Source of the DNA: Lacinutrix jangbogonensis
GTDB taxonomy: Bacteria > Bacteroidota > Bacteroidia > Flavobacteriales > Flavobacteriaceae
NCBI RefSeq assembly: GCF_000797445.1
Contig: NZ_JSWF01000020.1
Coordinates: forward strand, 1-64,000
Length of the DNA stretch: 64,000 nt
Direction: 5' to 3'
Each line of letters opens with the position of its first letter. The first letter of the stretch is position 1. Below are positions 1 through 64,000 of this stretch, piece by piece. Below the pieces are notes generated by a model. The model was not told where the DNA came from and searched no databases. It saw only the letters and a program-made list of their open reading frames with translations. A program made the translations under genes and the position numbers.

Positions 1-27
1 TGTTTTTTTTATGATTTGAATGAAATG

Positions 28-1266
28 CTATAAACCAAATTTAGCTTTCAATGCTTTCGCTTTGTCATTCTCTCCTATTGCACCGTAAATACCAGCTAGT
101 GTTCTAGCAAAATCAATTCCTGAAGTATCCTTTTCAATAACAGACTCTAAAAAGGGAATGGCTTCTTTATAAACACTTACGCGCTTTGCTTTTAATACAT
201 CGTATTTTTTATTATCGGCAGCCGAGTTTCCAAGACTATTCATTTCTTTTACAATAACATTTTCCTCTTCTAAAATTAAAGCCGATATATTCTTTAAAGC
301 ATTTAAATATTCTGGATCAATTGTAAGTACTTTTTCATAATACATTCTAGCATCGGCTTTATTACCAGCTTTACCAGATATTACACCTAAATTATAAAGT
401 AAGTCTTTATTATTAGGATCGTTTGCAACAGCTTCTTTGATAAGTTTACCGTAGGCCTCCGTATTTTCTAATTTCAACTGTACGTTAGCTTCTGTAAGAA
501 TTAAACTTGTATTAGAAGGATCAACCATTCTCGCTTCTTTGATTGCTGTTAAAGCTTCTTCATTTTTACCTTGACTTACATAAATTAAAGCTATCTTATT
601 TGTAATATCAGCAGCTTTAGATTCTGTCATTCTTTCTCCAGGACTAACATGTGACTTTGCAGTATTAACATATACATCGCGAGTAGCTTCATCTAACACT
701 TCTTCTTCACCTGTTTCTTTACTTGTAGCAAAATACTGTTTTTTAATACCCGTATATCCAACATCTTTTAATGCTATGTAGTGCTTTAATGCAGAGTCAA
801 AATCTTCACCTTGAACTGAGCTTACCGCTGCATAGTATAAATATGATTGATCTTCAGGCACTAATTTATATAACATTGCAAATAAACTAGAAGCTTGAGC
901 ATATTTCCCATCTGTATAAAAACCATTTGCTTTTAACAATAGTTCGTTCTGAACAAACTTTTTAGTTTGTGCTACATCGCTCACGTATTTTTTATCCACT
1001 TTAGATAAATCGTTAAAAGCAGTATCAAAATCGGCTATATTACCAGCTCCATTAGCATACAATGCTTTTGCTCTGGCAAAATAAAATTTAGACTTCATTT
1101 TATCATCCATGCTTCCAAGCATAGACTCTAATTTTGTTGCAGTTGCTTTAGCTTCTGCAAAATTGTTGTTTTTAACAGCTTTTTCTAAAGATTTCAATTC
1201 TTTCTTTTGTGCAAAAGAAAAAAGAGTTACACATAAAGCCAGTGTAAGAATTAGTTGTTTTTTCAT
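28..1266 (-). CDS. Secreted TPR-repeat protein downstream of gyrA
   Basis: A 412-residue protein with an N-terminal signal peptide (MKKQLILTLALCVTLFSFAQ, cleavage after the AQ). The mature part is helical, and tetratricopeptide-like repeats are clearest between residues about 220 and 340 (for example NKIALIYVSQGKNEEALTAI, and DARMYYEKVLTIDPEYLNAL). TPR proteins of this kind act as periplasmic scaffolds; no enzyme motif is visible and the partner is unknown. It lies 49 bp behind gyrA on the same strand, so co-transcription is likely. The ATG at 1264-1266 is chosen because it places the signal peptide at the N-terminus. Family call good, function unknown. Confidence 0.85.
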   Translation of the reverse strand: MKKQLILTLALCVTLFSFAQKKELKSLEKAVKNNNFAEAKATATKLESMLGSMDDKMKSKFYFARAKALYANGAGNIADFDTAFNDLSKVDKKYVSDVAQTKKFVQNELLLKANGFYTDGKYAQASSLFAMLYKLVPEDQSYLYYAAVSSVQGEDFDSALKHYIALKDVGYTGIKKQYFATSKETGEEEVLDEATRDVYVNTAKSHVSPGERMTESKAADITNKIALIYVSQGKNEEALTAIKEARMVDPSNTSLILTEANVQLKLENTEAYGKLIKEAVANDPNNKDLLYNLGVISGKAGNKADARMYYEKVLTIDPEYLNALKNISALILEEENVIVKEMNSLGNSAADNKKYDVLKAKRVSVYKEAIPFLESVIEKDTSGIDFARTLAGIYGAIGENDKAKALKAKFGL

Positions 1267-1315
1267 TAGTTTACATTTTAATTATTCCTAATAATAGGAA
1301 TTAAATTTATATTAC

Positions 1316-3865
1316 TTATTCTTCTTCGTTAGAAGCAACAGTCGTGCCGTTTTCAGAATCATCAGTGTTTTCAGAACCTTCAGGAAGTATTACATTTCCA
1401 TCTTCGTCTAATTCCACTTCATCATCTTCATGCATTACTTTAGCAACTGCAGCAATAGAATCTTTTCCTTTTAAATTAATAAGTTTTACACCTTGTGTTG
1501 CTCTACCCATAACACGTAAATCTGCAACTGCCATTCTAATAGCAATACCAGATTTATTGATAATCATTAAATCATCTTCGTCTGTTACATTCTTTATAGA
1601 TACTAAGCTACCTGTCTTTTCAGTAATAGAAATAGTTTTCACACCCTTTCCACCTCTATTGGTAATTCTATAGTCTTCTAAACTAGAGCGCTTACCATAA
1701 CCATTCTCTGAAACGACTAGGATATTACTTTCCATATCGTCTACAGCAATCATACCAATAACTTCATCTGTTTTCTCGTCTTGAAGCCTAATACCTCTAA
1801 CACCAGAAGCATTACGTCCCATTGGTCTTGTTTTAGCTTCTTCGAATCTAATGGCTTTCCCAGATTTTAATGCTAACATAACTTGGCTTTCACCAGTTGT
1901 TAATTTAGCTTCTAATAAAACATCATCTTCTTTAATAGTAATAGCATTAATACCATTAGTTCTTGGTCTAGAATACTGCTCTAAAGAGGTCTTTTTAACT
2001 TGTCCTTTTTTAGTCGCCATAATGACATAATGACTATTTACATACTCTTCATCTTTTAAATCTTGAGTACATATAAACGCCATTACTTTATCGTCTTGCT
2101 CAATATTTATTAAGTTTTGAATTGCTCTACCTTTAGAGGTTTTACTGCCTTCTGGAATTTCGTAAACACGCATCCAGAAACATTTTCCCTTTTGGGTAAA
2201 GAATAACATGTATTGATGGTTTGTACCAACAAATAAGTGTTCTAAGAAATCTTCGTTACGCGTGGTCGATGCTTTTTGTCCAACACCTCCTCTATTTTGT
2301 GTCTTATATTCAGATAAAGAAGTACGTTTAATATAACCAGCATGCGAAATAGTAATCACTACTTTTTCGTCTGGAATCATATCTTCGATACTTAAGTCTC
2401 CACCAGCATATTCTATTATAGAACGACGATCATCTCCATATTTATCACGAATAACAACTAACTCGTCCTTTATAATAGTCATTCTACGAGCTTCATCACC
2501 TAAAATATCTTTGAGGTCTTCAATCGTTTTCATGATCTCTTCGAACTCATTACGAAGTTTATCTTGCTCTAATCCTGTTAATTGACGCAGACGCATCTCA
2601 ACAATCGCTTTCGCTTGGATTTCAGACAATTTAAAACGTTCGATTAAATTATTTCGAGCTTCATCTCCATTAGAAGATGCTCTAATAATTTTTATTACTT
2701 CATCTATATTATCTGAAGCAATAATTAAACCTTCTAATATATGTGCACGCTCTTCAGCTTTACGCAATTCATATTTAGTACGTCTTACAACAACCTCATG
2801 TCTGTGTTCTACAAAATATTGAATCAATTGTTTTAAATTCAATAATTGAGGACGTCCTTTTACTAGTGCAATATTATTGACACTAAAAGACGATTGTAAA
2901 GCCGTGTATTTGTATAATTTATTTAAAACGATGTTTGGTATTGCATCACGTTTTAAAACGTAAACAATACGCATTCCGTTTCTATCAGACTCATCTCTTA
3001 TCGTTGAGATCCCTTCTAGTTTCTTATCGTTTACTAAATCGGCAGTTTTTTTAATCATATCTGCCTTGTTCACTTGGTAAGGAATCTCTGTTACAATAAC
3101 ACATTCTCTACCTTGAACTTCTTCGATATTAGCATTTGCACGCATAACAATACGTCCACGTCCTGTATGGAAGGCTTCTTTTACACCATCGTAGCCATAA
3201 ATTGTTCCGCCTGTTGGAAAATCTGGGGCTTTAATATGTGTAATTAACTCGTCAATCTCAATATCATTATTTTCGATGTAAGCAATTGTACCGTCAACAA
3301 CTTCTGTTAGATTGTGAGGCGGCATATTTGTTGCCATACCTACGGCAATACCAGAGGCACCGTTTACTAATAAACCTGGAATACGTGTAGGTAAAACTGT
3401 TGGCTCTTCTAGCGTATCATCAAAGTTTAATTGATGGTCTACAGTTTCTTTATCAATATCTGCTAACATATCCTCAGATATCTTACGCATTCTTGCTTCT
3501 GTATAACGCATTGCTGCGGGACTATCTCCATCTACAGATCCAAAGTTACCTTGTCCATCAACAAGCATATAACGTAAACTCCATTCTTGAGCCATACGTA
3601 CCATTGCATCGTAAACAGAAGTATCTCCATGTGGATGATACTTACCTAAAACTTCCCCAACTATTCTTGCAGATTTTTTGTGCGCACTATTTGATCTAAC
3701 ACCCAGTTCATGCATACCATAAAGTACACGTCTATGTACTGGTTTTAAACCATCTCTTACGTCTGGTAAAGCACGTGACACAATGACTGACATAGAATAA
3801 TCAATGTAAGCCGATTTCATTTCATCTTCAATATTAATTGGAATCACTTTTTCGCCTTCTGCCAT
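1316..3865 (-). CDS. gyrA: DNA gyrase subunit A
   Basis: The 849-residue A subunit of DNA gyrase, the breaking and rejoining subunit that introduces negative supercoils together with GyrB. The N-terminal topoisomerase IV/gyrase A fold covers residues about 10-480. The catalytic tyrosine is Tyr121 in [10 protein letters not shown]. The quinolone-determining region reads [10 protein letters not shown], with Thr82 and Asp86 at the positions equivalent to E. coli Ser83 and Asp87; from memory, Thr is also the wild-type residue in other flavobacteria such as F. psychrophilum. The C-terminal beta-pinwheel (about 500-810) contains gyrase-box-like stretches ([18 protein letters not shown]) and ends in an acidic tail. 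Length is normal. ATG at 3863-3865. Confidence 0.98.
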
Positions 3866-4288
3866 ATATAATTTTAATTAAATTTTTGTAGTTATTTCGT
3901 AACGCGCTAATATAATAATTTCATTAGTCATGGTAAGACTTTATACCTAATTTTTGAGAGTTTTTATTAACAATTCGAATGTCTTTTTTCGTTAATAACT
4001 ATCTTGTTAATTGTTTTGATTTTATAAACTTTTTTTTGTCTATTAGCGTAGAAAACCATCTCTTACTTGAAATGACTGAATAAAGCGTGCTTTTTTCCTT
4101 TCTATTTCGATAAAAAAAGAAACCGTAACTTAAGCTATGCTTTACTTTTTTTATAGAAATGCAAAAAAAGAAAAAGCGTTTATTCTATTAAAATTTCAAC
4201 TAAAAAATGGCATGACATATTATTTAAGGAATAGTTTTTGCCTGTGATAATATGATTTACTAAATTTAATGACCAAAGGAATAACTAT
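3866..4288. other. Intergenic region between divergent gyrA and clpC
   Basis: About 420 bp of very AT-rich DNA between two divergent housekeeping genes; it must hold both promoters. A plausible clpC promoter lies at its right end. I found no convincing TAnnTTTG for gyrA, no long ORF and no stable RNA. Confidence 0.6.
4238..4268 (+). promoter_or_regulatory. Candidate clpC promoter (TTG-N20-TAAATTTA)
   Basis: TTG at 4238-4240, a 20-bp spacer and TAAATTTA at 4261-4268 fit the Bacteroidota -33/-7 pattern except for the last base of the -7 box. The predicted transcript would have a leader of only about 14 nt, carrying AAAGGA just before the ATG at 4289. Confidence 0.35.
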
Positions 4289-6841
4289 ATGGATGATAAT
4301 TTTTCACCAAGAGTAAAAGATGTAATAGCTTACAGCAAGGAAGAAGCATTGCGCTTAGGCCATGATTTTATTGGAACAGAACACTTAATGCTCGGTTTAC
4401 TGCGAGATGGAAATGGAAAAGCCATTAATATTTTAAATGCATTAGATATCGATTTAAATCACCTAAGAAGAAAAGTGGAGATTTTAAGCCCTGCAAATCC
4501 CAATGCTAGCATTACTTCTAACGACAAAAAGAACCTGCACTTAACAAGGCAAGCAGAACGTGCTTTAAAAACTACTTTTTTAGAAGCAAAACTATTTCAA
4601 AGTACGTCTATTAATACAGCGCATCTGCTGCTGTGTATTTTAAGAAATGAAAACGATCCTACAACTAAGCTTCTAAATAAGCTTAAAGTAGATTATGATA
4701 ATGTTAAAGAACAATTTAAGTCTATGCTTACAAACGACGATAGTAATTATGTAGAACCAACCTCAGAATCTTTTCAGGATGATGATTCAAAGAACGATGA
4801 AGGTAACGATTCTAAAGACATATTTAACACACCAGCAGGAAAGAGTAATAAGAAGTCTAAAACACCAGTTCTAGACAACTTTGGTAGAGATCTTACTGTT
4901 ATGGCTCAAGAAGGAAAACTAGATCCTGTGGTTGGGCGTGAGAAAGAAATTGAGCGTGTGTCTCAAATTTTAAGTCGAAGAAAAAAGAACAACCCACTAC
5001 TTATTGGAGAACCTGGAGTTGGTAAAAGTGCAATAGCTGAGGGCTTAGCCAATAGAATTGTTAGCAAAAAAGTCTCTCGTATTTTATTTAATAAACGTGT
5101 GGTGACTTTAGATTTAGCAAGCTTAGTTGCAGGGACAAAATACAGAGGGCAGTTTGAAGAGCGTATGAAAGCCGTAATGAACGAGCTGGAAAAAAATGAT
5201 GATGTTATTTTATTTATAGATGAAATACACACTATTGTTGGTGCTGGTGGGGCTACTGGAAGTTTAGATGCTTCAAACATGTTTAAACCTGCTCTAGCAA
5301 GAGGAGAAATACAATGTATTGGCGCTACAACTTTAGATGAATATAGACAGTATATTGAAAAAGATGGTGCTTTAGAACGTCGTTTTCAAAAGGTAATAGT
5401 CGAGCCAACTACTGTTGAAGAAACGATTGAGATTCTTAATAATATTAAAGATAAATACGAAGAACACCATAATGTTGAATATACAGATGCGGCTATTGAA
5501 GCTTGTGTAAAATTGACTAATAGGTACATGACAGAACGTTTTCTTCCAGACAAAGCTATTGATGCTTTAGACGAAGCGGGTTCCCGTGTTCACATTACAA
5601 ATATTGATGTGCCTAAACAAATTATTGAACTAGAAAATAAACTTGAACAAGTAAAGGAAACCAAAAATTCTGTCGTTAAAAAACAGAAATATGAAGAAGC
5701 AGCACGTTTACGTGATGATGAAAAACGTTTAGAGAAGGAATTGGCTGTTGCTCAAGAAAAATGGGAAGAAGACACTAAATTACATAAGGTTACTGTAACC
5801 GAAGATAATGTGGCAGATGTTATTTCTATGATGACTGGCGTACCTGTAAATCGTATTGCACAGAAAGAGATTAACAAACTAGCAGAATTACCAGAACTTA
5901 TAAAAGGTAAGGTTATTGGTCAAGACGAAGCCGTTGCGAAAGTTGTAAAAGCAATTCAACGTAATCGAGCAGGACTTAAAGACCCTAACAAGCCTATTGG
6001 TTCATTTATATTTTTAGGTCAAACAGGAGTAGGTAAAACACAATTAGCCAAAGTGTTATCTCGTGAGTTATTTGATAATGAAGAGTCACTTATTAGAATA
6101 GATATGAGTGAATACATGGAGAAGTTTGCTATCTCAAGATTAGTAGGTGCACCTCCGGGATATGTTGGTTATGAAGAAGGAGGACAGCTTACAGAAAAAG
6201 TGAGACGTAAACCATATGCGGTTATTCTTTTAGATGAAATCGAAAAAGCACATCCAGATGTCTTTAATATGTTATTACAGGTTTTAGACGACGGCTATTT
6301 AACAGATTCTTTAGGACGTAAAATAGACTTTAGAAACACCATTATTATAATGACTTCTAATATTGGAGCGCGTAAATTAAAAGACTTTGGTACTGGCATT
6401 GGATTTGGTACAGCTTCTCAAAAATCTCAAGAAGATGCTAATGCTCGAGCAGTAATCCAGAATGCATTAAAGAAATCTTTTGCTCCAGAATTTTTAAATA
6501 GAATTGATGATGTTGTCGTTTTTAATCCGTTGGAAAAAGAGGATATCAACAAAATTATAGATATTGAATTAGAAAAACTGTTATCACGAATTGAAGGCCT
6601 AGGTTACCACTTAGAATTAACTGATGCTGCTAAAAATTATATAGCAGATAAAGGTTTCGATAAGCAATATGGTGCTAGACCACTTAAAAGAGCAATACAA
6701 AAGTATGTTGAAGATGCTTTAGCCGAAGAAATAATTAACTCTCAAGTTTCTGAAGGTGATAAAATTATTATGGACTTGGACAGTAAAACCGACGACATAA
6801 CAATTAAAATTGAAAAAGCTGAAAAGCCTACGGAGTCTTAA
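4289..6841 (+). CDS. clpC: ATP-dependent Clp protease ATP-binding subunit ClpC
   Basis: An 850-residue AAA+ unfoldase that feeds substrates to ClpP in the cytoplasm. Domains in order: double Clp-N repeat (1-150), a charged linker (150-190), AAA+ module 1 with Walker A GEPGVGKSA near residue 239 and Walker B VILFIDEIH, a middle domain with a UVR-like segment (YEEAARLRDDEKRLEKEL, about 470-490) that marks ClpC rather than ClpB or ClpA, AAA+ module 2 with Walker A GQTGVGKTQ near 577, and a ClpB-type C-terminal domain. Length is normal for ClpC. It stands alone, is divergent from gyrA and is followed by a strong hairpin terminator. Confidence 0.97.
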   Translation: MDDNFSPRVKDVIAYSKEEALRLGHDFIGTEHLMLGLLRDGNGKAINILNALDIDLNHLRRKVEILSPANPNASITSNDKKNLHLTRQAERALKTTFLEAKLFQSTSINTAHLLLCILRNENDPTTKLLNKLKVDYDNVKEQFKSMLTNDDSNYVEPTSESFQDDDSKNDEGNDSKDIFNTPAGKSNKKSKTPVLDNFGRDLTVMAQEGKLDPVVGREKEIERVSQILSRRKKNNPLLIGEPGVGKSAIAEGLANRIVSKKVSRILFNKRVVTLDLASLVAGTKYRGQFEERMKAVMNELEKNDDVILFIDEIHTIVGAGGATGSLDASNMFKPALARGEIQCIGATTLDEYRQYIEKDGALERRFQKVIVEPTTVEETIEILNNIKDKYEEHHNVEYTDAAIEACVKLTNRYMTERFLPDKAIDALDEAGSRVHITNIDVPKQIIELENKLEQVKETKNSVVKKQKYEEAARLRDDEKRLEKELAVAQEKWEEDTKLHKVTVTEDNVADVISMMTGVPVNRIAQKEINKLAELPELIKGKVIGQDEAVAKVVKAIQRNRAGLKDPNKPIGSFIFLGQTGVGKTQLAKVLSRELFDNEESLIRIDMSEYMEKFAISRLVGAPPGYVGYEEGGQLTEKVRRKPYAVILLDEIEKAHPDVFNMLLQVLDDGYLTDSLGRKIDFRNTIIIMTSNIGARKLKDFGTGIGFGTASQKSQEDANARAVIQNALKKSFAPEFLNRIDDVVVFNPLEKEDINKIIDIELEKLLSRIEGLGYHLELTDAAKNYIADKGFDKQYGARPLKRAIQKYVEDALAEEIINSQVSEGDKIIMDLDSKTDDITIKIEKAEKPTES

Positions 6842-6866
6842 ATTTTTATAATTTGTGCTAATTTCG

Positions 6867-6911
6867 AAGAAGTAGTTATTTAATAACAATTAAATAACTA
6901 CTTCTTTTTTT
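6867..6911 (+). terminator. Rho-independent terminator of clpC
   Basis: Perfect 17-bp inverted repeat (6867-6883 with 6890-6906), 6-nt loop TAACAA, running into a T tract ending at 6911, 25 bp behind the clpC stop codon. Confidence 0.85.
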
Positions 6912-6940
6912 GTACCTTATGCTAGTTAGAATACAAGGAC

Positions 6941-7321
6941 ATGATAAAAAACTCACATATAGACATCGGAATAGGCTACGTGTCTATACATGAAAATTAT
7001 TTGATTATGGTTGTAAATCAAGGAGAAACAATAGAAGTAAAACATAATAAAATACTGATAGATTTAGCCGAAACCTTTTACAAAAATAAAGACTTTGTTT
7101 ATATTACAAATCGTGTAAATTCTTACGCTGTAGATCCTGCAATTTATTTCGAAACAAAAAAAATAAAAACACTTATTGGCTTTTCGGTAGTATCAAAAAA
7201 AGAAATCGCCATAAATAATGCTTTACTAGAAAAACTGTTTTTCGATAAGCCATTTGAAACGTTTAAACAAATAGATGAGGCTATTCATTGGGCAAATAAA
7301 CTTTGTGAAGCCTCTAATTGA
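6941..7321 (+). CDS. Small cytoplasmic protein of unknown function (STAS/SpoIIAA-like guess)
   Basis: A 126-residue soluble protein with no signal peptide or membrane segment. Its alternating strands and helices (IGYVSIHENYLIMVVNQGET, then a predicted helix around ILIDLAETFY, then VYITNRVNSYAVDPAIYF) and the C-terminal helix resemble the short STAS/SpoIIAA-like proteins found in many flavobacteria, but I cannot assign the family firmly. It follows the clpC terminator, so it needs its own promoter. The ATG at 6941 is the only sensible start. Function unknown. Confidence 0.75.
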   Translation: MIKNSHIDIGIGYVSIHENYLIMVVNQGETIEVKHNKILIDLAETFYKNKDFVYITNRVNSYAVDPAIYFETKKIKTLIGFSVVSKKEIAINNALLEKLFFDKPFETFKQIDEAIHWANKLCEASN

Positions 7322-7425
7322 ATACAAAACCAAGTCTCGTAATTAGCAATAGATATTAGAATAGTCCTGTATCTCTTTTTAATGAAAAGGTATTTTTTAA
7401 TTTTCAATTATAGCACTAAACTACA

Positions 7426-7821
7426 ATGACAAAAACCAGAAAAATATGGCTAGGTATTTTAACCTTCTTACCTTTAGTGTTTCTAATTACTTATTTTATA
7501 TTCTTTTTTCTTTTTATATTTAAAACCTTTGGAAACATTCACCGTTTAGAGGCAATGGAAAATAATCCAGGTCAATTTCCAGCCGAATTCATGGCTAATT
7601 TTGCCATTATGTTTCTCTTTATAATACTATCAAGCTTTTTATCACTTGGTCTTTTAATATATTATATCATTCATGCTAACAATAATATAGCCAACGATAG
7701 TAACAAGAAACTAATGTGGACTTTAATATTAATTTTCACCTCCTCTATAGGTTCTATCGTATATTATTTTGTGGAGATTTTGCCATACAAAACAATAGAT
7801 GATAAAATTAAGGCTTTATGA
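7426..7821 (+). CDS. Small membrane protein, three TM segments
   Basis: A 131-residue hydrophobic protein with membrane segments at about residues 9-33, 58-82 and 94-117; the first is very phenylalanine-rich. The overall form recalls the phospholipase D-nuclease N-terminal (PLDc_N) type of small membrane protein, but the diagnostic residues are not clear, so the function is open. Its stop overlaps the start of the DksA/TraR-like gene by four bases (ATGA at 7818-7821), so the two are translationally coupled and probably co-transcribed. Confidence 0.75.
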   Translation: MTKTRKIWLGILTFLPLVFLITYFIFFFLFIFKTFGNIHRLEAMENNPGQFPAEFMANFAIMFLFIILSSFLSLGLLIYYIIHANNNIANDSNKKLMWTLILIFTSSIGSIVYYFVEILPYKTIDDKIKAL

Positions 7822-8150
7822 CATCAAAACAATTAGAAGAAATTAAACAAGTAATTAATGAAGAACTTGTGAAAACTGAAACTTCGATTGTTAATTTAAA
7901 AGAATTAACAAAACCAATTGCTCCAGAAAATGCTATTGGTCGGGTGTCTAGAATGGATGCTATAAATAACAAATCTGTTAACGAAGCTGCTTTAAGAACA
8001 GCGGATCTAAAATTCAAGAATCTTCAAATAACTTTATCAAATATTAACAACCCAAATTTTGGTATTTGCGCAAAATGTAAATCACAAATTCCTTTGGGAC
8101 GCATAATGATAAGACCTCACAGTCGTTTTTGTGTTAATTGCGCAAGTTAA
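7818..8150 (+). CDS. DksA/TraR-type C4 zinc-finger protein
   Basis: A 110-residue protein with an N-terminal helical hairpin (1-75) and a C-terminal four-cysteine zinc finger, CAKCKSQIPLGRIMIRPH followed by CVNC (residues about 85-108). This is the layout of the DksA/TraR family, whose members enter the RNA polymerase secondary channel and, with ppGpp, tune transcription. It is shorter than E. coli DksA (151 residues), and the DxxDxA signature of the coiled-coil tip is not visible, so it may have a different role from DksA proper. It overlaps the membrane-protein gene by 4 bp and runs tail to tail into hutH (stop codons overlap by 4 bp). Confidence 0.85.
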   Translation: MTSKQLEEIKQVINEELVKTETSIVNLKELTKPIAPENAIGRVSRMDAINNKSVNEAALRTADLKFKNLQITLSNINNPNFGICAKCKSQIPLGRIMIRPHSRFCVNCAS

Positions 8151-9673
8151 ACGCCATAATTATTCAAAAACAACTCCTCTATTTCCACATCAACATCTTT
8201 TAAAAACTGAATAGAAGCTTCAATGTCATCATGTAAAACGCGGTCTTTTTTAACAAAAGACACTTCTTTTCTATACGCTTCTAAAAAAGATTCTAAAAAC
8301 GGAGACGTTTTTAGAGGACTTCTAAACGCAAGAGCTTGACTTGCATTCATTAATTCTATGGCAATTACGCGCTCTACATTTCTAATTAATCTATAAGCTT
8401 GTGTTGCGGCATTTGCTCCCATACTTACATGATCTTCTTGTCCGTTACTAGACACAATACTATCTACACTTGCAGGCGTTGCCAATTGTTTATTAGCACT
8501 AACAATACTGGCAGCTGTGTATTGTGGAATCATAAATCCAGAATTTAATCCAGGATTATCTACTAAAAATGCTGGCAAACCTCGTAATCCAGAAACTAAT
8601 TGAAACACACGACGTTCAGAAATATTACCAATTTCTGCCATAGCAATTTTTAAATAATCAAGTGCTAAAGCTAATGGTTGCCCATGGAAATTTCCACCAG
8701 AAATAATGAGATCTTCTTCAGGAAAAATATTGGGATTATCTGTAACCGAATTAATCTCGGTTAAAACAACCTTTTCAACAAAATCTAAAGTGTCTTTTGT
8801 TGCACCATGAACTTGTGGTATACATCTAAATGAATAAGGATCTTGAACATGTTCTTTTTCTCTAGTAATAAGTTCACTTCCTTTTAAAAACTCGTTAAAA
8901 CGTCTAGCCACTTTTAATTGTCCAGGATGCGGGCGTACTTGATGTACTAAATCATGAAAAGGTTCTATTCTACCATCAAAAGCATCTAATGAAATACTTG
9001 CAATAACATCTGCTAAATACGATGTTTTGTGAGACATTAATAATAAGTAAACGCCATAAGCACTCATAAACTGTGTTCCATTTAAAAGCGCTAAACCTTC
9101 TTTTGCTTCAAGCACTATTGGTTCCCAACCAAACTTTTTTAGTATTGTGCTCGCTTTAACTTCTTTTTTATTATGTACCACTTTCCCTTTACCAATTAAT
9201 GGTAAAGCTAAATGTGCTAAAGGCGCTAAATCACCAGAAGCACCAAGTGATCCTTGGGTAAATACAAACGGAAAAACATCATTATTAAAAAAGTCTATCA
9301 AACGGTTTACAGTTTCTAACTGTACACCACTATGTCCATAACTTAAAGATTGTATTTTTAAAAGTAACATCACTTTAACAACACTTTCTGGAACACGATC
9401 TCCAGTTCCACAGGCATGAGACATAACTAAGTTCTCTTGTAGTTTTGTTAAATCTTTTTTAGAAATTTCTACATTATACAACGAACCAAAACCAGTATTA
9501 ATACCATAAAAAGGCTTATCTGCTTCTCTAAGTTTTTTATCTAAATAGGTTTTACAAACTTTAATTTTTTGAATAGACTCTTTAGATAGTTTTAGTTTCT
9601 TTTTGTCTTTAAAAATATTGTAAATCGTTACAATGTCAAGTTTTTCTGAAGATATATTATGGTATGTGCTCAT
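8147..9673 (-). CDS. hutH: Histidine ammonia-lyase
   Basis: A 508-residue member of the MIO-dependent aromatic amino-acid ammonia-lyases; histidine ammonia-lyase converts L-histidine to urocanate plus ammonia. The cofactor-forming triad Ala-Ser-Gly is in GSLGASGDLAPLAHL near residue 143, the usual place. The active-site loop has FYGINTGFGSLYNV, and MSHACGTG carries the Ser-His pair typical of histidine (rather than phenylalanine) lyases. The ATG at 9671-9673 (MSTYHN) is preferred; an upstream in-frame start at 9709 would add an atypical hydrophobic stretch. No other hut genes lie in the window. A tyrosine ammonia-lyase activity cannot be excluded from sequence alone. Confidence 0.93.
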   Translation of the reverse strand: MSTYHNISSEKLDIVTIYNIFKDKKKLKLSKESIQKIKVCKTYLDKKLREADKPFYGINTGFGSLYNVEISKKDLTKLQENLVMSHACGTGDRVPESVVKVMLLLKIQSLSYGHSGVQLETVNRLIDFFNNDVFPFVFTQGSLGASGDLAPLAHLALPLIGKGKVVHNKKEVKASTILKKFGWEPIVLEAKEGLALLNGTQFMSAYGVYLLLMSHKTSYLADVIASISLDAFDGRIEPFHDLVHQVRPHPGQLKVARRFNEFLKGSELITREKEHVQDPYSFRCIPQVHGATKDTLDFVEKVVLTEINSVTDNPNIFPEEDLIISGGNFHGQPLALALDYLKIAMAEIGNISERRVFQLVSGLRGLPAFLVDNPGLNSGFMIPQYTAASIVSANKQLATPASVDSIVSSNGQEDHVSMGANAATQAYRLIRNVERVIAIELMNASQALAFRSPLKTSPFLESFLEAYRKEVSFVKKDRVLHDDIEASIQFLKDVDVEIEELFLNNYGV

Positions 9674-9691
9674 GGCTAGTTTTAAGTAAAT

Positions 9692-9722
9692 CAAAAGTCT
9701 TAATTCCAAACAAGTTATGCAA
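9692..9722 (-). promoter_or_regulatory. Candidate hutH promoter
   Basis: On the minus strand TTG (complement of 9720-9722), 20 bp, then GACTTTTG (complement of 9692-9699): correct spacing, one mismatch to TAnnTTTG. The leader would be about 10-15 nt. Confidence 0.35.
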
Positions 9723-9769
9723 GTATTGTTAATAATTTATTAAAATGATTAAAATTAACATTTATAACT

Positions 9770-9777
9770 TATTTTTG
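9770..9777 (+). promoter_or_regulatory. Candidate -7 box for the thioredoxin-like lipoprotein gene
   Basis: TATTTTTG, an exact TAnnTTTG match, 25 bp before the ATG at 9802. No clear TTG is present at the -33 position. Confidence 0.4.
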
Positions 9778-9801
9778 ATTCATAATAAATAATTCTAGAA
9801 A

Positions 9802-11163
9802 ATGAAAAAAATAGTATTAGCCTTATCAGTCCTAGCGATAGTAGCTTGTAAGCAAGAACCGAAAATTGATTACGTTGTGGTTTCTGGTAAAATGGATGCA
9901 CCTGCAGCTAAAAAGGCAATGATTAATGGAATCGAATTTAAGCATGAGATTGAAATATCTGAAGATGGAACTTTTTTAGATACTTTAAAAGTTACAGACC
10001 ATGGTTTTTATAATATCTCAATTGGAAGAGAAAGAGCTTCACTTTATCTTAAACATGGAGATAACGTTACTATAAATAAAAATAAAGAAGGTTTTTCTTT
10101 TGAAGGCGCTACTGCTGCAGTAAACAACTATTTCAAAACAAAAACTGAAAATTCAACGACGTTAAAAGGTGATGCAACTGCTTTTTACTCTTTAAATGAA
10201 GCCGATTTTAAGGCTAAAGTAAATGCTTTAATGGATGTAAATAAAGAAACATTAAATAAGCTTGAAGGCGCAGATGCTGATTTTGTTACTGCGGAGTTAA
10301 AAAACTTAAAGTACGATTCTTATTCGTTATTAAACGATTATGAAAAGGCGCATGCTCATTATGCTAAGAAAGAAGATTTTAAAGCTTCTGAAGACTTTTT
10401 ACCTTCAGAATTAAAAAATATGTCTTACGATAATGAAGTAGATTATAAAAACTCTTCAGCATACCAACAACTGGCATTTGGAAGTATTCTAAGTCCTATT
10501 TTTGATGATTTAGATGATATTAGTGAATTAAAACCTTCAATGTTAACGGCTGTTAGTGATGTTAAAATTCCAGCTTTGAAAAATGAAGTTGTTGGGTATT
10601 TAGCAAAAATGGCATTATCTCCTGGTAACACCAGTTTAGATAAGATGCATACTTTTTTATCTAAAAATACTACAGACGACAAAATTAAAGAAGACATAGA
10701 AGTTAATTACAATAAGTCTAAAGTATTAGTGAAAGGAAAAGTATCACCTACTTTTGTTGATTATGAAAACCACAAAGGTGGAACAACTTCTCTTGCAGAT
10801 TTAAAGGGGAAATATGTGTATGTAGATGTTTGGGCTACTTGGTGTGGACCTTGTAAAGCAGAAATTCCTTCGTTACAAAAAGTTGAGAAACAATATCATG
10901 GTAAAAATATTGCTTTTGTAAGTACTTCAGTAGATACAGCGGATGCTTATGACAAATGGAAAACCATGGTTAAAGATAAAGAGTTAGGTGGTATTCAATT
11001 ATTAGCTGATAAAGCTTGGCAATCCAAGTTTGTACAAGATTACGGTATTAATGGTATTCCAAGATTTATTTTAATAGATCCAACAGGAAACATTGTTTCT
11101 GCTGATGCTCCTAGACCTTCTAATCCAAAATTAATTGAATTATTCGATTCTTTAAGTATCTAG
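9802..11163 (+). CDS. Lipoprotein with C-terminal TlpA/AhpC-TSA thioredoxin domain
   Basis: A 453-residue exported thiol-disulphide protein. The N-terminus MKKIVLALSVLAIVAC is a lipoprotein signal, with Cys16 as the likely lipidation site. The middle (about 25-310) resembles the DUF4369-type beta domain plus helical region common in Bacteroidota. The C-terminal 130 residues are a thioredoxin/TlpA fold with active site WATWCGPCK near residue 347 and the cis-proline in GIPRFILID. It probably reduces or isomerises disulphides of envelope proteins; the partner is not indicated by neighbours. It shares a bidirectional hairpin with the convergent nnr gene. Confidence 0.9.
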   Translation: MKKIVLALSVLAIVACKQEPKIDYVVVSGKMDAPAAKKAMINGIEFKHEIEISEDGTFLDTLKVTDHGFYNISIGRERASLYLKHGDNVTINKNKEGFSFEGATAAVNNYFKTKTENSTTLKGDATAFYSLNEADFKAKVNALMDVNKETLNKLEGADADFVTAELKNLKYDSYSLLNDYEKAHAHYAKKEDFKASEDFLPSELKNMSYDNEVDYKNSSAYQQLAFGSILSPIFDDLDDISELKPSMLTAVSDVKIPALKNEVVGYLAKMALSPGNTSLDKMHTFLSKNTTDDKIKEDIEVNYNKSKVLVKGKVSPTFVDYENHKGGTTSLADLKGKYVYVDVWATWCGPCKAEIPSLQKVEKQYHGKNIAFVSTSVDTADAYDKWKTMVKDKELGGIQLLADKAWQSKFVQDYGINGIPRFILIDPTGNIVSADAPRPSNPKLIELFDSLSI

Positions 11164-11177
11164 TCTTAAAATTTTAA

Positions 11178-11217
11178 GCATAAAAAAAACCGTTTTTCAA
11201 TCTCGGTTTTTTTATGC
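11178..11217. terminator. Bidirectional terminator between the thioredoxin lipoprotein gene and nnr
   Basis: GCATAAAAAAAACCG (11178-11192) pairs with CGGTTTTTTTATGC (11204-11217) with one bulged base. The A and T tracts in the arms give a U-rich tail in either direction, so it can serve both convergent genes. Confidence 0.8.
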
Positions 11218-11218
11218 G

Positions 11219-12787
11219 CTATTGTTTTGCTTCTTCGCCGTCATCAGCCTGTTCTACTTGTATGTCTTCGACTGGTTTAAACAAATCTAAATAAGCCAAG
11301 CTTATACCATCTATTACATTACTTGCTATTATACTCTGGTAACCTAACTGTTCTATTAATATATCTGCACTTTTACCGTGTAAATACACGCCAAAAAGCG
11401 TGGCTTGTAATGGTTCGTATCCTTGTGAAACTAATCCTGTTATCATTCCTGTTAAAACATCTCCCGTTCCTGCAGTTGCTAATCCTGGGTTTCCTGTAGC
11501 GTTAACATATAACTTATCATCGAAAACAGTAATTGTATTTGCTCCTTTTATAACTACAATAACATTATACTTTTTAGCAAATGCTTTAGTTTTCTTTAAT
11601 TTATCGAAATCATTCTTCCATTTGCCTACTAGTCTTTCTAATTCTTTAGGATGCGGCGTTAAAATGGTTAATTCTGGCAATAAATTTAACAATGCTTTCT
11701 TTTTAGAGAGTATGTTTAAGCCATCGGCATCGATAAGTAAAGGCTTTCTGTTCGTTTTTAAAAACTTTTCTAAAGCAGAAACAGTTTTAGCATCTGTACC
11801 CAACCCTACTCCAACACCAATAACTGTTGGTTCTATATCGAAATCTATTTTAGTAATTTTCTCTTCATCTGTATCTGTAATTACCATAGCTTCTGGAAAA
11901 GCAGTTTGCAATGGTATATAACCACATTTTGGTATATAAGCTGTTATTTTCCCAGCGCCAACAGCCAAGACAGAGCGACTTGCTAATGTTACTGCTCCAA
12001 TTTTACCATAGCTACCTCCTACTATTAAACTGTGACCAAAAGTACCTTTATGGCTGTATTTCTCACGAGGTTTATAAATAGGTAATACTTCGTTTTTACC
12101 AATTAAATCAGCCTCAGTTGCTGTATTAATTAAATATTCTGGATCAATACCAATATCCAAAACTTCCCATTGCACAGAGTATTTTGCCGTTTCAGGTAAA
12201 AAGAACACTAATTTGGGAGTTTGAAAACTAAGCGTATAAGCAGCATTTACAACTGCTTCTGAATCGTCAACACCTTTATCTGTGTACAATCCTGAAGGCA
12301 AATCTATAGATAAAGTAAAGGCTTTAGTGATTCTAAAATAATTAAACAATCCTTTTACCCAAGCATGTACAGGACGATTTAAACCTATGCCAAAAACGGC
12401 ATCAACAATAATGTCTTTTTCATCAATTACAATTGAACTAAAGTCGTCTTCACAACTTAATAATGTTGGCCATTGTTTTGAAACATTCTTAACGCGATCA
12501 TAATTAATTAAAAAATCTTTAGAACGCTTAGCACTATAATTAACAACATAGGTATTAACATTATAACCATGTGTAATTAAATGCCTTGCTACTACTAATC
12601 CATCTCCTCCGTTATTACCAATACCGCAAAATACATGAATTGGTACTTGAGCACCTTGCATTCTTGTATGAATCCAATTAAAAATTTGAATTCCAGCCCG
12701 TTCCATTAGTTCGGTTGATGAAATTTTTTGTTTTTCTTGGGTTAGCTTGTCGCCTTCGTAAATTTGCTCTTTAGAGAATATTTTCAT
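11219..12787 (-). CDS. nnr: Bifunctional NAD(P)H-hydrate repair enzyme (epimerase + dehydratase)
   Basis: A 522-residue two-domain enzyme that repairs hydrated NADH and NADPH. The N-terminal YjeF/NAXE epimerase domain (1-215) interconverts the R and S hydrates and shows FCGIGNNGGDGLVVARHL. The C-terminal ribokinase-like NAXD domain (225-505) dehydrates the S form in an ADP-dependent reaction; it has FGHSLIVGGSYGKIGA and, near residue 445, the GTGDVLTGMITGL nucleotide-binding and catalytic-Asp motif. Length matches fused Nnr proteins. The tail after about 505 is acidic and specific to this sequence. It is convergent with the thioredoxin lipoprotein gene and divergent from thrA. Confidence 0.95.
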   Translation of the reverse strand: MKIFSKEQIYEGDKLTQEKQKISSTELMERAGIQIFNWIHTRMQGAQVPIHVFCGIGNNGGDGLVVARHLITHGYNVNTYVVNYSAKRSKDFLINYDRVKNVSKQWPTLLSCEDDFSSIVIDEKDIIVDAVFGIGLNRPVHAWVKGLFNYFRITKAFTLSIDLPSGLYTDKGVDDSEAVVNAAYTLSFQTPKLVFFLPETAKYSVQWEVLDIGIDPEYLINTATEADLIGKNEVLPIYKPREKYSHKGTFGHSLIVGGSYGKIGAVTLASRSVLAVGAGKITAYIPKCGYIPLQTAFPEAMVITDTDEEKITKIDFDIEPTVIGVGVGLGTDAKTVSALEKFLKTNRKPLLIDADGLNILSKKKALLNLLPELTILTPHPKELERLVGKWKNDFDKLKKTKAFAKKYNVIVVIKGANTITVFDDKLYVNATGNPGLATAGTGDVLTGMITGLVSQGYEPLQATLFGVYLHGKSADILIEQLGYQSIIASNVIDGISLAYLDLFKPVEDIQVEQADDGEEAKQ

Positions 12788-12912
12788 ATTTGGTTTCCGT
12801 AGTGTTAATTAGGTCTATAAAATCGTTCAATATAATTCAGCCCTAAGTGATTTATACACTCAAATTAAAAATTAAAGTGAATAAAATTCAGAATTATATA
12901 AAAATCATTAAT

Positions 12913-12920
12913 TAGTTTTG
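12913..12920 (+). promoter_or_regulatory. Candidate -7 box of thrA
   Basis: TAGTTTTG is an exact TAnnTTTG match 58 bp before the thrA ATG. No TTG lies at the ideal distance upstream. I saw no threonine- or isoleucine-rich leader peptide in the short leader, so classical attenuation is not evident. Confidence 0.4.
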
Positions 12921-12978
12921 TTATTCAGGTAAAAGTAATACATTTCACTATCATTTATAAAATAATAATTCAATACAA

Positions 12979-15423
12979 ATGCAAGTATTAAAATTTGGAG
13001 GAACATCTGTAGGTTCTTCAAAAAACATCAATAAAGTTATCACAATTTTAGAAAATTATTCTAAAAAAGATAAGGTAATATGTGTCGTTTCTGCTGTTGG
13101 TGGAATCACAGATAAACTACTCAAATCTGGAGACTTAGCTAAGTCTAATAATAAAAATTACAAAGCAGAATACAAGTTTATTAAAGCTAAACATATAAAA
13201 ATTTTAGAAGAGCTAATTCCGCAAAAGAACCTTACAATTGTTAATGCATTAGAAGGTAAATTAAAAAATCTTAAAAACCTTTTAGATGGTATTTTTCTAA
13301 TAAATGAGTTATCGCCTCAAACCTCAGATCGTTTAGTGAGTTTTGGAGAAATTTTATCTTCATTTATTATCGCTGAAACTCTAAAATCTAGAGGACTAAA
13401 CGCCTCTAGAAAAAACACGCAACAACTTATTGTAACAAATTCTAATTTCACGAAAGCTGAAGTTAAATTTACACCTACAAATACAAAAATTCAAAACTAT
13501 TTTAGTGACGCTACACAAGATATAACGATACTTCCTGGTTTTATTTCAAAATCTGAATTAGATGAGATTACAACGCTTGGACGTGGCGGTTCAGATTATT
13601 CTGCTGCTATTATATCAGCTGCATTAAATGTCGATAAATTAGAAATTTGGACAGACGTTAGTGGTATGTATACCACAAACCCTAAGCTTGTTAAACAAGC
13701 TTTCCCTATCGAACGTATTAGCTATAAAGAAGCAATGGAGTTGTCTCATTTTGGAGCTAAAGTATTATATCCTCCTACTGTTCAACCTGTTTTAGATTTA
13801 AATATACCAATCCATATAAAAAACACACTTAAACCTGAAGAAAAAGGTACTATAATATCTAATGAAGGCAACAAAAATTCTTCAACAGCAACAGGTATTA
13901 CCAATATAAATGATATTGCTCTATTAACATTGCAAGGCAATGGTATGGTTGGTGTTCCAGGTTTCTCAAAGCGTTTATTTGAAACTTTATCTCAAGAAAA
14001 AATTAATATTATATTAATTACTCAAGCATCTTCAGAGCATTCAATTTGTTTTGGAATTTCTAAAAATGATGCAATTTTAGCTGAAAACGCTATTAATCTC
14101 GCCTTCGAATATGAGATTTCAATGCACAAAATAGATCCTATTCTTGTGGAACAAAATCTTTCAATTATTGCTTTAGTTGGAGATAACATGAAAAGTCATC
14201 AAGGTATTAGTGGAAAAATGTTTAGCGCTTTAGGAAAAAATAATATTAATATTAGAGCTATTGCTCAAGGTGCTTCAGAAAGAAATATTTCAGCAGTAAT
14301 AGCAGAAAAAGATGTAAAAAAGGCTTTAAATACAATTCATGAGCGCTTTTTTGAAGACAACATAAAACAATTAAATGTATTTATTACCGGTATTGGCAAT
14401 GTTGGAGAAAAACTCATTGATCAAATTCACCAACAGCGTGATTATTTAAAAAAGAATTTAAAACTTGATGTACGTATTGTTGGTCTGTCTAATTCTAAAA
14501 AAATGGTTTTCAATGCTGAAGGAATCAAATTGGATAATTGGGCATCAAGATTTCATCATGCAGAAAAATCAAGTTTAAATGGTTTTCTAGATAAAGCTAA
14601 AGAACTTAATTTACGTAACAGCATTTTTGTAGATGTCACAGCTAATGAAGCAGTTTCAAAAATGTATGAGCATTACTTAAGGAATAGTATTGCTGTTGTC
14701 GCTTGTAGTAAAATTGCGTGCTCTAGTGCTTATAAGAACTATAAACTCTTGCAAGATCTAGCGCTTAAATTTAATACACCGTTTTTGTTCGAAACAAACG
14801 TTGGTGCAGGATTACCAATCATTAATACACTAAATAATTTAGTGTCTTCTGGAGATAAAGTAACAAGTATTCAAGCGGTACTTTCTGGGAGTTTAAATTT
14901 TGTATTCAACAACTTTAGTGATCGTACTAATTTTCATGATACGGTAAAACGCGCACAATTTGAAGGCTACACAGAACCAGATCCAAGAATTGATTTAAGT
15001 GGTATTGATGTGGCTCGAAAAATATTAATTTTAGCGCGTGAGAATGGTGGTAAAATGGAAATTGAATCTATTGAAAATGAATCATTTTTAACCAAAGCCA
15101 ATTTAGAAAGCGAATCTGTAGACGATTTTTATAAAACGCTTAAAACAGACGAAGCACATTATCAAAAACTATATGCTTCGGCAAAAGAAAAAAACTGCCA
15201 ATTAAAATACGTTGCAGAATTTAAAAAAGGAAAGGCTAAAGTTGGTTTACGCGAAATTCCTGAAGGGCATTCATTTTATAACCTTGAAGGAAAAGATAAT
15301 ATTGTTATGTTCTATACTGAACGCTATCCAGAGCAGCCATTAATAATAAAAGGCGCTGGAGCTGGAGCAGATGTCACTGCATCTGGTTTATTTGCAGACA
15401 TTATTAAAATTGGAAGTAAATAA
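12979..15423 (+). CDS. thrA: Bifunctional aspartokinase / homoserine dehydrogenase
   Basis: An 814-residue fused enzyme carrying out the first and third steps from aspartate to threonine. The aspartokinase domain (1-290) starts with KFGGTSVGSSKNI; GRGGSDYSAA is the substrate loop; two ACT domains (about 310-455) are the usual allosteric site for threonine. The homoserine dehydrogenase domain begins at the Rossmann motif FITGIGNVGEKL (glycines near 471-476) and has VLSGSLNFVFNNFS and GYTEPDPRIDLSGIDVARK. Length matches E. coli ThrA. The gene is intact, but its stop codon is directly followed by a decayed copy of the start of thrB, so the thrA-thrB operon link has been broken. Confidence 0.97.
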   Translation: MQVLKFGGTSVGSSKNINKVITILENYSKKDKVICVVSAVGGITDKLLKSGDLAKSNNKNYKAEYKFIKAKHIKILEELIPQKNLTIVNALEGKLKNLKNLLDGIFLINELSPQTSDRLVSFGEILSSFIIAETLKSRGLNASRKNTQQLIVTNSNFTKAEVKFTPTNTKIQNYFSDATQDITILPGFISKSELDEITTLGRGGSDYSAAIISAALNVDKLEIWTDVSGMYTTNPKLVKQAFPIERISYKEAMELSHFGAKVLYPPTVQPVLDLNIPIHIKNTLKPEEKGTIISNEGNKNSSTATGITNINDIALLTLQGNGMVGVPGFSKRLFETLSQEKINIILITQASSEHSICFGISKNDAILAENAINLAFEYEISMHKIDPILVEQNLSIIALVGDNMKSHQGISGKMFSALGKNNINIRAIAQGASERNISAVIAEKDVKKALNTIHERFFEDNIKQLNVFITGIGNVGEKLIDQIHQQRDYLKKNLKLDVRIVGLSNSKKMVFNAEGIKLDNWASRFHHAEKSSLNGFLDKAKELNLRNSIFVDVTANEAVSKMYEHYLRNSIAVVACSKIACSSAYKNYKLLQDLALKFNTPFLFETNVGAGLPIINTLNNLVSSGDKVTSIQAVLSGSLNFVFNNFSDRTNFHDTVKRAQFEGYTEPDPRIDLSGIDVARKILILARENGGKMEIESIENESFLTKANLESESVDDFYKTLKTDEAHYQKLYASAKEKNCQLKYVAEFKKGKAKVGLREIPEGHSFYNLEGKDNIVMFYTERYPEQPLIIKGAGAGADVTASGLFADIIKIGSK

Positions 15424-15580
15424 AAATATTTTTACCAGCAACTGTGTCGCAAACGTTTCCTGCGGATTTGATGTTCTAGGATTTTGTTAAGATACTTACT
15501 GTTTGGAGACGAAATGATTTTAAAAAACGATTGAAAAAGGTATAAAAACAACTAAAATTGAAGGTTGTGATTTGCCTTAT
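15420..15580 (+). pseudogene. Fossil 5' end of a second thrB
   Basis: Bases 15420-15580 align with the first 55 or so codons of the intact thrB (16181-16340). Disabling changes include a 2-base insertion near 15446, Leu TTA to TAA at 15488-15490, further small insertions after 15496 and loss of the start codon. In the 13 codons 15449-15487 the copies differ at five bases, all synonymous third positions, so the two copies diverged while both were functional. The fossil begins at the thrA stop codon, where thrB sits in a normal thrABC operon. Inference: it is the remains of the native thrB, displaced by a block carrying the Lrp-like gene and another thrB. Confidence 0.85.
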
Positions 15581-15582
15581 GG

Positions 15583-15598
15583 AATATTATAGAATATT
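15583..15598. repeat. AATATT-N4-AATATT element, 3' side of the Lrp-like gene
   Basis: AATATTATAGAATATT overlaps the stop codon of the Lrp/AsnC gene and differs at two of 16 positions from the element at its start codon (16046-16061). It may be a regulator-binding site or a boundary duplication; AT-richness makes chance possible. Confidence 0.4.
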
Positions 15599-16045
15599 AT
15601 TTACCCTTTCATTGTGCAAAACCATGGTAGTTTCGGTGCTTTGTATATAATCTAAAGTAGATAGTCTATCGAGAATAAAGCTCCTTAACTCATCAGAGTT
15701 TCTTACGCCAATATGCAAAATAAAATCATTGTTGCCTGCCATATGAAATAATTGAATAACACCATGGAATTGAGAGGCCTTTTCTATGAAATCTGCAATT
15801 ATTGAACGGTGTTGCTTGTTTAGCTTAATGGATAACATTACCTCAATATTGAGACCTAATTTTTTTTGATCAATTAGAGCAAATGCCCCTTTTAGATATC
15901 CTTTTTTGGTTAATTTCTTAATTCTATCGTGTGTGCTAGACTGTGCAATTTCAATCTTTGCTGCTATCTCTTTATTAGAGAGCCGTGCATTATTCAATAA
16001 TAGGCTCAAAATCTGAATATCTTTCGAATCTAGTTCGTCTTTCAT
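15587..16045 (-). CDS. Lrp/AsnC-family transcriptional regulator
   Basis: A 152-residue feast/famine regulator. Residues 1-60 form the winged helix-turn-helix (LDSKDIQILSLLLNNARLSN, then IAQSSTHDRIKKLTKKGYLK); residues 65-150 form the RAM ligand-binding domain (IEVMLSIKLN, GVIQLFHMAGNNDFILHIGV). Such proteins bind DNA as dimers or octamers and respond to amino acids. Its position between thrA and thrB, read opposite to both, with a promoter interlocked with that of thrB, suggests control of threonine synthesis and of itself; the ligand is not predictable. The ATG at 16043-16045 lies directly beside an inverted-repeat candidate operator. Confidence 0.93.
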   Translation of the reverse strand: MKDELDSKDIQILSLLLNNARLSNKEIAAKIEIAQSSTHDRIKKLTKKGYLKGAFALIDQKKLGLNIEVMLSIKLNKQHRSIIADFIEKASQFHGVIQLFHMAGNNDFILHIGVRNSDELRSFILDRLSTLDYIQSTETTMVLHNERVNNIL

Positions 16046-16061
16046 AATATTTTCGAATATT
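16046..16061. promoter_or_regulatory. Candidate operator AATATT-N4-AATATT at the Lrp-like gene start
   Basis: AATATTTTCGAATATT sits immediately before the ATG of the Lrp-like gene, inside its leader, where a bound autorepressor would act. A near-identical element overlaps the other end of the gene. Proposed from symmetry and position only. Confidence 0.4.
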
Positions 16062-16093
16062 TTTTGGTTTAACTAAAGTTTGACAGAATGTTA

Positions 16094-16124
16094 TTGTGCA
16101 AATATAAGTATTAATGTATTTTTG
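16094..16124 (+). promoter_or_regulatory. thrB promoter (TTG-N20-TATTTTTG)
   Basis: TTG at 16094-16096, a 20-bp spacer and TATTTTTG at 16117-16124 match both boxes and spacing of the Bacteroidota consensus. Transcription would start near 16130, giving a leader of about 40 nt to the thrB ATG at 16172. It means thrBC has its own promoter, separate from thrA. Confidence 0.65.
16099..16106 (-). promoter_or_regulatory. -7 box of the Lrp-like gene, interlocked with the thrB promoter
   Basis: The complement of CAAATATA is TATATTTG, an exact TAnnTTTG match, 54 bp before the regulator's ATG. It lies inside the spacer of the thrB promoter, so two polymerases could not occupy both at once. The -33 region has TTC instead of TTG. 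Confidence 0.5.
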
Positions 16125-16171
16125 TACGAAAATAATATAAATTAAAGACATTATAATTAGAACCTTTCAAA

Positions 16172-17092
16172 ATGAAAGAAATAAAAATATTTTCACCAGC
16201 AACAGTAGCAAACGTATCTTGTGGATTTGATGTACTAGGCTTTTGTTTAGATACTGTCGGAGATGAAATGGTTATAAAAAAGACGGTAGAGAAAGGTGTT
16301 AAAATAACTAAAATTGAAGGTTATGATTTACCATTAGAAACAAAAAAAAACGTTGCTGGAGTTGCTGCATTGGCTTTATATAATCATGCTAATCCAGATT
16401 GCGGGTTTGACATTGAAATCTACAAAAAAATCAAACCAGGAAGTGGAATTGGTAGTAGTTCTGCAAGTGCTTCTGGAGCTGTTTTTGCTTTAAACGAATT
16501 GTTAGGTAAGCCTTATAATAAAACCCAACTTTCTAACTTTGCTATGAAAGGTGAAGCTGTTGCAAGTGGCAGTGAACATGCAGATAATATTGCTCCTGGC
16601 ATTTTTGGAGGTTTCACTTTAGTAAAGAGTAATCAACCATTAAAAATACTAGAGTTACCTACTCCATCCAATTTATATGCAACAATAATTCATCCACAAA
16701 TAGAAGTTAAAACAGCAGAAGCTAGGAGTATTTTACCAAAAAATGTTCCTATGCAAGATGCCATCACACAATGGTCTAATGTCGGTAGTTTTGTTCATGC
16801 TTTACATACCAATGACTATAGTCTATTAGGCGAATCTCTGCAAGACGTTATTGTAGAACCTTACAGAAGTAAATTGATTCCTTACTTTAGTGAAGTCCAA
16901 AAAGCTGCTCTCGCCAAATCTGCTTTAGGTAGTGGGATTTCAGGTTCTGGGCCCTCTGTTTTTTCTTTATCAGAAGGAATAGAAACGGCAAAAAAAGTAG
17001 AAAAAGCAATTCAAGAAGTATATGCAAAAACAGGAATTGAATTTTACACATTCACTTCTAAAATTAATGCGGAAGGTATAAAAATATTATAA
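16172..17092 (+). CDS. thrB: Homoserine kinase
   Basis: A 306-residue GHMP-family kinase that makes O-phospho-L-homoserine from homoserine and ATP in the cytoplasm. The GHMP phosphate-binding loop is PGSGIGSSSASASGAVFAL starting at residue 89; the N-terminus IFSPATVANVSCGFDVLGF and the C-terminal glycine motif GSGISGSGPSVFSL are typical of ThrB. Length is normal. It is separated from thrC by 3 bp and has its own promoter upstream. A decayed partial copy of its 5' end lies behind thrA at 15420-15580. Confidence 0.97.
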   Translation: MKEIKIFSPATVANVSCGFDVLGFCLDTVGDEMVIKKTVEKGVKITKIEGYDLPLETKKNVAGVAALALYNHANPDCGFDIEIYKKIKPGSGIGSSSASASGAVFALNELLGKPYNKTQLSNFAMKGEAVASGSEHADNIAPGIFGGFTLVKSNQPLKILELPTPSNLYATIIHPQIEVKTAEARSILPKNVPMQDAITQWSNVGSFVHALHTNDYSLLGESLQDVIVEPYRSKLIPYFSEVQKAALAKSALGSGISGSGPSVFSLSEGIETAKKVEKAIQEVYAKTGIEFYTFTSKINAEGIKIL

Positions 17093-17095
17093 ACA

Positions 17096-18388
17096 ATGAA
17101 CTACTACTCACTAAATCATAAAGCACCAAACACATCATTTAAAGATGCAGTTATAAAAGGATTGGCTCCAGACAGAGGTTTATATTTCCCTGAAACTATA
17201 ACACCTTTACCACAATCGTTTTTTGAAAACATCGATAATCTTAGCTATTCTGAAATTGCTTTCGAAGCTATAAAACAATTCGTAAGTCCAGATATTCCCG
17301 AAACCATTCTAAAAACGATAGTAGAAGAAACCTTATCGTTTGAATTTCCAATTGTAAAGCTTAACGATAACATTTCGACTCTTGAGTTATTTCATGGACC
17401 AACAATGGCTTTTAAAGATGTTGGCGCGCGATTTATGGCACGTTGTTTAGGTTATTTTAATAAGAACAATGCAAACGAAGTTACTGTTTTAGTAGCCACT
17501 TCTGGAGATACAGGAGGCGCTGTTGCAAATGGTTTTTTAGGTGTTAAAGGCGTAAATGTGGTTATTCTCTATCCTAGTGGAAAAGTCAGTAACATTCAAG
17601 AAATGCAATTAACAACATTAGGACAAAACATAAAAGCGCTTGAAGTTGATGGTGTTTTCGATGATTGCCAAGACATGGTAAAACGTGCTTTTTTAGACGA
17701 AGAACTCACTAGTAAAATGCAATTAACTTCTGCTAATTCTATAAATGTTGCGCGTTGGTTGCCGCAACTCTTCTACTTCATGTTTGCCTACAAGCAATTA
17801 CATAAAACACATAATGAGCTTGTGTTTTCTGTACCAAGTGGGAACTTTGGAAACGTTTGTGCTGGAATGATGGCACAACAATTAGGTCTACCAATTAAGC
17901 ACTTTATAGCCTCTAATAACGAGAATAACGTTGTAACGCACTATTTAAAAACTGAGGATTATAACCCAAAACCATCTGTACAAACTATAAGTAATGCAAT
18001 GGATGTTGGGAATCCAAGTAATTTTATACGCATTCGCGAAATCTATAGAAATAACTTTAACGCATTAAAAAACAACTTGTCTTCTTATAGTTTTGGTGAT
18101 GCTGAAACTAAAGTAGCCTTAAAAGAAATTTACGACAACTATAACTACGTTGCAGATCCTCATGGCGCTGTTGGTTATTTAGGTTGTAAAGCTTACCTAG
18201 AGCATAATCCTAATGCACATTGTGTGTTTTTAGAAACTGCACATCCAACAAAGTTTTTAGATGTAGTTGAAGCAGTAATAAAAGTGAAACAAGACTTACC
18301 AGAGCAAATACAATCTGTAATGGGTAATAAAAAAGTAGCAACTCGTATTAGTAGTTATGAGGAATTGAAAGATTTTTTGTTGAAGTAA
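17096..18388 (+). CDS. thrC: Threonine synthase
   Basis: A 430-residue PLP enzyme (fold type II) converting O-phosphohomoserine to threonine, the last step of the pathway begun by ThrA and ThrB. The N-terminus YYSLNHKAPNTSFKDAVIKG is the threonine-synthase N-domain; the PLP lysine is Lys107 in GPTMAFKDVGARFMA; the phosphate-binding region is ATSGDTGGAVANGF. Length fits the longer ThrC class of Gram-negative bacteria. The gene starts 3 bp behind thrB and is co-transcribed with it. The base after its stop codon begins a decayed copy of part of a downstream gene (18387-18564). Confidence 0.97.
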   Translation: MNYYSLNHKAPNTSFKDAVIKGLAPDRGLYFPETITPLPQSFFENIDNLSYSEIAFEAIKQFVSPDIPETILKTIVEETLSFEFPIVKLNDNISTLELFHGPTMAFKDVGARFMARCLGYFNKNNANEVTVLVATSGDTGGAVANGFLGVKGVNVVILYPSGKVSNIQEMQLTTLGQNIKALEVDGVFDDCQDMVKRAFLDEELTSKMQLTSANSINVARWLPQLFYFMFAYKQLHKTHNELVFSVPSGNFGNVCAGMMAQQLGLPIKHFIASNNENNVVTHYLKTEDYNPKPSVQTISNAMDVGNPSNFIRIREIYRNNFNALKNNLSSYSFGDAETKVALKEIYDNYNYVADPHGAVGYLGCKAYLEHNPNAHCVFLETAHPTKFLDVVEAVIKVKQDLPEQIQSVMGNKKVATRISSYEELKDFLLK

Positions 18389-18564
18389 ATGGACGAAATG
18401 AAATCATCTCATTTTGTAGATGATTTTGTCGGATAGAGTATCAGAAAGGTTAGCCCTAAAACAAATATTTCGACAAGGTATTGAGCTAACACATCTAGTA
18501 CCGAAAACTATGTAAAGCAGCAAGTCCTTGGAGAATTTTAAAATAGGATTGGAAAAATTTAGGG
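18387..18564 (+). pseudogene. Decayed partial copy of the 19237-19739 gene
   Basis: Bases 18387-18564 align with 19412-19588. The first 28 bases after the thrC stop are identical to 19413-19440; after that many substitutions and stops appear (for example TAG inside GTCGGATAGAG) with matches continuing (AAACAAATATTT, TTGGAGAATTTTAAAATAGG). It is an internal gene fragment with no start of its own. Like the thrB fossil, it begins exactly at the stop codon of the preceding gene. Confidence 0.75.
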
Positions 18565-18712
18565 ATGTTTTTATTATTCGAAGCAAAAAAACAACTTAAA
18601 TGGCAAACCAAATTTATTTGATGCATGAGAACTAATGATTCAGCATCAAAAGGCACACACGAAAATAATTAAGTTCTAATCTTTTTTATAAAAAACACAA
18701 CATCAAATCAAG

Positions 18713-19227
18713 ATGACACCACGAAAACTTCAAGCAAACGAATCAAGTGAATATTTTAAACGCTATATTAATTTGGTGGAAACCTAAAATATTGTTGCTG
18801 CTTTAAAAAATCAACTCACAGATATCGAGCAGTTTTTTAGAGAATGGCCTAGAAATAGATGGGATCATGCCTACGCCGAAGGACAATGGACCATAAAAGA
18901 AGTCTTAATTCATATGATGGATGCGAAACGAATTTGGCCTATCGGGCGCTTCGTATTGCGCGAAACGATACGACGGCATTACCTGGATTTGATCAAGATG
19001 AATTTGCTCCTTTTATGAATGCACCTAATCGTTCTCCTGAATCCATTATGAGTGAATATCGAGCCGTTCGAATGGCAACAATTACTTTAATCGAAAATTT
19101 AGATCATGCAGTCTTGTCTAGGATTGGTACGGCAAGTAAAGCTCCAACTTCGCCCTTAGCGATGGCTTTTGTCATTGCAGGACATGAGATACATCACATG
19201 AATGTAGTTAGAGAAAAATATGTTTAA
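18713..19227 (+). pseudogene. DinB-family protein, broken by a stop and a frameshift
   Basis: Read in two frames this encodes a protein of about 171 residues of the DinB/DUF664 four-helix metalloprotein type: EGQWTIKEVLIHMMDAKRI in the first part and LAYRALRIARNDTTALPGFD then FVIAGHEIHHMNVVREKY in the second. The first metal-ligand His (LIHMMD) and the C-terminal HEIHH are both present. Lesions: TAA at 18785-18787 (codon 25, probably from GAA or CAA) and a one-base deletion near 18925-18935. Such proteins are thiol-dependent transferases or hydrolases of unclear substrate. Inactive as it stands. Confidence 0.85.
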
Positions 19228-19236
19228 TAATTAAAT

Positions 19237-19739
19237 ATGGACATAAATACAAAAGCAAATAGTATTCTTATCGCAATTCAAAACTTTGATTTTTAATAGG
19301 AAAATGGAATGTACAAAACAAAAAACTTAAAGAACGACTGAAAAACTGTAATGAATGGATTGAATTTCCCGCCAAAATGGAGACCAAACCATTTCTTAAT
19401 GGAATGGGTCTAATGGACGAAATGAAATCATCTCATTTTGGAAACAATTTTATAGGATTTAGTTTCAGAATGGTTAACACTAAAACAAATATTTGGAGAA
19501 TTTATTGGGCTGACACATCATGTCCAGAAAACTATTTAAAAGAGCAAGTGATTGGAGAATTTAAAAATGGGATTGGAGAATTTTATGGTAAAGAACTATA
19601 TCTAGGAAAAGAATACAAATTAAGGTTTACTTGGAAAAAGCAATCTGAAAATACTGCGCTTTGGGGACAAGCCTATTTTGATGAAAAAGTAAAAGAGTGG
19701 GAAACAAATTGGACAATGAAATTTATAAGAGAAAATTAA
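19237..19739 (+). pseudogene. Calycin-like (DUF1579-type) small protein with a frameshift
   Basis: The open frame from 19377 is only the distal part of a longer gene. Starting at the ATG at 19237 the frame reads MDINTKANSILIAIQNFDF and meets TAA; adding one T to the T run near 19292-19296 restores LIGKWNVQNKKLKERLKNC and joins the open frame through to 19739 (about 168 residues). The FDFLIGKWNV start and the later NTKTNIWRIYWAD are typical of small lipocalin/calycin-fold proteins that occur in many environmental bacteria; substrate unknown. A shorter product from the internal ATG at 19377 would lack the first strand. A partial decayed copy is at 18387-18564. Confidence 0.75.
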
Positions 19740-19884
19740 GTGCTAGATTTTACTCACCACAAAGTACTGTGTTAAAAAACAAGTAATTATTAATTTATAA
19801 CTTATATTTAAACAAGCTAACTTAAGATACATAAAGTCGATAGCATATATTTAGAAAACCATAACTAATCAAAAAATTAAAAAG

Positions 19885-20823
19885 ATGAAAACAGTTGGAA
19901 TTATTGGCGGTTCAGGCTTCATAGGAAGTCATACTACAAAAAAATTTTTACAAGAAGGGTTTAATGTTAAAGTATCAGCCACTGATATTTCTAAGACAGA
20001 AAAATACAGCCATTTAAAGAAATTACCGAATGCTGTAAATCTTGAAATTCTTCCTCTAAAAGTAGAAAACAAAAATCAACTAAAAGAATTCATTAAAGGA
20101 TGTGACATAGTTGTTCACGGCGGAACACCTTTTCAATTAGATGTTAAAGACCCAAAAACTGAATTGTTTGACCCAACAATTAAAGGAACGGAAAATTTTA
20201 TTGAAGTAATTAATGAAACACCTACGATTGAAAAAGTAGTATTTATAGCATCTGTCGCGGCATTCAACACAAATTTCCCATTGCCTCCGGGCAATAAGAG
20301 TCCTCACGATTCTGTGGATGAAAATGACACTCCATTTATGAGTGAAGAAAGTCATCCTTATGCACAAGCAAAATTTATTGCTAACCAGACAGTAGAAAAG
20401 TTTATAAACGAGCATCCGAGTATTGATTTTGAAATAACAACTGTTTCGCCTACGGGAGTAATGGGGAAATCTTTATCCAATAGAGAAGATTCAACTTCTT
20501 CAGGTTTACAGTTTTTATTTAAGAATAAAATAGCTCCCAATCCCTTTATACAAATGTTTTATGACAATGATATTGAATTTGCGTTGGTCGATGTTAAAGA
20601 CGTAGCTAATGGAATTTATAGTGCTTGTACTAAAAAAGGCTTACACGGCAAAAATTATTTATTAAGTAGCGAAAGTTGGAAAGTTTCCGATATTACCAAA
20701 ATGCTAAATAATGAAAAACCTAATGGAAGTGCTCACATTATTTATAAAAACGATGCTGCTATACAAGATTTAGGAATTAAATTTAATCCTGCTGTTATTC
20801 CACTGACTGAATTTAATAAATAG
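19885..20823 (+). CDS. NAD(P)-dependent epimerase/dehydratase (extended SDR)
   Basis: A 312-residue extended short-chain dehydrogenase. The N-terminal dinucleotide motif is GIIGGSGFIGSHT (GxxGxxG) and the catalytic YxxxK is in SHPYAQAKFIANQ near residue 155-160, with a Ser-rich strand VVFIASVAAFN before it. The closest known types are the dihydroflavonol-4-reductase-like and NAD-epimerase families acting on aldehydes, ketones or sugar nucleotides; the substrate is not readable. It is the only intact gene between thrC and 21.6 kb and is followed by a hairpin. Confidence 0.88.
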   Translation: MKTVGIIGGSGFIGSHTTKKFLQEGFNVKVSATDISKTEKYSHLKKLPNAVNLEILPLKVENKNQLKEFIKGCDIVVHGGTPFQLDVKDPKTELFDPTIKGTENFIEVINETPTIEKVVFIASVAAFNTNFPLPPGNKSPHDSVDENDTPFMSEESHPYAQAKFIANQTVEKFINEHPSIDFEITTVSPTGVMGKSLSNREDSTSSGLQFLFKNKIAPNPFIQMFYDNDIEFALVDVKDVANGIYSACTKKGLHGKNYLLSSESWKVSDITKMLNNEKPNGSAHIIYKNDAAIQDLGIKFNPAVIPLTEFNK

Positions 20824-20858
20824 AAAAAAAAGCCATCAAACTTTATCTATAATGGACC

Positions 20859-20883
20859 TATAATATTGAATATCAATATTATA
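20859..20883 (+). terminator. Hairpin behind the SDR gene
   Basis: An 11-bp perfect inverted repeat (TATAATATTGA, loop ATA, TCAATATTATA) 36 bp after the stop, followed by ATTTTAAAT. It is AT-only apart from two base pairs and the T run is short, so termination is plausible but not certain. Confidence 0.4.
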
Positions 20884-21032
20884 ATTTTAAATAGACAAAT
20901 TAATCAAACGGAAATTAAGTGCTTTGAAATCCAACACTAACCTTAGGCAACTCGTTGAATAAGGTTGAATACAACACGGAATAGTTTTGATATACTTAAT
21001 GGAAACTAACCATTAGTTAATATTATAACATT

Positions 21033-21519
21033 TTGAAAACAACAGTAATTGGTTTAGTGATAATTAGAAGTATATTCTATGGTTGTTCAGAAAACAATAG
21101 ATCAATAGACGAACTTGAAGTTATTGATAATAAGTAAAGTGATTTTAGAAGTGAATATTGCAACTATTACTAAAAAAGACAAGTTTTCTAAGTATAAATG
21201 ACTTATCGAAAAACTTAAAAACTCTAATGAACAAAACAATGTGATTATAGAAAAAGAAATTGAAACTATTACTGGAAACTAGGACGATAAAAGCAACACA
21301 ATTATAGAAAATCTAGAAACTATTACCAAACAAAAGAAATTCAACTAATACAAACTACTTATAGAAAAGTTGAAAACTTCCAAAAAACAAAATACGGTTG
21401 TTCCTATTTTAGAAAATGAGCTTGAAACTATCACTAAACAAAAAGTAAGATAGATTCTAACCGAATTAAAAACAATCTTAAATAAAAAAGGTAATACAGC
21501 CTGCGTATATAACAAATAG
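21033..21519 (+). pseudogene. Decayed repeat-rich coiled-coil lipoprotein
   Basis: From TTG at 21033 a lipoprotein signal is legible (LKTTVIGLVIIRSIFYGCSE) and ends at TAA 21135. One frame over, from 21139, a single frame continues to about 21519 and encodes imperfect repeats of about 34 residues: the unit (I)ETITKQKKFN-YKLLIEKLK followed by TSKKQNTVV recurs two to three times. This frame is crossed by TGA, TAG, TAA, TAG and TAG, several at equivalent repeat positions. The charged heptad-like pattern suggests a surface coiled coil. No intact relative exists in the window, and I do not recognise the family. Confidence 0.7.
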
Positions 21520-21640
21520 AAATTAACGAAATACACTTCTAAATTGCAGATTATCTGTGCTTTCATAAACTAATTCCTCTACTCTGTTTTACGCTTGAGA
21601 TTAGTATTTGTTTTGCTATTCTATTCTTTTACACAAGCTT

Positions 21641-24600
21641 TCAATACCCTTTAGATTTTAAATGCTCTTGATAACCATCAGATAGTTTTTGTGCTCTATT
21701 TCTTAAGTCGTCTTGAACACTTTGTGGTAATAATCTCAGGTCAATTAAAGTAATGTCCATTTTAAACAGTGTATTGTATGCTAACTTTGGATTCAAGAGG
21801 TACAAACTATGAAAATAGTCTGTAGTTTTTTTAATTAGCGCATCTCCAGATGTATTTTTACGCTCTTCCACATACAACGTTGTAATGTACCTTGAAATAC
21901 ATTTTGCGTCCTCCTTACATGCTAGAACCGTTTTCATTTGTGACTCGGAAAAGTTAGTAACAGTTGTCGAATTTTTGGTATTAGAAATTGTTAAAGTATT
22001 AGATTTTGTAGTCTTGCCTTCTAGTTGTCCATCAATAAAATTCCCAGCTTCATACTTGTCTTTTGCATAATACCGAACACCTTGTCCGTGCCTTTTTCCA
22101 TTTTGGTAAAAGCCCATATAGTAATCAAACTCCGATGTTGTATAAGTACCTAATCCGTGATAATCTCCATTAGAAAATTCACCTAAATAGTCACCGCCAC
22201 TTGTAAAAAACAAAAAGCCAAAACCATCTCTTTGACCGTTTATAAATGTCCCCATATAGGTAGAATTATCATATTCATAAATTCCAATACCATTACTACA
22301 ATTCCCAACAACACATTTACTATTAGCATTATTTAAAAGTTCTTTTTTAGAAATCACTTTTCCATTACTGTAATTCAATTTATAGGTTTTCTTTGTAATA
22401 TAATCGTTATAAAAACCAATGTTTTTAGATTTATCTGTAAATATCATTAAATTGGAACCATTGTATTCATAAGAGAACCCTTCTTGATCTTGAAACGAAC
22501 CTTTGAAAACCGTTAACGTACTTTTCTTATCCTTCTTACTTGACGTATGAATTGGACCATTAACTTTTCCGTCTTTAAAAAAACCATGTGCTTTCATGCC
22601 ATCTTTAAATTCTTTTTCTCCATAACCATCTTGGCAATCACCATTTACACATTTTCCAGTATAATACTCTGAATACTCATCTAGACTTTTAGCTAATTTT
22701 TTTGCGCTATCTGTCATGGTATCACTTCCTGTTGGATTATAATCACTGTATAATGTTACAGGATATGGCGTATCTATTTTTACTGTAGTATAATTTTCTA
22801 AAGCAACTTGTTTTAGCTCGTTTTCGCCTTTAAAAATGACATCTTTTTTATTTGGTGCAAATTTATAAATATCAATTTTTTTAATATAAGTTCCATCACT
22901 TCGAAACACATGAACGCTTCCTTTTTCAGTTTTATACCAATACCCGTTTTTAATATTAATTGTTGTTTTTTTTGCAGGAAAATTTTTCCCTTCTGGCTTA
23001 TCTTCAAAATCCTCAAAAACAAATAATTGACTAGATATTTTATGAAAAACCAATAAACTTTTACCCATAAAAACAGAAGAAGTATTCAAAGCTTCTTGTT
23101 GATTATTAATAGAGAATAAATAACTTGAAGCTTCTGTTTTTTTCCATGTTGCATTTTCAGAAAACGAAGATGTTTCTAGAGCTCTAACTTTTTTCCTCAA
23201 AGAAACAAGTTCGTTTTTTACTGTATTAATATCTGTAGTACCGGTTACTTCTCCATTGCTATAAATAATTTCTCGTAATGTTGGATTTGGAAAACTAGGA
23301 ACTCCTTTTGCTATGCTCATATCTAAAAGTGATAAAGAGATAATCCAGTTTCCGTAGGTATCATAAGCATAAACATATGTTCTTGTCGTTGTTGTAGTAT
23401 TTCTTTTACTACTTTCTTCTGAAACTTCTATTTCTCCATTTAAGTTATATTGGTATGAACTGACGTAAAGAAAAGACTCTTCTTTAGTAAGTTTATTATT
23501 GCTGTTATAAGTGTAAAATCTTTCTGAAGGTACATCATTGTTATAATTGGTAACTATTTTCTGAACTAGATTGTTTTCTGAATAAAACTTCTGAAACGTT
23601 GAACCACTAGAGATATAACCATAGTCAGTCTTTTCAAATGCTTGCTTAGAGCCTTTAGCATCACCATCATAAAGAGTTGTAAAGTTGAAATTACCGTTTA
23701 TTTTGTACTCGAAACTTTTTTTATGACTAAATGAAGCACTGTTATAATCGTAAATCATTAGTTTCCCAGCCTTATTATAGGTGTAACTTTCTACTGTAGT
23801 CTTGTTGTTATAAATTAAAGATGAAGATTTAATTTTTTTGTTTTTTGTATCAAAAACTGTCGTTCGATTTCTTTCTAATTCAGAGCTAATGTCTTGACTT
23901 CCTCTTTTTGGTCTTTGATCATATTGCTTTTCATTAATTTGTTTTGGAATTATGTTTCCAGCTCCAATTTTATAATTAAAATCTTCAACAAGATCTGTGT
24001 TTGGAATTTTATAAATCTCTTTTTGAATGTCTCTTTTAACCACTTTTGGTGGAACTTTATTGTCAATCAATTCAGAATACAATCCATTTCTCAATTTTAT
24101 AACCAAAGCTTTGGTTTTGCCATCTTCTAGATTAATTGAACCCGTAATATCGCCATTACTATATTTTATTTCTCTAACCTGAAATGAAAATTCACCTCCA
24201 AATAAATGTGTTTTTGTTTTATTTCCACTATAATCTTTGTCCGACGTTGCTAGTTGATATGCAATAACCCAGTTTCCATACGCATCGTAAATGTATTTGT
24301 AATGTCTTGTCATACGGTCTTTATCGACTTCTTTTTCTATTACATTGTTTTTATTGAGTTGATAAGTGTATGTATAAGTTCCTTTATCTTGATACTTTAA
24401 AAAACCACTGTTATTATATTGATAAGATTCTGTATACGTTTTATTGGCACTTTTATTAAATGTTATTTTTTGAGTAACTAAACCCTTTTTTAAAATGTAA
24501 GTGTGTTTACCATTATCAAAATCGTTTTTAATAGAATTACTGTCTGTAATGTATTTGATAAGCTTAGTTTTTCCTTCACGCGTTTCCTTGGTCTCTTTAA

Positions 24601-25045
24601 GCGAACCTCTACTATCAAATTCATAAGTAGTTTCTTGTCCACCTTCTATTTCTCCTGCTCTTGTAGCGTTACTTTTTTGGGTTTTAAGAAAGCCTTTAGT
24701 ATTATAAGTGTAATAAAAATTAAACCCATTTTGCTTAATATATTTATTGCCATAGTTATATAAAGTTCCTCTTTTTGTTAATAAGGTATCTTTAAAAGTT
24801 AAAGTCTCTGTGCTATAGTCATCTTGTAAATAAGAAAATTTATGTCCTACAATACTGTATCCATAATCTGTATAAGTTGAATTAGAAACTGTGACAGGGT
24901 TTATATTACCACTTCCAATTTTTAAATTGAAATCTTTTACCAAATTTGTATTTGGTAACTGAAGAATATCTTTTTGAGTCTTTACTTCTTGGGCAAAAAC
25001 GGGCATAACAAAAAAGCAATGGAATATTAGAAGAAAACGTTTCAT
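21641..25045 (-). CDS. Large secreted MORN-repeat protein with duplicated YD-like N-terminal module
   Basis: A 1134-residue exported protein (signal peptide MKRFLLIFHCFFVMPVFAQ). Two homologous N-terminal modules start at about residues 25 and 340: QKDILQLPNTNLVKDFNLKI then IGSGNI, and QKEIYKIPNTDLVEDFNYKI then GAGNI. Each is followed by short YD/RHS-like beta repeats (YTYNTKGFL, YQYNNSGFL, YKYIYDAYGNW). A C-terminal region (about 790-1030) holds MORN repeats (NGDCQDGYGEKEFKDGMK, YMGTFINGQRDGFGFLFF, YLGEFSNGDYHGLGTYTT). No enzyme motif or type IX sorting domain is visible. MORN repeats bind lipids or proteins; here probably an envelope or surface scaffold. Neighbours upstream on the same strand are also secreted repeat or SH3 proteins. 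Confidence 0.85.
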   Translation of the reverse strand: MKRFLLIFHCFFVMPVFAQEVKTQKDILQLPNTNLVKDFNLKIGSGNINPVTVSNSTYTDYGYSIVGHKFSYLQDDYSTETLTFKDTLLTKRGTLYNYGNKYIKQNGFNFYYTYNTKGFLKTQKSNATRAGEIEGGQETTYEFDSRGSLKETKETREGKTKLIKYITDSNSIKNDFDNGKHTYILKKGLVTQKITFNKSANKTYTESYQYNNSGFLKYQDKGTYTYTYQLNKNNVIEKEVDKDRMTRHYKYIYDAYGNWVIAYQLATSDKDYSGNKTKTHLFGGEFSFQVREIKYSNGDITGSINLEDGKTKALVIKLRNGLYSELIDNKVPPKVVKRDIQKEIYKIPNTDLVEDFNYKIGAGNIIPKQINEKQYDQRPKRGSQDISSELERNRTTVFDTKNKKIKSSSLIYNNKTTVESYTYNKAGKLMIYDYNSASFSHKKSFEYKINGNFNFTTLYDGDAKGSKQAFEKTDYGYISSGSTFQKFYSENNLVQKIVTNYNNDVPSERFYTYNSNNKLTKEESFLYVSSYQYNLNGEIEVSEESSKRNTTTTTRTYVYAYDTYGNWIISLSLLDMSIAKGVPSFPNPTLREIIYSNGEVTGTTDINTVKNELVSLRKKVRALETSSFSENATWKKTEASSYLFSINNQQEALNTSSVFMGKSLLVFHKISSQLFVFEDFEDKPEGKNFPAKKTTINIKNGYWYKTEKGSVHVFRSDGTYIKKIDIYKFAPNKKDVIFKGENELKQVALENYTTVKIDTPYPVTLYSDYNPTGSDTMTDSAKKLAKSLDEYSEYYTGKCVNGDCQDGYGEKEFKDGMKAHGFFKDGKVNGPIHTSSKKDKKSTLTVFKGSFQDQEGFSYEYNGSNLMIFTDKSKNIGFYNDYITKKTYKLNYSNGKVISKKELLNNANSKCVVGNCSNGIGIYEYDNSTYMGTFINGQRDGFGFLFFTSGGDYLGEFSNGDYHGLGTYTTSEFDYYMGFYQNGKRHGQGVRYYAKDKYEAGNFIDGQLEGKTTKSNTLTISNTKNSTTVTNFSESQMKTVLACKEDAKCISRYITTLYVEERKNTSGDALIKKTTDYFHSLYLLNPKLAYNTLFKMDITLIDLRLLPQSVQDDLRNRAQKLSDGYQEHLKSKGY

Positions 25046-25179
25046 AATTATTCATTTTTAGTGTATTACAAATTAATTGAATACTATGACATGAACAAAT
25101 ACGACGTTCTGCGTATTTTTAGGTGAAGATAAAGTCTAGGATTTCATTGAAACAAGCAGCAGAAAAGTGTGAAAAATTA

Positions 25180-26613
25180 TTACTTAGGCTCAATCTTACT
25201 TAAATAGCTGTCAAACACATAACCAATTTTATCGTCGTTATAAAGTATTTTACACCAACGACCAATTACAGTTCTGTTATTAGATTCTTTTAAATGAAAG
25301 TCTATTTTAGATCTTGCTATTATTCTCACTTTTGCTTTATAATCTAGTGTTTCTAGTCGCTCGGTAAAACCAGGTTTTCTTCTAACAGACAATCCGTTTT
25401 TAGCCGTAACATAGGCAACATAACCAGTTATATCTTTTACAAATTGGTTATTTTTATAATCGTAAACTTCTTCAATGTCGTAAAACTGAGTAGTTTTACC
25501 TTCTTGGTCGTCTGTATCTGCATCGTAAAATGTTTCATTGCCAATTTTATTAATAATTATCCTATCGTAAAAACCACCTTCAGAACTTGGAATCTTAAAA
25601 ATTTCATCTGCCATATAACTATGTGAATAGTCACTTTCTGTATTTCCGCCTTCACTTTGTGTATAAAGTTCGTTCACTAAATTGTTGTTTTTTGTATAAC
25701 CAAAAAGCATATTACTGTAACGGTAACCATCCCAAGTTTCACCCAAACCATTATTGGTTATTTCAACCAAAGCTGCAACATTAGTAAAAGAAACATCTGT
25801 GTATGTAGCTTTTATTTCATTTGTATTATAAAGCGTTTCGATATACTTTTCGGGTGCTTTAAGTGTATTAGAATCGACAATAGTTCCCTTTTTTCGTAAG
25901 TTAGATTTATAAATACTTTTTCTCCAATTGTATTTTGTTTCTTCTATGCTATAAGTATAATCTGGATTTTCGAAAGTGTGTTTAAATACTAAGGCTTTAA
26001 TAGGGAATATTTTTTGTTCTCTTAATACGCCAGTTCCTAAAACCTCTAATGTTTTAGTTGTATTGGACAATTCTGTGTTCGTCTTTTTATTTATAATTAC
26101 GCTATTATAAACCAATGCCGTATCTTTTACTATTAAGGTGTTTTTTACAACTTGATCGGATTGAAATACAATAGGATCGTCAAGTTTTATAAATTTTTTA
26201 TTGCTATGTCCAATAAGTAAATCGTAAGTAGAACCATCTTCTAGTTTAAAGGTTATTAAACCTACTTCGGTTTTAGCTTCTTGAAAAACAACAGGTTTTA
26301 TAGATTGAAAATCTTGTTTTAATATAACCTGAGGATTGCATTGCTCGAAGAGTTTGCGTAAAAATATTTTATCTATTATTTTTTTATTATGTTCAAGATA
26401 TAAACTTAAAGAACAATAGTTGTTTTGGTGATTAAGTCTTGAAATAACAAGGTTTAAACTGTCTTCTGTTTTAAACTTAAAACGTATCATTCCTTCAATG
26501 GGAACAAACTGATGCTCCTTATTTACCGAGCCTCTAACATCTGAACTAGTGTCATCTTTACAGCTTGTAAATACAAACAAAATGATGAAGAGTGTTATTA
26601 AAAAGTATTTCAT
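25180..26613 (-). CDS. Lipoprotein with C-terminal bacterial SH3 domain
   Basis: A 477-residue lipoprotein: MKYFLITLFIILFVFTSC, with Cys18 as the likely lipid anchor. The central 370 residues are beta-rich and not recognised. The last 80 residues form an SH3b domain: VAYVTAKNGLSVRRKPGFTE, then a basic strand and GRWCKILYNDDKIGYVFDSY, the typical start and end of a domain that binds peptidoglycan or cell-wall peptides. It starts 5 bp behind the 182-residue YwqK-like gene, so the two form an operon; the MORN protein gene follows after 134 bp. Likely an envelope-anchored binding protein; no hydrolase domain is attached. Confidence 0.85.
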   Translation of the reverse strand: MKYFLITLFIILFVFTSCKDDTSSDVRGSVNKEHQFVPIEGMIRFKFKTEDSLNLVISRLNHQNNYCSLSLYLEHNKKIIDKIFLRKLFEQCNPQVILKQDFQSIKPVVFQEAKTEVGLITFKLEDGSTYDLLIGHSNKKFIKLDDPIVFQSDQVVKNTLIVKDTALVYNSVIINKKTNTELSNTTKTLEVLGTGVLREQKIFPIKALVFKHTFENPDYTYSIEETKYNWRKSIYKSNLRKKGTIVDSNTLKAPEKYIETLYNTNEIKATYTDVSFTNVAALVEITNNGLGETWDGYRYSNMLFGYTKNNNLVNELYTQSEGGNTESDYSHSYMADEIFKIPSSEGGFYDRIIINKIGNETFYDADTDDQEGKTTQFYDIEEVYDYKNNQFVKDITGYVAYVTAKNGLSVRRKPGFTERLETLDYKAKVRIIARSKIDFHLKESNNRTVIGRWCKILYNDDKIGYVFDSYLSKIEPK

Positions 26614-26618
26614 CGTTA

Positions 26619-27167
26619 CTAATATGTTTTCTCCTTTTTTAGTTCGCCTGTTTCATAATAAAATTTCCAATTTCCAATCTTATTAAAATTCTTGACATTA
26701 CCTTCTTTCTTCAAATAATACTTACACAGTTTGTAGGAGTAACTATACTTTTTTTTATAACCAATGGACACAGTATTTCTATGAATGTTTGCCATAAACT
26801 CATCTAGATTACCTGCATGTGTATCAACGCTCTTTATTTTATAATCTTCAATTATATTTCCATTACTATCAAAAAATGTATATGATAAATAATTTCCGAA
26901 ATTATCAAATTCAGAATCAGTAATGATATTTCCTTTTTTATCATACTGAATATATGGTCCAGACCAAAATTCATAGAAATAGTCTTCATACTCATAAACT
27001 AATGTCGCTCCAGAATCTTTTTTAAAACCGTTATTAAATTTGGTATTAATAAGAATAGTGTCTATTAATACAAGATTATTGGTGAATTCAATATATGCCT
27101 TGCTATGTTGAGCAAATAAAGAAGCAGAACAAATAACAAACATAATATGGAGTAAATAGTGCTTCAT
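26619..27167 (-). CDS. Small secreted protein with YwqK/MORN-2-like C-terminus
   Basis: A 182-residue protein with a signal peptide ending in LFAQ. The C-terminus NKIGNWKFYYETGELKKEKT matches the short W-x-Y-Y-x-x-G-x-L repeat found in YwqK-type and MORN-2 proteins; upstream DKKGNIITDSEFDNFGNYLS and FDSNGNIIEDYKI are similar beta-hairpin units. YwqK relatives include a Bacillus antitoxin, but nothing here indicates a toxin partner. First gene of the secreted-protein operon; SH3b lipoprotein follows after 5 bp. Confidence 0.75.
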   Translation of the reverse strand: MKHYLLHIMFVICSASLFAQHSKAYIEFTNNLVLIDTILINTKFNNGFKKDSGATLVYEYEDYFYEFWSGPYIQYDKKGNIITDSEFDNFGNYLSYTFFDSNGNIIEDYKIKSVDTHAGNLDEFMANIHRNTVSIGYKKKYSYSYKLCKYYLKKEGNVKNFNKIGNWKFYYETGELKKEKTY

Positions 27168-27253
27168 TTAATCTTAGATTATTTCTAATAAAGTCGAAAA
27201 TTAATCATAAAATTTGAGTCTAAAAAATTAACCCATTTTTAAACTGAACGCCA

Positions 27254-27286
27254 TTGAAATCAACTCAATATTTTTCTATACTTTTG
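27254..27286 (+). promoter_or_regulatory. gcvT promoter (TTG-N22-TACTTTTG)
   Basis: TTG at 27254-27256 and TACTTTTG at 27279-27286 (exact -7 consensus) with a spacer slightly longer than usual. Predicted start near 27293 and a leader of about 45 nt. I saw no glycine-riboswitch structure in that leader; it is too short for one. Confidence 0.5.
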
Positions 27287-27336
27287 TTTTACAAGTTTTA
27301 AAAAATTCCGCTTGACGGTAAATAAATATATTTTCT

Positions 27337-28407
27337 ATGAAAAACACAGCATTAACAGCAACACACGAAGCACTAAATGCCAAAATAGTACCATTTGCAG
27401 GCTATAATATGCCTGTACAATACGATGGTGTAAACATTGAACACGAAGCAGTGAGAAAAGATTGTGGCGTTTTTGATGTGTCGCATATGGGAGAATTTTT
27501 AATCGAAGGTCCAAATGCTTTAGCATTAATACAAAAAGTATCTAGTAATGATGCTTCAAAATTAACCATTGGTAAAGCACAGTATTCTTGTTTACCAAAT
27601 GATGATGGTGGTATTGTTGACGATTTAATTATCTACAAACTAAAGGAAGAAACGTATTTACTGGTTGTTAATGCCAGTAATATAGAAAAGGATTGGAACT
27701 GGATTGCTTCTAAAAATGATGTTAATGCTATAATGCGCGATTTAAGTGAAGACTATTCTCTTTTGGCAATTCAAGGACCAAATGCTGTTGAGAAAATGCA
27801 AGCTTTAACAAGTCATGATTTAGCCGAAATAAAATTCTATAACTTTGTAGTTGGAGATTTTGCAGGAGTAGAAAATGTAATAATATCTGCAACTGGATAC
27901 ACTGGAAGTGGCGGATTTGAAATCTATTGTAAAAACAACGAAGCAAAACAAATTTGGGATAAAGTAACCGAAGCTGGAGCAAAACCAATTGGTCTTGCTG
28001 CACGTGATACGTTACGCCTTGAAATGGGGTATTGTCTTTATGGAAATGATATAAACGACTCTACTTCGCCTCTAGAAGCTGGCTTAGGTTGGATTACTAA
28101 ATTTACTAAAGATTTTACTAACTGTGAAGCTTTAGAAAACCAAAAACGTCGTGGTGTAGAACGCAAGTTAATTGCTTTCGAGCTTGATGATCGTGGTATT
28201 CCTAGACAAGGTTACGATATTGTAGATGGTCAAGGTGAAAAAATAGGCGAAGTTACTTCCGGTACTATGAGCCCAATGTTAGGAAAAGGAATTGGTTTAG
28301 GCTACGTACCAATGGTCTTTACAGATGTTAACAGTAAAATTAATATTCAAATTCGTAAAAATGCAGTGCCTGCAACGGTTGTAAAATTACCTTTTTATAA
28401 AGGATAA
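27337..28407 (+). CDS. gcvT: Glycine cleavage system T protein (aminomethyltransferase)
   Basis: A 356-residue tetrahydrofolate-dependent enzyme that takes the methylamine group from lipoyl-GcvH and forms 5,10-methylene-THF plus ammonia. Landmarks: N-terminal [33 protein letters not shown], the folate-binding Asp in [12 protein letters not shown] (about 90), [12 protein letters not shown], and [17 protein letters not shown]. Length is normal. gcvH and gcvP are not in the window, as is common in flavobacteria. glsA follows after 8 bp, giving a probable operon with the next SDR gene. Confidence 0.96.
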
Positions 28408-28415
28408 ATACATTT

Positions 28416-29330
28416 ATGATTGATTTCCAAAATGTTATTGAAGACATCTATAGCGATTTAAAACACACAACAAATAAAGGTGTTGTAGCTTCATATATAC
28501 CAGAATTAGCAAAGCAAAGCAATGCTAGTTTTGGTATATATTTAAAGCCTATAGATGGAAACAATTGTCATGTTGGAGATTGGGATACACCATTCTCGAT
28601 ACAAAGTATCTCTAAGGTTTTAGCTTTATCTAAAGCCATTGCTTTTGAGGATAACAAAATTTGGCAGCGTTTAGATGTTGAACCATCTGGAAACCCTTTT
28701 AATCATTTAACCTTATTAGAATTAGAAAACGGAATCCCTAGAAACCCGCTAATAAATGCAGGAGCACTTGTTGTTGCAGATATTTTGGTCACTCATTTAA
28801 AAAACCCAAAACAAGATTTTTTAGAGTATGTTAGAAACATCACTAATGATCAAACTATTAACTATAATTTAGAAGTCGCAACATCCGAACAACAAACAGG
28901 TTTTAAAAATTATGCTGCTGCAAACCTTTTAAAGTCCTATAATAATCTTAATAACGCTGTAGATATTGTTTTAGACTTTTATTTTCATCAGTGTGCTTTA
29001 GAAATGAATTGCGAGCAACTTGCGAATGCTTTTTACCTTTTTTCTAACAAAGGAAAATGTGTAAATAACAAACAGCACTTAACATTAAGTCAAGTAAAAA
29101 GAATTAATGCCATTATGTTAACCTGCGGTTTTTATGACGAAGCTGGAGAATTTGCTTTCGAGGTTGGTTTACCAGGGAAAAGTGGTGTTGGCGGTGGTAT
29201 TGTTGCATTACTACCAAATAACTTTGTTATTGTCACTTGGGCTCCAGGTTTAAACCCAAAAGGAAACTCTCTCATTGGCATGCAAGCATTAGAGCAATTT
29301 ACTACTAAAACAAACCGTTCTATTTTTTAG
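28416..29330 (+). CDS. glsA: Glutaminase
   Basis: A 304-residue glutaminase of the serine-dependent beta-lactamase-like fold, hydrolysing L-glutamine to glutamate and ammonia. The catalytic Ser64-Ile-Ser-Lys67 (SxxK) is in FSIQSISKVLALSKAI; NPLINAGALVVADIL, the YNLEVATSEQQTGFKNYA helix and the C-terminal KSGVGGGIVALLPN are family hallmarks. It starts 8 bp behind gcvT and 15 bp before an SDR gene on the same strand, so it is probably co-transcribed with both. Confidence 0.95.
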   Translation: MIDFQNVIEDIYSDLKHTTNKGVVASYIPELAKQSNASFGIYLKPIDGNNCHVGDWDTPFSIQSISKVLALSKAIAFEDNKIWQRLDVEPSGNPFNHLTLLELENGIPRNPLINAGALVVADILVTHLKNPKQDFLEYVRNITNDQTINYNLEVATSEQQTGFKNYAAANLLKSYNNLNNAVDIVLDFYFHQCALEMNCEQLANAFYLFSNKGKCVNNKQHLTLSQVKRINAIMLTCGFYDEAGEFAFEVGLPGKSGVGGGIVALLPNNFVIVTWAPGLNPKGNSLIGMQALEQFTTKTNRSIF

Positions 29331-29345
29331 TATTTAAATTATTGG

Positions 29346-30179
29346 ATGAAGCAGGAAATAGACAAAAAAAATAGAATCTTAATTTTAGGGGCTAGTGGCT
29401 TTATTGGTGAAGCGATCTACAAAGAGCTCTGCTCCTATTTTAGAACTTACGGAACTTATAGAACAGACAATTATAATTTTGATAAGAATCAGCATTATTT
29501 TCAATATAATGTTGAAGAAGATGATATTTTTGAAATTCTTGAGATTGTAAAACCCACAGTTATTGTATCTGCACTTCGTGGTAATTTTTCTGCTCAAGTG
29601 ATTGCTCATGCTCATCTTTGCGAGTATATAATTGCAAACAATGCCAAACTACTATTTTTATCTTCTGCTAATGTTTTCGATGCTTACAGTAAGTTTCCTA
29701 GCTACGAACTAGATAAAACCTTAAGCCATAGTATGTATGGTCATTTTAAAATTAAAATTGAAAACATGTTATTGCGCATGCCTAAAAAGCAAATCGCTAT
29801 TATAAGATTACCAATGGTTTTTGGTGCACAATCGCCAAGAATTAAAGAAATTAAAGCTTTTTTAAAAGAAGGATTAGCGATTGAAGTGTTTCCACATTTG
29901 GTAATGAATGTCACTACAGACACTAAAGTAACTCAGCAAATTCACTATATAATAAATCAAAATAAATTTGGAGTTTTTCATTTAGGAAGTAATGATGTAG
30001 TGCATCATGACGATTTTATAAAAGAAATTATTGAAGTCTTAGGGGATTTTAAACCTTTGTTTAAAAACGTGTATACTACAAACGAAGAACGTTACTTAGC
30101 CGTTTTATCAAAAGAGAATAAATTACCGAAGCATTTACAACTGGAAAGTGAATCTGTTTTTAAAGAGTTAGAAGTTTAA
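29346..30179 (+). CDS. RmlD-like SDR / sugar-nucleotide reductase
   Basis: A 277-residue short-chain dehydrogenase with the dinucleotide motif ILILGASGFIGEAIYKEL, a YGHFKIKIE segment in the YxxxK position (about residue 135-140) and RLPMVFGAQSPRIKEIKAFL after it. This layout fits the dTDP-4-dehydrorhamnose reductase-like group, but no other deoxysugar gene is nearby, so the substrate is uncertain. It is the third gene of the gcvT-glsA unit (15-bp gap). Confidence 0.82.
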   Translation: MKQEIDKKNRILILGASGFIGEAIYKELCSYFRTYGTYRTDNYNFDKNQHYFQYNVEEDDIFEILEIVKPTVIVSALRGNFSAQVIAHAHLCEYIIANNAKLLFLSSANVFDAYSKFPSYELDKTLSHSMYGHFKIKIENMLLRMPKKQIAIIRLPMVFGAQSPRIKEIKAFLKEGLAIEVFPHLVMNVTTDTKVTQQIHYIINQNKFGVFHLGSNDVVHHDDFIKEIIEVLGDFKPLFKNVYTTNEERYLAVLSKENKLPKHLQLESESVFKELEV

Positions 30180-30325
30180 AACGCTTAACCTCTCATACCT
30201 TTTTTATAAAAAAATGAGTAATAATTTCTTGTTTCAATCTTACAACCCTTATTTTTATAAAAAAGAATCAAAACACCAAATCTTACTTAGTTATTACGTG
30301 AGAATAATTAATTTAAAACAGAATT

Positions 30326-30625
30326 ATGATGTTAAAACTATCAGAAAAACAAATAGAAACGTATTTAGAAAAATTACCAGAATGGGATTATGCAGATAAC
30401 GCCATCCATACAGAATACGAATTCAATAATTTTAAAGACTGCTTTAGCGCAATGAGCAGAATTGCTTTTGAATGCGAAGCTTTAGACCACCATCCAGATT
30501 GGTCTAATACTTACAATGTTTTAAATATTAAATTATCGACTCACGATGCAGGAGGCGTTACGTTAAAAGATATAAAACTAGCCCTTGCTATTGAAGGTAT
30601 TGTTGAGGAAGAAGATGATGAGTAA
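30326..30625 (+). CDS. 4a-hydroxytetrahydrobiopterin dehydratase (pterin-4a-carbinolamine dehydratase)
   Basis: A 99-residue PCD/DCoH protein. The signature CEALDHHPDWSNTYNVLNI followed by LSTHDAGGVTLKD gives the three catalytic histidines (HH, TH) and the final Asp. It dehydrates the 4a-carbinolamine left by aromatic amino-acid hydroxylases. A hydroxylase gene is not in the window. Two adjacent Met codons (30326, 30329) are possible starts. The 146-bp gap before it contains no clear promoter. Confidence 0.92.
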   Translation: MMLKLSEKQIETYLEKLPEWDYADNAIHTEYEFNNFKDCFSAMSRIAFECEALDHHPDWSNTYNVLNIKLSTHDAGGVTLKDIKLALAIEGIVEEEDDE

Positions 30626-30691
30626 TTGTGGCTATAACTAGGATTGTACTTCCGTTTTTTCGTATTTTACAACGCTATATTAATGTACTTG

Positions 30692-32740
30692 ATGATTAGA
30701 TTACTCTTAGTTGCCCTAATATTTTGCGTTTCATGTTTTGGTTACAGCCAGCAAGATACTCTGTTTTGTAAACAGGTTTCTGCGCTTAACTCTACTATTG
30801 AAACAAATCACTTTGCACCTAAACCTCTAAATGACAGCACTTCTATATCAATTTACAAACTGTTTCTTAAAGAAATGGATGCTGAAAAAGACTATTTTCT
30901 AAAGAGTGACATCACTAGTTTTAATAGAGATGAGTTTAAATTTGATGACTACATAAAAAAGAAACAATGCCTCTTTATTGATAAATACATTTCGGTTTTA
31001 GAACAGAAAATCAAACTCAATATATCTAAACTTGAAGCCCTAAAACAAAAACCACTAAATTATTCCGGGACAATAACACTACAACGTACTCCAAAAAAAT
31101 TTTACAGCTATTTTGAAAACGAAACAGCCTTAGATAAAGGCCTACGAAAACGCATAGGCTATCTCACAATTGTAAAACTAATAGATGACAATGCTGATAT
31201 TACGAGCATAAAAAAGAACTTTAAGACTTTAGAAAAAGAAGCAAAACAATTAGTTATAGAAAACGAAATTTGTCTTTTAAATGAGTTTCTTAATAAAGAT
31301 GGCGGCATTGATCGGTTTGTAAAAGAATCTTTTTTGAACGCTTATGTAAAAGTTAACGATCCTAATTCTACCTTTTTCAATTCTACAGAGAAATTGACAT
31401 ATCAAAACAGACTCTCAAAAAATCAAATGTCTTTTGGTATTATTACGACTAAAAATAATAATGGCGAAATTGCTATTTCACATATAGTTCCTGGTAGTGC
31501 AGCTTTCGAAAACGGTAAATTTGAAGAAGATGATGTATTACAATCCATTTCTAATGGAAAATCTGTGTTTACTATACACTGTATTTCTAATGCAGATATT
31601 CAGTTGTATCTTAATAAAGAAGAACATAAAACACTCTCTTTTTCGATTAAAAAGAAAAACGGGACACTTCAAGATATAAAGCTCACAAAAAGTAATATTA
31701 AAGTGGAAAACAACGCCATTAGAGGTTATCTTATTCGAGATGCATCTAATTATGGTTACATTAAAATACCAAGTTTTTATACCAATTACGAATCTCCAAA
31801 CGGTCGTGGACTAACTGCTGATCTTGCTAAAGAACTATACAAACTTCAAAAACAAAATATTGAAGGTTTAATTCTTGATCTGCGCTTTAATGGTGGGGGA
31901 TCTATGCAAGAAGCTATCGAACTTTCTGGAATGTTTATAGATCGTGGACCCGTTGCCATTATTAAATCTAAAGCTGGAGAAAATTTCACTGTTAAAGATC
32001 GTAAACGCGGTAGTTTTTATAGTAAACCTATTGTTATTTTGTTAAACGATTATAGTGCATCAGCATCAGAGTTTTTTGCTGCAGCCATGCAAGATTACAA
32101 TCGTGCATTAATTGTAGGCTCTACAACTTATGGGAAATCTAGTGCGCAAACCATTTTACCCTTAGACGAAGATAAAACACTAGGTTTTACAAAATTGACC
32201 ATAGAAGCTTTCTATAGGGTTACTGGTAAAAGCCACCAAGCAATTGGTATTATTCCTGATATTAAATTACCTTCAATGTACGACAATTTTAAAACAGCTG
32301 AAAGCGATAAAGCGCATGCATTACAAAATGATTCGACTCAAGTAACTCTAAAGCATCTTTCACTTAAAAAATTAGGCATAGCTAATATCAATGCTAAAAG
32401 TGTTGCTCGCGTTTTAAAAGATGAAAATTTTAAAAGAGTTTTAGATATTAATACTGCATTTTACGCTCTAGTTTATAAAAAAGGAACAAAATACAAGCTT
32501 ACATTAGAAAGCATTTCCGCAGAACAAAAACGAAGACAAGAAACTTTAGGTTTTATATTTGATACTGATGATAATTTTCCTTTATTATTAAAAATGACTA
32601 ACACAAAATCTACAAACGAAATTTTAGAATATAATACAGAAGATAAAGAACAAAATACCGCTGTTTTAAAGTCACTCGCTCAAGATATTTATATTAATGA
32701 AGCGCAACACATTTTAAAAGATTTAATAACTCAAAACTAA
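30692..32740 (+). CDS. S41-family C-terminal processing peptidase with PDZ domain
   Basis: About 682 residues from the ATG at 30692, chosen because it begins a good signal peptide (MIRLLLVALIFCVSCFGYSQ); in-frame codons as far as 30644 would only lengthen the N-terminus. Order: signal, helical N-domain (25-230), PDZ domain (about 250-330, HIVPGSAAFENGKFEEDDVL), S41 catalytic domain (350-520) with LILDLRFNGGGSMQEAI, the nucleophile Ser in NDYSASASEFFAAAMQ near 457 and the general-base Lys in TYGKSSAQTILP near 481, then a C-terminal helical domain. This is the Prc/tail-specific protease type that trims periplasmic proteins. A secreted helical protein follows 6 bp later. Confidence 0.92.
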   Translation: MIRLLLVALIFCVSCFGYSQQDTLFCKQVSALNSTIETNHFAPKPLNDSTSISIYKLFLKEMDAEKDYFLKSDITSFNRDEFKFDDYIKKKQCLFIDKYISVLEQKIKLNISKLEALKQKPLNYSGTITLQRTPKKFYSYFENETALDKGLRKRIGYLTIVKLIDDNADITSIKKNFKTLEKEAKQLVIENEICLLNEFLNKDGGIDRFVKESFLNAYVKVNDPNSTFFNSTEKLTYQNRLSKNQMSFGIITTKNNNGEIAISHIVPGSAAFENGKFEEDDVLQSISNGKSVFTIHCISNADIQLYLNKEEHKTLSFSIKKKNGTLQDIKLTKSNIKVENNAIRGYLIRDASNYGYIKIPSFYTNYESPNGRGLTADLAKELYKLQKQNIEGLILDLRFNGGGSMQEAIELSGMFIDRGPVAIIKSKAGENFTVKDRKRGSFYSKPIVILLNDYSASASEFFAAAMQDYNRALIVGSTTYGKSSAQTILPLDEDKTLGFTKLTIEAFYRVTGKSHQAIGIIPDIKLPSMYDNFKTAESDKAHALQNDSTQVTLKHLSLKKLGIANINAKSVARVLKDENFKRVLDINTAFYALVYKKGTKYKLTLESISAEQKRRQETLGFIFDTDDNFPLLLKMTNTKSTNEILEYNTEDKEQNTAVLKSLAQDIYINEAQHILKDLITQN

Positions 32741-32746
32741 TAATTA

Positions 32747-33781
32747 ATGAAAGCCTTAACAAAATTAATCTTTGCCTCACTTTTTCTATTCTCAATTTTT
32801 TCAAGCGCTCAAAGTTTTGATTCTGCATTAGATTACCTGGAGTTTATTGGCAAAGAACAAGAAACAGTTACTAAAAATACATGGAAATACACTAAAGCAG
32901 TTGCGCATAGCAAAAGAGATAAAAGCATTTCTAAAAAGCGAAAAGTTTTAATTAAAACCGTAGAGCGTGCCATTGCTAAAATTGAAAAAGCTAATGGTTT
33001 CGATGGCGAAGATTATAAAAAAAATGTACTTAACCACATGCGCTTAAACGAAAGTTTACTTAAAAAAGAGTATGCAGATATAGTAGATATGAAGGCCGTT
33101 GCAGAGCAATCTTACGATTTAATGGAAGCGTATATTTTGGCTCAAGAATTGGCAGACGAGAAAATGACAGAATCTCAAATAGAATACGAGAAAAACTTCT
33201 ACGCTTTCGCTGAAAAACACAAAATAAACATTATTGAAAATGAAAACGACCTGGGTAAAAAAATGGCAATATCTAATAAGGTATTTGATCACACAAATAC
33301 ACTCTACCTCATTTTTTTTAAAGTATATATTAACGAAGTGTATTTATGGGAAGCTATAGAAAAAAATGACGTTAGTGGCATTCAGCAAAACACAAATGCA
33401 CTAAACCAAGCTGCAAAAGACGGTTTAGAAATCCTTAAAACGGTAAAACCATATAAAACAGATAAAAGCTTAATTTTAGCTTATAAAGCTGTTTTTAATT
33501 TTTTTAGTGATGAATCTGATAACCAAATTCCTGTAATAGCAGATTATTTGATATTAAATGAAGATTTTGAAACCATAAAAAGCACTTTGGATAAAACACC
33601 AGAAAAAAAACGAACTAAAGCACAAATAGATGCTTATAATAAAAAAACAAAAGAGATTAATAAAGCTGCTGCTAACTATAACAAGGTAAATGCATCTTTA
33701 AATAAGAACAGACAAAAGGTGTTTCTTAAAATGGAAACAACAAAATCGAAACTTTTATCTAGGCATGTGCCAAAAGATTAA
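32747..33781 (+). CDS. Secreted helical protein of unknown function
   Basis: A 344-residue protein with signal peptide MKALTKLIFASLFLFSIFSS (then AQ) and an otherwise highly charged, almost all-helical sequence (KKRKVLIKTVERAIAKIEKA, DMKAVAEQSYDLMEAYILAQ). It resembles in style LIC11966-type surface proteins of other bacteria, but I cannot assign it. It starts 6 bp behind the S41 peptidase, so it may be that protease's substrate, adaptor or partner; this is inference from context only. Confidence 0.8.
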   Translation: MKALTKLIFASLFLFSIFSSAQSFDSALDYLEFIGKEQETVTKNTWKYTKAVAHSKRDKSISKKRKVLIKTVERAIAKIEKANGFDGEDYKKNVLNHMRLNESLLKKEYADIVDMKAVAEQSYDLMEAYILAQELADEKMTESQIEYEKNFYAFAEKHKINIIENENDLGKKMAISNKVFDHTNTLYLIFFKVYINEVYLWEAIEKNDVSGIQQNTNALNQAAKDGLEILKTVKPYKTDKSLILAYKAVFNFFSDESDNQIPVIADYLILNEDFETIKSTLDKTPEKKRTKAQIDAYNKKTKEINKAAANYNKVNASLNKNRQKVFLKMETTKSKLLSRHVPKD

Positions 33782-33814
33782 AAGCATTTAACAATAGTTT
33801 CGCTTGAAACATTT

Positions 33815-33842
33815 TTGTAGCTAAACATTTTTTTTAAATTTG
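33815..33842 (+). promoter_or_regulatory. Candidate yebC promoter
   Basis: TTG at 33815-33817 and TAAATTTG (exact -7) at 33835-33842, with a short 17-bp spacer. The leader of about 135 nt would include the palindromes described at 33885-33952. Confidence 0.4.
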
Positions 33843-33884
33843 TGTAAACTATTTTATTAAACAACAAACAAGTTTTCATTGTTT

Positions 33885-33952
33885 ATCCTGAACAACACTT
33901 CAGGATTGAAAATAAAAATAAGATTTCCGTTTTACTGACATGAGTTCAGCAT
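33885..33952. repeat. Small palindromic intergenic elements before yebC
   Basis: ATCCTGAA (33885-33892), loop CAACAC, TTCAGGAT (33899-33906) is a perfect 8-bp palindrome; 30 bp on, CTGACATGAGTTCAG (33935-33949) has a CTGA/TCAG palindrome with related sequence. Both look like the short repeat palindromes scattered through flavobacterial intergenic DNA (from memory). Neither has a T run, so they are not simple terminators. Confidence 0.5.
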
Positions 33953-33985
33953 AAATAATGGAATTGACAAAAAAGATAAATTATT

Positions 33986-34705
33986 ATGGGTAGAGCTTTT
34001 GAATTTCGTAAAGCAAGAAAAATGAAACGTTGGTCTGCTATGAGTAAAGCTTTTACTCGTATTGGAAAAGACATTGTAATTGCAGTAAAAGAAGGCGGTC
34101 CAGATCCCGACAGTAATTCGCGTTTACGTGCAGTAATACAAAATGCAAAGGCGTTAAACATGCCTAAAGACAATGTTGAGCGTGCCATTAAAAAAGCTAG
34201 CGAAAAAGGTCAAGGTGATTTTAAAGAAGTTATTTTTGAAGGTTATGCACCACATGGTATTGCTGTTCTTGTAGAAACTGCAACAGATAATAATACACGT
34301 ACAGTTGCAGATGTTCGTAGTTATTTCAATAAGTGCGATGGTAGCTTAGGCACCTCTGGTTCAGTAATATTTATGTTCGATCATACTTGCAATTTTAGAA
34401 TTCCTGCTGACGGTTTAGATCCTGAAGAAGTAGAACTAGAATTTATAGATTTTGGAGCCGAAGAAGTCTTTGCAGACGACGATGGTATATTAATTTACGC
34501 ACCATTTGAAAGTTTTGGAACCATTCAAGCAGAATTAGAATCTAGAGCTATAGAAATTCTATCTTCTGGTTTCGAACGTATTCCTCAAATTCTCAAAAAA
34601 TTAACGCCTGAGCAAGAAGCCGATGTTGAAAGGCTTCTAGAGAAATTGGATGATAATGATGACGTTCAGAATGTTTACCACACAATGGAAGAACGTATTG
34701 AGTAG
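33986..34705 (+). CDS. YebC/PmpR-family protein
   Basis: A 239-residue protein of the YebC/TACO1 family, begun by MGRAFEFRKARKMKRWSAMS (the usual form is MAGHSKW..., and the Bacteroidota form with GRAFEFRK is common). Core motifs: NSRLRAVIQNAKALNMPKDN, EGYAPHGIAVLVETATDNNT and SVIFMFDH. Family members have been described as transcriptional regulators and, more recently, as translation factors that relieve ribosome stalling on proline stretches. Length is normal. Single gene with a long leader carrying palindromes. Confidence 0.93.
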   Translation: MGRAFEFRKARKMKRWSAMSKAFTRIGKDIVIAVKEGGPDPDSNSRLRAVIQNAKALNMPKDNVERAIKKASEKGQGDFKEVIFEGYAPHGIAVLVETATDNNTRTVADVRSYFNKCDGSLGTSGSVIFMFDHTCNFRIPADGLDPEEVELEFIDFGAEEVFADDDGILIYAPFESFGTIQAELESRAIEILSSGFERIPQILKKLTPEQEADVERLLEKLDDNDDVQNVYHTMEERIE

Positions 34706-34846
34706 AAGAAATCTATTGAATAAGTTACTTCCCTCATTATCCGAAAATTAATATGGTCTCAGAGCATTTTTTATACAAATGAAACAAGTTAACAACACTA
34801 TTCAACATAGACAGACACTAAACACAGACTTTAATTAATTGAACTA

Positions 34847-35272
34847 ATGATAAGGAAACACAAAGTAACAGATCTTGAATAAATTATTAATGTTTGGTAT
34901 CTATCATCAACATTAGCTCATCCCTTTCTGAATACTACTTTTGTGGAAAAAGTAAAAACCGATATGACAAATTTGTATATACCAAACTCAGAAACTTGGG
35001 TATATGAGATAAATAATTCAATAGTTGGATTTATTAGTATGATGGATAATGAGATTGGAGGTCTTTTTGTATTACCAAATAGCCATTCAAAAGGAATAGG
35101 TACAAAATTAGTTGATTTTATTAAAAAATATTATTCAGAATTAGAAGTAGAAGTGTTTAAAAAAAACAGTGTAGGAAGAGCATTTTATGATAAGTATGGC
35201 TTTGAAAGAATAAAAAAATATATGCACGAAGAAAGCGGAAATGAAGTTTTGAGATTAAAAGTTATCTGCTAG
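34847..35272 (+). pseudogene. GNAT-family N-acetyltransferase with an early stop
   Basis: In one frame from the ATG at 34847 the sequence encodes 141 residues: MIRKHKVTDLE, then TAA (34880-34882, codon 12, probably from GAA), then IINVWYLSSTLAHPFLNTTF and onward to a full GNAT core with the acetyl-CoA loop LPNSHSKGIGTKLVDFIKKY and the C-terminal FYDKYGFERIKKYMHEE. Only this nonsense change breaks it. Translation from the internal ATG at 34964 (or an alternative start at 34943) would give a protein lacking the first helix, probably non-functional. Confidence 0.85.
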
Positions 35273-35437
35273 AAATGGATAAAGACCAAATACGTTTATA
35301 GTAAATTCCTTGGTCTGTGTACACTCGAAAAATACTGCTAAATTTCCTCTGGTTGGTTTTCTTCTGTTGTCTAGTTGTTGATTATAGCACTTGCAAATAA
35401 TTATGTCAATTAAATTATAGCTATAAGTTGTTGAAAT

Positions 35438-35962
35438 TTAAAAGTTGTAGTACTCATTGCTTTAGCACTTAATCTTATCTTTGTTTCTTGTAGTAGTGAT
35501 GACGATAATAACGTTACACCTTCAGAGAATGTAATGACTATTTAAGGAGAGCAAATTATTATAGAAATAGGGCTTTTAGTGGGATATGGAGAAAATGATA
35601 ATGGTAGTTTTGATTGGGACGTTAGCTTATTATCAGAAGGTTTTATTATCAATATCACAAAACCAGAGAACGCAATTGGAATTGGATCTAGTCTGTTTTT
35701 AGAGCTTAGGACAACTAGTGCAACAGGTCTTGTGACAGGAACCTATACATTTGCAAATGAAAGCTTAGGATTTAAATTGGTAAGTGCACAAGCAAGTACA
35801 AGCTTAAATGCTGAAACTGGCGATGGCAACTATTTTATTGCAACTAGCGGTACTGCAACCATTACTGGTACGGATAATAATCGGGTTATAAAGGCACATC
35901 TCGTAGCCGAGAATGATAACGATATCACAGCCTCTTATGGCGGTGTATTGCAAACTATCTAA
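35438..35962 (+). pseudogene. Lipoprotein gene without start codon and with an internal stop
   Basis: One frame from 35438 to 35962 reads LKVVVLIALALNLIFVSCSS (a lipoprotein signal with lipobox FVSC), then DDDNNVTPSENVMTI, TAA at 35543-35545, and continues as a beta-rich domain (SFDWDVSLLSEGFIINIT, GTYTFANESLGFKLVSAQ, SGTATITGTDNNRVIKAHL). The initiator appears to have mutated (TTA where ATG is expected). The family is a small flavobacterial Ig-like or calycin-like lipoprotein that I cannot name. The distal open frame from 35579 has no export signal. Confidence 0.75.
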
Positions 35963-36012
35963 ATTATTTAACGATTATATTTTTGACAACATTTGACAAC
36001 AAACTAAACGGA

Positions 36013-36576
36013 ATGAAAAGAATTTTATTAACAATGGCTTTGTGCGGAATGACTTTAATCGCTAAATGTCAAACCGCTAGTGTAGAAAAATCTACTTACG
36101 GAATTCAAACAGGATTTTCAGGAATTTGAGTTCACAATGAATCTAAACTCACAAACTCAATAGCAATAAGAATTGAAATCGGGTTTGATAGCTGAATTTG
36201 GTGAGGAAGTTTCTATGATGGAACTGGATTTTTAATGACACCTGCTATTACAGTTGAACCAAGACTCTATTATAATTTGAATAAAAGAATAAAGAAATCG
36301 CGCAGAATTGATGGGAATAGCGGAAATTTTATTGCTTTAAAAACCAGCTACCATCCAGATTAGTTTGTTATTTCTAATTCGGAAAATGTTAGTATAATTA
36401 GTAATATTTCGATTATACCGACTTGGTGAATTAGAAGAAACCTAGGAAAGTATTTTACTTATGAAACAGGAATGGGAATTGGATTTAGGTATATTTTTAC
36501 GAAACAGTCAGGATTTTCGAAAAATAAAAGTGAATCAGCTTTCAATTTACATTTGAGATTAGGATATAAATTTTAG
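36013..36576 (+). pseudogene. Secreted beta-rich protein gene with five in-frame stops and no frameshift
   Basis: From ATG 36013 to TAG 36574 one frame encodes 187 codons of a coherent exported protein: signal peptide MKRILLTMALCGMTLIAKCQ, then SYHPD-stop-FVISNSENVSI, YFTYETGMGIGFRYIFTKQ and a C-terminal beta strand ending YKF, suggesting an outer-membrane barrel. Stops lie at 36127 (TGA), 36193 (TGA), 36202 (TGA), 36361 (TAG) and 36427 (TGA). Each is one substitution from Gly GGA or Trp TGG, which fit the local context. No indel is needed anywhere, which is unusual for a gene this damaged. Confidence 0.85.
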
Positions 36577-36817
36577 CCTAAATAAAAAAACTACAAGACA
36601 ACGCATATAGCTTATATATATAATCAATAGACTACCTAAAGGTAACGGTTCGAAAGATTATATTAGTCTTATTTCTTCACTGCTATAACACTTATAAAAA
36701 CAATAATAAGGGACTTAAATCAAAATAAAAGAGACTAAAAATACTTAGTTGGCCCAATCAAATAGCTGTTATATCTTCTTGCACGGCTTTTTGTTTAGCT
36801 CTTAAAAACAAATTAAA

Positions 36818-37391
36818 ATGATAACAATTATAAAAAAATCATTACTATTAGCAAACTATTGCTGTTTTTGTTAAATCACATTTAACCCATGCTCAAAATG
36901 TTGATTTTCGGATTTAAAACAGGTCTTAACATTTTCAAACGTAACAGGAGTTAAAACAGATAGAAATAATGTATTTGATTTTCACATTGGTAGATTTGCT
37001 GAATTTAAGGTCAATAAAAAATTATCACTTCAACCAGATTTACTGTATTCTAAACAAGGTTCGGAAGTTGGGAATTCAGTGAAAATGAAATTAGGTTATC
37101 TAGCAATACCTTTGATGGCAAAGTATTATTTCTCTAAAAAAATTAGTTTAGAAGTTAGGCCACAAATATCATTTTTAGTTAATGATAAATTTGATTTTAA
37201 TGATAGTTCAATCCCAGATATTGATACAGACGCTCCAAGTTCTAATTGTGGGCATAATTAAGGTTTTGGATACCATATCAATTCTAATCTATTTGCCCAA
37301 GTTCGTTATAATTATGGCATTACAACACTTAGTAAAAAATTCCGATTTTAAAAATAGTGTATTTCAAATTTTATTAAGGTATAAATTATAA
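36818..37391 (+). pseudogene. PorT-like outer-membrane beta-barrel protein, frameshifted
   Basis: Starting at ATG 36818, fragments in different frames together make a porin-family (PorT/OMP_b-brl_2) protein of about 190 residues: a degraded signal peptide with MITIIKKSLLLA and then THAQNVDF-like sequence, HIGRFAEFKVNKKLSLQPDL, KLGYLAIPLMAKYYFSKK, ISLEVRPQISFLVNDKFDF and a final barrel strand near 37370. Frame changes are needed around 36860-36930 and a TAA lies at 37258. Inactive. Confidence 0.75.
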
Positions 37392-37500
37392 ATATTACGA
37401 TCTCTAAAGTTAGAAGACACCTTAATTATATAATGTCGTCTTACTCATAATTATACTATTGTAAAATACGTTGACCAATAATCGTTTCCAAAGTGTAAAA

Positions 37501-37540
37501 AAAGTGTCTTCCCGGTAAATGGAGACACTTTATTTTGTTT
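37501..37540 (+). terminator. Rho-independent terminator
   Basis: AAAGTGTCT (37501-37509) pairs perfectly with AGACACTTT (37523-37531), 13-nt loop, followed by ATTTTGTTT. It closes the dead PorT-like gene and isolates the next gene. Confidence 0.65.
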
Positions 37541-37579
37541 GGTATTATAGGGAGAACCATTAAAATGATGGTATCTAAA

Positions 37580-37587
37580 TATATTTG
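37580..37587 (+). promoter_or_regulatory. Candidate -7 box TATATTTG
   Basis: Exact TAnnTTTG 35 bp before the ATG at 37622, which is followed by a run of ten A. It supports 37622 rather than 37711 as the original start of the next gene. No clear -33 TTG. Confidence 0.4.
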
Positions 37588-37710
37588 CACCATCAATTAT
37601 AAACGAACAAAAATAAATGCAATGAAAAAAAAAATAAAAAATTAAAAATAGGAATCAGAGCAATTGTAATCATTAGTCTTTTAAGTATTACAAGTCTGTT
37701 ATTAATCGCT

Positions 37711-38070
37711 ATGGGAAGTAACGTACCGCATGAGCAAAATACAGCAAATGTGCTTTTCAATAGGTGGCATCTGGATACTTATAAGATTGCAGGTTATAAG
37801 TATCCAACCAATAAAAAGGAAATAGACGATTATCTTTTTTTTAAGGAAGACATGACTTTTACTTCAAAATCAGAAGGAAAAGAAGAAAGAGGAACATTTA
37901 TCCTAAATATAAACGGTGCTTACGTTGTAATGAGCGCTAAAAATGGTGAACAGATAAAAGCCTACATTATTTCAATATCCAATAATTCCTTGGTACTAAA
38001 ATATGATATAAATGAAATTAGAGATATCGAAGTACATTATAATAGGCCTAATCAAACTCATAAACTATGA
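37711..38070 (+). CDS. Small calycin-like protein whose signal sequence lies upstream in another frame
   Basis: The open frame from ATG 37711 gives 119 residues (FNRWHLDTYKIAGYKYPTNK, FFKEDMTFTSKSEGKEERGT), a small lipocalin-like fold seen in flavobacteria. The same frame is open upstream to about 37642 and encodes a membrane or signal segment (LKIGIRAIVIISLLSITSLL), but has no start. An ATG at 37622 followed by ten A is out of frame by one; one extra A would join MKKKNKK to it. So the full product needs an A-tract slip or the gene is frameshifted. The stop overlaps the next gene's ATG (ATGA), implying coupling. Confidence 0.6.
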   Translation: MGSNVPHEQNTANVLFNRWHLDTYKIAGYKYPTNKKEIDDYLFFKEDMTFTSKSEGKEERGTFILNINGAYVVMSAKNGEQIKAYIISISNNSLVLKYDINEIRDIEVHYNRPNQTHKL

Positions 38071-39140
38071 AAGAATTTATTAGTATTTTATTTCTGTTTT
38101 TTAGTTGTAGTTCATCTTTTTCGCAAACAACTATAGATTTAAAAATAGTACCATTCGAGATTACGAATCAGAATTTTTATATAAACAACGTAATAGATAA
38201 TCGACAAGAATTGCACCTTGGAGTTATAGAAGATAATTTTAATAAGAAAGTGAAATTAAGTTTAAAGCATGGCACTGCAAAAACAATCAAACACTTTATG
38301 GATGCTGCTTTGCCAAAAACAGGTGAAAGTGCTCCGATAACTTTAAGCGTTAATCATTTGAAAATTGAAGAAGCACAAACAAGTATCGATAAGAGAACAG
38401 CAAGAGTTTATGTTGAATGCTCTTTCTATTCAGAAAACGGAGAAGTACTTTATAAAGTCGATCATTATGAAACCGAAGTTTTTCCAGTTTCGAGTTTAAC
38501 GGAAATCTACGAAACCCATGAAAAAAGAATAAGAGCAGCATTAGAATATTGCTTATGGCGTTTCATTGATTCACAAAGAAAAAACACAACCCCTAATCTA
38601 TTAAAAGATAGACTGCTTAATAATGCGACTTCCACTGAGGAAGTATCCGTTTTTGAAACCTATAAACCTTTAGGTAAATGGTTTAATATGCTAACATTCA
38701 AAAGAGTGTATGATAAATATAATGAGGGTTGGAACATTTCATATACTGGATTTTCAGACCATGAAAAAGACCTTATTATACCTTTTATAATTGGGTATAG
38801 TCAATCTCGTTCTAAATCAGATATAGTTCAAGAACGTGGCTATAGTTCTGTTGATTCGTATGCCTTAGGTTTCGGATTCAATGGCTTTATCAAAATAACA
38901 CCTGGTTTTTATGTCGATATTGGTTTAAATGCACCTATAGGATTGGAGGTATTAAGAGATCTGGAAGACAAAAAATCAACTCACTTTTTAATAGGTCTCA
39001 GTGCTAATCAGGGTGTGAAAATAATTCCTTGGAAAGCTTTTGGAATCGTTATTGGAGCTGGTATTTTCCAGCGGTGGCAAAACTCTGAAATCATCAATAG
39101 AAATTTTGGGTTTCAGTTAGAATTAGGACTTAATTTTTAA
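38067..39140 (+). CDS. Exported protein, probable outer-membrane beta-barrel C-terminus
   Basis: A 357-residue protein with a signal peptide (MKEFISILFLFFSCSSSFSQ). Residues 25-190 form a mixed domain (DLKIVPFEITNQNFYINNVI); residues 210-357 alternate hydrophobic strands with turns (DSYALGFGFNGFIKITPGFY, KIIPWKAFGIVIGAGIFQRW) and end in LELGLNF, with a terminal Phe as in outer-membrane barrels. The family is not recognised. It overlaps the preceding calycin-like gene by 4 bp; the pair probably acts together in the envelope. Confidence 0.8.
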   Translation: MKEFISILFLFFSCSSSFSQTTIDLKIVPFEITNQNFYINNVIDNRQELHLGVIEDNFNKKVKLSLKHGTAKTIKHFMDAALPKTGESAPITLSVNHLKIEEAQTSIDKRTARVYVECSFYSENGEVLYKVDHYETEVFPVSSLTEIYETHEKRIRAALEYCLWRFIDSQRKNTTPNLLKDRLLNNATSTEEVSVFETYKPLGKWFNMLTFKRVYDKYNEGWNISYTGFSDHEKDLIIPFIIGYSQSRSKSDIVQERGYSSVDSYALGFGFNGFIKITPGFYVDIGLNAPIGLEVLRDLEDKKSTHFLIGLSANQGVKIIPWKAFGIVIGAGIFQRWQNSEIINRNFGFQLELGLNF

Positions 39141-39203
39141 ATATTTTTTTTTCTCAGAACACATAAATAAGAATCTAACAACAAAAATTAAAACATTAAC
39201 AAC

Positions 39204-40091
39204 ATGAGTTTTACTCGATTAATATCCCTATTTGAAGGATCTCAAATAATGACCTTCATTGCCTATTTTTTTATTTTCAATATTAGCCTAATTTTTATTG
39301 AAACAGTACTAGATTTAATGACTTCAAAAAAAAGAAGATGGAAAGATACAGGAGCCAATTTTATAATTTTTATTATCAATCAGCTTCTAGAAAAAACAAT
39401 AGTTGGTTCTATTGGCGTTATATGTTTAATGCCTTTTCATTGGCTTACTCCAGTTTCTATTCCTATGAATCTACTCACCTGGCTCCTTGCGTTTTTAGTT
39501 GCAGACCTAACTTATTATTGGATGCATAGAATAGAGCACGAACATAGAATTTTATGGGCTTTACATAGTGTACATCATTCTTCTAAAGATTACAATTTAA
39601 GTATTTCATTTCGGTTGAGTATTATCGAAGGTTTGATTGAATGGATCTTTCTAATTCCAATGATACTTATAGGTTTTAGTCCTTTTCAAGCTATAGTTGG
39701 TCTTATTCTAGTTGCGCAATTTCAAACATGGATACATACGGAACGTATTGGAAAGCTCGGTTGGTTAGACCAGATTTTTAATACACCGTCGGTACATCGT
39801 GTGCATCACGGTTCAAATAAAAAATACTTAGATAAAAATTATGGTGGCTTTTTAATTATTTGGGATCGGATATTTGGAACCTATCAAAAGGAAGAAGAAA
39901 AAGTTATCTATGGGTTAACAAAAGATATAAACACCAACAATCCACTGTTAATTAACGTTATAGAATTTAAAAGCATTATAAAAGATCTAAAAAAGTGCAA
40001 ATCGTGGAAGGATCGAATTAAGATCATCTTTGGTAATTTATCATGGAGACCAGATTATTTCAAGGAAGAAACAAACAATGTAAGCCAATAA
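39204..40091 (+). CDS. Fatty acid hydroxylase / sterol desaturase family membrane protein
   Basis: A 295-residue integral membrane di-iron enzyme of the fatty-acid-hydroxylase superfamily. The histidine clusters are WMHRIEHEHRILWALHSVHH (about 109-128) and, after two membrane segments, TWIHTERIGKL and HRVHHGSNKKYLDKNYGG; together they give the eight or more His ligands of the diiron site. Membrane segments at about 15-35, 60-80, 85-105, 140-175. Likely substrates are lipids such as carotenoids, fatty acids or sterol-like compounds; not predictable. Next gene starts 30 bp on in the same direction. Confidence 0.9.
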   Translation: MSFTRLISLFEGSQIMTFIAYFFIFNISLIFIETVLDLMTSKKRRWKDTGANFIIFIINQLLEKTIVGSIGVICLMPFHWLTPVSIPMNLLTWLLAFLVADLTYYWMHRIEHEHRILWALHSVHHSSKDYNLSISFRLSIIEGLIEWIFLIPMILIGFSPFQAIVGLILVAQFQTWIHTERIGKLGWLDQIFNTPSVHRVHHGSNKKYLDKNYGGFLIIWDRIFGTYQKEEEKVIYGLTKDINTNNPLLINVIEFKSIIKDLKKCKSWKDRIKIIFGNLSWRPDYFKEETNNVSQ

Positions 40092-40121
40092 AAGAACATT
40101 TTTTAAAACTAAAAAAAAGTA

Positions 40122-41198
40122 ATGAAACAAAGAATAATAGGCATAGATATGGCAAGAGCATTGGCGGTTATTGGAATGATAATTGTTAATTTTAAGACTG
40201 TATTTGGATCTGCTGGATTACCTTGGGTGCAATCTTTCACCAGTATTTTTGACGGTAAAGCGGCAGCCATTTTTGTGGTTTTAGCGGGAGTTGGAATGGC
40301 TTTAATGACCAATTCGGCAATTAACCATAGAGATAAAGCGAAAATAAAAGTCGCTCGAATTAGAATCGCAAAAAGAGCGTTGTTTCTCTTTATTCTAGGT
40401 CTTTCTTATATCACAATTTGGCCAGCAGATATTCTACATTTTTATGGGATTTATATGGCAATCATAATACTAATCTTAACCTGCAAAGAACATACAATCC
40501 TAATTTCGGGTATTGCCATAATTGTAGCGTATCCCATTTTAATAACAGTTTTAAATTACGAAACAGGTTGGGATTTTACCACCTTAGATTATCACGCTTT
40601 TTGGTCGTTTAAAGGCTTTATTAGAAATCTCTTTTTTAATGGTTTTCATCCTGTAATGCCTTGGACTGCTTTTATGCTTTTTGGTTATTGGTTAGGAAAA
40701 CAGGATTTAAACAACCTCAAATTTGTAAAAAAAATATTTTGGATGAGTACCCTCATCTTTATTTCTATTCAAGTTGTCTCTTATCTAACTATCTCCATTT
40801 TATCAGAAGGAAACCAAGAAGCCACTTTAGAACTAACGGCGGTTTTAGGAACCAATCCAATGCCTCCACTACCCATTTATATGTTTAATGGTATTGCTAT
40901 TGCTTTTGCGGTAATCTCAGCTTGTATACTAATAGCCAAAAAATTTAAAAACAGTTTTATCATTGATGCTTTAAATAAAACAGGTCAATTAGCATTGACG
41001 TTTTACGCAGCCCACGTTGTTATTGGAATGGGAATTATTGAAGTCATAAACCCTAATAAAATAGGGAATTACTCCATTCAATTTTCGGTTGGTTATGCGA
41101 TTGTATTTAGTTTATTATGTATTCTATTTGCAATTGTTTGGAGAAAATATAAAAACTATGGCCCTTTAGAATGGCTGATGCGAAAAATAACGGCTTAA
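40122..41198 (+). CDS. DUF418/HGSNAT-like acyltransferase membrane protein
   Basis: A 358-residue protein with about ten membrane segments. The start RIIGIDMARALAVIGMIIVN and the following GKAAAIFVVLAGVGMALMT match the heparan-alpha-glucosaminide N-acetyltransferase-like/DUF418 (YeiB) family, where the Asp-x-x-R-x-x-A motif (DMARALA) marks the first membrane segment. The C-terminus has GQLALTFYAAHVVIG, also typical. Family members are thought to move acyl groups across the membrane; substrate unknown. Likely co-transcribed with the upstream hydroxylase. Confidence 0.88.
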   Translation: MKQRIIGIDMARALAVIGMIIVNFKTVFGSAGLPWVQSFTSIFDGKAAAIFVVLAGVGMALMTNSAINHRDKAKIKVARIRIAKRALFLFILGLSYITIWPADILHFYGIYMAIIILILTCKEHTILISGIAIIVAYPILITVLNYETGWDFTTLDYHAFWSFKGFIRNLFFNGFHPVMPWTAFMLFGYWLGKQDLNNLKFVKKIFWMSTLIFISIQVVSYLTISILSEGNQEATLELTAVLGTNPMPPLPIYMFNGIAIAFAVISACILIAKKFKNSFIIDALNKTGQLALTFYAAHVVIGMGIIEVINPNKIGNYSIQFSVGYAIVFSLLCILFAIVWRKYKNYGPLEWLMRKITA

Positions 41199-42575
41199 AA
41201 AAATTCATAGATAAAAGCTATAAAACTTAAATTCATGAGCGTTTACAGACTGTTTATCTAATATCGATGTTCCTTCGAAAATGCTCAATCCAATGCAAAT
41301 AAAACCCCTATAAAGAACTCAGATCTGTTTGGATTAAGAACCACCAGATATAAAGTTGCTGCGATCTTAGAAAGCTAAAATTGGTAGACTAAAGCCTATT
41401 AAACCAAACCATAGATTGTAGAGCCCTATGGGTTTGGTTTTAATATTGATAGATATGAATTAGGAACGTGAGTAAGAGGAGGAACAGGTCTATACTAAAA
41501 GACTTTGTTGAATTTAAAGAATTGAATATGAAATGTGGATTTAATTGTGATATCAAATCATCTAATTTAACTTATTTAACTACTAATGAGAGTCGTAAAT
41601 TCTCTTTTGCAGTGACTATTTTATTTTTGATAATAATGTTGTAAATGATAGGCTAATAACCAAATTGACATGAGCCTTAATACTGAAATTAGCATTAGAT
41701 TTCACTGCAACATTGCGTTTAAAAAACTTTCTGTTATTACAAAAATCGTAGTCCAGTAGATAGACCATTTTAAATTATTAAACAACATCTATAAAATGGC
41801 TAAAAAAAGTACCGTTAGGACTATATGGATTAGTAATTGTTTAATAGGCAAACGACTACAATTCAATTATACAGCAAATTCTCGTTATGAATATGTAAAA
41901 ATATTCCAATAGAAATGTCTCATAGATAATTTAATAGAGTATAAAAATAGTCATGACTGTCTCTTGTATATACTGTACTTTTGCTTTCCCTATTTAGAAC
42001 TATTTTGTTGCTTTGTCGAAGAATGAATGACAATAGAAAAACAAATAGTAATATTACAATTTCTCTTTATTGAAGATGTCAATTAATAGGAGGAGTATCG
42101 TTTCTATTTATTAGAGGTGCACACAGGAACGTAAAATATGAGGTTTAAGTGTTATTTATGATATATTAATTTTACACATTAAGCTTCGGCCCTATGTTAT
42201 TGTATAAAAAATGTTTTATCTCTATTATTATACGATCAAATTAGGGATCTTATCTGCAATTCCAGCCTCTAACCACAGCAAATTAAAGTAAAAAAAAAGG
42301 AATCAATATAGCCATTGCAAAGTACACCCTTTATTGCACATTGGATTTTATTTTTAGTGTCTTGCTTTTAGAGTTAATCCATAGCCACTATTAATTGGTT
42401 CTATTTTACATAAAAAGATTCTCTTACAACAAGAGTAAGTTTGTTAGCATTACACAAAATATCCCAAAAACATTACTCTTATGGAGAATAATAAATCTGG
42501 GATATTTTGTAATAAAAGGATTGCTTCTCAGCATTTATGTATCATTATGTAAAACCGTTAATTATTACGCTTAGG
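41199..42575. other. Gene-poor stretch, probably degraded DNA
   Basis: About 1.4 kb with stops in all frames. Short peptides near 41330-41480 (FGLRTTRYKVAAILES, then YGFGFNIDRYELGT in a different frame) look like the remains of a coding gene but are too short to identify. Two 38-codon ORFs (41528-41644, 41796-41912) have no supporting features. An inverted-repeat structure lies at 42421-42510. Confidence 0.5.
42454..42510. repeat. Long inverted repeat, 13-bp perfect arms
   Basis: ACAAAATATCCCA at 42454-42466 is the exact reverse complement of TGGGATATTTTGT at 42498-42510, spacer 31 bp. A second pair overlaps it: AAGAGTAA (42431-42438) and TTACTCTT (42473-42480). No adjacent T run, so not an obvious terminator; may be the end of a lost mobile element. 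Confidence 0.6.
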
Positions 42576-42992
42576 CTATTCTTTTATATTCAGTTTATTT
42601 AAAATAGCGCGACTTACGGTTTTCATTATTTCTGAATGCTTATCATTTTGTTCAACATTAAGTATTGGTTTTACTCCATCATTTAAGTTAACCACCAAAG
42701 CATTAAATTTTTCTGTAATTTCATTTTTGGAAAAATTTTTATCTTTATCATTTAATCGACTCATTCTTCCTGTGTACATACTAAGAATACTATAATATTG
42801 ATCATCTACTTCTTTTGTCATCTTCATATCATCTACTTTACTTTCAAACCAAATGTGCAAGTTAGCATATTCTTTCATTGAAAATAGTTCAACTTTATTT
42901 TTCTCTCTTTCTAATTGTTTTTGAGATTGAGCGTTTATATTGATAAATATTAAAATAAAAATTATGCTTAAAATTGATTTGATAGTTTTCAT
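42576..42992 (-). CDS. Small secreted helical protein
   Basis: A 138-residue protein with a signal peptide (MKTIKSILSIIFILIFININ, then AQ) and a charged helical mature part containing ELFSMKEYANLHIWFESKVD and MYTGRMSRLNDKDKNFSKNE. The family is not recognised. It is isolated: more than 1 kb of gene-poor DNA lies on each side. The frame is intact and the signal peptide good, so it is probably expressed, but no partner can be named. Confidence 0.65.
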   Translation of the reverse strand: MKTIKSILSIIFILIFININAQSQKQLEREKNKVELFSMKEYANLHIWFESKVDDMKMTKEVDDQYYSILSMYTGRMSRLNDKDKNFSKNEITEKFNALVVNLNDGVKPILNVEQNDKHSEIMKTVSRAILNKLNIKE

Positions 42993-43112
42993 GCTTGTTG
43001 TTTTGTTTTTAAATTATATGTAAAGACTAGCATCTAAAGATACAATTTTATAGCAAATTAAGACGAAACGAATTAATGATTAGGTCAAATAGTTTAAAAT
43101 CAGCTAATACTA

Positions 43113-43664
43113 TTAAAAATTAATCAAGCTGTTTACCGCCTTAGTAGCTTCAAAATCTTGTTTCATAGTATTTAAAAAATCTAAAATAAGCTTCCTGTTT
43201 CCCCATTCTGTATCCAATAGTATTAAATAAAAAAAATGATGCTTGCTGCTCTGCTCTAGCTTTTTGTTACCTAAAGGCTCTAATGTTATCATATCTATAG
43301 CATTCGTAATGTCGTGTATTAACTTGGTTACGTACCTTGTCTTTTGATTATCAACACTATTAGTACCTCCATAGTTAGACGCTTTATTATTTTCTAAATG
43401 ATTACACAGAACAAATCCCTAAAGAGCTTTGTGCAATTTCCTGTCTTGCCTTTTACTTTCGCTCTAATTTGTGTAACTTATCTTATCATGGTATTTACGA
43501 TACTCGCTTTTAATTCATTTACTTTACCAGAATCCTTAGCATGAAAAGGACCATTAAAAAGAGGTCACTTAGTTGTAAGTGCCTAGCGTTATTTTGTGTC
43601 ACGTTACCAATTTTTATTGCGTTAATGATTATTGTTAGTAATATGTAAAGGCGCTCTAACATTT
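43113..43664 (-). pseudogene. Frameshifted gene fossil, family unknown
   Basis: On the minus strand from ATG at 43662-43664, three overlapping frames read as one protein: MLERLYILLTIIINAIKIGN, VTQNNARHLQLSDLF; then FNGPFHAKDSGKVNELKASI and VNTMIR-stop; VTQIRAKVKGKTGNC; then GFVLCNHLENNKASNYGGTN and a 100-residue open end (TRYVTKLIHDITNAIDMITL, HHFFYLILLDTEWGNRKLIL) stopping at 43113. At least two frameshifts and one or two stops. I do not recognise the family; it is largely helical. Confidence 0.6.
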
Positions 43665-44427
43665 TGAACACCTGTGATAACACTAAAAAAGGGCACTATG
43701 GATAGAACTCTGTTTTTTTTGTTTTATTTTTTATGCTGGCTGAACTCAAGCAATAAACGAGTTACTATCGTTTTTTTTAACACGAATTAGTGTTTGATTG
43801 TTTTACAAAAATAGTCGCAATACTGCCTAATACTTTTTTATAGTGAAACATATAAAAGACTAACTGAACTCTCTTATTATTGCTTTAAAATTATCACTTG
43901 TTAATTTCTATAACCTTATAATTTTAGATATCCATAATCTAAGCAGACCTCTTATTTCACTTTTGTAAACCCCAAATACAAGCGCGTCTTTTACTTTATA
44001 AAAAATCGCGTATTCGATACGTAATATGTATTTTAAATTGAATAGCATTGCTATTCAATAAAACGAAAGACAACAAAAAGCACCATTACGTATGCTTTAT
44101 ACATTGCTAAAAACTTAGACAGGTTTTCTATAAAATATTAAATCCGCATGTTTTAACGCGCTTATATTTATAAAATACAAAAAGAAATAACACCCTTTGC
44201 TTTAAAGCAATCTATTGTATTTAGAAAGGCACAGAACTTAATCAAGATAAAGACGACACCGATTTTTTACCTTTGGTTTAGATTGTCATTCAGTAATATA
44301 TTGTACTCTTTAACAAAGTCTTGTAAACTTTCAAATTTCTTGAACCTTTCATCAAATACCTTTTAAAAAACTAATTTCATTTATTTTATTCGTAAGTTTA
44401 GGGTTGAAAAACAAAACACTATTTCTT
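43665..44427. other. Gene-free stretch before the universal stress gene
   Basis: No coding frame or RNA gene recognised. It contains the perfect hairpin at 44037-44059 and, at 44393-44400, TAAGTTTA, a weak -7 box for the stress gene. The leading stretch may hold further remnants of the minus-strand fossil. Confidence 0.5.
44037..44059. repeat. Perfect 10-bp hairpin
   Basis: ATTGAATAGC (44037-44046), loop ATT, GCTATTCAAT (44050-44059). Isolated in gene-free DNA; no T run of useful length on either strand. Confidence 0.6.
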
Positions 44428-45261
44428 ATGAAAAAAATAATATTACCTGTTGATTTCTCTAAGCATTCAGAATATGCTTTGGAAACTGCCGCAGCCTTAG
44501 CAAAAAAACATAATTCTCAACTTATAGTAATGAATATGCTAGAGTTATCTGAATCTATATTTTCTGAATCTGGAGCTGATAGGCAAAACGAAATGTTGTT
44601 TATGCTTGCATCAGTCAATAAAGAATTTGAGACTTTTTTAGATAGAGATTATTTGGAAGGTGTAGATGTCACTGTTATTATTAAGCACCATAAAGTATTA
44701 AAAGAAGTTGATGAAGTTGCTAAAGCTGAAAATGCAGATTTAATAGTAATGGGTTCGCGCGGCCATAGTACTCATAGTGGTATTTTTACTGGATCTAATA
44801 CCGAAAAAGTAGTTCGCTATAGTGATACACCAGTACTTGTTATTAAGGGACAGAATACTAATATTGATTTTGATAATGTGGTATTAGCTACAGATTTCAC
44901 AGAAGAAAGTGTTCCTGCATTTAAAAAAGCATCTAAATTATTAAATGTAATAGGAAGCAACATCTCTTTATTACACGTAAACACACCAAATGCAGCTCAA
45001 TTTAAAAGCACACAAGAAACTGAAAATCAAGTTACTGACTTTTTAGATAAAGCTGATGCAACAGAATGGGCAGATAAAATTGTCTATGTTTCAGATTATT
45101 CTGTTGAAGATGGCATTTTAAATCATTCAAATAAAACAGGTGCTAACATCATAGCTATGACTACTCACGGTAGAAAAGGTTTAAGCCATTTCTTTGGCGG
45201 TAGCATTTCTGAAGATATTGTTAATCACTCAGTATTGCCTGTACTGACTATTAAAATGTAA
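44428..45261 (+). CDS. Tandem universal stress protein (UspA family)
   Basis: A 277-residue protein made of two Usp domains (1-145 and 147-277), each an ATP-binding alpha/beta fold. Domain 1 starts MKKIILPVDFSKHSEYALET and has the nucleotide motif GSRGHSTHSGIFTGSNTEKV (G-2x-G-9x-G-S); domain 2 has VVLATDFTEESVPAFKKASK and THGRKGLSHFFGGSISED. Both motifs are intact. The ATG at 44428 is chosen over an upstream in-frame TTG because it begins the conserved first strand. Such proteins help survival under starvation or oxidative stress. A terminator follows. Confidence 0.93.
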   Translation: MKKIILPVDFSKHSEYALETAAALAKKHNSQLIVMNMLELSESIFSESGADRQNEMLFMLASVNKEFETFLDRDYLEGVDVTVIIKHHKVLKEVDEVAKAENADLIVMGSRGHSTHSGIFTGSNTEKVVRYSDTPVLVIKGQNTNIDFDNVVLATDFTEESVPAFKKASKLLNVIGSNISLLHVNTPNAAQFKSTQETENQVTDFLDKADATEWADKIVYVSDYSVEDGILNHSNKTGANIIAMTTHGRKGLSHFFGGSISEDIVNHSVLPVLTIKM

Positions 45262-45280
45262 TATTTAAATTATAAATTGT

Positions 45281-45316
45281 AAAAAAAGATCTAAACTAAA
45301 CGCTTAGGTCTTTTTT
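45281..45316 (+). terminator. Terminator of the universal stress gene
   Basis: AAAAGATCTAA (from 45284) pairs with TTAGGTCTTTT with a single G-T wobble, loop about ten bases, followed by a T-rich tail (45309-45316). Confidence 0.75.
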
Positions 45317-45854
45317 GTTTTAAAAACAGCTTTGATTCGTTATAACTTTCTGTATTTATCTCTATTTCAAAAAAAAGAATTTTTTATTTTCAAGCCCTTG
45401 AGGGTTTATAAAAAATTTGATTATACATTACAATAAACGTAAAGCGATACCATCACCGGTAGTAGCCATAAGAATAATATTTGCTCATTTTAAAAGTAGA
45501 CTGTATTAATTTTGAGTGTTTTAAGACCTTTAGTCTTTACCCTACCTTTTATTACTATAGAGGTTCATAATTTTCAATACCGTTAGATATTGCTACTACA
45601 ACAAATACATTTATATTTTACGACAAACCTTACCTTTAAACTGCACTACATACTCTTTTAAAGCCCTCTTTATAAAGAACATAACTCTATGCCGATAAGT
45701 ACAAGAAACTACCAAACAACTTGTATAGATGTATTGTATTTTGTTCAGCAGAAAAAGAATTTTGAATGCTTTCTAATAATACTAAGAACACAAGACTTGA
45801 TTACACTACTTCAAGTTGTAATGAAAACAATAAAAGGATAATCACATCCCTTTC
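45317..45854. other. Gene-free intergenic DNA between convergent units
   Basis: About 540 bp between the stress gene and the convergent potassium-channel gene. No ORF with coding character, RNA gene or notable repeat apart from a short CCCT/AGGG hairpin near 45393. Confidence 0.5.
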
Positions 45855-46529
45855 TCATTTTTTTTCATTGGTCTGTAAAGATTGATTTATATATTTCCCT
45901 ACCACAATAGCAGTTAAAACTACTAAATAAATTTGACCAACTAATCCGATTAGAATAGTTGCTTTCTGTGCTATTGGAGTTTTAGGTGTGATGTCTCCAT
46001 AACCAATAGTCATTAGGGTAATGTAACTAAAATACAGTAAGCGTTCTGTTAAAACATCTGCATTAGCGACAACGCTTCTTACGCCTTGAAAAGAACCTGG
46101 GTTGGTAAGTTCTACAGCTAAACAAATAAAAAAACCAATTAAACCTAAAGAGATATAACCACTAATTAAACCGAAAATAACAGATCTATCAACGATTTTC
46201 GCTTCCCAAACTTGTTTAATAATTTGAATGGTTACAATACTATAAAATATAAAATACCCACCCATTTTAAAGTAATTAAAATAAGAATACTTGTGATCTA
46301 ACCTAAAAATAGAGTCTATAATCAATAAAATAAAAAGCCCAAAAAACAAATAGATTAATCTTTTGTTTTTTGAAACTAAAACAATACCAGCCAATATATT
46401 TATTAGGAAAAACAACGATATAATTACACTCTCTAGAAACTCTGAAGGGATTAAAAGCGAACCAAATAGAATTATCATTTGACTAACAAAGAAAATGCCT
46501 AATCTATATTTATTTAGTTTTTCTAGCAT
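45855..46529 (-). CDS. Potassium channel-family membrane protein
   Basis: A 224-residue protein with about six hydrophobic segments and, near residue 174, the selectivity filter TIGYGD in LYFSYITLMTIGYGDITPKT, followed by a final pore helix (ILIGLVGQIYLVVLTAIVVG). The filter identifies a K+-selective pore of the Ion_trans_2 type. There is no TrkA-N/RCK or cyclic-nucleotide domain, so gating ligands are not apparent. It begins 3 bp behind the RND pump gene and is the last gene of the efflux operon, an unusual association. Confidence 0.88.
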   Translation of the reverse strand: MLEKLNKYRLGIFFVSQMIILFGSLLIPSEFLESVIISLFFLINILAGIVLVSKNKRLIYLFFGLFILLIIDSIFRLDHKYSYFNYFKMGGYFIFYSIVTIQIIKQVWEAKIVDRSVIFGLISGYISLGLIGFFICLAVELTNPGSFQGVRSVVANADVLTERLLYFSYITLMTIGYGDITPKTPIAQKATILIGLVGQIYLVVLTAIVVGKYINQSLQTNEKK

Positions 46530-46532
46530 CCT

Positions 46533-49500
46533 TTAGTCTAATAAATCGTTATTAAACTCATAACCTTTATAGTTTAGCTTAAAAAGTAAACTATAAAATG
46601 TAGGAATAAAAAACAGCGTAATCACGGTACCAAAAAGCAAACCTACCATAATGGAAACTGCCATACCTTGCCACATTTCTCCTCCAGTTAAATACAAAGG
46701 AATTAACCCTAAAACGGTTGTAAATGTAGCTAACAAAATGGGTCTAAACCGCTGTAAACAAGCTGTAATTACAGAGTCTTCTTCTTTTCTCTTCAACACG
46801 TTTTGTTCAATCTCCATTCTATCAATTAATACAATTGCATTGTTAATAATAATTCCTGCCAATGCTATTACTCCTAAAAAAGGCATAAAACCGAAAGGTT
46901 CCTTAAAAACAAGTAAACCAATAACAACACCAATAATTGCTAAAGGAATGGTACAATACACCATTATCATTTTCCTGAACGAGTTAAATTGTATAATTAA
47001 TAACAACATAATTATAAAACCACAAAGAGGCAAGTATTTAAGCACAGCTCCCATGTTATCAGCTGTATTCTCTGCATCACCACCAAGTTTATAACTGTAA
47101 CCAGAGTTCCAGTTTGTAGCCTGTTCGTTTAGCCATGGTACAATTTCAGCGGTTATTATAGAGGCATTTCCATTTTCACGCAACTCACTTGAAATGGTGA
47201 CGGTTCGGTTAATATCCAAACGTTTTATCTTTGCATATTGCCAAACAGGCTTTATAGATGCCACCTGCAGTAGTGGTACATTTTTACCCGTAGTTTGTGA
47301 AAAAATGGTTAGCGTTTCAATAGATTCAAGTGTTTGTTCCTGACTTTTATCACTTCGCATCACAATAGGAATCGATTTATCGTCTTCTCTAAATTCACCT
47401 GTAATAAAACCATCTAACACGGTTTGCAATGAAGTTGCAATATCTTGACTTGAAACACCTGCTGTTTGAGCTCTAATCTGGTTAATATCTATTATAAATT
47501 TTTTTGTTTTCGGTCCCCAATCATCTTTAACGTTCTTAGTACCTGAAATGCTAGTTAGCTTTAATTTTACTTGTTCAGCAATTACAGAAAGCTCATCTGG
47601 GCTATGACCAGTTACTTTAATTTCTATAGGTGTTCCACCACCTCCACCAGCTAATGCACCAATCTTTATCTCGGCATTTGGAAAACTATCAAAGCAAAAT
47701 GCATCTAATTGATTAATCATATCCTGATTAGCCTTAAAATGAGAAGTGTTTACCAAAATATGGGCGTAACTTGAATTGGCTTCATCTTGAGAATACCCTT
47801 GATCGTATGACTCTGGGCCCTTACCAATATAGGAAGACCAATTATCAATCCCTTCCTTTTTTGTATTAGATGTTTGTAATGTTTTCGCTATAAAAACCTC
47901 AATATCTGCTACAACTTGAGTTGTCCGTTCAATTTTTGTTCCTAATGGTAAATTAATATCTACCGTAATCATATTCCTATCACTATCTGGAAAGAATAAA
48001 AATTCAATTTTTGTAAAACCAAATAGGGCCACTATAAACATGACCATTATAAACAGCATTGTCTTTACTTTATGACGTAATGCTATTAAAATAAAATCTT
48101 TATAATAGCCTTTTAACCATTCAATAGCTTTATCAATGAGACTTATTTTAGCGTCTTTAGGTTTAGCTTTCATAAATAAATACGACAGTAACGTAATTAT
48201 AGTAAGTGATATAAGCCAAGAAGACACTAGCGCTATAGTTATGACAAGAAAAATAGGACCCACAATGTCTCCCATTGCCGATTCTGCTAAATAAAATGCC
48301 ATGAATGCAACGGCAGTAGTTAATGTTGAAATTAGAAGTGGAGTAAATAACTCAGAACACGCTTGAATGGCTGCTTCTTTTCTACCGATGCCCTCTTCTA
48401 GTTTTACAACGATAGTTTCGGCAACCACAATCCCATTATCTACCATCATTCCTAATGCCATGATAAGTGCTGCCAAAGACACTTGATTAATTCCAATATT
48501 CATAATCCCCATAACCATAAATGTTGTTACAATAACGATTGGAATTAAACTAGTAATAATTAATCCAGTTCTAAAACCCAGAAACAACAGCATAACGACC
48601 AATACGATGATTACAGACTGCATAAGATTCACCATGAATGCGCTAACCTTATCTTCTATATAAATATCCATAGATGATAAGGAACGAAGTTCCAAACCAA
48701 CCGGTAATAATGCTTCCCATTTTTGTTTTACACTATTTACTTCTTCTCCCAAAGCAATAATATTAGCATTATCTTTTAGCGATATATGCAAACTTATAGC
48801 ATCCATACCATTAACAAGTACCTTTTGTGTTGCAGGAGAAATGTATCCTTTTTCTATGGTAGTAATATCTTTTAAATAGACCAATTGACCGCTATCTCCA
48901 ACAGGAATAAGCATGTCTCCAATATCTGAAAGGGTATCAAAATTTCCCGTCGGTTCTAAAATGATACGCTCATCTTCAACATTAATTTGCCCTCCAGAAC
49001 TTAATATATTTTGTGCCGAAATAATACCACTTAATTTTTGAGCTGAAAGCCCATATTCCTTTAACCTAGAATCATCAAACTCTACAAAAACACGTTCATC
49101 TTGTTCACCTCCTATTTCAACTTTAGCGGCAGCATCTAGTTTTATTAAATCGTCTTTAATGTCATCTACGTATTCTTTCATTTCTGCATACGAAAAACCA
49201 TCACTTGTAATACCTAAAACAATACCATACACATCACCAATACCTTCATCGTCTAAATTTGGTTTTACGTTTGCTGGCAAGCCTTCAATCACATCTAATT
49301 TACGACGTAACCTATCCCAAACACTTTGCAATTTTTCTGGTGTAACTTCATCTTTAAGTGTAACGTTAATGACAGACAAACCTGTTCTAGAGGTACTGGT
49401 CACTTCTTTTAGTTCTGGGATTTCTTGAACTACTTTTTCAATTTTATCAGTAACCAATTCCTCAACACGCTCTGGTCCAGCTCCTGGGAATTGAGATACA

Positions 49501-49640
49501 ATAGTTGCAACCCGAATAGTTATTGGTGGCATACTATCTCTAGGTAACGATTGGTAAAGAAAAACACCTAATAGCATTATAGTAGTCAGAGCCATATAAG
49601 TGATTCTGTTTTTTTCTATAGAGAACTTAGTAAGATTCAT
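46533..49640 (-). CDS. RND efflux transporter permease (AcrB-type)
   Basis: A 1035-residue inner-membrane pump with 12 membrane segments and two large periplasmic loops (about 35-335 and 560-870). Family signs: FPGAGPERVEELVTDKIEKV, GLSVINVTLKDEVTPEKLQS, and IALAGIIINNAIVLIDRMEI in TM10. In TM4 the sequence is MALGMMVDNGIVVAETIVVK: the first proton-relay Asp of AcrB (D407) is present, the second (D408) is Asn, and the TM10 Lys (K940) is Asn. This fits a non-AcrB subgroup of RND pumps rather than loss of function. Adaptor and outer-membrane genes lie just upstream in the operon. Substrate unknown. Confidence 0.93.
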   Translation of the reverse strand: MNLTKFSIEKNRITYMALTTIMLLGVFLYQSLPRDSMPPITIRVATIVSQFPGAGPERVEELVTDKIEKVVQEIPELKEVTSTSRTGLSVINVTLKDEVTPEKLQSVWDRLRRKLDVIEGLPANVKPNLDDEGIGDVYGIVLGITSDGFSYAEMKEYVDDIKDDLIKLDAAAKVEIGGEQDERVFVEFDDSRLKEYGLSAQKLSGIISAQNILSSGGQINVEDERIILEPTGNFDTLSDIGDMLIPVGDSGQLVYLKDITTIEKGYISPATQKVLVNGMDAISLHISLKDNANIIALGEEVNSVKQKWEALLPVGLELRSLSSMDIYIEDKVSAFMVNLMQSVIIVLVVMLLFLGFRTGLIITSLIPIVIVTTFMVMGIMNIGINQVSLAALIMALGMMVDNGIVVAETIVVKLEEGIGRKEAAIQACSELFTPLLISTLTTAVAFMAFYLAESAMGDIVGPIFLVITIALVSSWLISLTIITLLSYLFMKAKPKDAKISLIDKAIEWLKGYYKDFILIALRHKVKTMLFIMVMFIVALFGFTKIEFLFFPDSDRNMITVDINLPLGTKIERTTQVVADIEVFIAKTLQTSNTKKEGIDNWSSYIGKGPESYDQGYSQDEANSSYAHILVNTSHFKANQDMINQLDAFCFDSFPNAEIKIGALAGGGGGTPIEIKVTGHSPDELSVIAEQVKLKLTSISGTKNVKDDWGPKTKKFIIDINQIRAQTAGVSSQDIATSLQTVLDGFITGEFREDDKSIPIVMRSDKSQEQTLESIETLTIFSQTTGKNVPLLQVASIKPVWQYAKIKRLDINRTVTISSELRENGNASIITAEIVPWLNEQATNWNSGYSYKLGGDAENTADNMGAVLKYLPLCGFIIMLLLIIQFNSFRKMIMVYCTIPLAIIGVVIGLLVFKEPFGFMPFLGVIALAGIIINNAIVLIDRMEIEQNVLKRKEEDSVITACLQRFRPILLATFTTVLGLIPLYLTGGEMWQGMAVSIMVGLLFGTVITLFFIPTFYSLLFKLNYKGYEFNNDLLD

Positions 49641-49701
49641 AGTTTGATAGTTGATGTTATTATAGCCTAAAAATTAGGCAAGCAATTTTAATTATTTAGA
49701 A

Positions 49702-50787
49702 CTACTGTAACTTCACTTCTTGTCCGTCAAGTAAGGTTTGTAAACCTGCTATCGCTATTTTTTGACCTGCAGAGACCCCTTCTATCACAGCAAAACCTTC
49801 AGAGGTTAATTTACCAACTTTTATTGGTTGCTTTTTAGCAATTGTTTTATCTCCTGATATTTCAATTAAAAAAACAAAATTCCCATTAGCATCTTCACCT
49901 ACAGATTTTGCAGGAACCACCAATGTTTTATTGTCAGTCTGTTTTTTACCAAACTCAAAAGTGACATTAGCAGCCATTCCAGATTTTATATTTTGTGATG
50001 GATTTGTTATTTTTACACGCACTGGATATGTAGATGTATTTTGGTCTATGGATGGGGAAACTTCAGTTATTACACCATCAAATGCTTTATCTTTAAGCGA
50101 TGACATATGTATCACTACAGGCATGTTTTTATTTACTTGATTAATTGTGTTTTCTGGAATTCCCAAAGCGATCTCCATATCTTTACCAGCATGTAAAACT
50201 GCTATATTCTGACCTGATCTTACATTTTCATCAATCTCGGCATTAACAGCGGCAATAACTCCATTTTCCGATGCATATATATAACCATAATTAATTTGTT
50301 CTTGTTGAATAGAAACACTACGCTTTGCCGATTCGAAAGTATCAACAGCAGTTCTATACTGGTTCTTCGCATCTTCATAATCACTTAAAGATGTGCTCCC
50401 TTTTTCATAAAGTGAACGCACACGATTTAGACTTAATTTTGCTGTATTCATTTGTGACTTCGCACTGTTTAGTGAAGACAATGAATTTTCATAATTAAGA
50501 CGAGATTGTACGTTATCTAACTTTGCGAGTAATTGTCCTTTTTTTACGATTTGGCCAATTTTTAAATTAAACTCAGTAATAATTCCATTATTTCTGAAAC
50601 TTAAATTTATAACCTTATCTGTATTAGCTGTCCCACTAAAGGTACGAGAAGAATTCCCACCCAAAAAACCAACTTCTTGATAAGATACTGGACGTAAAGG
50701 TGCCTTCTGCTGCTTCTTTTCTTCGGCACAAGACATAAAGAAAACGGTAATTAAAAGAAGTCCAAATGTTACTGTTGTATTTTTCAT
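49702..50787 (-). CDS. RND efflux periplasmic adaptor (MFP) lipoprotein
   Basis: A 361-residue membrane-fusion protein. The N-terminus TVTFGLLLITVFFMSCAEEK is a lipoprotein signal with the anchor Cys at about 20. The biotinyl-lipoyl-like domain has NNGIITEFNLKIGQIVKKGQ and YIYASENGVIAAVNAEIDEN around a helical hairpin (NSAKSQMNTAKLSLNRVRSL, about 105-165); the beta-barrel domain includes PVRVKITNPSQNIKSGMAAN. It bridges the RND pump and the TolC-like channel encoded beside it. 18 bp behind the TolC gene and 61 bp before the pump gene. Confidence 0.93.
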   Translation of the reverse strand: MKNTTVTFGLLLITVFFMSCAEEKKQQKAPLRPVSYQEVGFLGGNSSRTFSGTANTDKVINLSFRNNGIITEFNLKIGQIVKKGQLLAKLDNVQSRLNYENSLSSLNSAKSQMNTAKLSLNRVRSLYEKGSTSLSDYEDAKNQYRTAVDTFESAKRSVSIQQEQINYGYIYASENGVIAAVNAEIDENVRSGQNIAVLHAGKDMEIALGIPENTINQVNKNMPVVIHMSSLKDKAFDGVITEVSPSIDQNTSTYPVRVKITNPSQNIKSGMAANVTFEFGKKQTDNKTLVVPAKSVGEDANGNFVFLIEISGDKTIAKKQPIKVGKLTSEGFAVIEGVSAGQKIAIAGLQTLLDGQEVKLQ

Positions 50788-50805
50788 TTTAAAAATGGTT
50801 ATGTG

Positions 50806-53148
50806 TTAGTTTCTATTTTCTAAATATTGGTTAAACCCTTCTATAAAAGCTGCATTTTCTTCTGTTGAATGTAACAAGAAGTAATAACTAATATACCTTT
50901 CTAATTGAATAGAACTCAATAAATAGCTATATACCGCAGTTATTTGAGCCTGTTGTGAAGACAAATAATTATTTTGAGCATCTAATAACTGTACAATATT
51001 AACGGCTCCATTAGAGTAAGACACCTGTGTAAGCTCCAAACTTTCTTTAGCTGCTTTCTCAGATATTTCAGATATTTCAATATTGGCAATTTGATTGATC
51101 AGATCCAATACCGCAGTATTAACATTAACTTCTATAGCCCGTTCTGCGCTGTCCTTATTAATTGAAAGTTGATCTTGTTGTATGGTCGCTATTTGTTTAT
51201 TAATAGTAGTTTGTGTTCTATTAAAGATCGGCAATGACAAGCTTATTCCAGCATAATAATCATTTGAAGGAAAGTTTGGGGAATTAAAAGCGGTCCCTTT
51301 TCCACTTCTATTAAATTCATTATTATACTGTGCTTGTAAAGCTAGGGTTGGCAAAAAACGACCAGAACCGTTGAGTTTTATACTTCGCTTGTTAGCAATC
51401 AAATTATAATTTAATGATTTTATCTCTGGTGCATTTTCTTTAGCAATCTTCTGCAAATATTCAACAAAGGTTTTACGTAATTTTGGGTCATCTATAAGGT
51501 CTCGTATTTGTTGGTAGTTATATTTTTTTAATATGCCTTCTCCTAATTCTGCTTCGTTTACATCAATTTCATAATCAATTGGGTTATTAAGTAATTGATT
51601 TAAAATAAAAAAAGTTTGTTCAAGTTGGTTTATTGCCTCTACTAAGGTTTGCTTGTTTTGAGCTGCTTCACTTGTAAATCTTAAAACATCAGATTTTCCA
51701 GATTGTCCAGCTTCGTAATTTTGTTTTGCAATCTGTAAATTCTTCTTAGTAAGATTCAAGTTCTTGCTTTGAATTTTCAAATTTGCTTTTAAAATCAATG
51801 CATTAAAGTAGACGTTTGATACCTCAAAAACGGCATCCAATTTATCTGTGTTATATACTTCCTGTTGCGCTTTTAATAATTCTTTTTGAATGGTAATATT
51901 AGCATTTGTCGATTCTGAAAATAAAGTTTGCTCTAAACTAATAACTCCTTTAGTTGAAAACTCTGGAGCGTTACCAAATGATACTTCTGCCAAATTTGGA
52001 TCTACATAAGTACCACTTGCACTTGCAATTACGCTAGGATAATAATTACTCTTAGATGTTTTTACATCCTGTTCACTTAATGCAATTTCTTTTTTACTTG
52101 ACTGTAAACTTAAATTTTCACCTATTACAGTTTTCATTACATCTAGCAGGTTGTATTTTTTTTCAGAAAGAATATTCACAAAATCACCTACAAAATTGGT
52201 GTTCCCTATTAAACTATATTTTATAGGCATACCAACACTTTTTGCTGTATTATAATTTACAGTAAGTTTATCGTCATAATTTATAAATACTGGTGATTCA
52301 GAAAGATTTTGTCCATTAACATAAGATTCTATATTAAGTGCAATACGTCTAAAAAACAGCTCTATATTATCTTCAGAATTGTTTGTCGCCATTAAACCCT
52401 TTTTTACATGATCTACAGAAGTGTTTGTAAAAGATGGCGTTTTTTCTTTGATTAACTTAGCAGAGATTTTAGCGATTTCATTTTCATTAAGAAAAAAACC
52501 ACTCGCTAAATAAAAGGCATCAATATCACTGGTAATATTGTTAGTAATATCCTCGCAGTTATTATAAGGGATTATTTTATAACTAACACCTAATGCTTCT
52601 GTTTCAGCATCGAAAATAGTCTTAAAAGGTAAAAAAGCAATTAAACCTTCCTCTATAGCAATGCCTACTTTAGTGAAATTCGTGAGTTCCTTTAAGGCCT
52701 TTAAATCTCTCTTAAAAGACTGATGCGTAATTAAGTATGTGAAATTAGAGATTCTAGAAGTACTTTTCTCTGCTTCAAAATAATTAAAATCTTCGTTAAT
52801 TGCTCCAAATAATATGGTAGGCTTTTGGTGAGTCTTTAAATTTGAAATAACGGCATTGTTTATTAAACCAAAAGCAAGAATAATATCTGTATTACTATTT
52901 AACAGTGCATTATAATTTGCCTTTGCTTTTTCTAAATTAAAAGAGTTAACTAATAAATTATCTTCAGAGAAACTAATGATAGCATCTTCTCCAACAACAG
53001 CCTTTATCTCGTTTTGCAATGCAAAAAGTAGCAACTCTGATCTTGGTGTTTGATAATCAAGAAGAACACCAATATTATAGTTTTTCTTCGTTTGAGAAAA
53101 AGCCAATAGTGTGACCATTAGCAATAATATTGTGATATTTTTTTTCAT
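50806..53148 (-). CDS. TolC-family outer-membrane channel fused to an N-terminal periplasmic-binding-protein-like domain
   Basis: A 780-residue exported protein, far longer than ordinary TolC proteins (about 430-490). After the signal peptide (ITILLLMVTLLAFS), residues about 23-320 look like a type-I periplasmic binding protein of the ABC_sub_bind kind: YNIGVLLDYQTPRSELLLFA, DIILAFGLINNAVISNLKTH, KPTILFGAINEDFNYFEAEK, ALKELTNFTKVGIAIEEGLI. Residues about 330-760 form two outer-membrane efflux (OEP) repeats (SVIASASGTYVDPNLAEVSF, IAKQNYEAGQSGKSDVLRFT, YSNGAVNIVQLLDAQNNYLS). First gene of the operon with the adaptor, RND pump and K+ channel. The binding domain would hang in the periplasm and could sense or capture a substrate. 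Confidence 0.9.
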   Translation of the reverse strand: MKKNITILLLMVTLLAFSQTKKNYNIGVLLDYQTPRSELLLFALQNEIKAVVGEDAIISFSEDNLLVNSFNLEKAKANYNALLNSNTDIILAFGLINNAVISNLKTHQKPTILFGAINEDFNYFEAEKSTSRISNFTYLITHQSFKRDLKALKELTNFTKVGIAIEEGLIAFLPFKTIFDAETEALGVSYKIIPYNNCEDITNNITSDIDAFYLASGFFLNENEIAKISAKLIKEKTPSFTNTSVDHVKKGLMATNNSEDNIELFFRRIALNIESYVNGQNLSESPVFINYDDKLTVNYNTAKSVGMPIKYSLIGNTNFVGDFVNILSEKKYNLLDVMKTVIGENLSLQSSKKEIALSEQDVKTSKSNYYPSVIASASGTYVDPNLAEVSFGNAPEFSTKGVISLEQTLFSESTNANITIQKELLKAQQEVYNTDKLDAVFEVSNVYFNALILKANLKIQSKNLNLTKKNLQIAKQNYEAGQSGKSDVLRFTSEAAQNKQTLVEAINQLEQTFFILNQLLNNPIDYEIDVNEAELGEGILKKYNYQQIRDLIDDPKLRKTFVEYLQKIAKENAPEIKSLNYNLIANKRSIKLNGSGRFLPTLALQAQYNNEFNRSGKGTAFNSPNFPSNDYYAGISLSLPIFNRTQTTINKQIATIQQDQLSINKDSAERAIEVNVNTAVLDLINQIANIEISEISEKAAKESLELTQVSYSNGAVNIVQLLDAQNNYLSSQQAQITAVYSYLLSSIQLERYISYYFLLHSTEENAAFIEGFNQYLENRN

Positions 53149-53247
53149 TGATTGGTTAGTTTTTTATTTGGTTTTAAATGGTCTCCAAATAATGTGTATA
53201 AAAAAATGAACCCTTTTCTGGTTTCTTCAATTTTCACATTAGGAAAA

Positions 53248-53276
53248 CAAATATACAGTGTAGTTTCAATATACAA
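53248..53276 (-). promoter_or_regulatory. Promoter of the TolC-fusion/RND operon
   Basis: On the minus strand TTG (complement of 53274-53276), 18 bp, then TATATTTG (complement of 53248-53255), an exact -7 box. Start near 53242 gives a leader of about 95 nt. Confidence 0.5.
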
Positions 53277-53513
53277 AAATTATGAATTCAAGAATACAAT
53301 ATAACTCATCTCTTATTTTTATTGAAAAAGTATTATTGTGAATTTTGACAAACAACTCTCAACGCACATAATAGCTTGGAGTAAAAAGTAATATCATATA
53401 TTTTAAAGAAAAATTTTCAGAAAAAAGAAAATATATAAACTTAATTTTCGCTTTTAGAAAAGTGAGGTTATTTAAGGCGGAACATTATAATACAACTAAT
53501 ACTAGACTAATTT
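53277..53513. other. Intergenic DNA upstream of the efflux operon
   Basis: No ORF, RNA gene or clear operator palindrome seen between the efflux promoter and the gene fossil at 53514. Confidence 0.4.
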
Positions 53514-53885
53514 AATCTATTCCTTTAACTTCTCTACCAACCACAATGGTTTTTTATTAAAAGGTTTCCAGTCAGTTTGCAAAGCTGAGTAAAGTTTATC
53601 TATTCCGGTAAAGTCTGTAGTTATATAGTCTGGATCTGCTTTTTAACTTTAAGATATAATCCATTAGCTAGTAACACATCGTAAATTGTCCACATTCAAT
53701 TAGGGCTTCCCAACGGTTTTTTGCAATATCTTTTTTGTCCCACCATCAATTTGTGGATATTTTGGATGCTGTTAAGCAAACACTTTGTTAATTTTTACTT
53801 GGTGCTGGTGTAATCCCATTGTAATATGTGCTGTTACTATATGGTGCTTTTTCACTGTTTAAATTATAAACGGTTGTCGTAAAAA
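53514..53885 (-). pseudogene. Fossil C-terminal part of an unknown gene
   Basis: On the minus strand just behind the esterase-like gene, one frame reads TTVYNLNSEKAPYSNSTYYN, GITPAPSKN; later DKKDIAKNRWEALIECGQFT; then after a frameshift DPDYITTDFTGIDKLYSALQ, TDWKPFNKKPLWLVEKLKE and a stop at about 53514. Several stops and at least one frameshift lie between these parts. The family is not recognised. It could be a lost further member of the adjacent operon. Confidence 0.55.
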
Positions 53886-53886
53886 A

Positions 53887-55005
53887 TTAATTATGCTTTT
53901 GAGCGTCTTTCAATCCTTTTTTCATAAGTTCGTCAAATTGAGTATTTGGATATTTTTTTATCCCTATTTCAAAAAACTTAATCGCATTTTTGTAATCTTT
54001 ATATTTTAGATAAAACTGCCCAAATCTGTTTTGCCAATATGCAGATGCATATCTTTTAGTTGATAGCACGTCTTTAAACTCTTCCATAAAAAAGCTAAAG
54101 TACTTGAAATTATCATGATTCTCTGCTAACCATATCAACCTGTCTTTAGTTGCATTATCAATCTTACTTTCTCCTCCAAAACGTTTTGCTCTTTCTTTAA
54201 AATAAGATTCTAAATAGGGTATTTCACCTGCATTAATATAGGCTGTAATATTCTCAAAAATCAAGGATGGGAAATTATGGTAATAATATTTGATCCCTTT
54301 GTACATAGCTATATTTGGTAGCGTTTGATGAAATTCATCATTAAAAAGCTCATATTTCCATCGTAAGTTTTTTGGATTGTTCTTTTTTAATATAGCACTA
54401 AAATCATCCGAAGAAGAAACGTAATAAATGTCTTTTTTTGAGTTAGCCATATACAAATAAATATCCTTATCAGAATTAAATCCTTTTACAGTTTCTTCAG
54501 AAGCAAAACCTCCATCTGTTATAATCGCTCCAGAAAACAAGTCTTTTTCTTCTAATATCATTTCACTTATATAATAAGCTGCCGCTTCCCATCCAAAAAT
54601 TACACGCTCTTTATTGGTTCTATATTTGAAATCTACAAATGATATGACTTCATTTTTAATAAAAGAAGTAAACTTATCGCCATTTCCAAATAAAGCACGT
54701 CGTAATTCCCGACTGCTATTAATACCAACAACTATCATTTCTGGAATGTCGAGTGGCGCTTGTGAAGATTTTTGAATCGAAACTCCATTCGTAAAAAAGC
54801 GTTGTCCATCTAATATATATAATACAGGATATTTTTCTTTAGATGTTCCATAACTATCTGGAAGATATATTTGTACCTCTCTATCTTGATCTAAAATTGT
54901 AGAATTGATTGTATAATTGGTTCCAATAGTAATTGGATCTCCTTGAGTTTGAGAAGAAATTGCAAATGTTATTAGTAAACAACATGTAAAAAATATTTTT
55001 TTCAT
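53887..55005 (-). CDS. Esterase-like alpha/beta-hydrolase protein with TPR tail, catalytic Ser replaced (copy 2)
   Basis: A 372-residue exported protein (signal IFFTCCLLITFAISSQ). Residues 25-270 follow the esterase D/enterochelin-esterase fold: DREVQIYLPDSYGTSKEKYP, VLYILDGQRFF, PEMIVVGINSSRE. Where the family has GHSLGG, this protein has FGWEAAAYYI (about 140): the nucleophile Ser is Glu and the preceding His is Trp. The late His is kept (FNDEFHQT). The C-terminus (about 320-365) has a TPR (GQFYLKYKDYKNAIKFFEIG). The ATG at 55003-55005 is used; the upstream in-frame codon at 55023 is TTG. Its paralogue precedes it by 40 bp. Predicted not to be a Ser hydrolase. Confidence 0.85.
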   Translation of the reverse strand: MKKIFFTCCLLITFAISSQTQGDPITIGTNYTINSTILDQDREVQIYLPDSYGTSKEKYPVLYILDGQRFFTNGVSIQKSSQAPLDIPEMIVVGINSSRELRRALFGNGDKFTSFIKNEVISFVDFKYRTNKERVIFGWEAAAYYISEMILEEKDLFSGAIITDGGFASEETVKGFNSDKDIYLYMANSKKDIYYVSSSDDFSAILKKNNPKNLRWKYELFNDEFHQTLPNIAMYKGIKYYYHNFPSLIFENITAYINAGEIPYLESYFKERAKRFGGESKIDNATKDRLIWLAENHDNFKYFSFFMEEFKDVLSTKRYASAYWQNRFGQFYLKYKDYKNAIKFFEIGIKKYPNTQFDELMKKGLKDAQKHN

Positions 55006-55045
55006 TTTACCGGTTTTAAACAAAGTTAAAAATTATGTATACGTT

Positions 55046-56272
55046 TTAATGCGTCTCTTGTAATGCTTTCTTAAAAGCCTTATTAGACTCTTTTATTTTT
55101 CCAGCAGGTTTATAGGCTTCTCCTAGTCTATTATGCAGTCTAGTAGAATTTGGATTCGTTTGTAATCCAAATTTATAATAACTAATAGCACTCTCGTACG
55201 CTTTATTTTCAACATAAAATTGTCCAAACCTTTCGAACATTACATCTCTAGAAAAAGAAGTTAAGAAGGATGGGAATTCTTTTTCTAATTCTGTAAACAC
55301 TAAAAAATCATTTTCTCTAACTGCCAATAAAAACAAGTCCCTTTTGGTATCACTATGAACGGCTTTAGACATTTGGTAGCGTTCTCCTCTATTTTGGAAT
55401 AATTTATTTAACCCTTTTACTCCGCCCACATTTCTAAATTCTTTTATGCTATAATAGCGAATGGGCGCATAATCTCTAAAAATAGATTTTAAACCATTAT
55501 TCATGGTTGCAATAGTTGTAGTATAATGATTTTCATCCTTGAATAAATCATACTTCCATTTAAGCTTATTCCTGGCCTTCTTATTTAATAATTCAGCCAA
55601 ATTATTCGTACTAGAAAGCGACCAAGCTTCTACTTCGGCTAAAGTGAAGTATAGATAATTATTTAGAACAGTCGATTTGTCTAAAAGGATTCCTATATCG
55701 GCCATGCGTTTTGCAGTTAAAAAAGTAGGGCTTGCTATAAAATAGGCTTTAAACAAATTCGGTTTCGACGCCAATACTTCAACACCAAAAGCAGCAGCTC
55801 TTTCCCAACCAAAAAACACGCGTTCTGATTTTAATGTTCTGTAGTTGCCATCTATAAAAGGAATAAGTTCGTTTTCTAAGAAGTTACTAAACTTTAAAGA
55901 TTTGGTATTGTATAATTTTGATCTTTCAGTATTTATCGTTTTTATTCCTACTACAATAAAACCTGGAGATTCATCATTGAATCGCAAATTTTGTTGATAC
56001 GCAATGGCATTTAGGAAAAACTTCTGACTGTCGAAAACATAAATAACTGGACATTTTTCGTTTGATTGATGATAATCTTCTGGTACATAAATTTGTATCT
56101 CTCTATCTTGTTTTAAAATTTTAGAGTTGATTGTATAGTTGATTCCAATAGGAACTAGAGCTCCTTTAGTTTGTGCAGATACAAAGGATATCACTAAAGA
56201 ACAAACTATTAAAAGTGCTTTTTTTATTTTTGATGTTTTGATTGCATTCGAAAATAGAAATTTGTTACTCAC
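55046..56272 (-). CDS. Esterase-like alpha/beta-hydrolase protein with TPR tail, catalytic Ser replaced (copy 1)
   Basis: A 408-residue exported protein paralogous to the next gene (IGINYTINSKILKQDREIQI against IGTNYTINSTILDQDREVQI). A hydrophobic signal IKKALLIVCSLVISFVSAQ starts near residue 16; the first codon is GTG and no in-frame ATG lies before the signal. The nucleophile region is FFGWERAAAFGVEV (about 153), again Gly-Trp-Glu in place of Gly-His-Ser, while the His of FKDENHYTT is kept. The C-terminus carries two TPR-like helix pairs (AYESAISYYKFGLQTNPNST, KESNKAFKKALQ). The same replacement in both copies argues for selection rather than decay. Confidence 0.85.
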   Translation of the reverse strand: MSNKFLFSNAIKTSKIKKALLIVCSLVISFVSAQTKGALVPIGINYTINSKILKQDREIQIYVPEDYHQSNEKCPVIYVFDSQKFFLNAIAYQQNLRFNDESPGFIVVGIKTINTERSKLYNTKSLKFSNFLENELIPFIDGNYRTLKSERVFFGWERAAAFGVEVLASKPNLFKAYFIASPTFLTAKRMADIGILLDKSTVLNNYLYFTLAEVEAWSLSSTNNLAELLNKKARNKLKWKYDLFKDENHYTTTIATMNNGLKSIFRDYAPIRYYSIKEFRNVGGVKGLNKLFQNRGERYQMSKAVHSDTKRDLFLLAVRENDFLVFTELEKEFPSFLTSFSRDVMFERFGQFYVENKAYESAISYYKFGLQTNPNSTRLHNRLGEAYKPAGKIKESNKAFKKALQETH

Positions 56273-56328
56273 TTTAATCTTATCTTATTTAATTTATCAT
56301 TTATTTAACGTATACAGTCTTTGGATAA

Positions 56329-56364
56329 AATAAATAACGCTGACCGAAGGCAGCGCTATTTATT
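56329..56364 (-). terminator. Hairpin between the WD40 gene and the esterase-like pair
   Basis: AATAAATAACGCTG (56329-56342) pairs with CAGCGCTATTTATT (56351-56364) with one mismatch; the arm overlaps the WD40 stop codon. On the minus strand it runs into TTTTATCC. It may terminate or attenuate read-through into the esterase-like genes. Confidence 0.6.
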
Positions 56365-57406
56365 AATTGATTTTCCAAATTTTAACTGTTTTATCCTTGC
56401 TTGGTGTTGCTAGTAATTTCCCATCTGAACTAACATCCATTCCTAAACCAATATCATCTGTGTGACCCGAAAGTGTTTGTAGAATTGTTTCATTTTGCAC
56501 ATCCCATAACGTGGCTACAATAGGTTCTACTGCGCCTTTAAACTTAAAATGATACTCGAATAATTCTCCTACCATTGTTTTATCAGTTCCTCCCGCCAAC
56601 ACTCTATTATTGTCTATAAATATAACGGAATGAATGGCTTGATTCTCTCCTTTTAAACTGTGTAATAAATTCCAGTTTGAAGTATCCCAAATTTTTACTG
56701 TTTTATCATCACCAGCACTCGCTAATAATTTTCCGTCTGGGCTAAAATCCATTGCTAAAGGAACCATAGAATGTCCTAAAATGGTCTTCAATAACTTTCC
56801 TGTTTCCACATCGTAAACTCTAATAGCATTATCACTGCCAGAAGATAGTAATAACTCACCAGTAGGATTGAAAACCACTTCCCAAATATTATGTTCAGCA
56901 TCTTTAAAGTTATACATTATTTTACCCGTTTCAATATTCCAAACCGACACATTATCATCATCTCCACCTGCAGCAATTAATTTGCCATTTGGGCTAAAAT
57001 CTACAGACCAAATAGTACCTTCATTCTCCTCAAAAACGTTTAGCAATTTTCCAGATGTTACATCCCAAACTCTTACGTTACCATCATAAGATCCAGTTGC
57101 AACTTGCTTTCCATTTGGACTAAAATCAACCGCTGGCGTTCCAATTTCATGCGGTAAATTATGTAAAACCTCTCCAGTTATTCTTGACCAAATCATTGTA
57201 TTTTTTTCAATACCTCCGCTTACCATCAATGAATCATTAGGGCTGAATTTTACTTCCCATACATCGCTTGAATGTTTTGTAAATGTGCTTTTAAGCTGTA
57301 TTTGATTTCCTTTTACCAAATTGGTTTGAACAAACACTTGCGTCCCCATTAAAAACAACAAACCGATGATCAGTATTATTATGATCAATACTACTTTTTT
57401 CTTCAT
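56363..57406 (-). CDS. Membrane-anchored WD40 beta-propeller protein
   Basis: A 347-residue protein: an uncleaved or signal-like N-terminal hydrophobic segment (KVVLIIIILIIGLLFLMGTQ) and a seven-bladed WD40 propeller (residues about 40-347). Repeats are regular: SDVWEVKFSPNDSLMVSGGI, GTIWSVDFSPNGKLIAAGGD, MVPLAMDFSPDGKLLASAGD, DDIGLGMDVSSDGKLLATPS, each ending in a W-D or W-K unit (VWDVTSGKLL, IWDTSNWNLL). It acts as a protein-binding platform in the periplasm or at the membrane. Only 1 bp separates its start from the stop of the S41-TPR gene, so they are co-translated. A hairpin follows. Confidence 0.9.
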   Translation of the reverse strand: MKKKVVLIIIILIIGLLFLMGTQVFVQTNLVKGNQIQLKSTFTKHSSDVWEVKFSPNDSLMVSGGIEKNTMIWSRITGEVLHNLPHEIGTPAVDFSPNGKQVATGSYDGNVRVWDVTSGKLLNVFEENEGTIWSVDFSPNGKLIAAGGDDDNVSVWNIETGKIMYNFKDAEHNIWEVVFNPTGELLLSSGSDNAIRVYDVETGKLLKTILGHSMVPLAMDFSPDGKLLASAGDDKTVKIWDTSNWNLLHSLKGENQAIHSVIFIDNNRVLAGGTDKTMVGELFEYHFKFKGAVEPIVATLWDVQNETILQTLSGHTDDIGLGMDVSSDGKLLATPSKDKTVKIWKIN

Positions 57407-57407
57407 G

Positions 57408-58670
57408 CTATTGGATGTTTTCTAATTTCTGAATCATTTTTTTAGCAGACGTTGAACTTGGATCTAATTCTATTGCTTTTTTATAGGCTCCTAATGCCTT
57501 TTTTTTATCACGCTTTATAAAATATGCTTCACCTAAACTGTCCCAAGAATTAGCTTCGTTTGGAAATAATTTCACGTTTTCTTGAAATACTAATATAGCA
57601 TTATCAACTAATTTTTCTTGGAGGAACGTATAGCCTATTTTGTTTAATACACCTTGTTTATTTCTCTTTACAGTTGAATTAATAGCATTTATATAAGCAG
57701 TTACAAAAGCATCTTTTTCTGTTGTTATAATGTTTGGTTGCACTCCTTTTCCCTCCCAATTGGTTTTAGTAATAGGATGTATTGTTTCAATATAAGGAAC
57801 AGAAATTGTGAATTCATCATTTATATTCAATCGCTTTGTTCTATTTGCTCCTCCTTTAGTGACTTCACCAACTACAATAGCTTTGTCTAAATGCTTAAGC
57901 GTATACGTAAATGCTTCTGCAGCCGAAAATGTATTCCTACTTGTTAAAATGTAAACCTTTTTGTTTGTACTTCTCTTTCCATCAACAGTTGCAAACGAAT
58001 ACAACTGCGTTTTTTCACCGGTTTGACGTTCATAGAAATCACTTAATAAAACAGGAGTTTTATCTAAGAAATAACTAGACAATAATTGCATCATACTTGG
58101 AACTCCTCCTCCATTGGTGCGTAAATCGATAATGATTGCATTAGTATTGCTTAAAAAAGTCATGGCCGCAGTTGCTGCTTCCTCGGCATATTTAGTATCT
58201 GCAAAAAGACGTAGGTTTAAATAACCAATATTACCTTTTAGAATTTTTGTTTCCGTAAAACCGAAATTTATTTCTGCCATTTGCATAGCCATTCTCTTTT
58301 CCATTTTTAGTTGCATCTCATCAGAAATTACTCGTTTTTTTTGAGCAATACGCTTAGGTTCAAATCTTACTTTAAGATGCAAGTCTTTACTAATACTTTG
58401 TAAATCTTTGGTTAAGGCTTTAGAAAATTCTAAAGGATCGATTATAGCATCATACTTATTAGATTCTAAATTGGTTTTTAAATCAGCTATCATTTTATAC
58501 GATAGCTCCAAATTAACGTAAGACGTATTTAAATGTGTTTGTATTGAGGATACAATAGTATTTTTCTCTTTCGCTGTTAATATGTTTTTAGCGCTTTTCT
58601 CTTGAGCAGCACCATTGTGTATTGTTAGTAATGATACTGCTAAGAGCATGATTTTAAAATAGGTTTTCAT
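57408..58670 (-). CDS. S41 peptidase with C-terminal TPR
   Basis: A 420-residue exported protein. The ATG at 58668-58670 starts the signal peptide (TYFKIMLLAVSLLTIHNGAA); an upstream in-frame TTG at 58703 is unlikely. Residues 25-120 are the tricorn/retinoid-binding-like N-domain, 130-330 the S41 core: AIIIDLRTNGGGVPSMMQLL, the nucleophile region SRNTFSAAEAFTYTLKHLDK and VVGEVTKGGANRTKRL. Residues about 345-420 are TPRs (NSWDSLGEAYFIKRDKKKAL). No PDZ domain, unlike the S41 gene at 30.7 kb; this is the N-acyl/retinol-binding type of S41 often called interphotoreceptor-retinoid-binding-like. First gene of the WD40/esterase-like cluster. Confidence 0.9.
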   Translation of the reverse strand: MKTYFKIMLLAVSLLTIHNGAAQEKSAKNILTAKEKNTIVSSIQTHLNTSYVNLELSYKMIADLKTNLESNKYDAIIDPLEFSKALTKDLQSISKDLHLKVRFEPKRIAQKKRVISDEMQLKMEKRMAMQMAEINFGFTETKILKGNIGYLNLRLFADTKYAEEAATAAMTFLSNTNAIIIDLRTNGGGVPSMMQLLSSYFLDKTPVLLSDFYERQTGEKTQLYSFATVDGKRSTNKKVYILTSRNTFSAAEAFTYTLKHLDKAIVVGEVTKGGANRTKRLNINDEFTISVPYIETIHPITKTNWEGKGVQPNIITTEKDAFVTAYINAINSTVKRNKQGVLNKIGYTFLQEKLVDNAILVFQENVKLFPNEANSWDSLGEAYFIKRDKKKALGAYKKAIELDPSSTSAKKMIQKLENIQ

Positions 58671-58700
58671 AATATATAAGTTTATAGTTATTATTTTCAA

Positions 58701-58708
58701 CAAACGTA
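58701..58708 (-). promoter_or_regulatory. -7 box of the S41-WD40 operon
   Basis: The complement of CAAACGTA is TACGTTTG, an exact TAnnTTTG, 30 bp before the S41 ATG. No TTG at -33, as expected if an activator is needed; the direct repeats at 58730-58758 are just upstream. Confidence 0.45.
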
Positions 58709-58729
58709 TGAGGAAACTGAAAACCTATA

Positions 58730-58758
58730 AAGTATTTTTCACCTAACCAGAAGTATTT
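58730..58758. promoter_or_regulatory. Direct repeat AAGTATTT, 21-bp period: candidate LytTR operator
   Basis: AAGTATTT occurs at 58730-58737 and again at 58751-58758, exactly 21 bp apart (two helical turns). LytTR-domain regulators typically bind two 9-bp direct repeats separated by 12-13 bp. The site is about 36-64 bp upstream of the predicted S41 start, a classical activator position, and 125 bp from the LytS gene. Confidence 0.4.
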
Positions 58759-58871
58759 ACCTCAAACAATTGATACCTGCACTCGAATGCATTTGAAGTA
58801 TAAAAAAATAGTGTTTGTGTTGCTTTTAAGCGAATTGGTGTATTTTGTTACTTACAAATGGTAATTATCAT

Positions 58872-58879
58872 TAGTTTTG
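58872..58879 (+). promoter_or_regulatory. Candidate -7 box of the LytS/LytTR operon
   Basis: TAGTTTTG, exact TAnnTTTG, ending 4 bp before the first ATG (58884). Transcription would begin at about the start codon, giving a leaderless or almost leaderless mRNA; alternatively a different upstream promoter is used. Confidence 0.35.
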
Positions 58880-58883
58880 ACTC

Positions 58884-60008
58884 ATGATGGCATTTCTAAA
58901 AAAATATAAAGCATTTATATACGGACTTTTAATCTTCCGAATAGTAGTCTTTGTTTTATCATACTCTGATTTAATTCTTATCGACAATTCAGAAGTATTA
59001 GCAAACGTCTTGAGTTTTATTTTTGGTTGGTTAATGATTTCGTTGCCAATTCACTATTTCCCTTTTCTAAAGCAACACAAAAGCACAAGCATAAAACTGG
59101 TTGCATTGATTGCTCTTTTTATAATTGTCATTATAAATGATATTGATTCCAAAATGGTTGATAATCCATTAACGTTTGTTGGATTAATAAGCATAGGATT
59201 GAGTTTTTTCTCAATAATAGCGCCTTCATACTTCAAGAAATACGCTTTGTTTATTATTGGATTTTATATTTTAGCTTTAAGTTATTTCCTTTATATAAGA
59301 GTTTATATTAATGACATAAACAGCTATTTACAACATGAAAAAGAGATCAAAATAATATTGACAGCACCCTTTTTTGTACTGTTATTCAGCTGGCTTTATC
59401 AGCAATGGAAATGGTTGAAAACAGTTGAGTTCAAAAAATCTAAAGCAGAATTAGCATTACTAAAAAGCCAAATAAACCCACACTTTTTTTTCAATACGCT
59501 AAATAATTTATATGGTTTAACTGTAGAGAAATCTGATGATGCACCTAATGTTGTTTTAAAACTGTCGGACATGATGCGTTATACCATTTATATGGGAAAA
59601 GAAGATTTTGTACCATTAAAAGATGAAATTGAATATTTAAAAAACTACATTGAATTACATAAAATAAGATATCATAAAACAGTTGATATTACATTTAACC
59701 ATTCCTACGAATCAGATTGTGAAATCGCACCATTGTTATTTATCATTCCTTTAGAAAATGCTTTTAAACATGGTGTAGAACGTTTAACAGAAGATGCCTA
59801 TATTCATATGAATTTAAAAGCGGAAGATGGCATGATTTACTTTGATATTGAAAACAATTTCGGAACATTAGATACTAATAATACTATTGGTATTGGGCTT
59901 GAAAATTTAAAACAACGTTTAAAATTGTTATATCCTAAAAATCATAACATTAATATTGAAGTTAAAGCGGATATTTATAAATTATCACTTAAAATTGAAA
60001 CGAAATGA
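58884..60008 (+). CDS. LytS-type sensor histidine kinase
   Basis: A 374-residue membrane kinase. Five to six hydrophobic segments fill residues 10-175. The His_kinase (HPK8-like) domain has the phosphorylated His200 in LKSQINPHFFFNTLNNLYGL, the helix LKLSDMMRYTIYMG, and the ATP-binding region with N box IPLENAFKHGVERL and G box TIGIGLENLKQRLKLLYP. There is no large sensor domain, so the membrane segments probably detect the signal. The stop overlaps the start of the LytTR regulator by 4 bp (ATGA). Two Met codons (58884, 58887) are equally possible. Confidence 0.93.
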   Translation: MMAFLKKYKAFIYGLLIFRIVVFVLSYSDLILIDNSEVLANVLSFIFGWLMISLPIHYFPFLKQHKSTSIKLVALIALFIIVIINDIDSKMVDNPLTFVGLISIGLSFFSIIAPSYFKKYALFIIGFYILALSYFLYIRVYINDINSYLQHEKEIKIILTAPFFVLLFSWLYQQWKWLKTVEFKKSKAELALLKSQINPHFFFNTLNNLYGLTVEKSDDAPNVVLKLSDMMRYTIYMGKEDFVPLKDEIEYLKNYIELHKIRYHKTVDITFNHSYESDCEIAPLLFIIPLENAFKHGVERLTEDAYIHMNLKAEDGMIYFDIENNFGTLDTNNTIGIGLENLKQRLKLLYPKNHNINIEVKADIYKLSLKIETK

Positions 60009-60715
60009 TCCATTATTTAATTGTAGATGATGAACCCATTGCGCATCGTATTATTGAAAAATATTGCAAAAATTTACCGCATTTAGAAAAAAAAGGCAAT
60101 TGTTACAATGCTTTTGAAGCCATGCAATTTTTAAGCAAAAATACTGTCGACTTACTTTTTCTTGATATTAATATGCCAAAATTATCTGGTATCGAGTTTA
60201 TAAAAACAGTATCCAATCCTCCAAAAATTATTGTTACTACAGCATACAAGGAATTTGCATTAGAAGGTTACGAGCTTAACATTTCTGATTATTTACTAAA
60301 ACCGTTTAGCTTTGAACGCTTTATAAAAGCTATTAATAAAACAATTGATACTACAGAAAGCAAGAAAAGCATAGCAACAGTCTCAACTGTTAAAACTGAA
60401 AAAAAAGCGAATAGCTTTTTTTTAAAAGGAGACAAAAAGCACCATCAAATCCATTTTGATGATCTATTATTTATAGAAGCTTATGGACACTATAGCAAAG
60501 TGTATTTAAAGAATGACACGATTGTTAGTCATCAAAAAATTTCAGATTTCGAGAATTTACTTCCAAAAGCAGATTTTATAAGAACCCATAAATCCTTTAT
60601 TGTAGCCAAAAATAAAATCAAACAGATTGCAGCTAATAGAATCCTAATTAATGAGCATAAAATACCTATTGGACAAACTTATAAAGGAAATATAAACACA
60701 CTTTTTAACTCCTAA
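60005..60715 (+). CDS. LytTR response regulator
   Basis: A 236-residue regulator. Receiver domain 1-118 with acidic pocket in LIVDDEP, the phospho-acceptor Asp54 in LLFLDINMPKLSG, Thr in IIVTTAYKEFA and Lys in DYLLKPFSFERF. LytTR DNA-binding domain about 135-236 (FLKGDKKHHQIHFDDLLFIE, AYGHYSKVYLKND, FIRTHKSFIVAKNKI). It is translationally coupled to the LytS kinase. Likely targets are its own operon and the divergent S41-WD40-esterase-like cluster, where a 21-bp-phased direct repeat lies. Confidence 0.94.
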   Translation: MIHYLIVDDEPIAHRIIEKYCKNLPHLEKKGNCYNAFEAMQFLSKNTVDLLFLDINMPKLSGIEFIKTVSNPPKIIVTTAYKEFALEGYELNISDYLLKPFSFERFIKAINKTIDTTESKKSIATVSTVKTEKKANSFFLKGDKKHHQIHFDDLLFIEAYGHYSKVYLKNDTIVSHQKISDFENLLPKADFIRTHKSFIVAKNKIKQIAANRILINEHKIPIGQTYKGNINTLFNS

Positions 60716-60747
60716 TTTCTATTATGAAATAATCGTTTAAGTAATAT

Positions 60748-61744
60748 TTATTTTTTCTTTTTGGCAAATGGATCCATCGAAATTCCCATTTGAAAATATC
60801 CCGCTGCATCTTGTTCGTTATCGTAAATAAAATCTTTTGTTGACTCTCCTTTTTCTGTTGATTGGTTGCTTACAAAGTTTTGTATACCTCCTCGAAACGT
60901 TCCTATGAAATAATCATTAAAGCGGTGCTCAAAGATGATACCCGTTTTTAGTTCTATCTGGCTATATGCAAATGCGTTTCCATAAGATTGATCATTTACA
61001 TCTATATAAAACTCGGTTATTCCAATTGAACTCCCAAATGATAATCTACTGTTTTCTCCTACTCGTCGTCGGACTAATACCCGTTGTGGCAAGATAAAAT
61101 CTAACTCCCATTTCGAATTTTTAAAGCGATGATTATAGCTAAATGTTGGAGAAAATGGTATTTGGCTTGTTGGGTCAATAAACGCAATAGCCCCCAAAGT
61201 CATTGTGGTTCGTTCTGTCTTTTTTAAAATAAAAGCAAAACCAAGGAGTCCTTTAAAACGTCCAAAGTTCTCTTCATTAGCATCTGCAATAATTGATGCA
61301 TTAAAAATCACCGGTTTATTAAATAGAACTGAAAAGTATGTTGAACTCAAAGCTCCGGAAAAATTATGAAAATTGACCGTGTCATTGCGCTCAAAAAATG
61401 GCATTGATGAAGGGTTTACAATGTTTTCGAACTCAAATGCTCTAAATTGATAAAACAGTGAAGCAGTAAAACTCCATTTTTTCGTTTTATAAGCTGGGAT
61501 ATTCGCTGAAGCCACAAAGTTGCGCTGATTTTTTATATCTCCTTCTTAAAAATATCGGTCAAATAATTCTGAACTAAACTTCCTATCCAGACTTTGGTTA
61601 TATATAAAGTTTAAAAGTCGAGTTTCCGGGAACTTTTCTTTGATACTCTGTACTGCATTTTGGCGCACTGAATCTTTAGACTCCTGAGCTATTACGTAAG
61701 TTGAGACAAAAATTAATAAAGCGATTTATATTATTTTTTTTTAT
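60748..61744 (-). pseudogene. DUF6268-type outer-membrane beta-barrel protein with a damaged 5' end
   Basis: The open frame 60748-61515 (255 residues from a GTG) is the barrel of a larger protein: SFTASLFYQFRAFEFENIVN, LLGFAFILKKTERTTMTLG, VLVRRRVGENSRLSFGSSIG. The same frame continues upstream and encodes a signal peptide and N-terminus (IALLIFVSTYVIAQESKD, SVRQNAVQSIKEKFPETRLL, NQSLDRKFSSELFDRYF), but has TAA in the signal peptide (about 61726), TAA after DRYF (about 61552) and no ATG (AT followed by nine A). Without export signal the open part cannot reach the outer membrane. Convergent with the LytTR gene. Confidence 0.75.
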
Positions 61745-61916
61745 GACTGTGTTGCTGGTGATTTATATTTAAAAACTAAACGATAACTAACTATTTATTA
61801 TTACAATCTAAACTTGATTTATAACACTAAAAATATATTATTTAAAGCGGGCGATAAGTACCTTTTTTAATTTGATATCTGTTCAAATAAATTCATAATT
61901 AATATACTATCAAACA
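61745..61916. other. Spacer between alpha/beta hydrolase gene and the dead barrel gene
   Basis: About 170 bp, AT-rich, no terminator or promoter with good consensus seen. Confidence 0.4.
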
Positions 61917-63317
61917 TCATTTTGTTACCTCTACAATCCAATTTGAAATTATTTCTAGCACTACGGGAGACATGGTCTGTTCAATATCTTTATACTCCTT
62001 AATGCTTCCTGTTTTGCATTCTTGAAACATGTGATTTATGTTCTCCAATTCCAATACTTTGTAGTTTTCGTTTTTGCCTTTTATTAGAGCCGCACGAATG
62101 GCATCTTGATTGATTGTTGCATCTACTTGCTGATCCTTACTCCCATTTAATGACAATACAGGGATTTGCAATTTTTCAATTTCATGGGAAGGATTATAAC
62201 CCAAAAAATATCTGGTCCATGGTTTTAAACTCGACTCGGTTTCATTTATAATAAATTTTGAAATATTGGCATCCGACGCTCCTAATGCTTTTAAAATTGG
62301 TGTTAAAAAGGTCGTGTTGTGTGCTAATAATTCACTCCTTATTTCATCACTATTTTTATTAGATAAAATAATGTCATGAGATTTTCTAACATTCTGCTCA
62401 AAAGCGACTTCATCAGCTACAGGAAATGGGCGCATGGTTTTTGTTTGCATAAGTGCCACTTCATTACCTTGAATACCTGTTCCAGCCAAAATAACTGCAA
62501 ATGCAACATCATCAGTTTGATTCGCAGTTAGTGGCGCAATAATGCCTCCTTCGCTATGTCCTATTAACCCAATCTTCTTAGTGTCTATATCACTTCGCGT
62601 TTTTAAATAGTCAATTGCACTTAATACATCTTGTGCGAAATCTGCTGTTGTAGCTTTATTAAAATCACCTGTAGATTCGCCAAAACCTCTATCGTCATAA
62701 CGCAATACAGCTATGTTATTTCGCGTAAGATAATCTGAAAGCACTAAAAACGGTCTGTGTGTTGCTGCACTTCCATTTCTGTCATGTCTCCCGCTTCCGC
62801 TTATTAAAATAACTACTGGGTATTTACCTTTTTTCGTCGGTCTTGTAAACGTTCCTGAAAGTGAAACATCCGCTTTTGCATTATTAAAAGTGACATCTTC
62901 TTCGTAATAAGGATATGGTTTTACAGGTTCTTGACTTCTAACAATCTTTGCTATTGTTGGATTCCCTATTTTTAAATTTAAAACGAGTTTAATATTACCT
63001 TCAGTATAATTACCTTCGAATAGATTTTTAGTTTCATTCCAAACACCTTCATATTTCATACCTAAGTCAGATGCATCAATAATTAGCTTCCCTTCTATCA
63101 ATGATGTTGACTTTGGTTTAATCCCTTCAACATTATAAGTTGGTACAGCCATTGTTGTAGTGTAAATATTCTCGTTTTTTTCAAAAAGAAAGACAAAGGT
63201 AATCTCTTTATTGTCTGGCGTTTTAGCGATACCATGCCAAACACCAGAAAGGTCTTGTGAAAAGGCATTTATTATAAAAAATGTAATAAAAATGGCTGTT
63301 GTAATATATAATCTCAT
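61917..63317 (-). CDS. Secreted alpha/beta hydrolase (S33-like serine hydrolase)
   Basis: A 466-residue exported protein (MRLYITTAIFITFFIINAFS, then Q). Residues 22-140 form a beta domain (LSGVWHGIAKTPDNKEITFV) often found before this hydrolase type; 150-466 is the alpha/beta-hydrolase fold with oxyanion strand PVVILISGSGRHDRNG, LRYDDRGFGESTGDF and the nucleophile Ser in IGLIGHSEGGIIAPL near residue 255; the catalytic His is in LENINHMFQ and the Asp in LNGSKDQQVD. All catalytic residues are intact, in contrast to the two esterase-like proteins nearby. It probably cleaves small esters or peptides in the periplasm. Confidence 0.9.
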   Translation of the reverse strand: MRLYITTAIFITFFIINAFSQDLSGVWHGIAKTPDNKEITFVFLFEKNENIYTTTMAVPTYNVEGIKPKSTSLIEGKLIIDASDLGMKYEGVWNETKNLFEGNYTEGNIKLVLNLKIGNPTIAKIVRSQEPVKPYPYYEEDVTFNNAKADVSLSGTFTRPTKKGKYPVVILISGSGRHDRNGSAATHRPFLVLSDYLTRNNIAVLRYDDRGFGESTGDFNKATTADFAQDVLSAIDYLKTRSDIDTKKIGLIGHSEGGIIAPLTANQTDDVAFAVILAGTGIQGNEVALMQTKTMRPFPVADEVAFEQNVRKSHDIILSNKNSDEIRSELLAHNTTFLTPILKALGASDANISKFIINETESSLKPWTRYFLGYNPSHEIEKLQIPVLSLNGSKDQQVDATINQDAIRAALIKGKNENYKVLELENINHMFQECKTGSIKEYKDIEQTMSPVVLEIISNWIVEVTK

Positions 63318-63425
63318 GATTGTTTATTTTTAATTGTAAGTGTTTAAATGCTAAGTTTTTTAGCTGAGTGCTATTGAAATATGGTTAAAAGTTTGGTAAT
63401 ACTATGCGTTTGCTAATCTGCTATA

Positions 63426-63878
63426 TTAGAGAATGTTTCCAGCAGCTTTAGCCTCAGCTTCTTTATTACGGCCCATAATAGAGCCCACTACCCATCCACC
63501 TATTAAACCTAGAGAAATACCTAAGGAACCTTCTAGGTTCGAAAAAATAGCAACGCCAAATAGTAAACCGAATGATAATCCTAAACCACCATATAATTTG
63601 GTGTAATATCCCGCTGTAGTAAGCGAAAAGGTGTCTTTCAAATACTTTTCGAATGCATTAAGAGCTTTCTTAATATGCTTTTTATTGTTCTCAGGATTTG
63701 AATTTAATTGCAAACGATTAAGTTCCGTTTCAATCAATTCATTTTCTTCTTTTGAAAACGTTCTCTCTTTTAGTTTGTTCAGAATAGCAAGGAATTTTAC
63801 GTAAAGCTTAATTTCAGATGTATTGGTTGTTTCTTTTTTTAATCTTTCAAAAAAGTTGCAAGCGCCTAGTAGTGTCAT
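63426..63878 (-). CDS. Small membrane protein with glycine-rich TM pair
   Basis: A 150-residue protein with a helical, charged N-terminal part (residues 10-85: ERLKKETTNTSEIKLYVKFL, NKKHIKKALNAFEKYLKD) and two glycine-rich membrane segments (LYGGLGLSFGLLFGVAIF and LGISLGLIGGWVVGSIMG), followed by a short charged tail. Not recognised. The small-residue membrane hairpin resembles glycine-zipper proteins. It reads in the same direction as the downstream hydrolase, 108 bp apart. Confidence 0.7.
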   Translation of the reverse strand: MTLLGACNFFERLKKETTNTSEIKLYVKFLAILNKLKERTFSKEENELIETELNRLQLNSNPENNKKHIKKALNAFEKYLKDTFSLTTAGYYTKLYGGLGLSFGLLFGVAIFSNLEGSLGISLGLIGGWVVGSIMGRNKEAEAKAAGNIL

Positions 63879-64000
63879 AATTTTTAATGTTTTCTTGGTT
63901 AGTGGCAGAAAACAAAATTTATTACATGTAAAACTTACTTTTTTTTTAATAAAAGATAGAAAGCCCTTATATATGTGCTTTACAGGAAGTGATTTAACTC

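Follow-up and report, generated by a model that had tools for sequence, protein, structure and literature searches.

Gene swaps within operons are mostly inferred from trees, and Omelchenko and others reportedly described xenologous gene displacement in situ and the resulting mosaic operons in 2003. In homology-facilitated illegitimate recombination (PMC3240628, PMC5361080), one end of the incoming DNA is homologous while the other is illegitimate. PMC5361080 proposes an akin process for displaced module genes with remnants beside the newcomer, and calls that process rare. Here we describe a threonine operon of Lacinutrix jangbogonensis that has kept the dead end of a displaced gene where it stood, so that the order of events and the type of joint can be read. 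The DNA analyzed, hereafter the window, is a stretch of 64,000 nucleotides (contig NZ_JSWF01000020.1, positions 1 to 64,000). The locus is probably a xenologous gene displacement which preserves its own scar, the resident thrB having been replaced by DNA carrying an asnC-type regulator, a promoter region and a thrB like that of genus g168.

Layout and flanking genes

The operon runs in the order thrA, a decayed 5' piece of thrB, a Lrp/AsnC-family gene on the opposite strand, intact thrB and thrC. Pfam and NCBIfam identified thrA (12979..15423, forward strand) as a bifunctional aspartate kinase/homoserine dehydrogenase I (NF006959, 1026.5 bits), and the other intact genes as a Lrp/AsnC-family protein of 152 amino acids (asnC, 15587..16045, reverse strand), a homoserine kinase (thrB, 16172..17092, forward strand) and a threonine synthase (thrC, 17096..18388, forward strand). 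The thrB fossil (15420..15586, forward strand) covers about codons 4-56, carries indels and stops, and runs on its left into the thrA stop and on its right into the asnC stop. A divergent promoter region of 126 bases (16046..16171) lies between asnC and the intact thrB. A sequence-only reading of this DNA had claimed a damaged thrB copy, an opposite-strand Lrp/AsnC gene and an intact thrB, and all three were found where it had placed them.

In the 12 other genomes of the genus which were examined thrA-thrB-thrC was uninterrupted (split layout 1/13), and each had a thrB at the position of the fossil. A split layout common to close relatives, which the sequence-only reading had said would indicate simple old paralogy, was thus seen in 0/12. 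Together with the fossil, the thrB genes of these relatives indicate that a resident orthologue was once present and was then lost. The block is flanked by genus-type thrA, thrC and further neighbours on a single contig of 67,392 bases, and the upstream genes and thrA are clearly native and syntenic. The contamination estimate of the assembly (4.54%) and the foreign thrB would both fit an artefact in which reads of two strains were joined within the operon, but this is very unlikely in view of the genus-type genes on both sides, the decay of the fossil, which is hence not the gene of a second strain, and an asnC-promoter-thrB order that recurs in six other genomes.

The thrA protein was 87-90% identical to those of six genus members and 77% identical to those of two g168 genomes (G179, G360). 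AU tests of thrA accepted genus-core monophyly and rejected a grouping of the window with g168 (1.5e-6), and by these comparisons thrA is native to the genus. For thrC, amino acid identity was 91-92% to four genus members and 87-89% to g168, dS was 0.77 to G011 and 1.21 to G179, and AU accepted both genus-core monophyly and a g168 grouping (0.32). On identity and dS, the best reading is that the genus has always had this thrC and that it was not replaced along with the regulator and thrB.

Rfam returned nothing at gathering threshold over 12600-16300, and so no curated leader or attenuator lies there. Promoter and terminator scans gave 22 matches vs 25.9 in shuffles and 1 vs 2.9, respectively, and neither was counted as evidence. 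The sole terminator-like site lay inside the 3' end of thrA, under the shuffle expectation, so transcription may read through from thrA into thrB.

The thrB fossil and the intact thrB

When compared with the intact thrB protein, the fossil matched residues 5-61 (E 9e-14) with four stops, the end of the match already lying inside asnC; with a 56-residue query it matched residues 5-54 (E 2.9e-15) with three stops. No third thrB copy or other piece of the resident thrB was found in a search of the genome. As the sequence-only reading had reported, 13 codons at 15449-15487 (16208-16246 in the intact gene) contain five base differences, all synonymous, and the translation is identical. Over 154 comparable bases there were 27 differences, which fell at codon positions 1, 2 and 3 in numbers of 5, 5 and 17. 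Eleven of the 27 were found only in the fossil among genes of the W type, by which we mean the thrB type found in genus g168 and also in G012, a member of the genus of the window, and these were spread over the codon positions (3, 5, 3) as expected of neutral decay. The remainder were mostly third-position changes, so the two copies diverged mostly at a time when both still functioned, which bears out the earlier claim that both had been under selection before one died.

Third-position differences between the fossil and the intact copy (17/51, or 14 without the fossil-unique changes) were of the order seen between the window's thrB and those of G179 (13/52) and G012 (17/52); by this measure the divergence is on a between-species scale and hence old. 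It therefore counts against duplication within the genome, in which thrB was doubled in tandem, the first copy decayed, and asnC and its promoter came in between the copies as a separate step, since both copies would have had to remain functional over species-scale time. Such a history would account for the W-type look of both copies and for the differing sources of asnC and thrB, and the sister placement that it predicts was not rejected, either when the fossil was placed on the full thrB tree (AU 0.47) or in a tree test on the 154 bases (AU 0.48), in which 0/10 trees were rejected. However, its likelihood weight on the full tree was 0.03, and variable sites common to the fossil and one W gene only favoured G360 (5) and G012 (2) over the intact copy (1), with none for G179. 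We regard duplication as unlikely; recent sisterhood of the two copies, which the sequence-only reading had named as evidence against replacement, was opposed by the divergence and left standing by the AU test.

The fossil was 83-86% identical to four W-type thrBs and 73-81% identical to 22 others, and in sequence it most resembles the W type, unlike most of the genus. The sequence-only reading had proposed comparison with the native thrB of relatives; descent from the ordinary thrB of the genus was disfavoured by identity, but a constraint with five ordinary-type members (AU 0.076) fell short of formal rejection. When the fossil (154 usable bases) was tried at 43 positions in the full thrB tree, 29 of the best 30 were not rejected, and approximately one third of the likelihood weight lay outside the W clade of this full-length tree.

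The intact thrB protein was 90% identical to that of G179 and 88% to that of G360, with 88-90% across the six of seven g168 genomes that matched. AU tests of thrB rejected genus-core monophyly (4.7e-5) and accepted window plus g168, in conflict with the trees of the operon neighbours thrA and thrC; the expectation that thrB would group apart from thrA was thus confirmed. By identity and topology the intact thrB is foreign and g168-like. Bases 1-600 grouped with g168 (97%) and, inside g168, with G179, G412 and G416 (90%), while the grouping of the last 318 bases did not resolve. MaxChi placed a breakpoint after base 648 (P 0.0095), and parent-vs-parent Fisher tests at base 600 gave 0.12, 0.83, 0.72 and 0.025. 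From this modest signal the gene looks chimeric, with a breakpoint near base 650, the 5' ~600-650 bases being g168-like and the rest apparently from another W-type sequence.

The regulator, its promoter region and related cassettes

The regulator has the N-terminal HTH and C-terminal ligand-binding domains of the Lrp/AsnC (feast/famine) regulators (Pfam HTH_24, AsnC_trans_reg), but differs from these in that it reaches the NCBIfam equivalog cut-off of no listed member (AsnC, 74.7 of 227 bits), and so is neither AsnC nor Lrp proper. Its closest solved sequence was 4pcq (E 9e-25). An asnC-thrB-thrC divergon is rare and was found in six other genomes, including Bizionia saleffrena. The likeness of the window to these cassettes lies in the regulator (82-91% amino acid identity; dN 0.04-0.08, dS 0.44-0.98, values by which it is under purifying selection), in a homologous promoter region and in gene order; the window differs in that its thrB and thrC stem from lineages other than those of the cassettes, and in having the unit within a thrA-thrB-thrC operon. 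Alignment of the promoter region scored better than 500/500 shuffles against five of the six cassettes and 492/500 against the sixth. An imperfect inverted repeat, TATTTTTGTACGAAAATA (16117..16134), had the top inverted-repeat score of this alignment (0.683; column mean 0.345, sd 0.086) and is a candidate operator, although significant in no single sequence (P 0.12 for the window alone). It overlaps a TAnnTTTG element for thrB (16117-16124; exact match in 3/7 sequences), and a similar reverse element for asnC lies at 16099-16106; we take these to be -7-like promoter elements of the two genes.

The thrBs (100%) and thrCs (99-100%) of the cassettes formed clades without the window's genes, which ruled out a joint origin of asnC, thrB and thrC from a Bizionia-like cassette. 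Between the window and Bizionia dS was 0.44 for asnC vs 1.78 for thrA, and to the Bizionia cassette 1.51 for thrB and 1.27 for thrC, so only asnC and the promoter region have a recent history in common with that cassette. On these distances the regulator and promoter region are foreign but drawn from another pool than thrB, and the block is composite. The sequence-only reading had proposed replacement by one inserted block, with thrB and the regulator both apart from thrA: the resident thrB was replaced, thrB is foreign and the control region imported, but the single source did not survive. No genome with asnC ahead of a g168-like thrB was found, which leaves the donor block hypothetical, and asnC of the window type was present in 0/7 g168 genomes, a set without positive control. 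No relative of the regulator was confirmed among viral contigs, and the best plasmid match was 35.5%.

The differing closest relatives of asnC/promoter and of thrB would suit two separate events, a thrB double crossover from a g168-like donor followed by entry of an asnC-promoter fragment through the conserved thrB start. The first bases of thrB are near-identical in all sources and offer a ready crossover tract, and thrB swaps without a regulator also occur within the genus. This course would nevertheless require more steps and a further source for the duplicate 5' piece, as a piece from the same allele would begin identical to the intact copy, contrary to the old synonymous divergence, and we consider it improbable.

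Two other genomes (G214, G162) have thrB relics of independent origin behind thrA; in these two and in the window thrA is separated from thrBC, and a piece of the first ~50 thrB codons is kept. That this piece is retained because it serves some purpose, such as that of a 3' element following thrA, is suggested by the threefold occurrence but is hardly credible: the pieces bear stops, indels or an altered start codon, the fossil-unique changes of the window are spread over codon positions, and thrB is well conserved at its 5' end, which may bias detection towards that end. thrB has been swapped repeatedly in these bacteria. It is possible, though doubtful, that asnC and its promoter form a mobile control module which moves among flavobacterial genera and repeatedly captures thrBC, fusing to any thrB, freeing thrBC from thrA and leaving a thrB stump. 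The window, where the module landed in the operon, and an Ulvibacter MAG, with the module elsewhere and a stump behind thrA, would then be independent outcomes.

Probable displacement history and known systems

For the displacement which we favour, the starting state would be thrA-thrB-thrC with a resident thrB already of the W type, and the incoming DNA would comprise the Lrp/AsnC gene, the divergent promoter region and a g168-like thrB, perhaps integrated in a single event. The right joint would be homologous recombination within thrB near base 650 of the gene, which may be the cause of the chimera. On the left, thrB similarity stops at 15576-15585, depending on the partner, beside the asnC stop codon (15587-15589), and in a 3'-end alignment of seven loci asnC homology begins at its stop, adjoining the fossil. 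At this junction (15580..15589) the asnC 3' end meets thrB at about codon 56 with few matching bases, a non-homologous joint, presumably made illegitimately. The middle of the resident thrB would have been lost, its first 55 codons remaining as the fossil. Codons 1-3, including the start codon, are missing from the fossil; G012 carries AAATAAAAA both at the end of thrA and within codons 3-6 of thrB, 83 bases apart, and a deletion between such short repeats may later have removed the start codon. At present thrA would be transcribed from its own upstream promoter and thrBC from the imported one, with the AsnC-type protein most likely binding between asnC and thrB, repressing itself and tuning thrBC to an amino-acid signal.

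The comparisons indicate that thrB, a gene of an essential pathway, has passed repeatedly from one genus to another and that its neighbours in the operon have not, and in several flavobacteria threonine synthesis may come under the control of a regulator-thrBC unit. We found no description of an asnC-thrBC unit in the literature searched, in which coverage of subscription journals was thin. The proposed homologous thrB end, suggested by a modest breakpoint signal, together with the illegitimate end at the asnC stop would resemble homology-facilitated illegitimate recombination. As in xenologous in-situ displacement, one gene of a conserved operon was swapped for a foreign orthologue and the neighbours keep the history of the genus, but here the front end of the displaced gene is kept and the regulator and promoter of the newcomer split the operon. 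In-situ gene displacement is a known kind of event, and the window is a fresh variant of it and not a new type of system.

Organization of the threonine locus

The window is part of the 67,392-base contig 20 of the L. jangbogonensis genome (G000). The thrA stop codon (15421-15423) is followed by the decayed front end of a thrB gene (the fossil), which runs up to the stop codon of asnC, an Lrp/AsnC-family regulator gene on the opposite strand (15587-16045). A divergent gap of 126 bases separates asnC from an intact thrB (16172-17092), and thrC lies at 17096-18388. This order of fossil, regulator and intact thrB had been described in the sequence-only reading and was confirmed; the match of the fossil to the protein encoded by the intact thrB had E 9e-14, and the five synonymous changes claimed for 15449-15487 were exact on recheck. 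Thirteen genomes of the genus were compared including our own, and the 12 others all carried an uninterrupted thrA-thrB-thrC with a single thrB and no regulator between (in one of them, G003, the thrA frame is broken and the thrC match shortened).

A second stump was observed directly 3' of thrC (18388-18599), pairing with 19412-19623, 1024 bases on. It comprises 177 bases at 82% identity with stops, a decayed front piece of a small unknown gene (19377-19739), and a DinB-like frame without the front of its domain lies between stump and intact copy, so that the fossil-insert-intact order is common to this stump and thrB. From thrC to the gene at 27337 there are approximately 9 kb in the window (18389-27336; DinB remnant, epimerase-like gene, protein of 1134 aa matching the MORN repeat) versus less than 1 kb in the genus member G012.

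Origin of the intact thrB and of the fossil

Protein identities between the window and five genus members (G012, G011, G001, G002, G007) were 88-90% for thrA and 89-92% for thrC; for thrB they were 85% with G012 and 71-73% with the other four. Against two members of another genus, g168 (G179 and G360), thrA was 77% identical and thrB 90 and 88%, and a thrB match at 88-90% was found in six of seven g168 genomes, one match being cut by a contig end. In AU tests on trees of 18 sequences, genus-core monophyly was rejected for thrB (4.7e-5) and accepted for thrA (0.66) and thrC (0.55). Trees grouping the window with g168 were accepted for thrB (0.56) and also thrC (0.32); for thrA they were rejected (1.5e-6). 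The window and G012 as sisters were rejected for thrA (0.046) and thrB (0.021) and not for thrC (0.085). We read thrC as native to the genus from its identity and dS (0.77 to G011, 1.21 to G179), bearing in mind that AU also accepts its grouping with g168.

Full-length thrB DNA from the window clustered inside g168 with G179, G412 and G416 (90%). The first 600 bases gave 90% for this group and 97% for g168 as a whole, and the last 318 bases formed a long branch with no placement. Identity to G179 in 120-base steps was 88-92% to base 660, then 80, 72, 77 and 87%; the breakpoint given by MaxChi follows base 648 (P 0.0095), with mixed results from direct parent-contrast tests. Judged by these comparisons the intact thrB is foreign and, with moderate confidence, a chimera.

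The fossil differs from the intact copy at 27 of 154 comparable bases (5, 5 and 17 by codon position). Among thrB genes of the W type (that of g168 and G012), 11 changes occur in the fossil only (3, 5 and 3), a spread that looks like decay, and 7 in the intact copy alone, of which 6 are third-position. With the four W-type genes tested the fossil has 83-86% identity, and with the 22 others 73-81%; it shares five variable sites with G360 alone, two with G012, one with the intact copy and none with G179. On the full-length tree its likelihood weight was 0.163 for the stem of window plus g168, 0.155 each for G012 and the W stem, and 0.068 each for G298 and a stem including G298. About one third of the weight lay outside W, and 29 of the best 30 of 43 placements were not rejected. 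Duplication within the genome, raised earlier as the alternative origin of the two thrB copies, is unlikely; attachment of the fossil to the intact copy received a weight of 0.03. Replacement of a resident thrB is supported, the thrB tree conflicting with that of thrA (AU); the relatives bear this out in layout, none of the 12 sharing that of the window.

Exchange of thrB recurs, several swaps between lineages being indicated by the sequences. Between genus members G007 and G002 identity is 94% in thrA, 95% in thrC and only 78% in thrB. Trees grouping G007 with G011, G001 and G002 were accepted for thrA and thrC; for thrB this grouping was rejected (AU 0.0018). G182, from another genus, has the G011 thrB type (thrB 85%, thrA 76%). 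Across G007 versus G002 and G011, thrA/thrC identities were 92-97% and thrB 78-80%.

Regulator, promoter region and cassette

Five close asnC homologues came from one scan of genome contigs and a sixth (G199) from a genome search (82-91% amino acid identity). The others are Bizionia saleffrena and MAGs labelled Dokdonia, Flavobacteriales, Saprospiraceae (doubtfully binned, contig of 4,457 bases) and Ulvibacter; G311 and G374 were taken as G210 (Bizionia) and G212 (Flavobacteriales) from identical contig coordinates. In all six, asnC diverges from a thrB-thrC pair (the cassette), and thrA was absent from the fetched stretches, two of which extend at most 1 kb beyond asnC. The cassette carries the sole thrC match in four of the six (G199, G211, G212, G214), the MAGs being perhaps incomplete. 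Bizionia saleffrena carries an intact cassette in addition to an intact thrA-thrB-thrC (loci L086 and L088). A search at E 1e-45 found the regulator in four family genomes out of 397, ours included, and in one class genome out of 395 (our own; the samples overlap). None of seven g168 genomes had a match, in a set without a positive control.

Between the window and Bizionia, dS was 0.44 for asnC and 1.78 for thrA; comparison with the cassette copies of thrB and thrC in Bizionia gave 1.51 and 1.27, respectively. These values indicate that in the window cassette history is limited to asnC and the promoter region. The promoter region scored above all 500 shuffles against five cassettes and above 492 of 500 against the sixth (Ulvibacter), and asnC homology gives out at the boundary with the fossil, at most a few bases from the asnC stop codon. 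In the one cassette pair compared, Bizionia and Flavobacteriales, dS of all three genes agrees (0.34-0.37); elsewhere the whole cassette apparently moves together. The proposal of a single-source block of regulator, promoters and thrB was not supported, asnC and promoter lying near the cassettes and thrB near g168; on this evidence the regulator source is different from that of the intact thrB.

Proposed replacement, present working and parallels

Most likely, a single molecule carrying asnC, promoter and a g168-like thrB came in, with a crossover inside thrB at the right end and illegitimate joining at the left. A one-step event of this kind would account for the survival of no more than the first 55 resident thrB codons, for the native thrC and for the chimeric look of thrB. 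The fossil's start codon was probably lost by deletion between AAATAAAAA repeats, which are still present, 83 bases apart, in G012.

At present thrA would be transcribed from its own promoter, for which a TAnnTTTG match at 12913, presumably the -7 promoter motif, is a candidate element; the imported region would drive thrBC and asnC. There an inverted repeat (16117-16134) overlapping the thrB -7-like element is a candidate site; it had the top score over seven aligned regions, being significant in no single sequence, and the -7 match is exact in three of the seven. A natural guess from the family is that the effector would be threonine or a related amino acid.

Two other genomes carry thrB 5' relics behind thrA, independent of that in the window. 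The Ulvibacter MAG (G214) retains residues 4-47 with one stop (L087:3166-3358), followed behind thrA by an ORF that we take, by eye, to be gcvT-like, and its only thrC match is inside the asnC cassette on another contig than thrA. G162 retains residues 7-54 with ATA at the start position (L153:4360-4500), and its intact thrBC is on another contig without asnC alongside. Two thrB 5' matches were found in 3 of 327 family genomes with a match (G000, G162 and G311, both open in the last), a count that weaker relics would escape. A process similar to the one proposed here has been suggested for displaced secretion-module genes, and was noted there as rare (PMC5361080).
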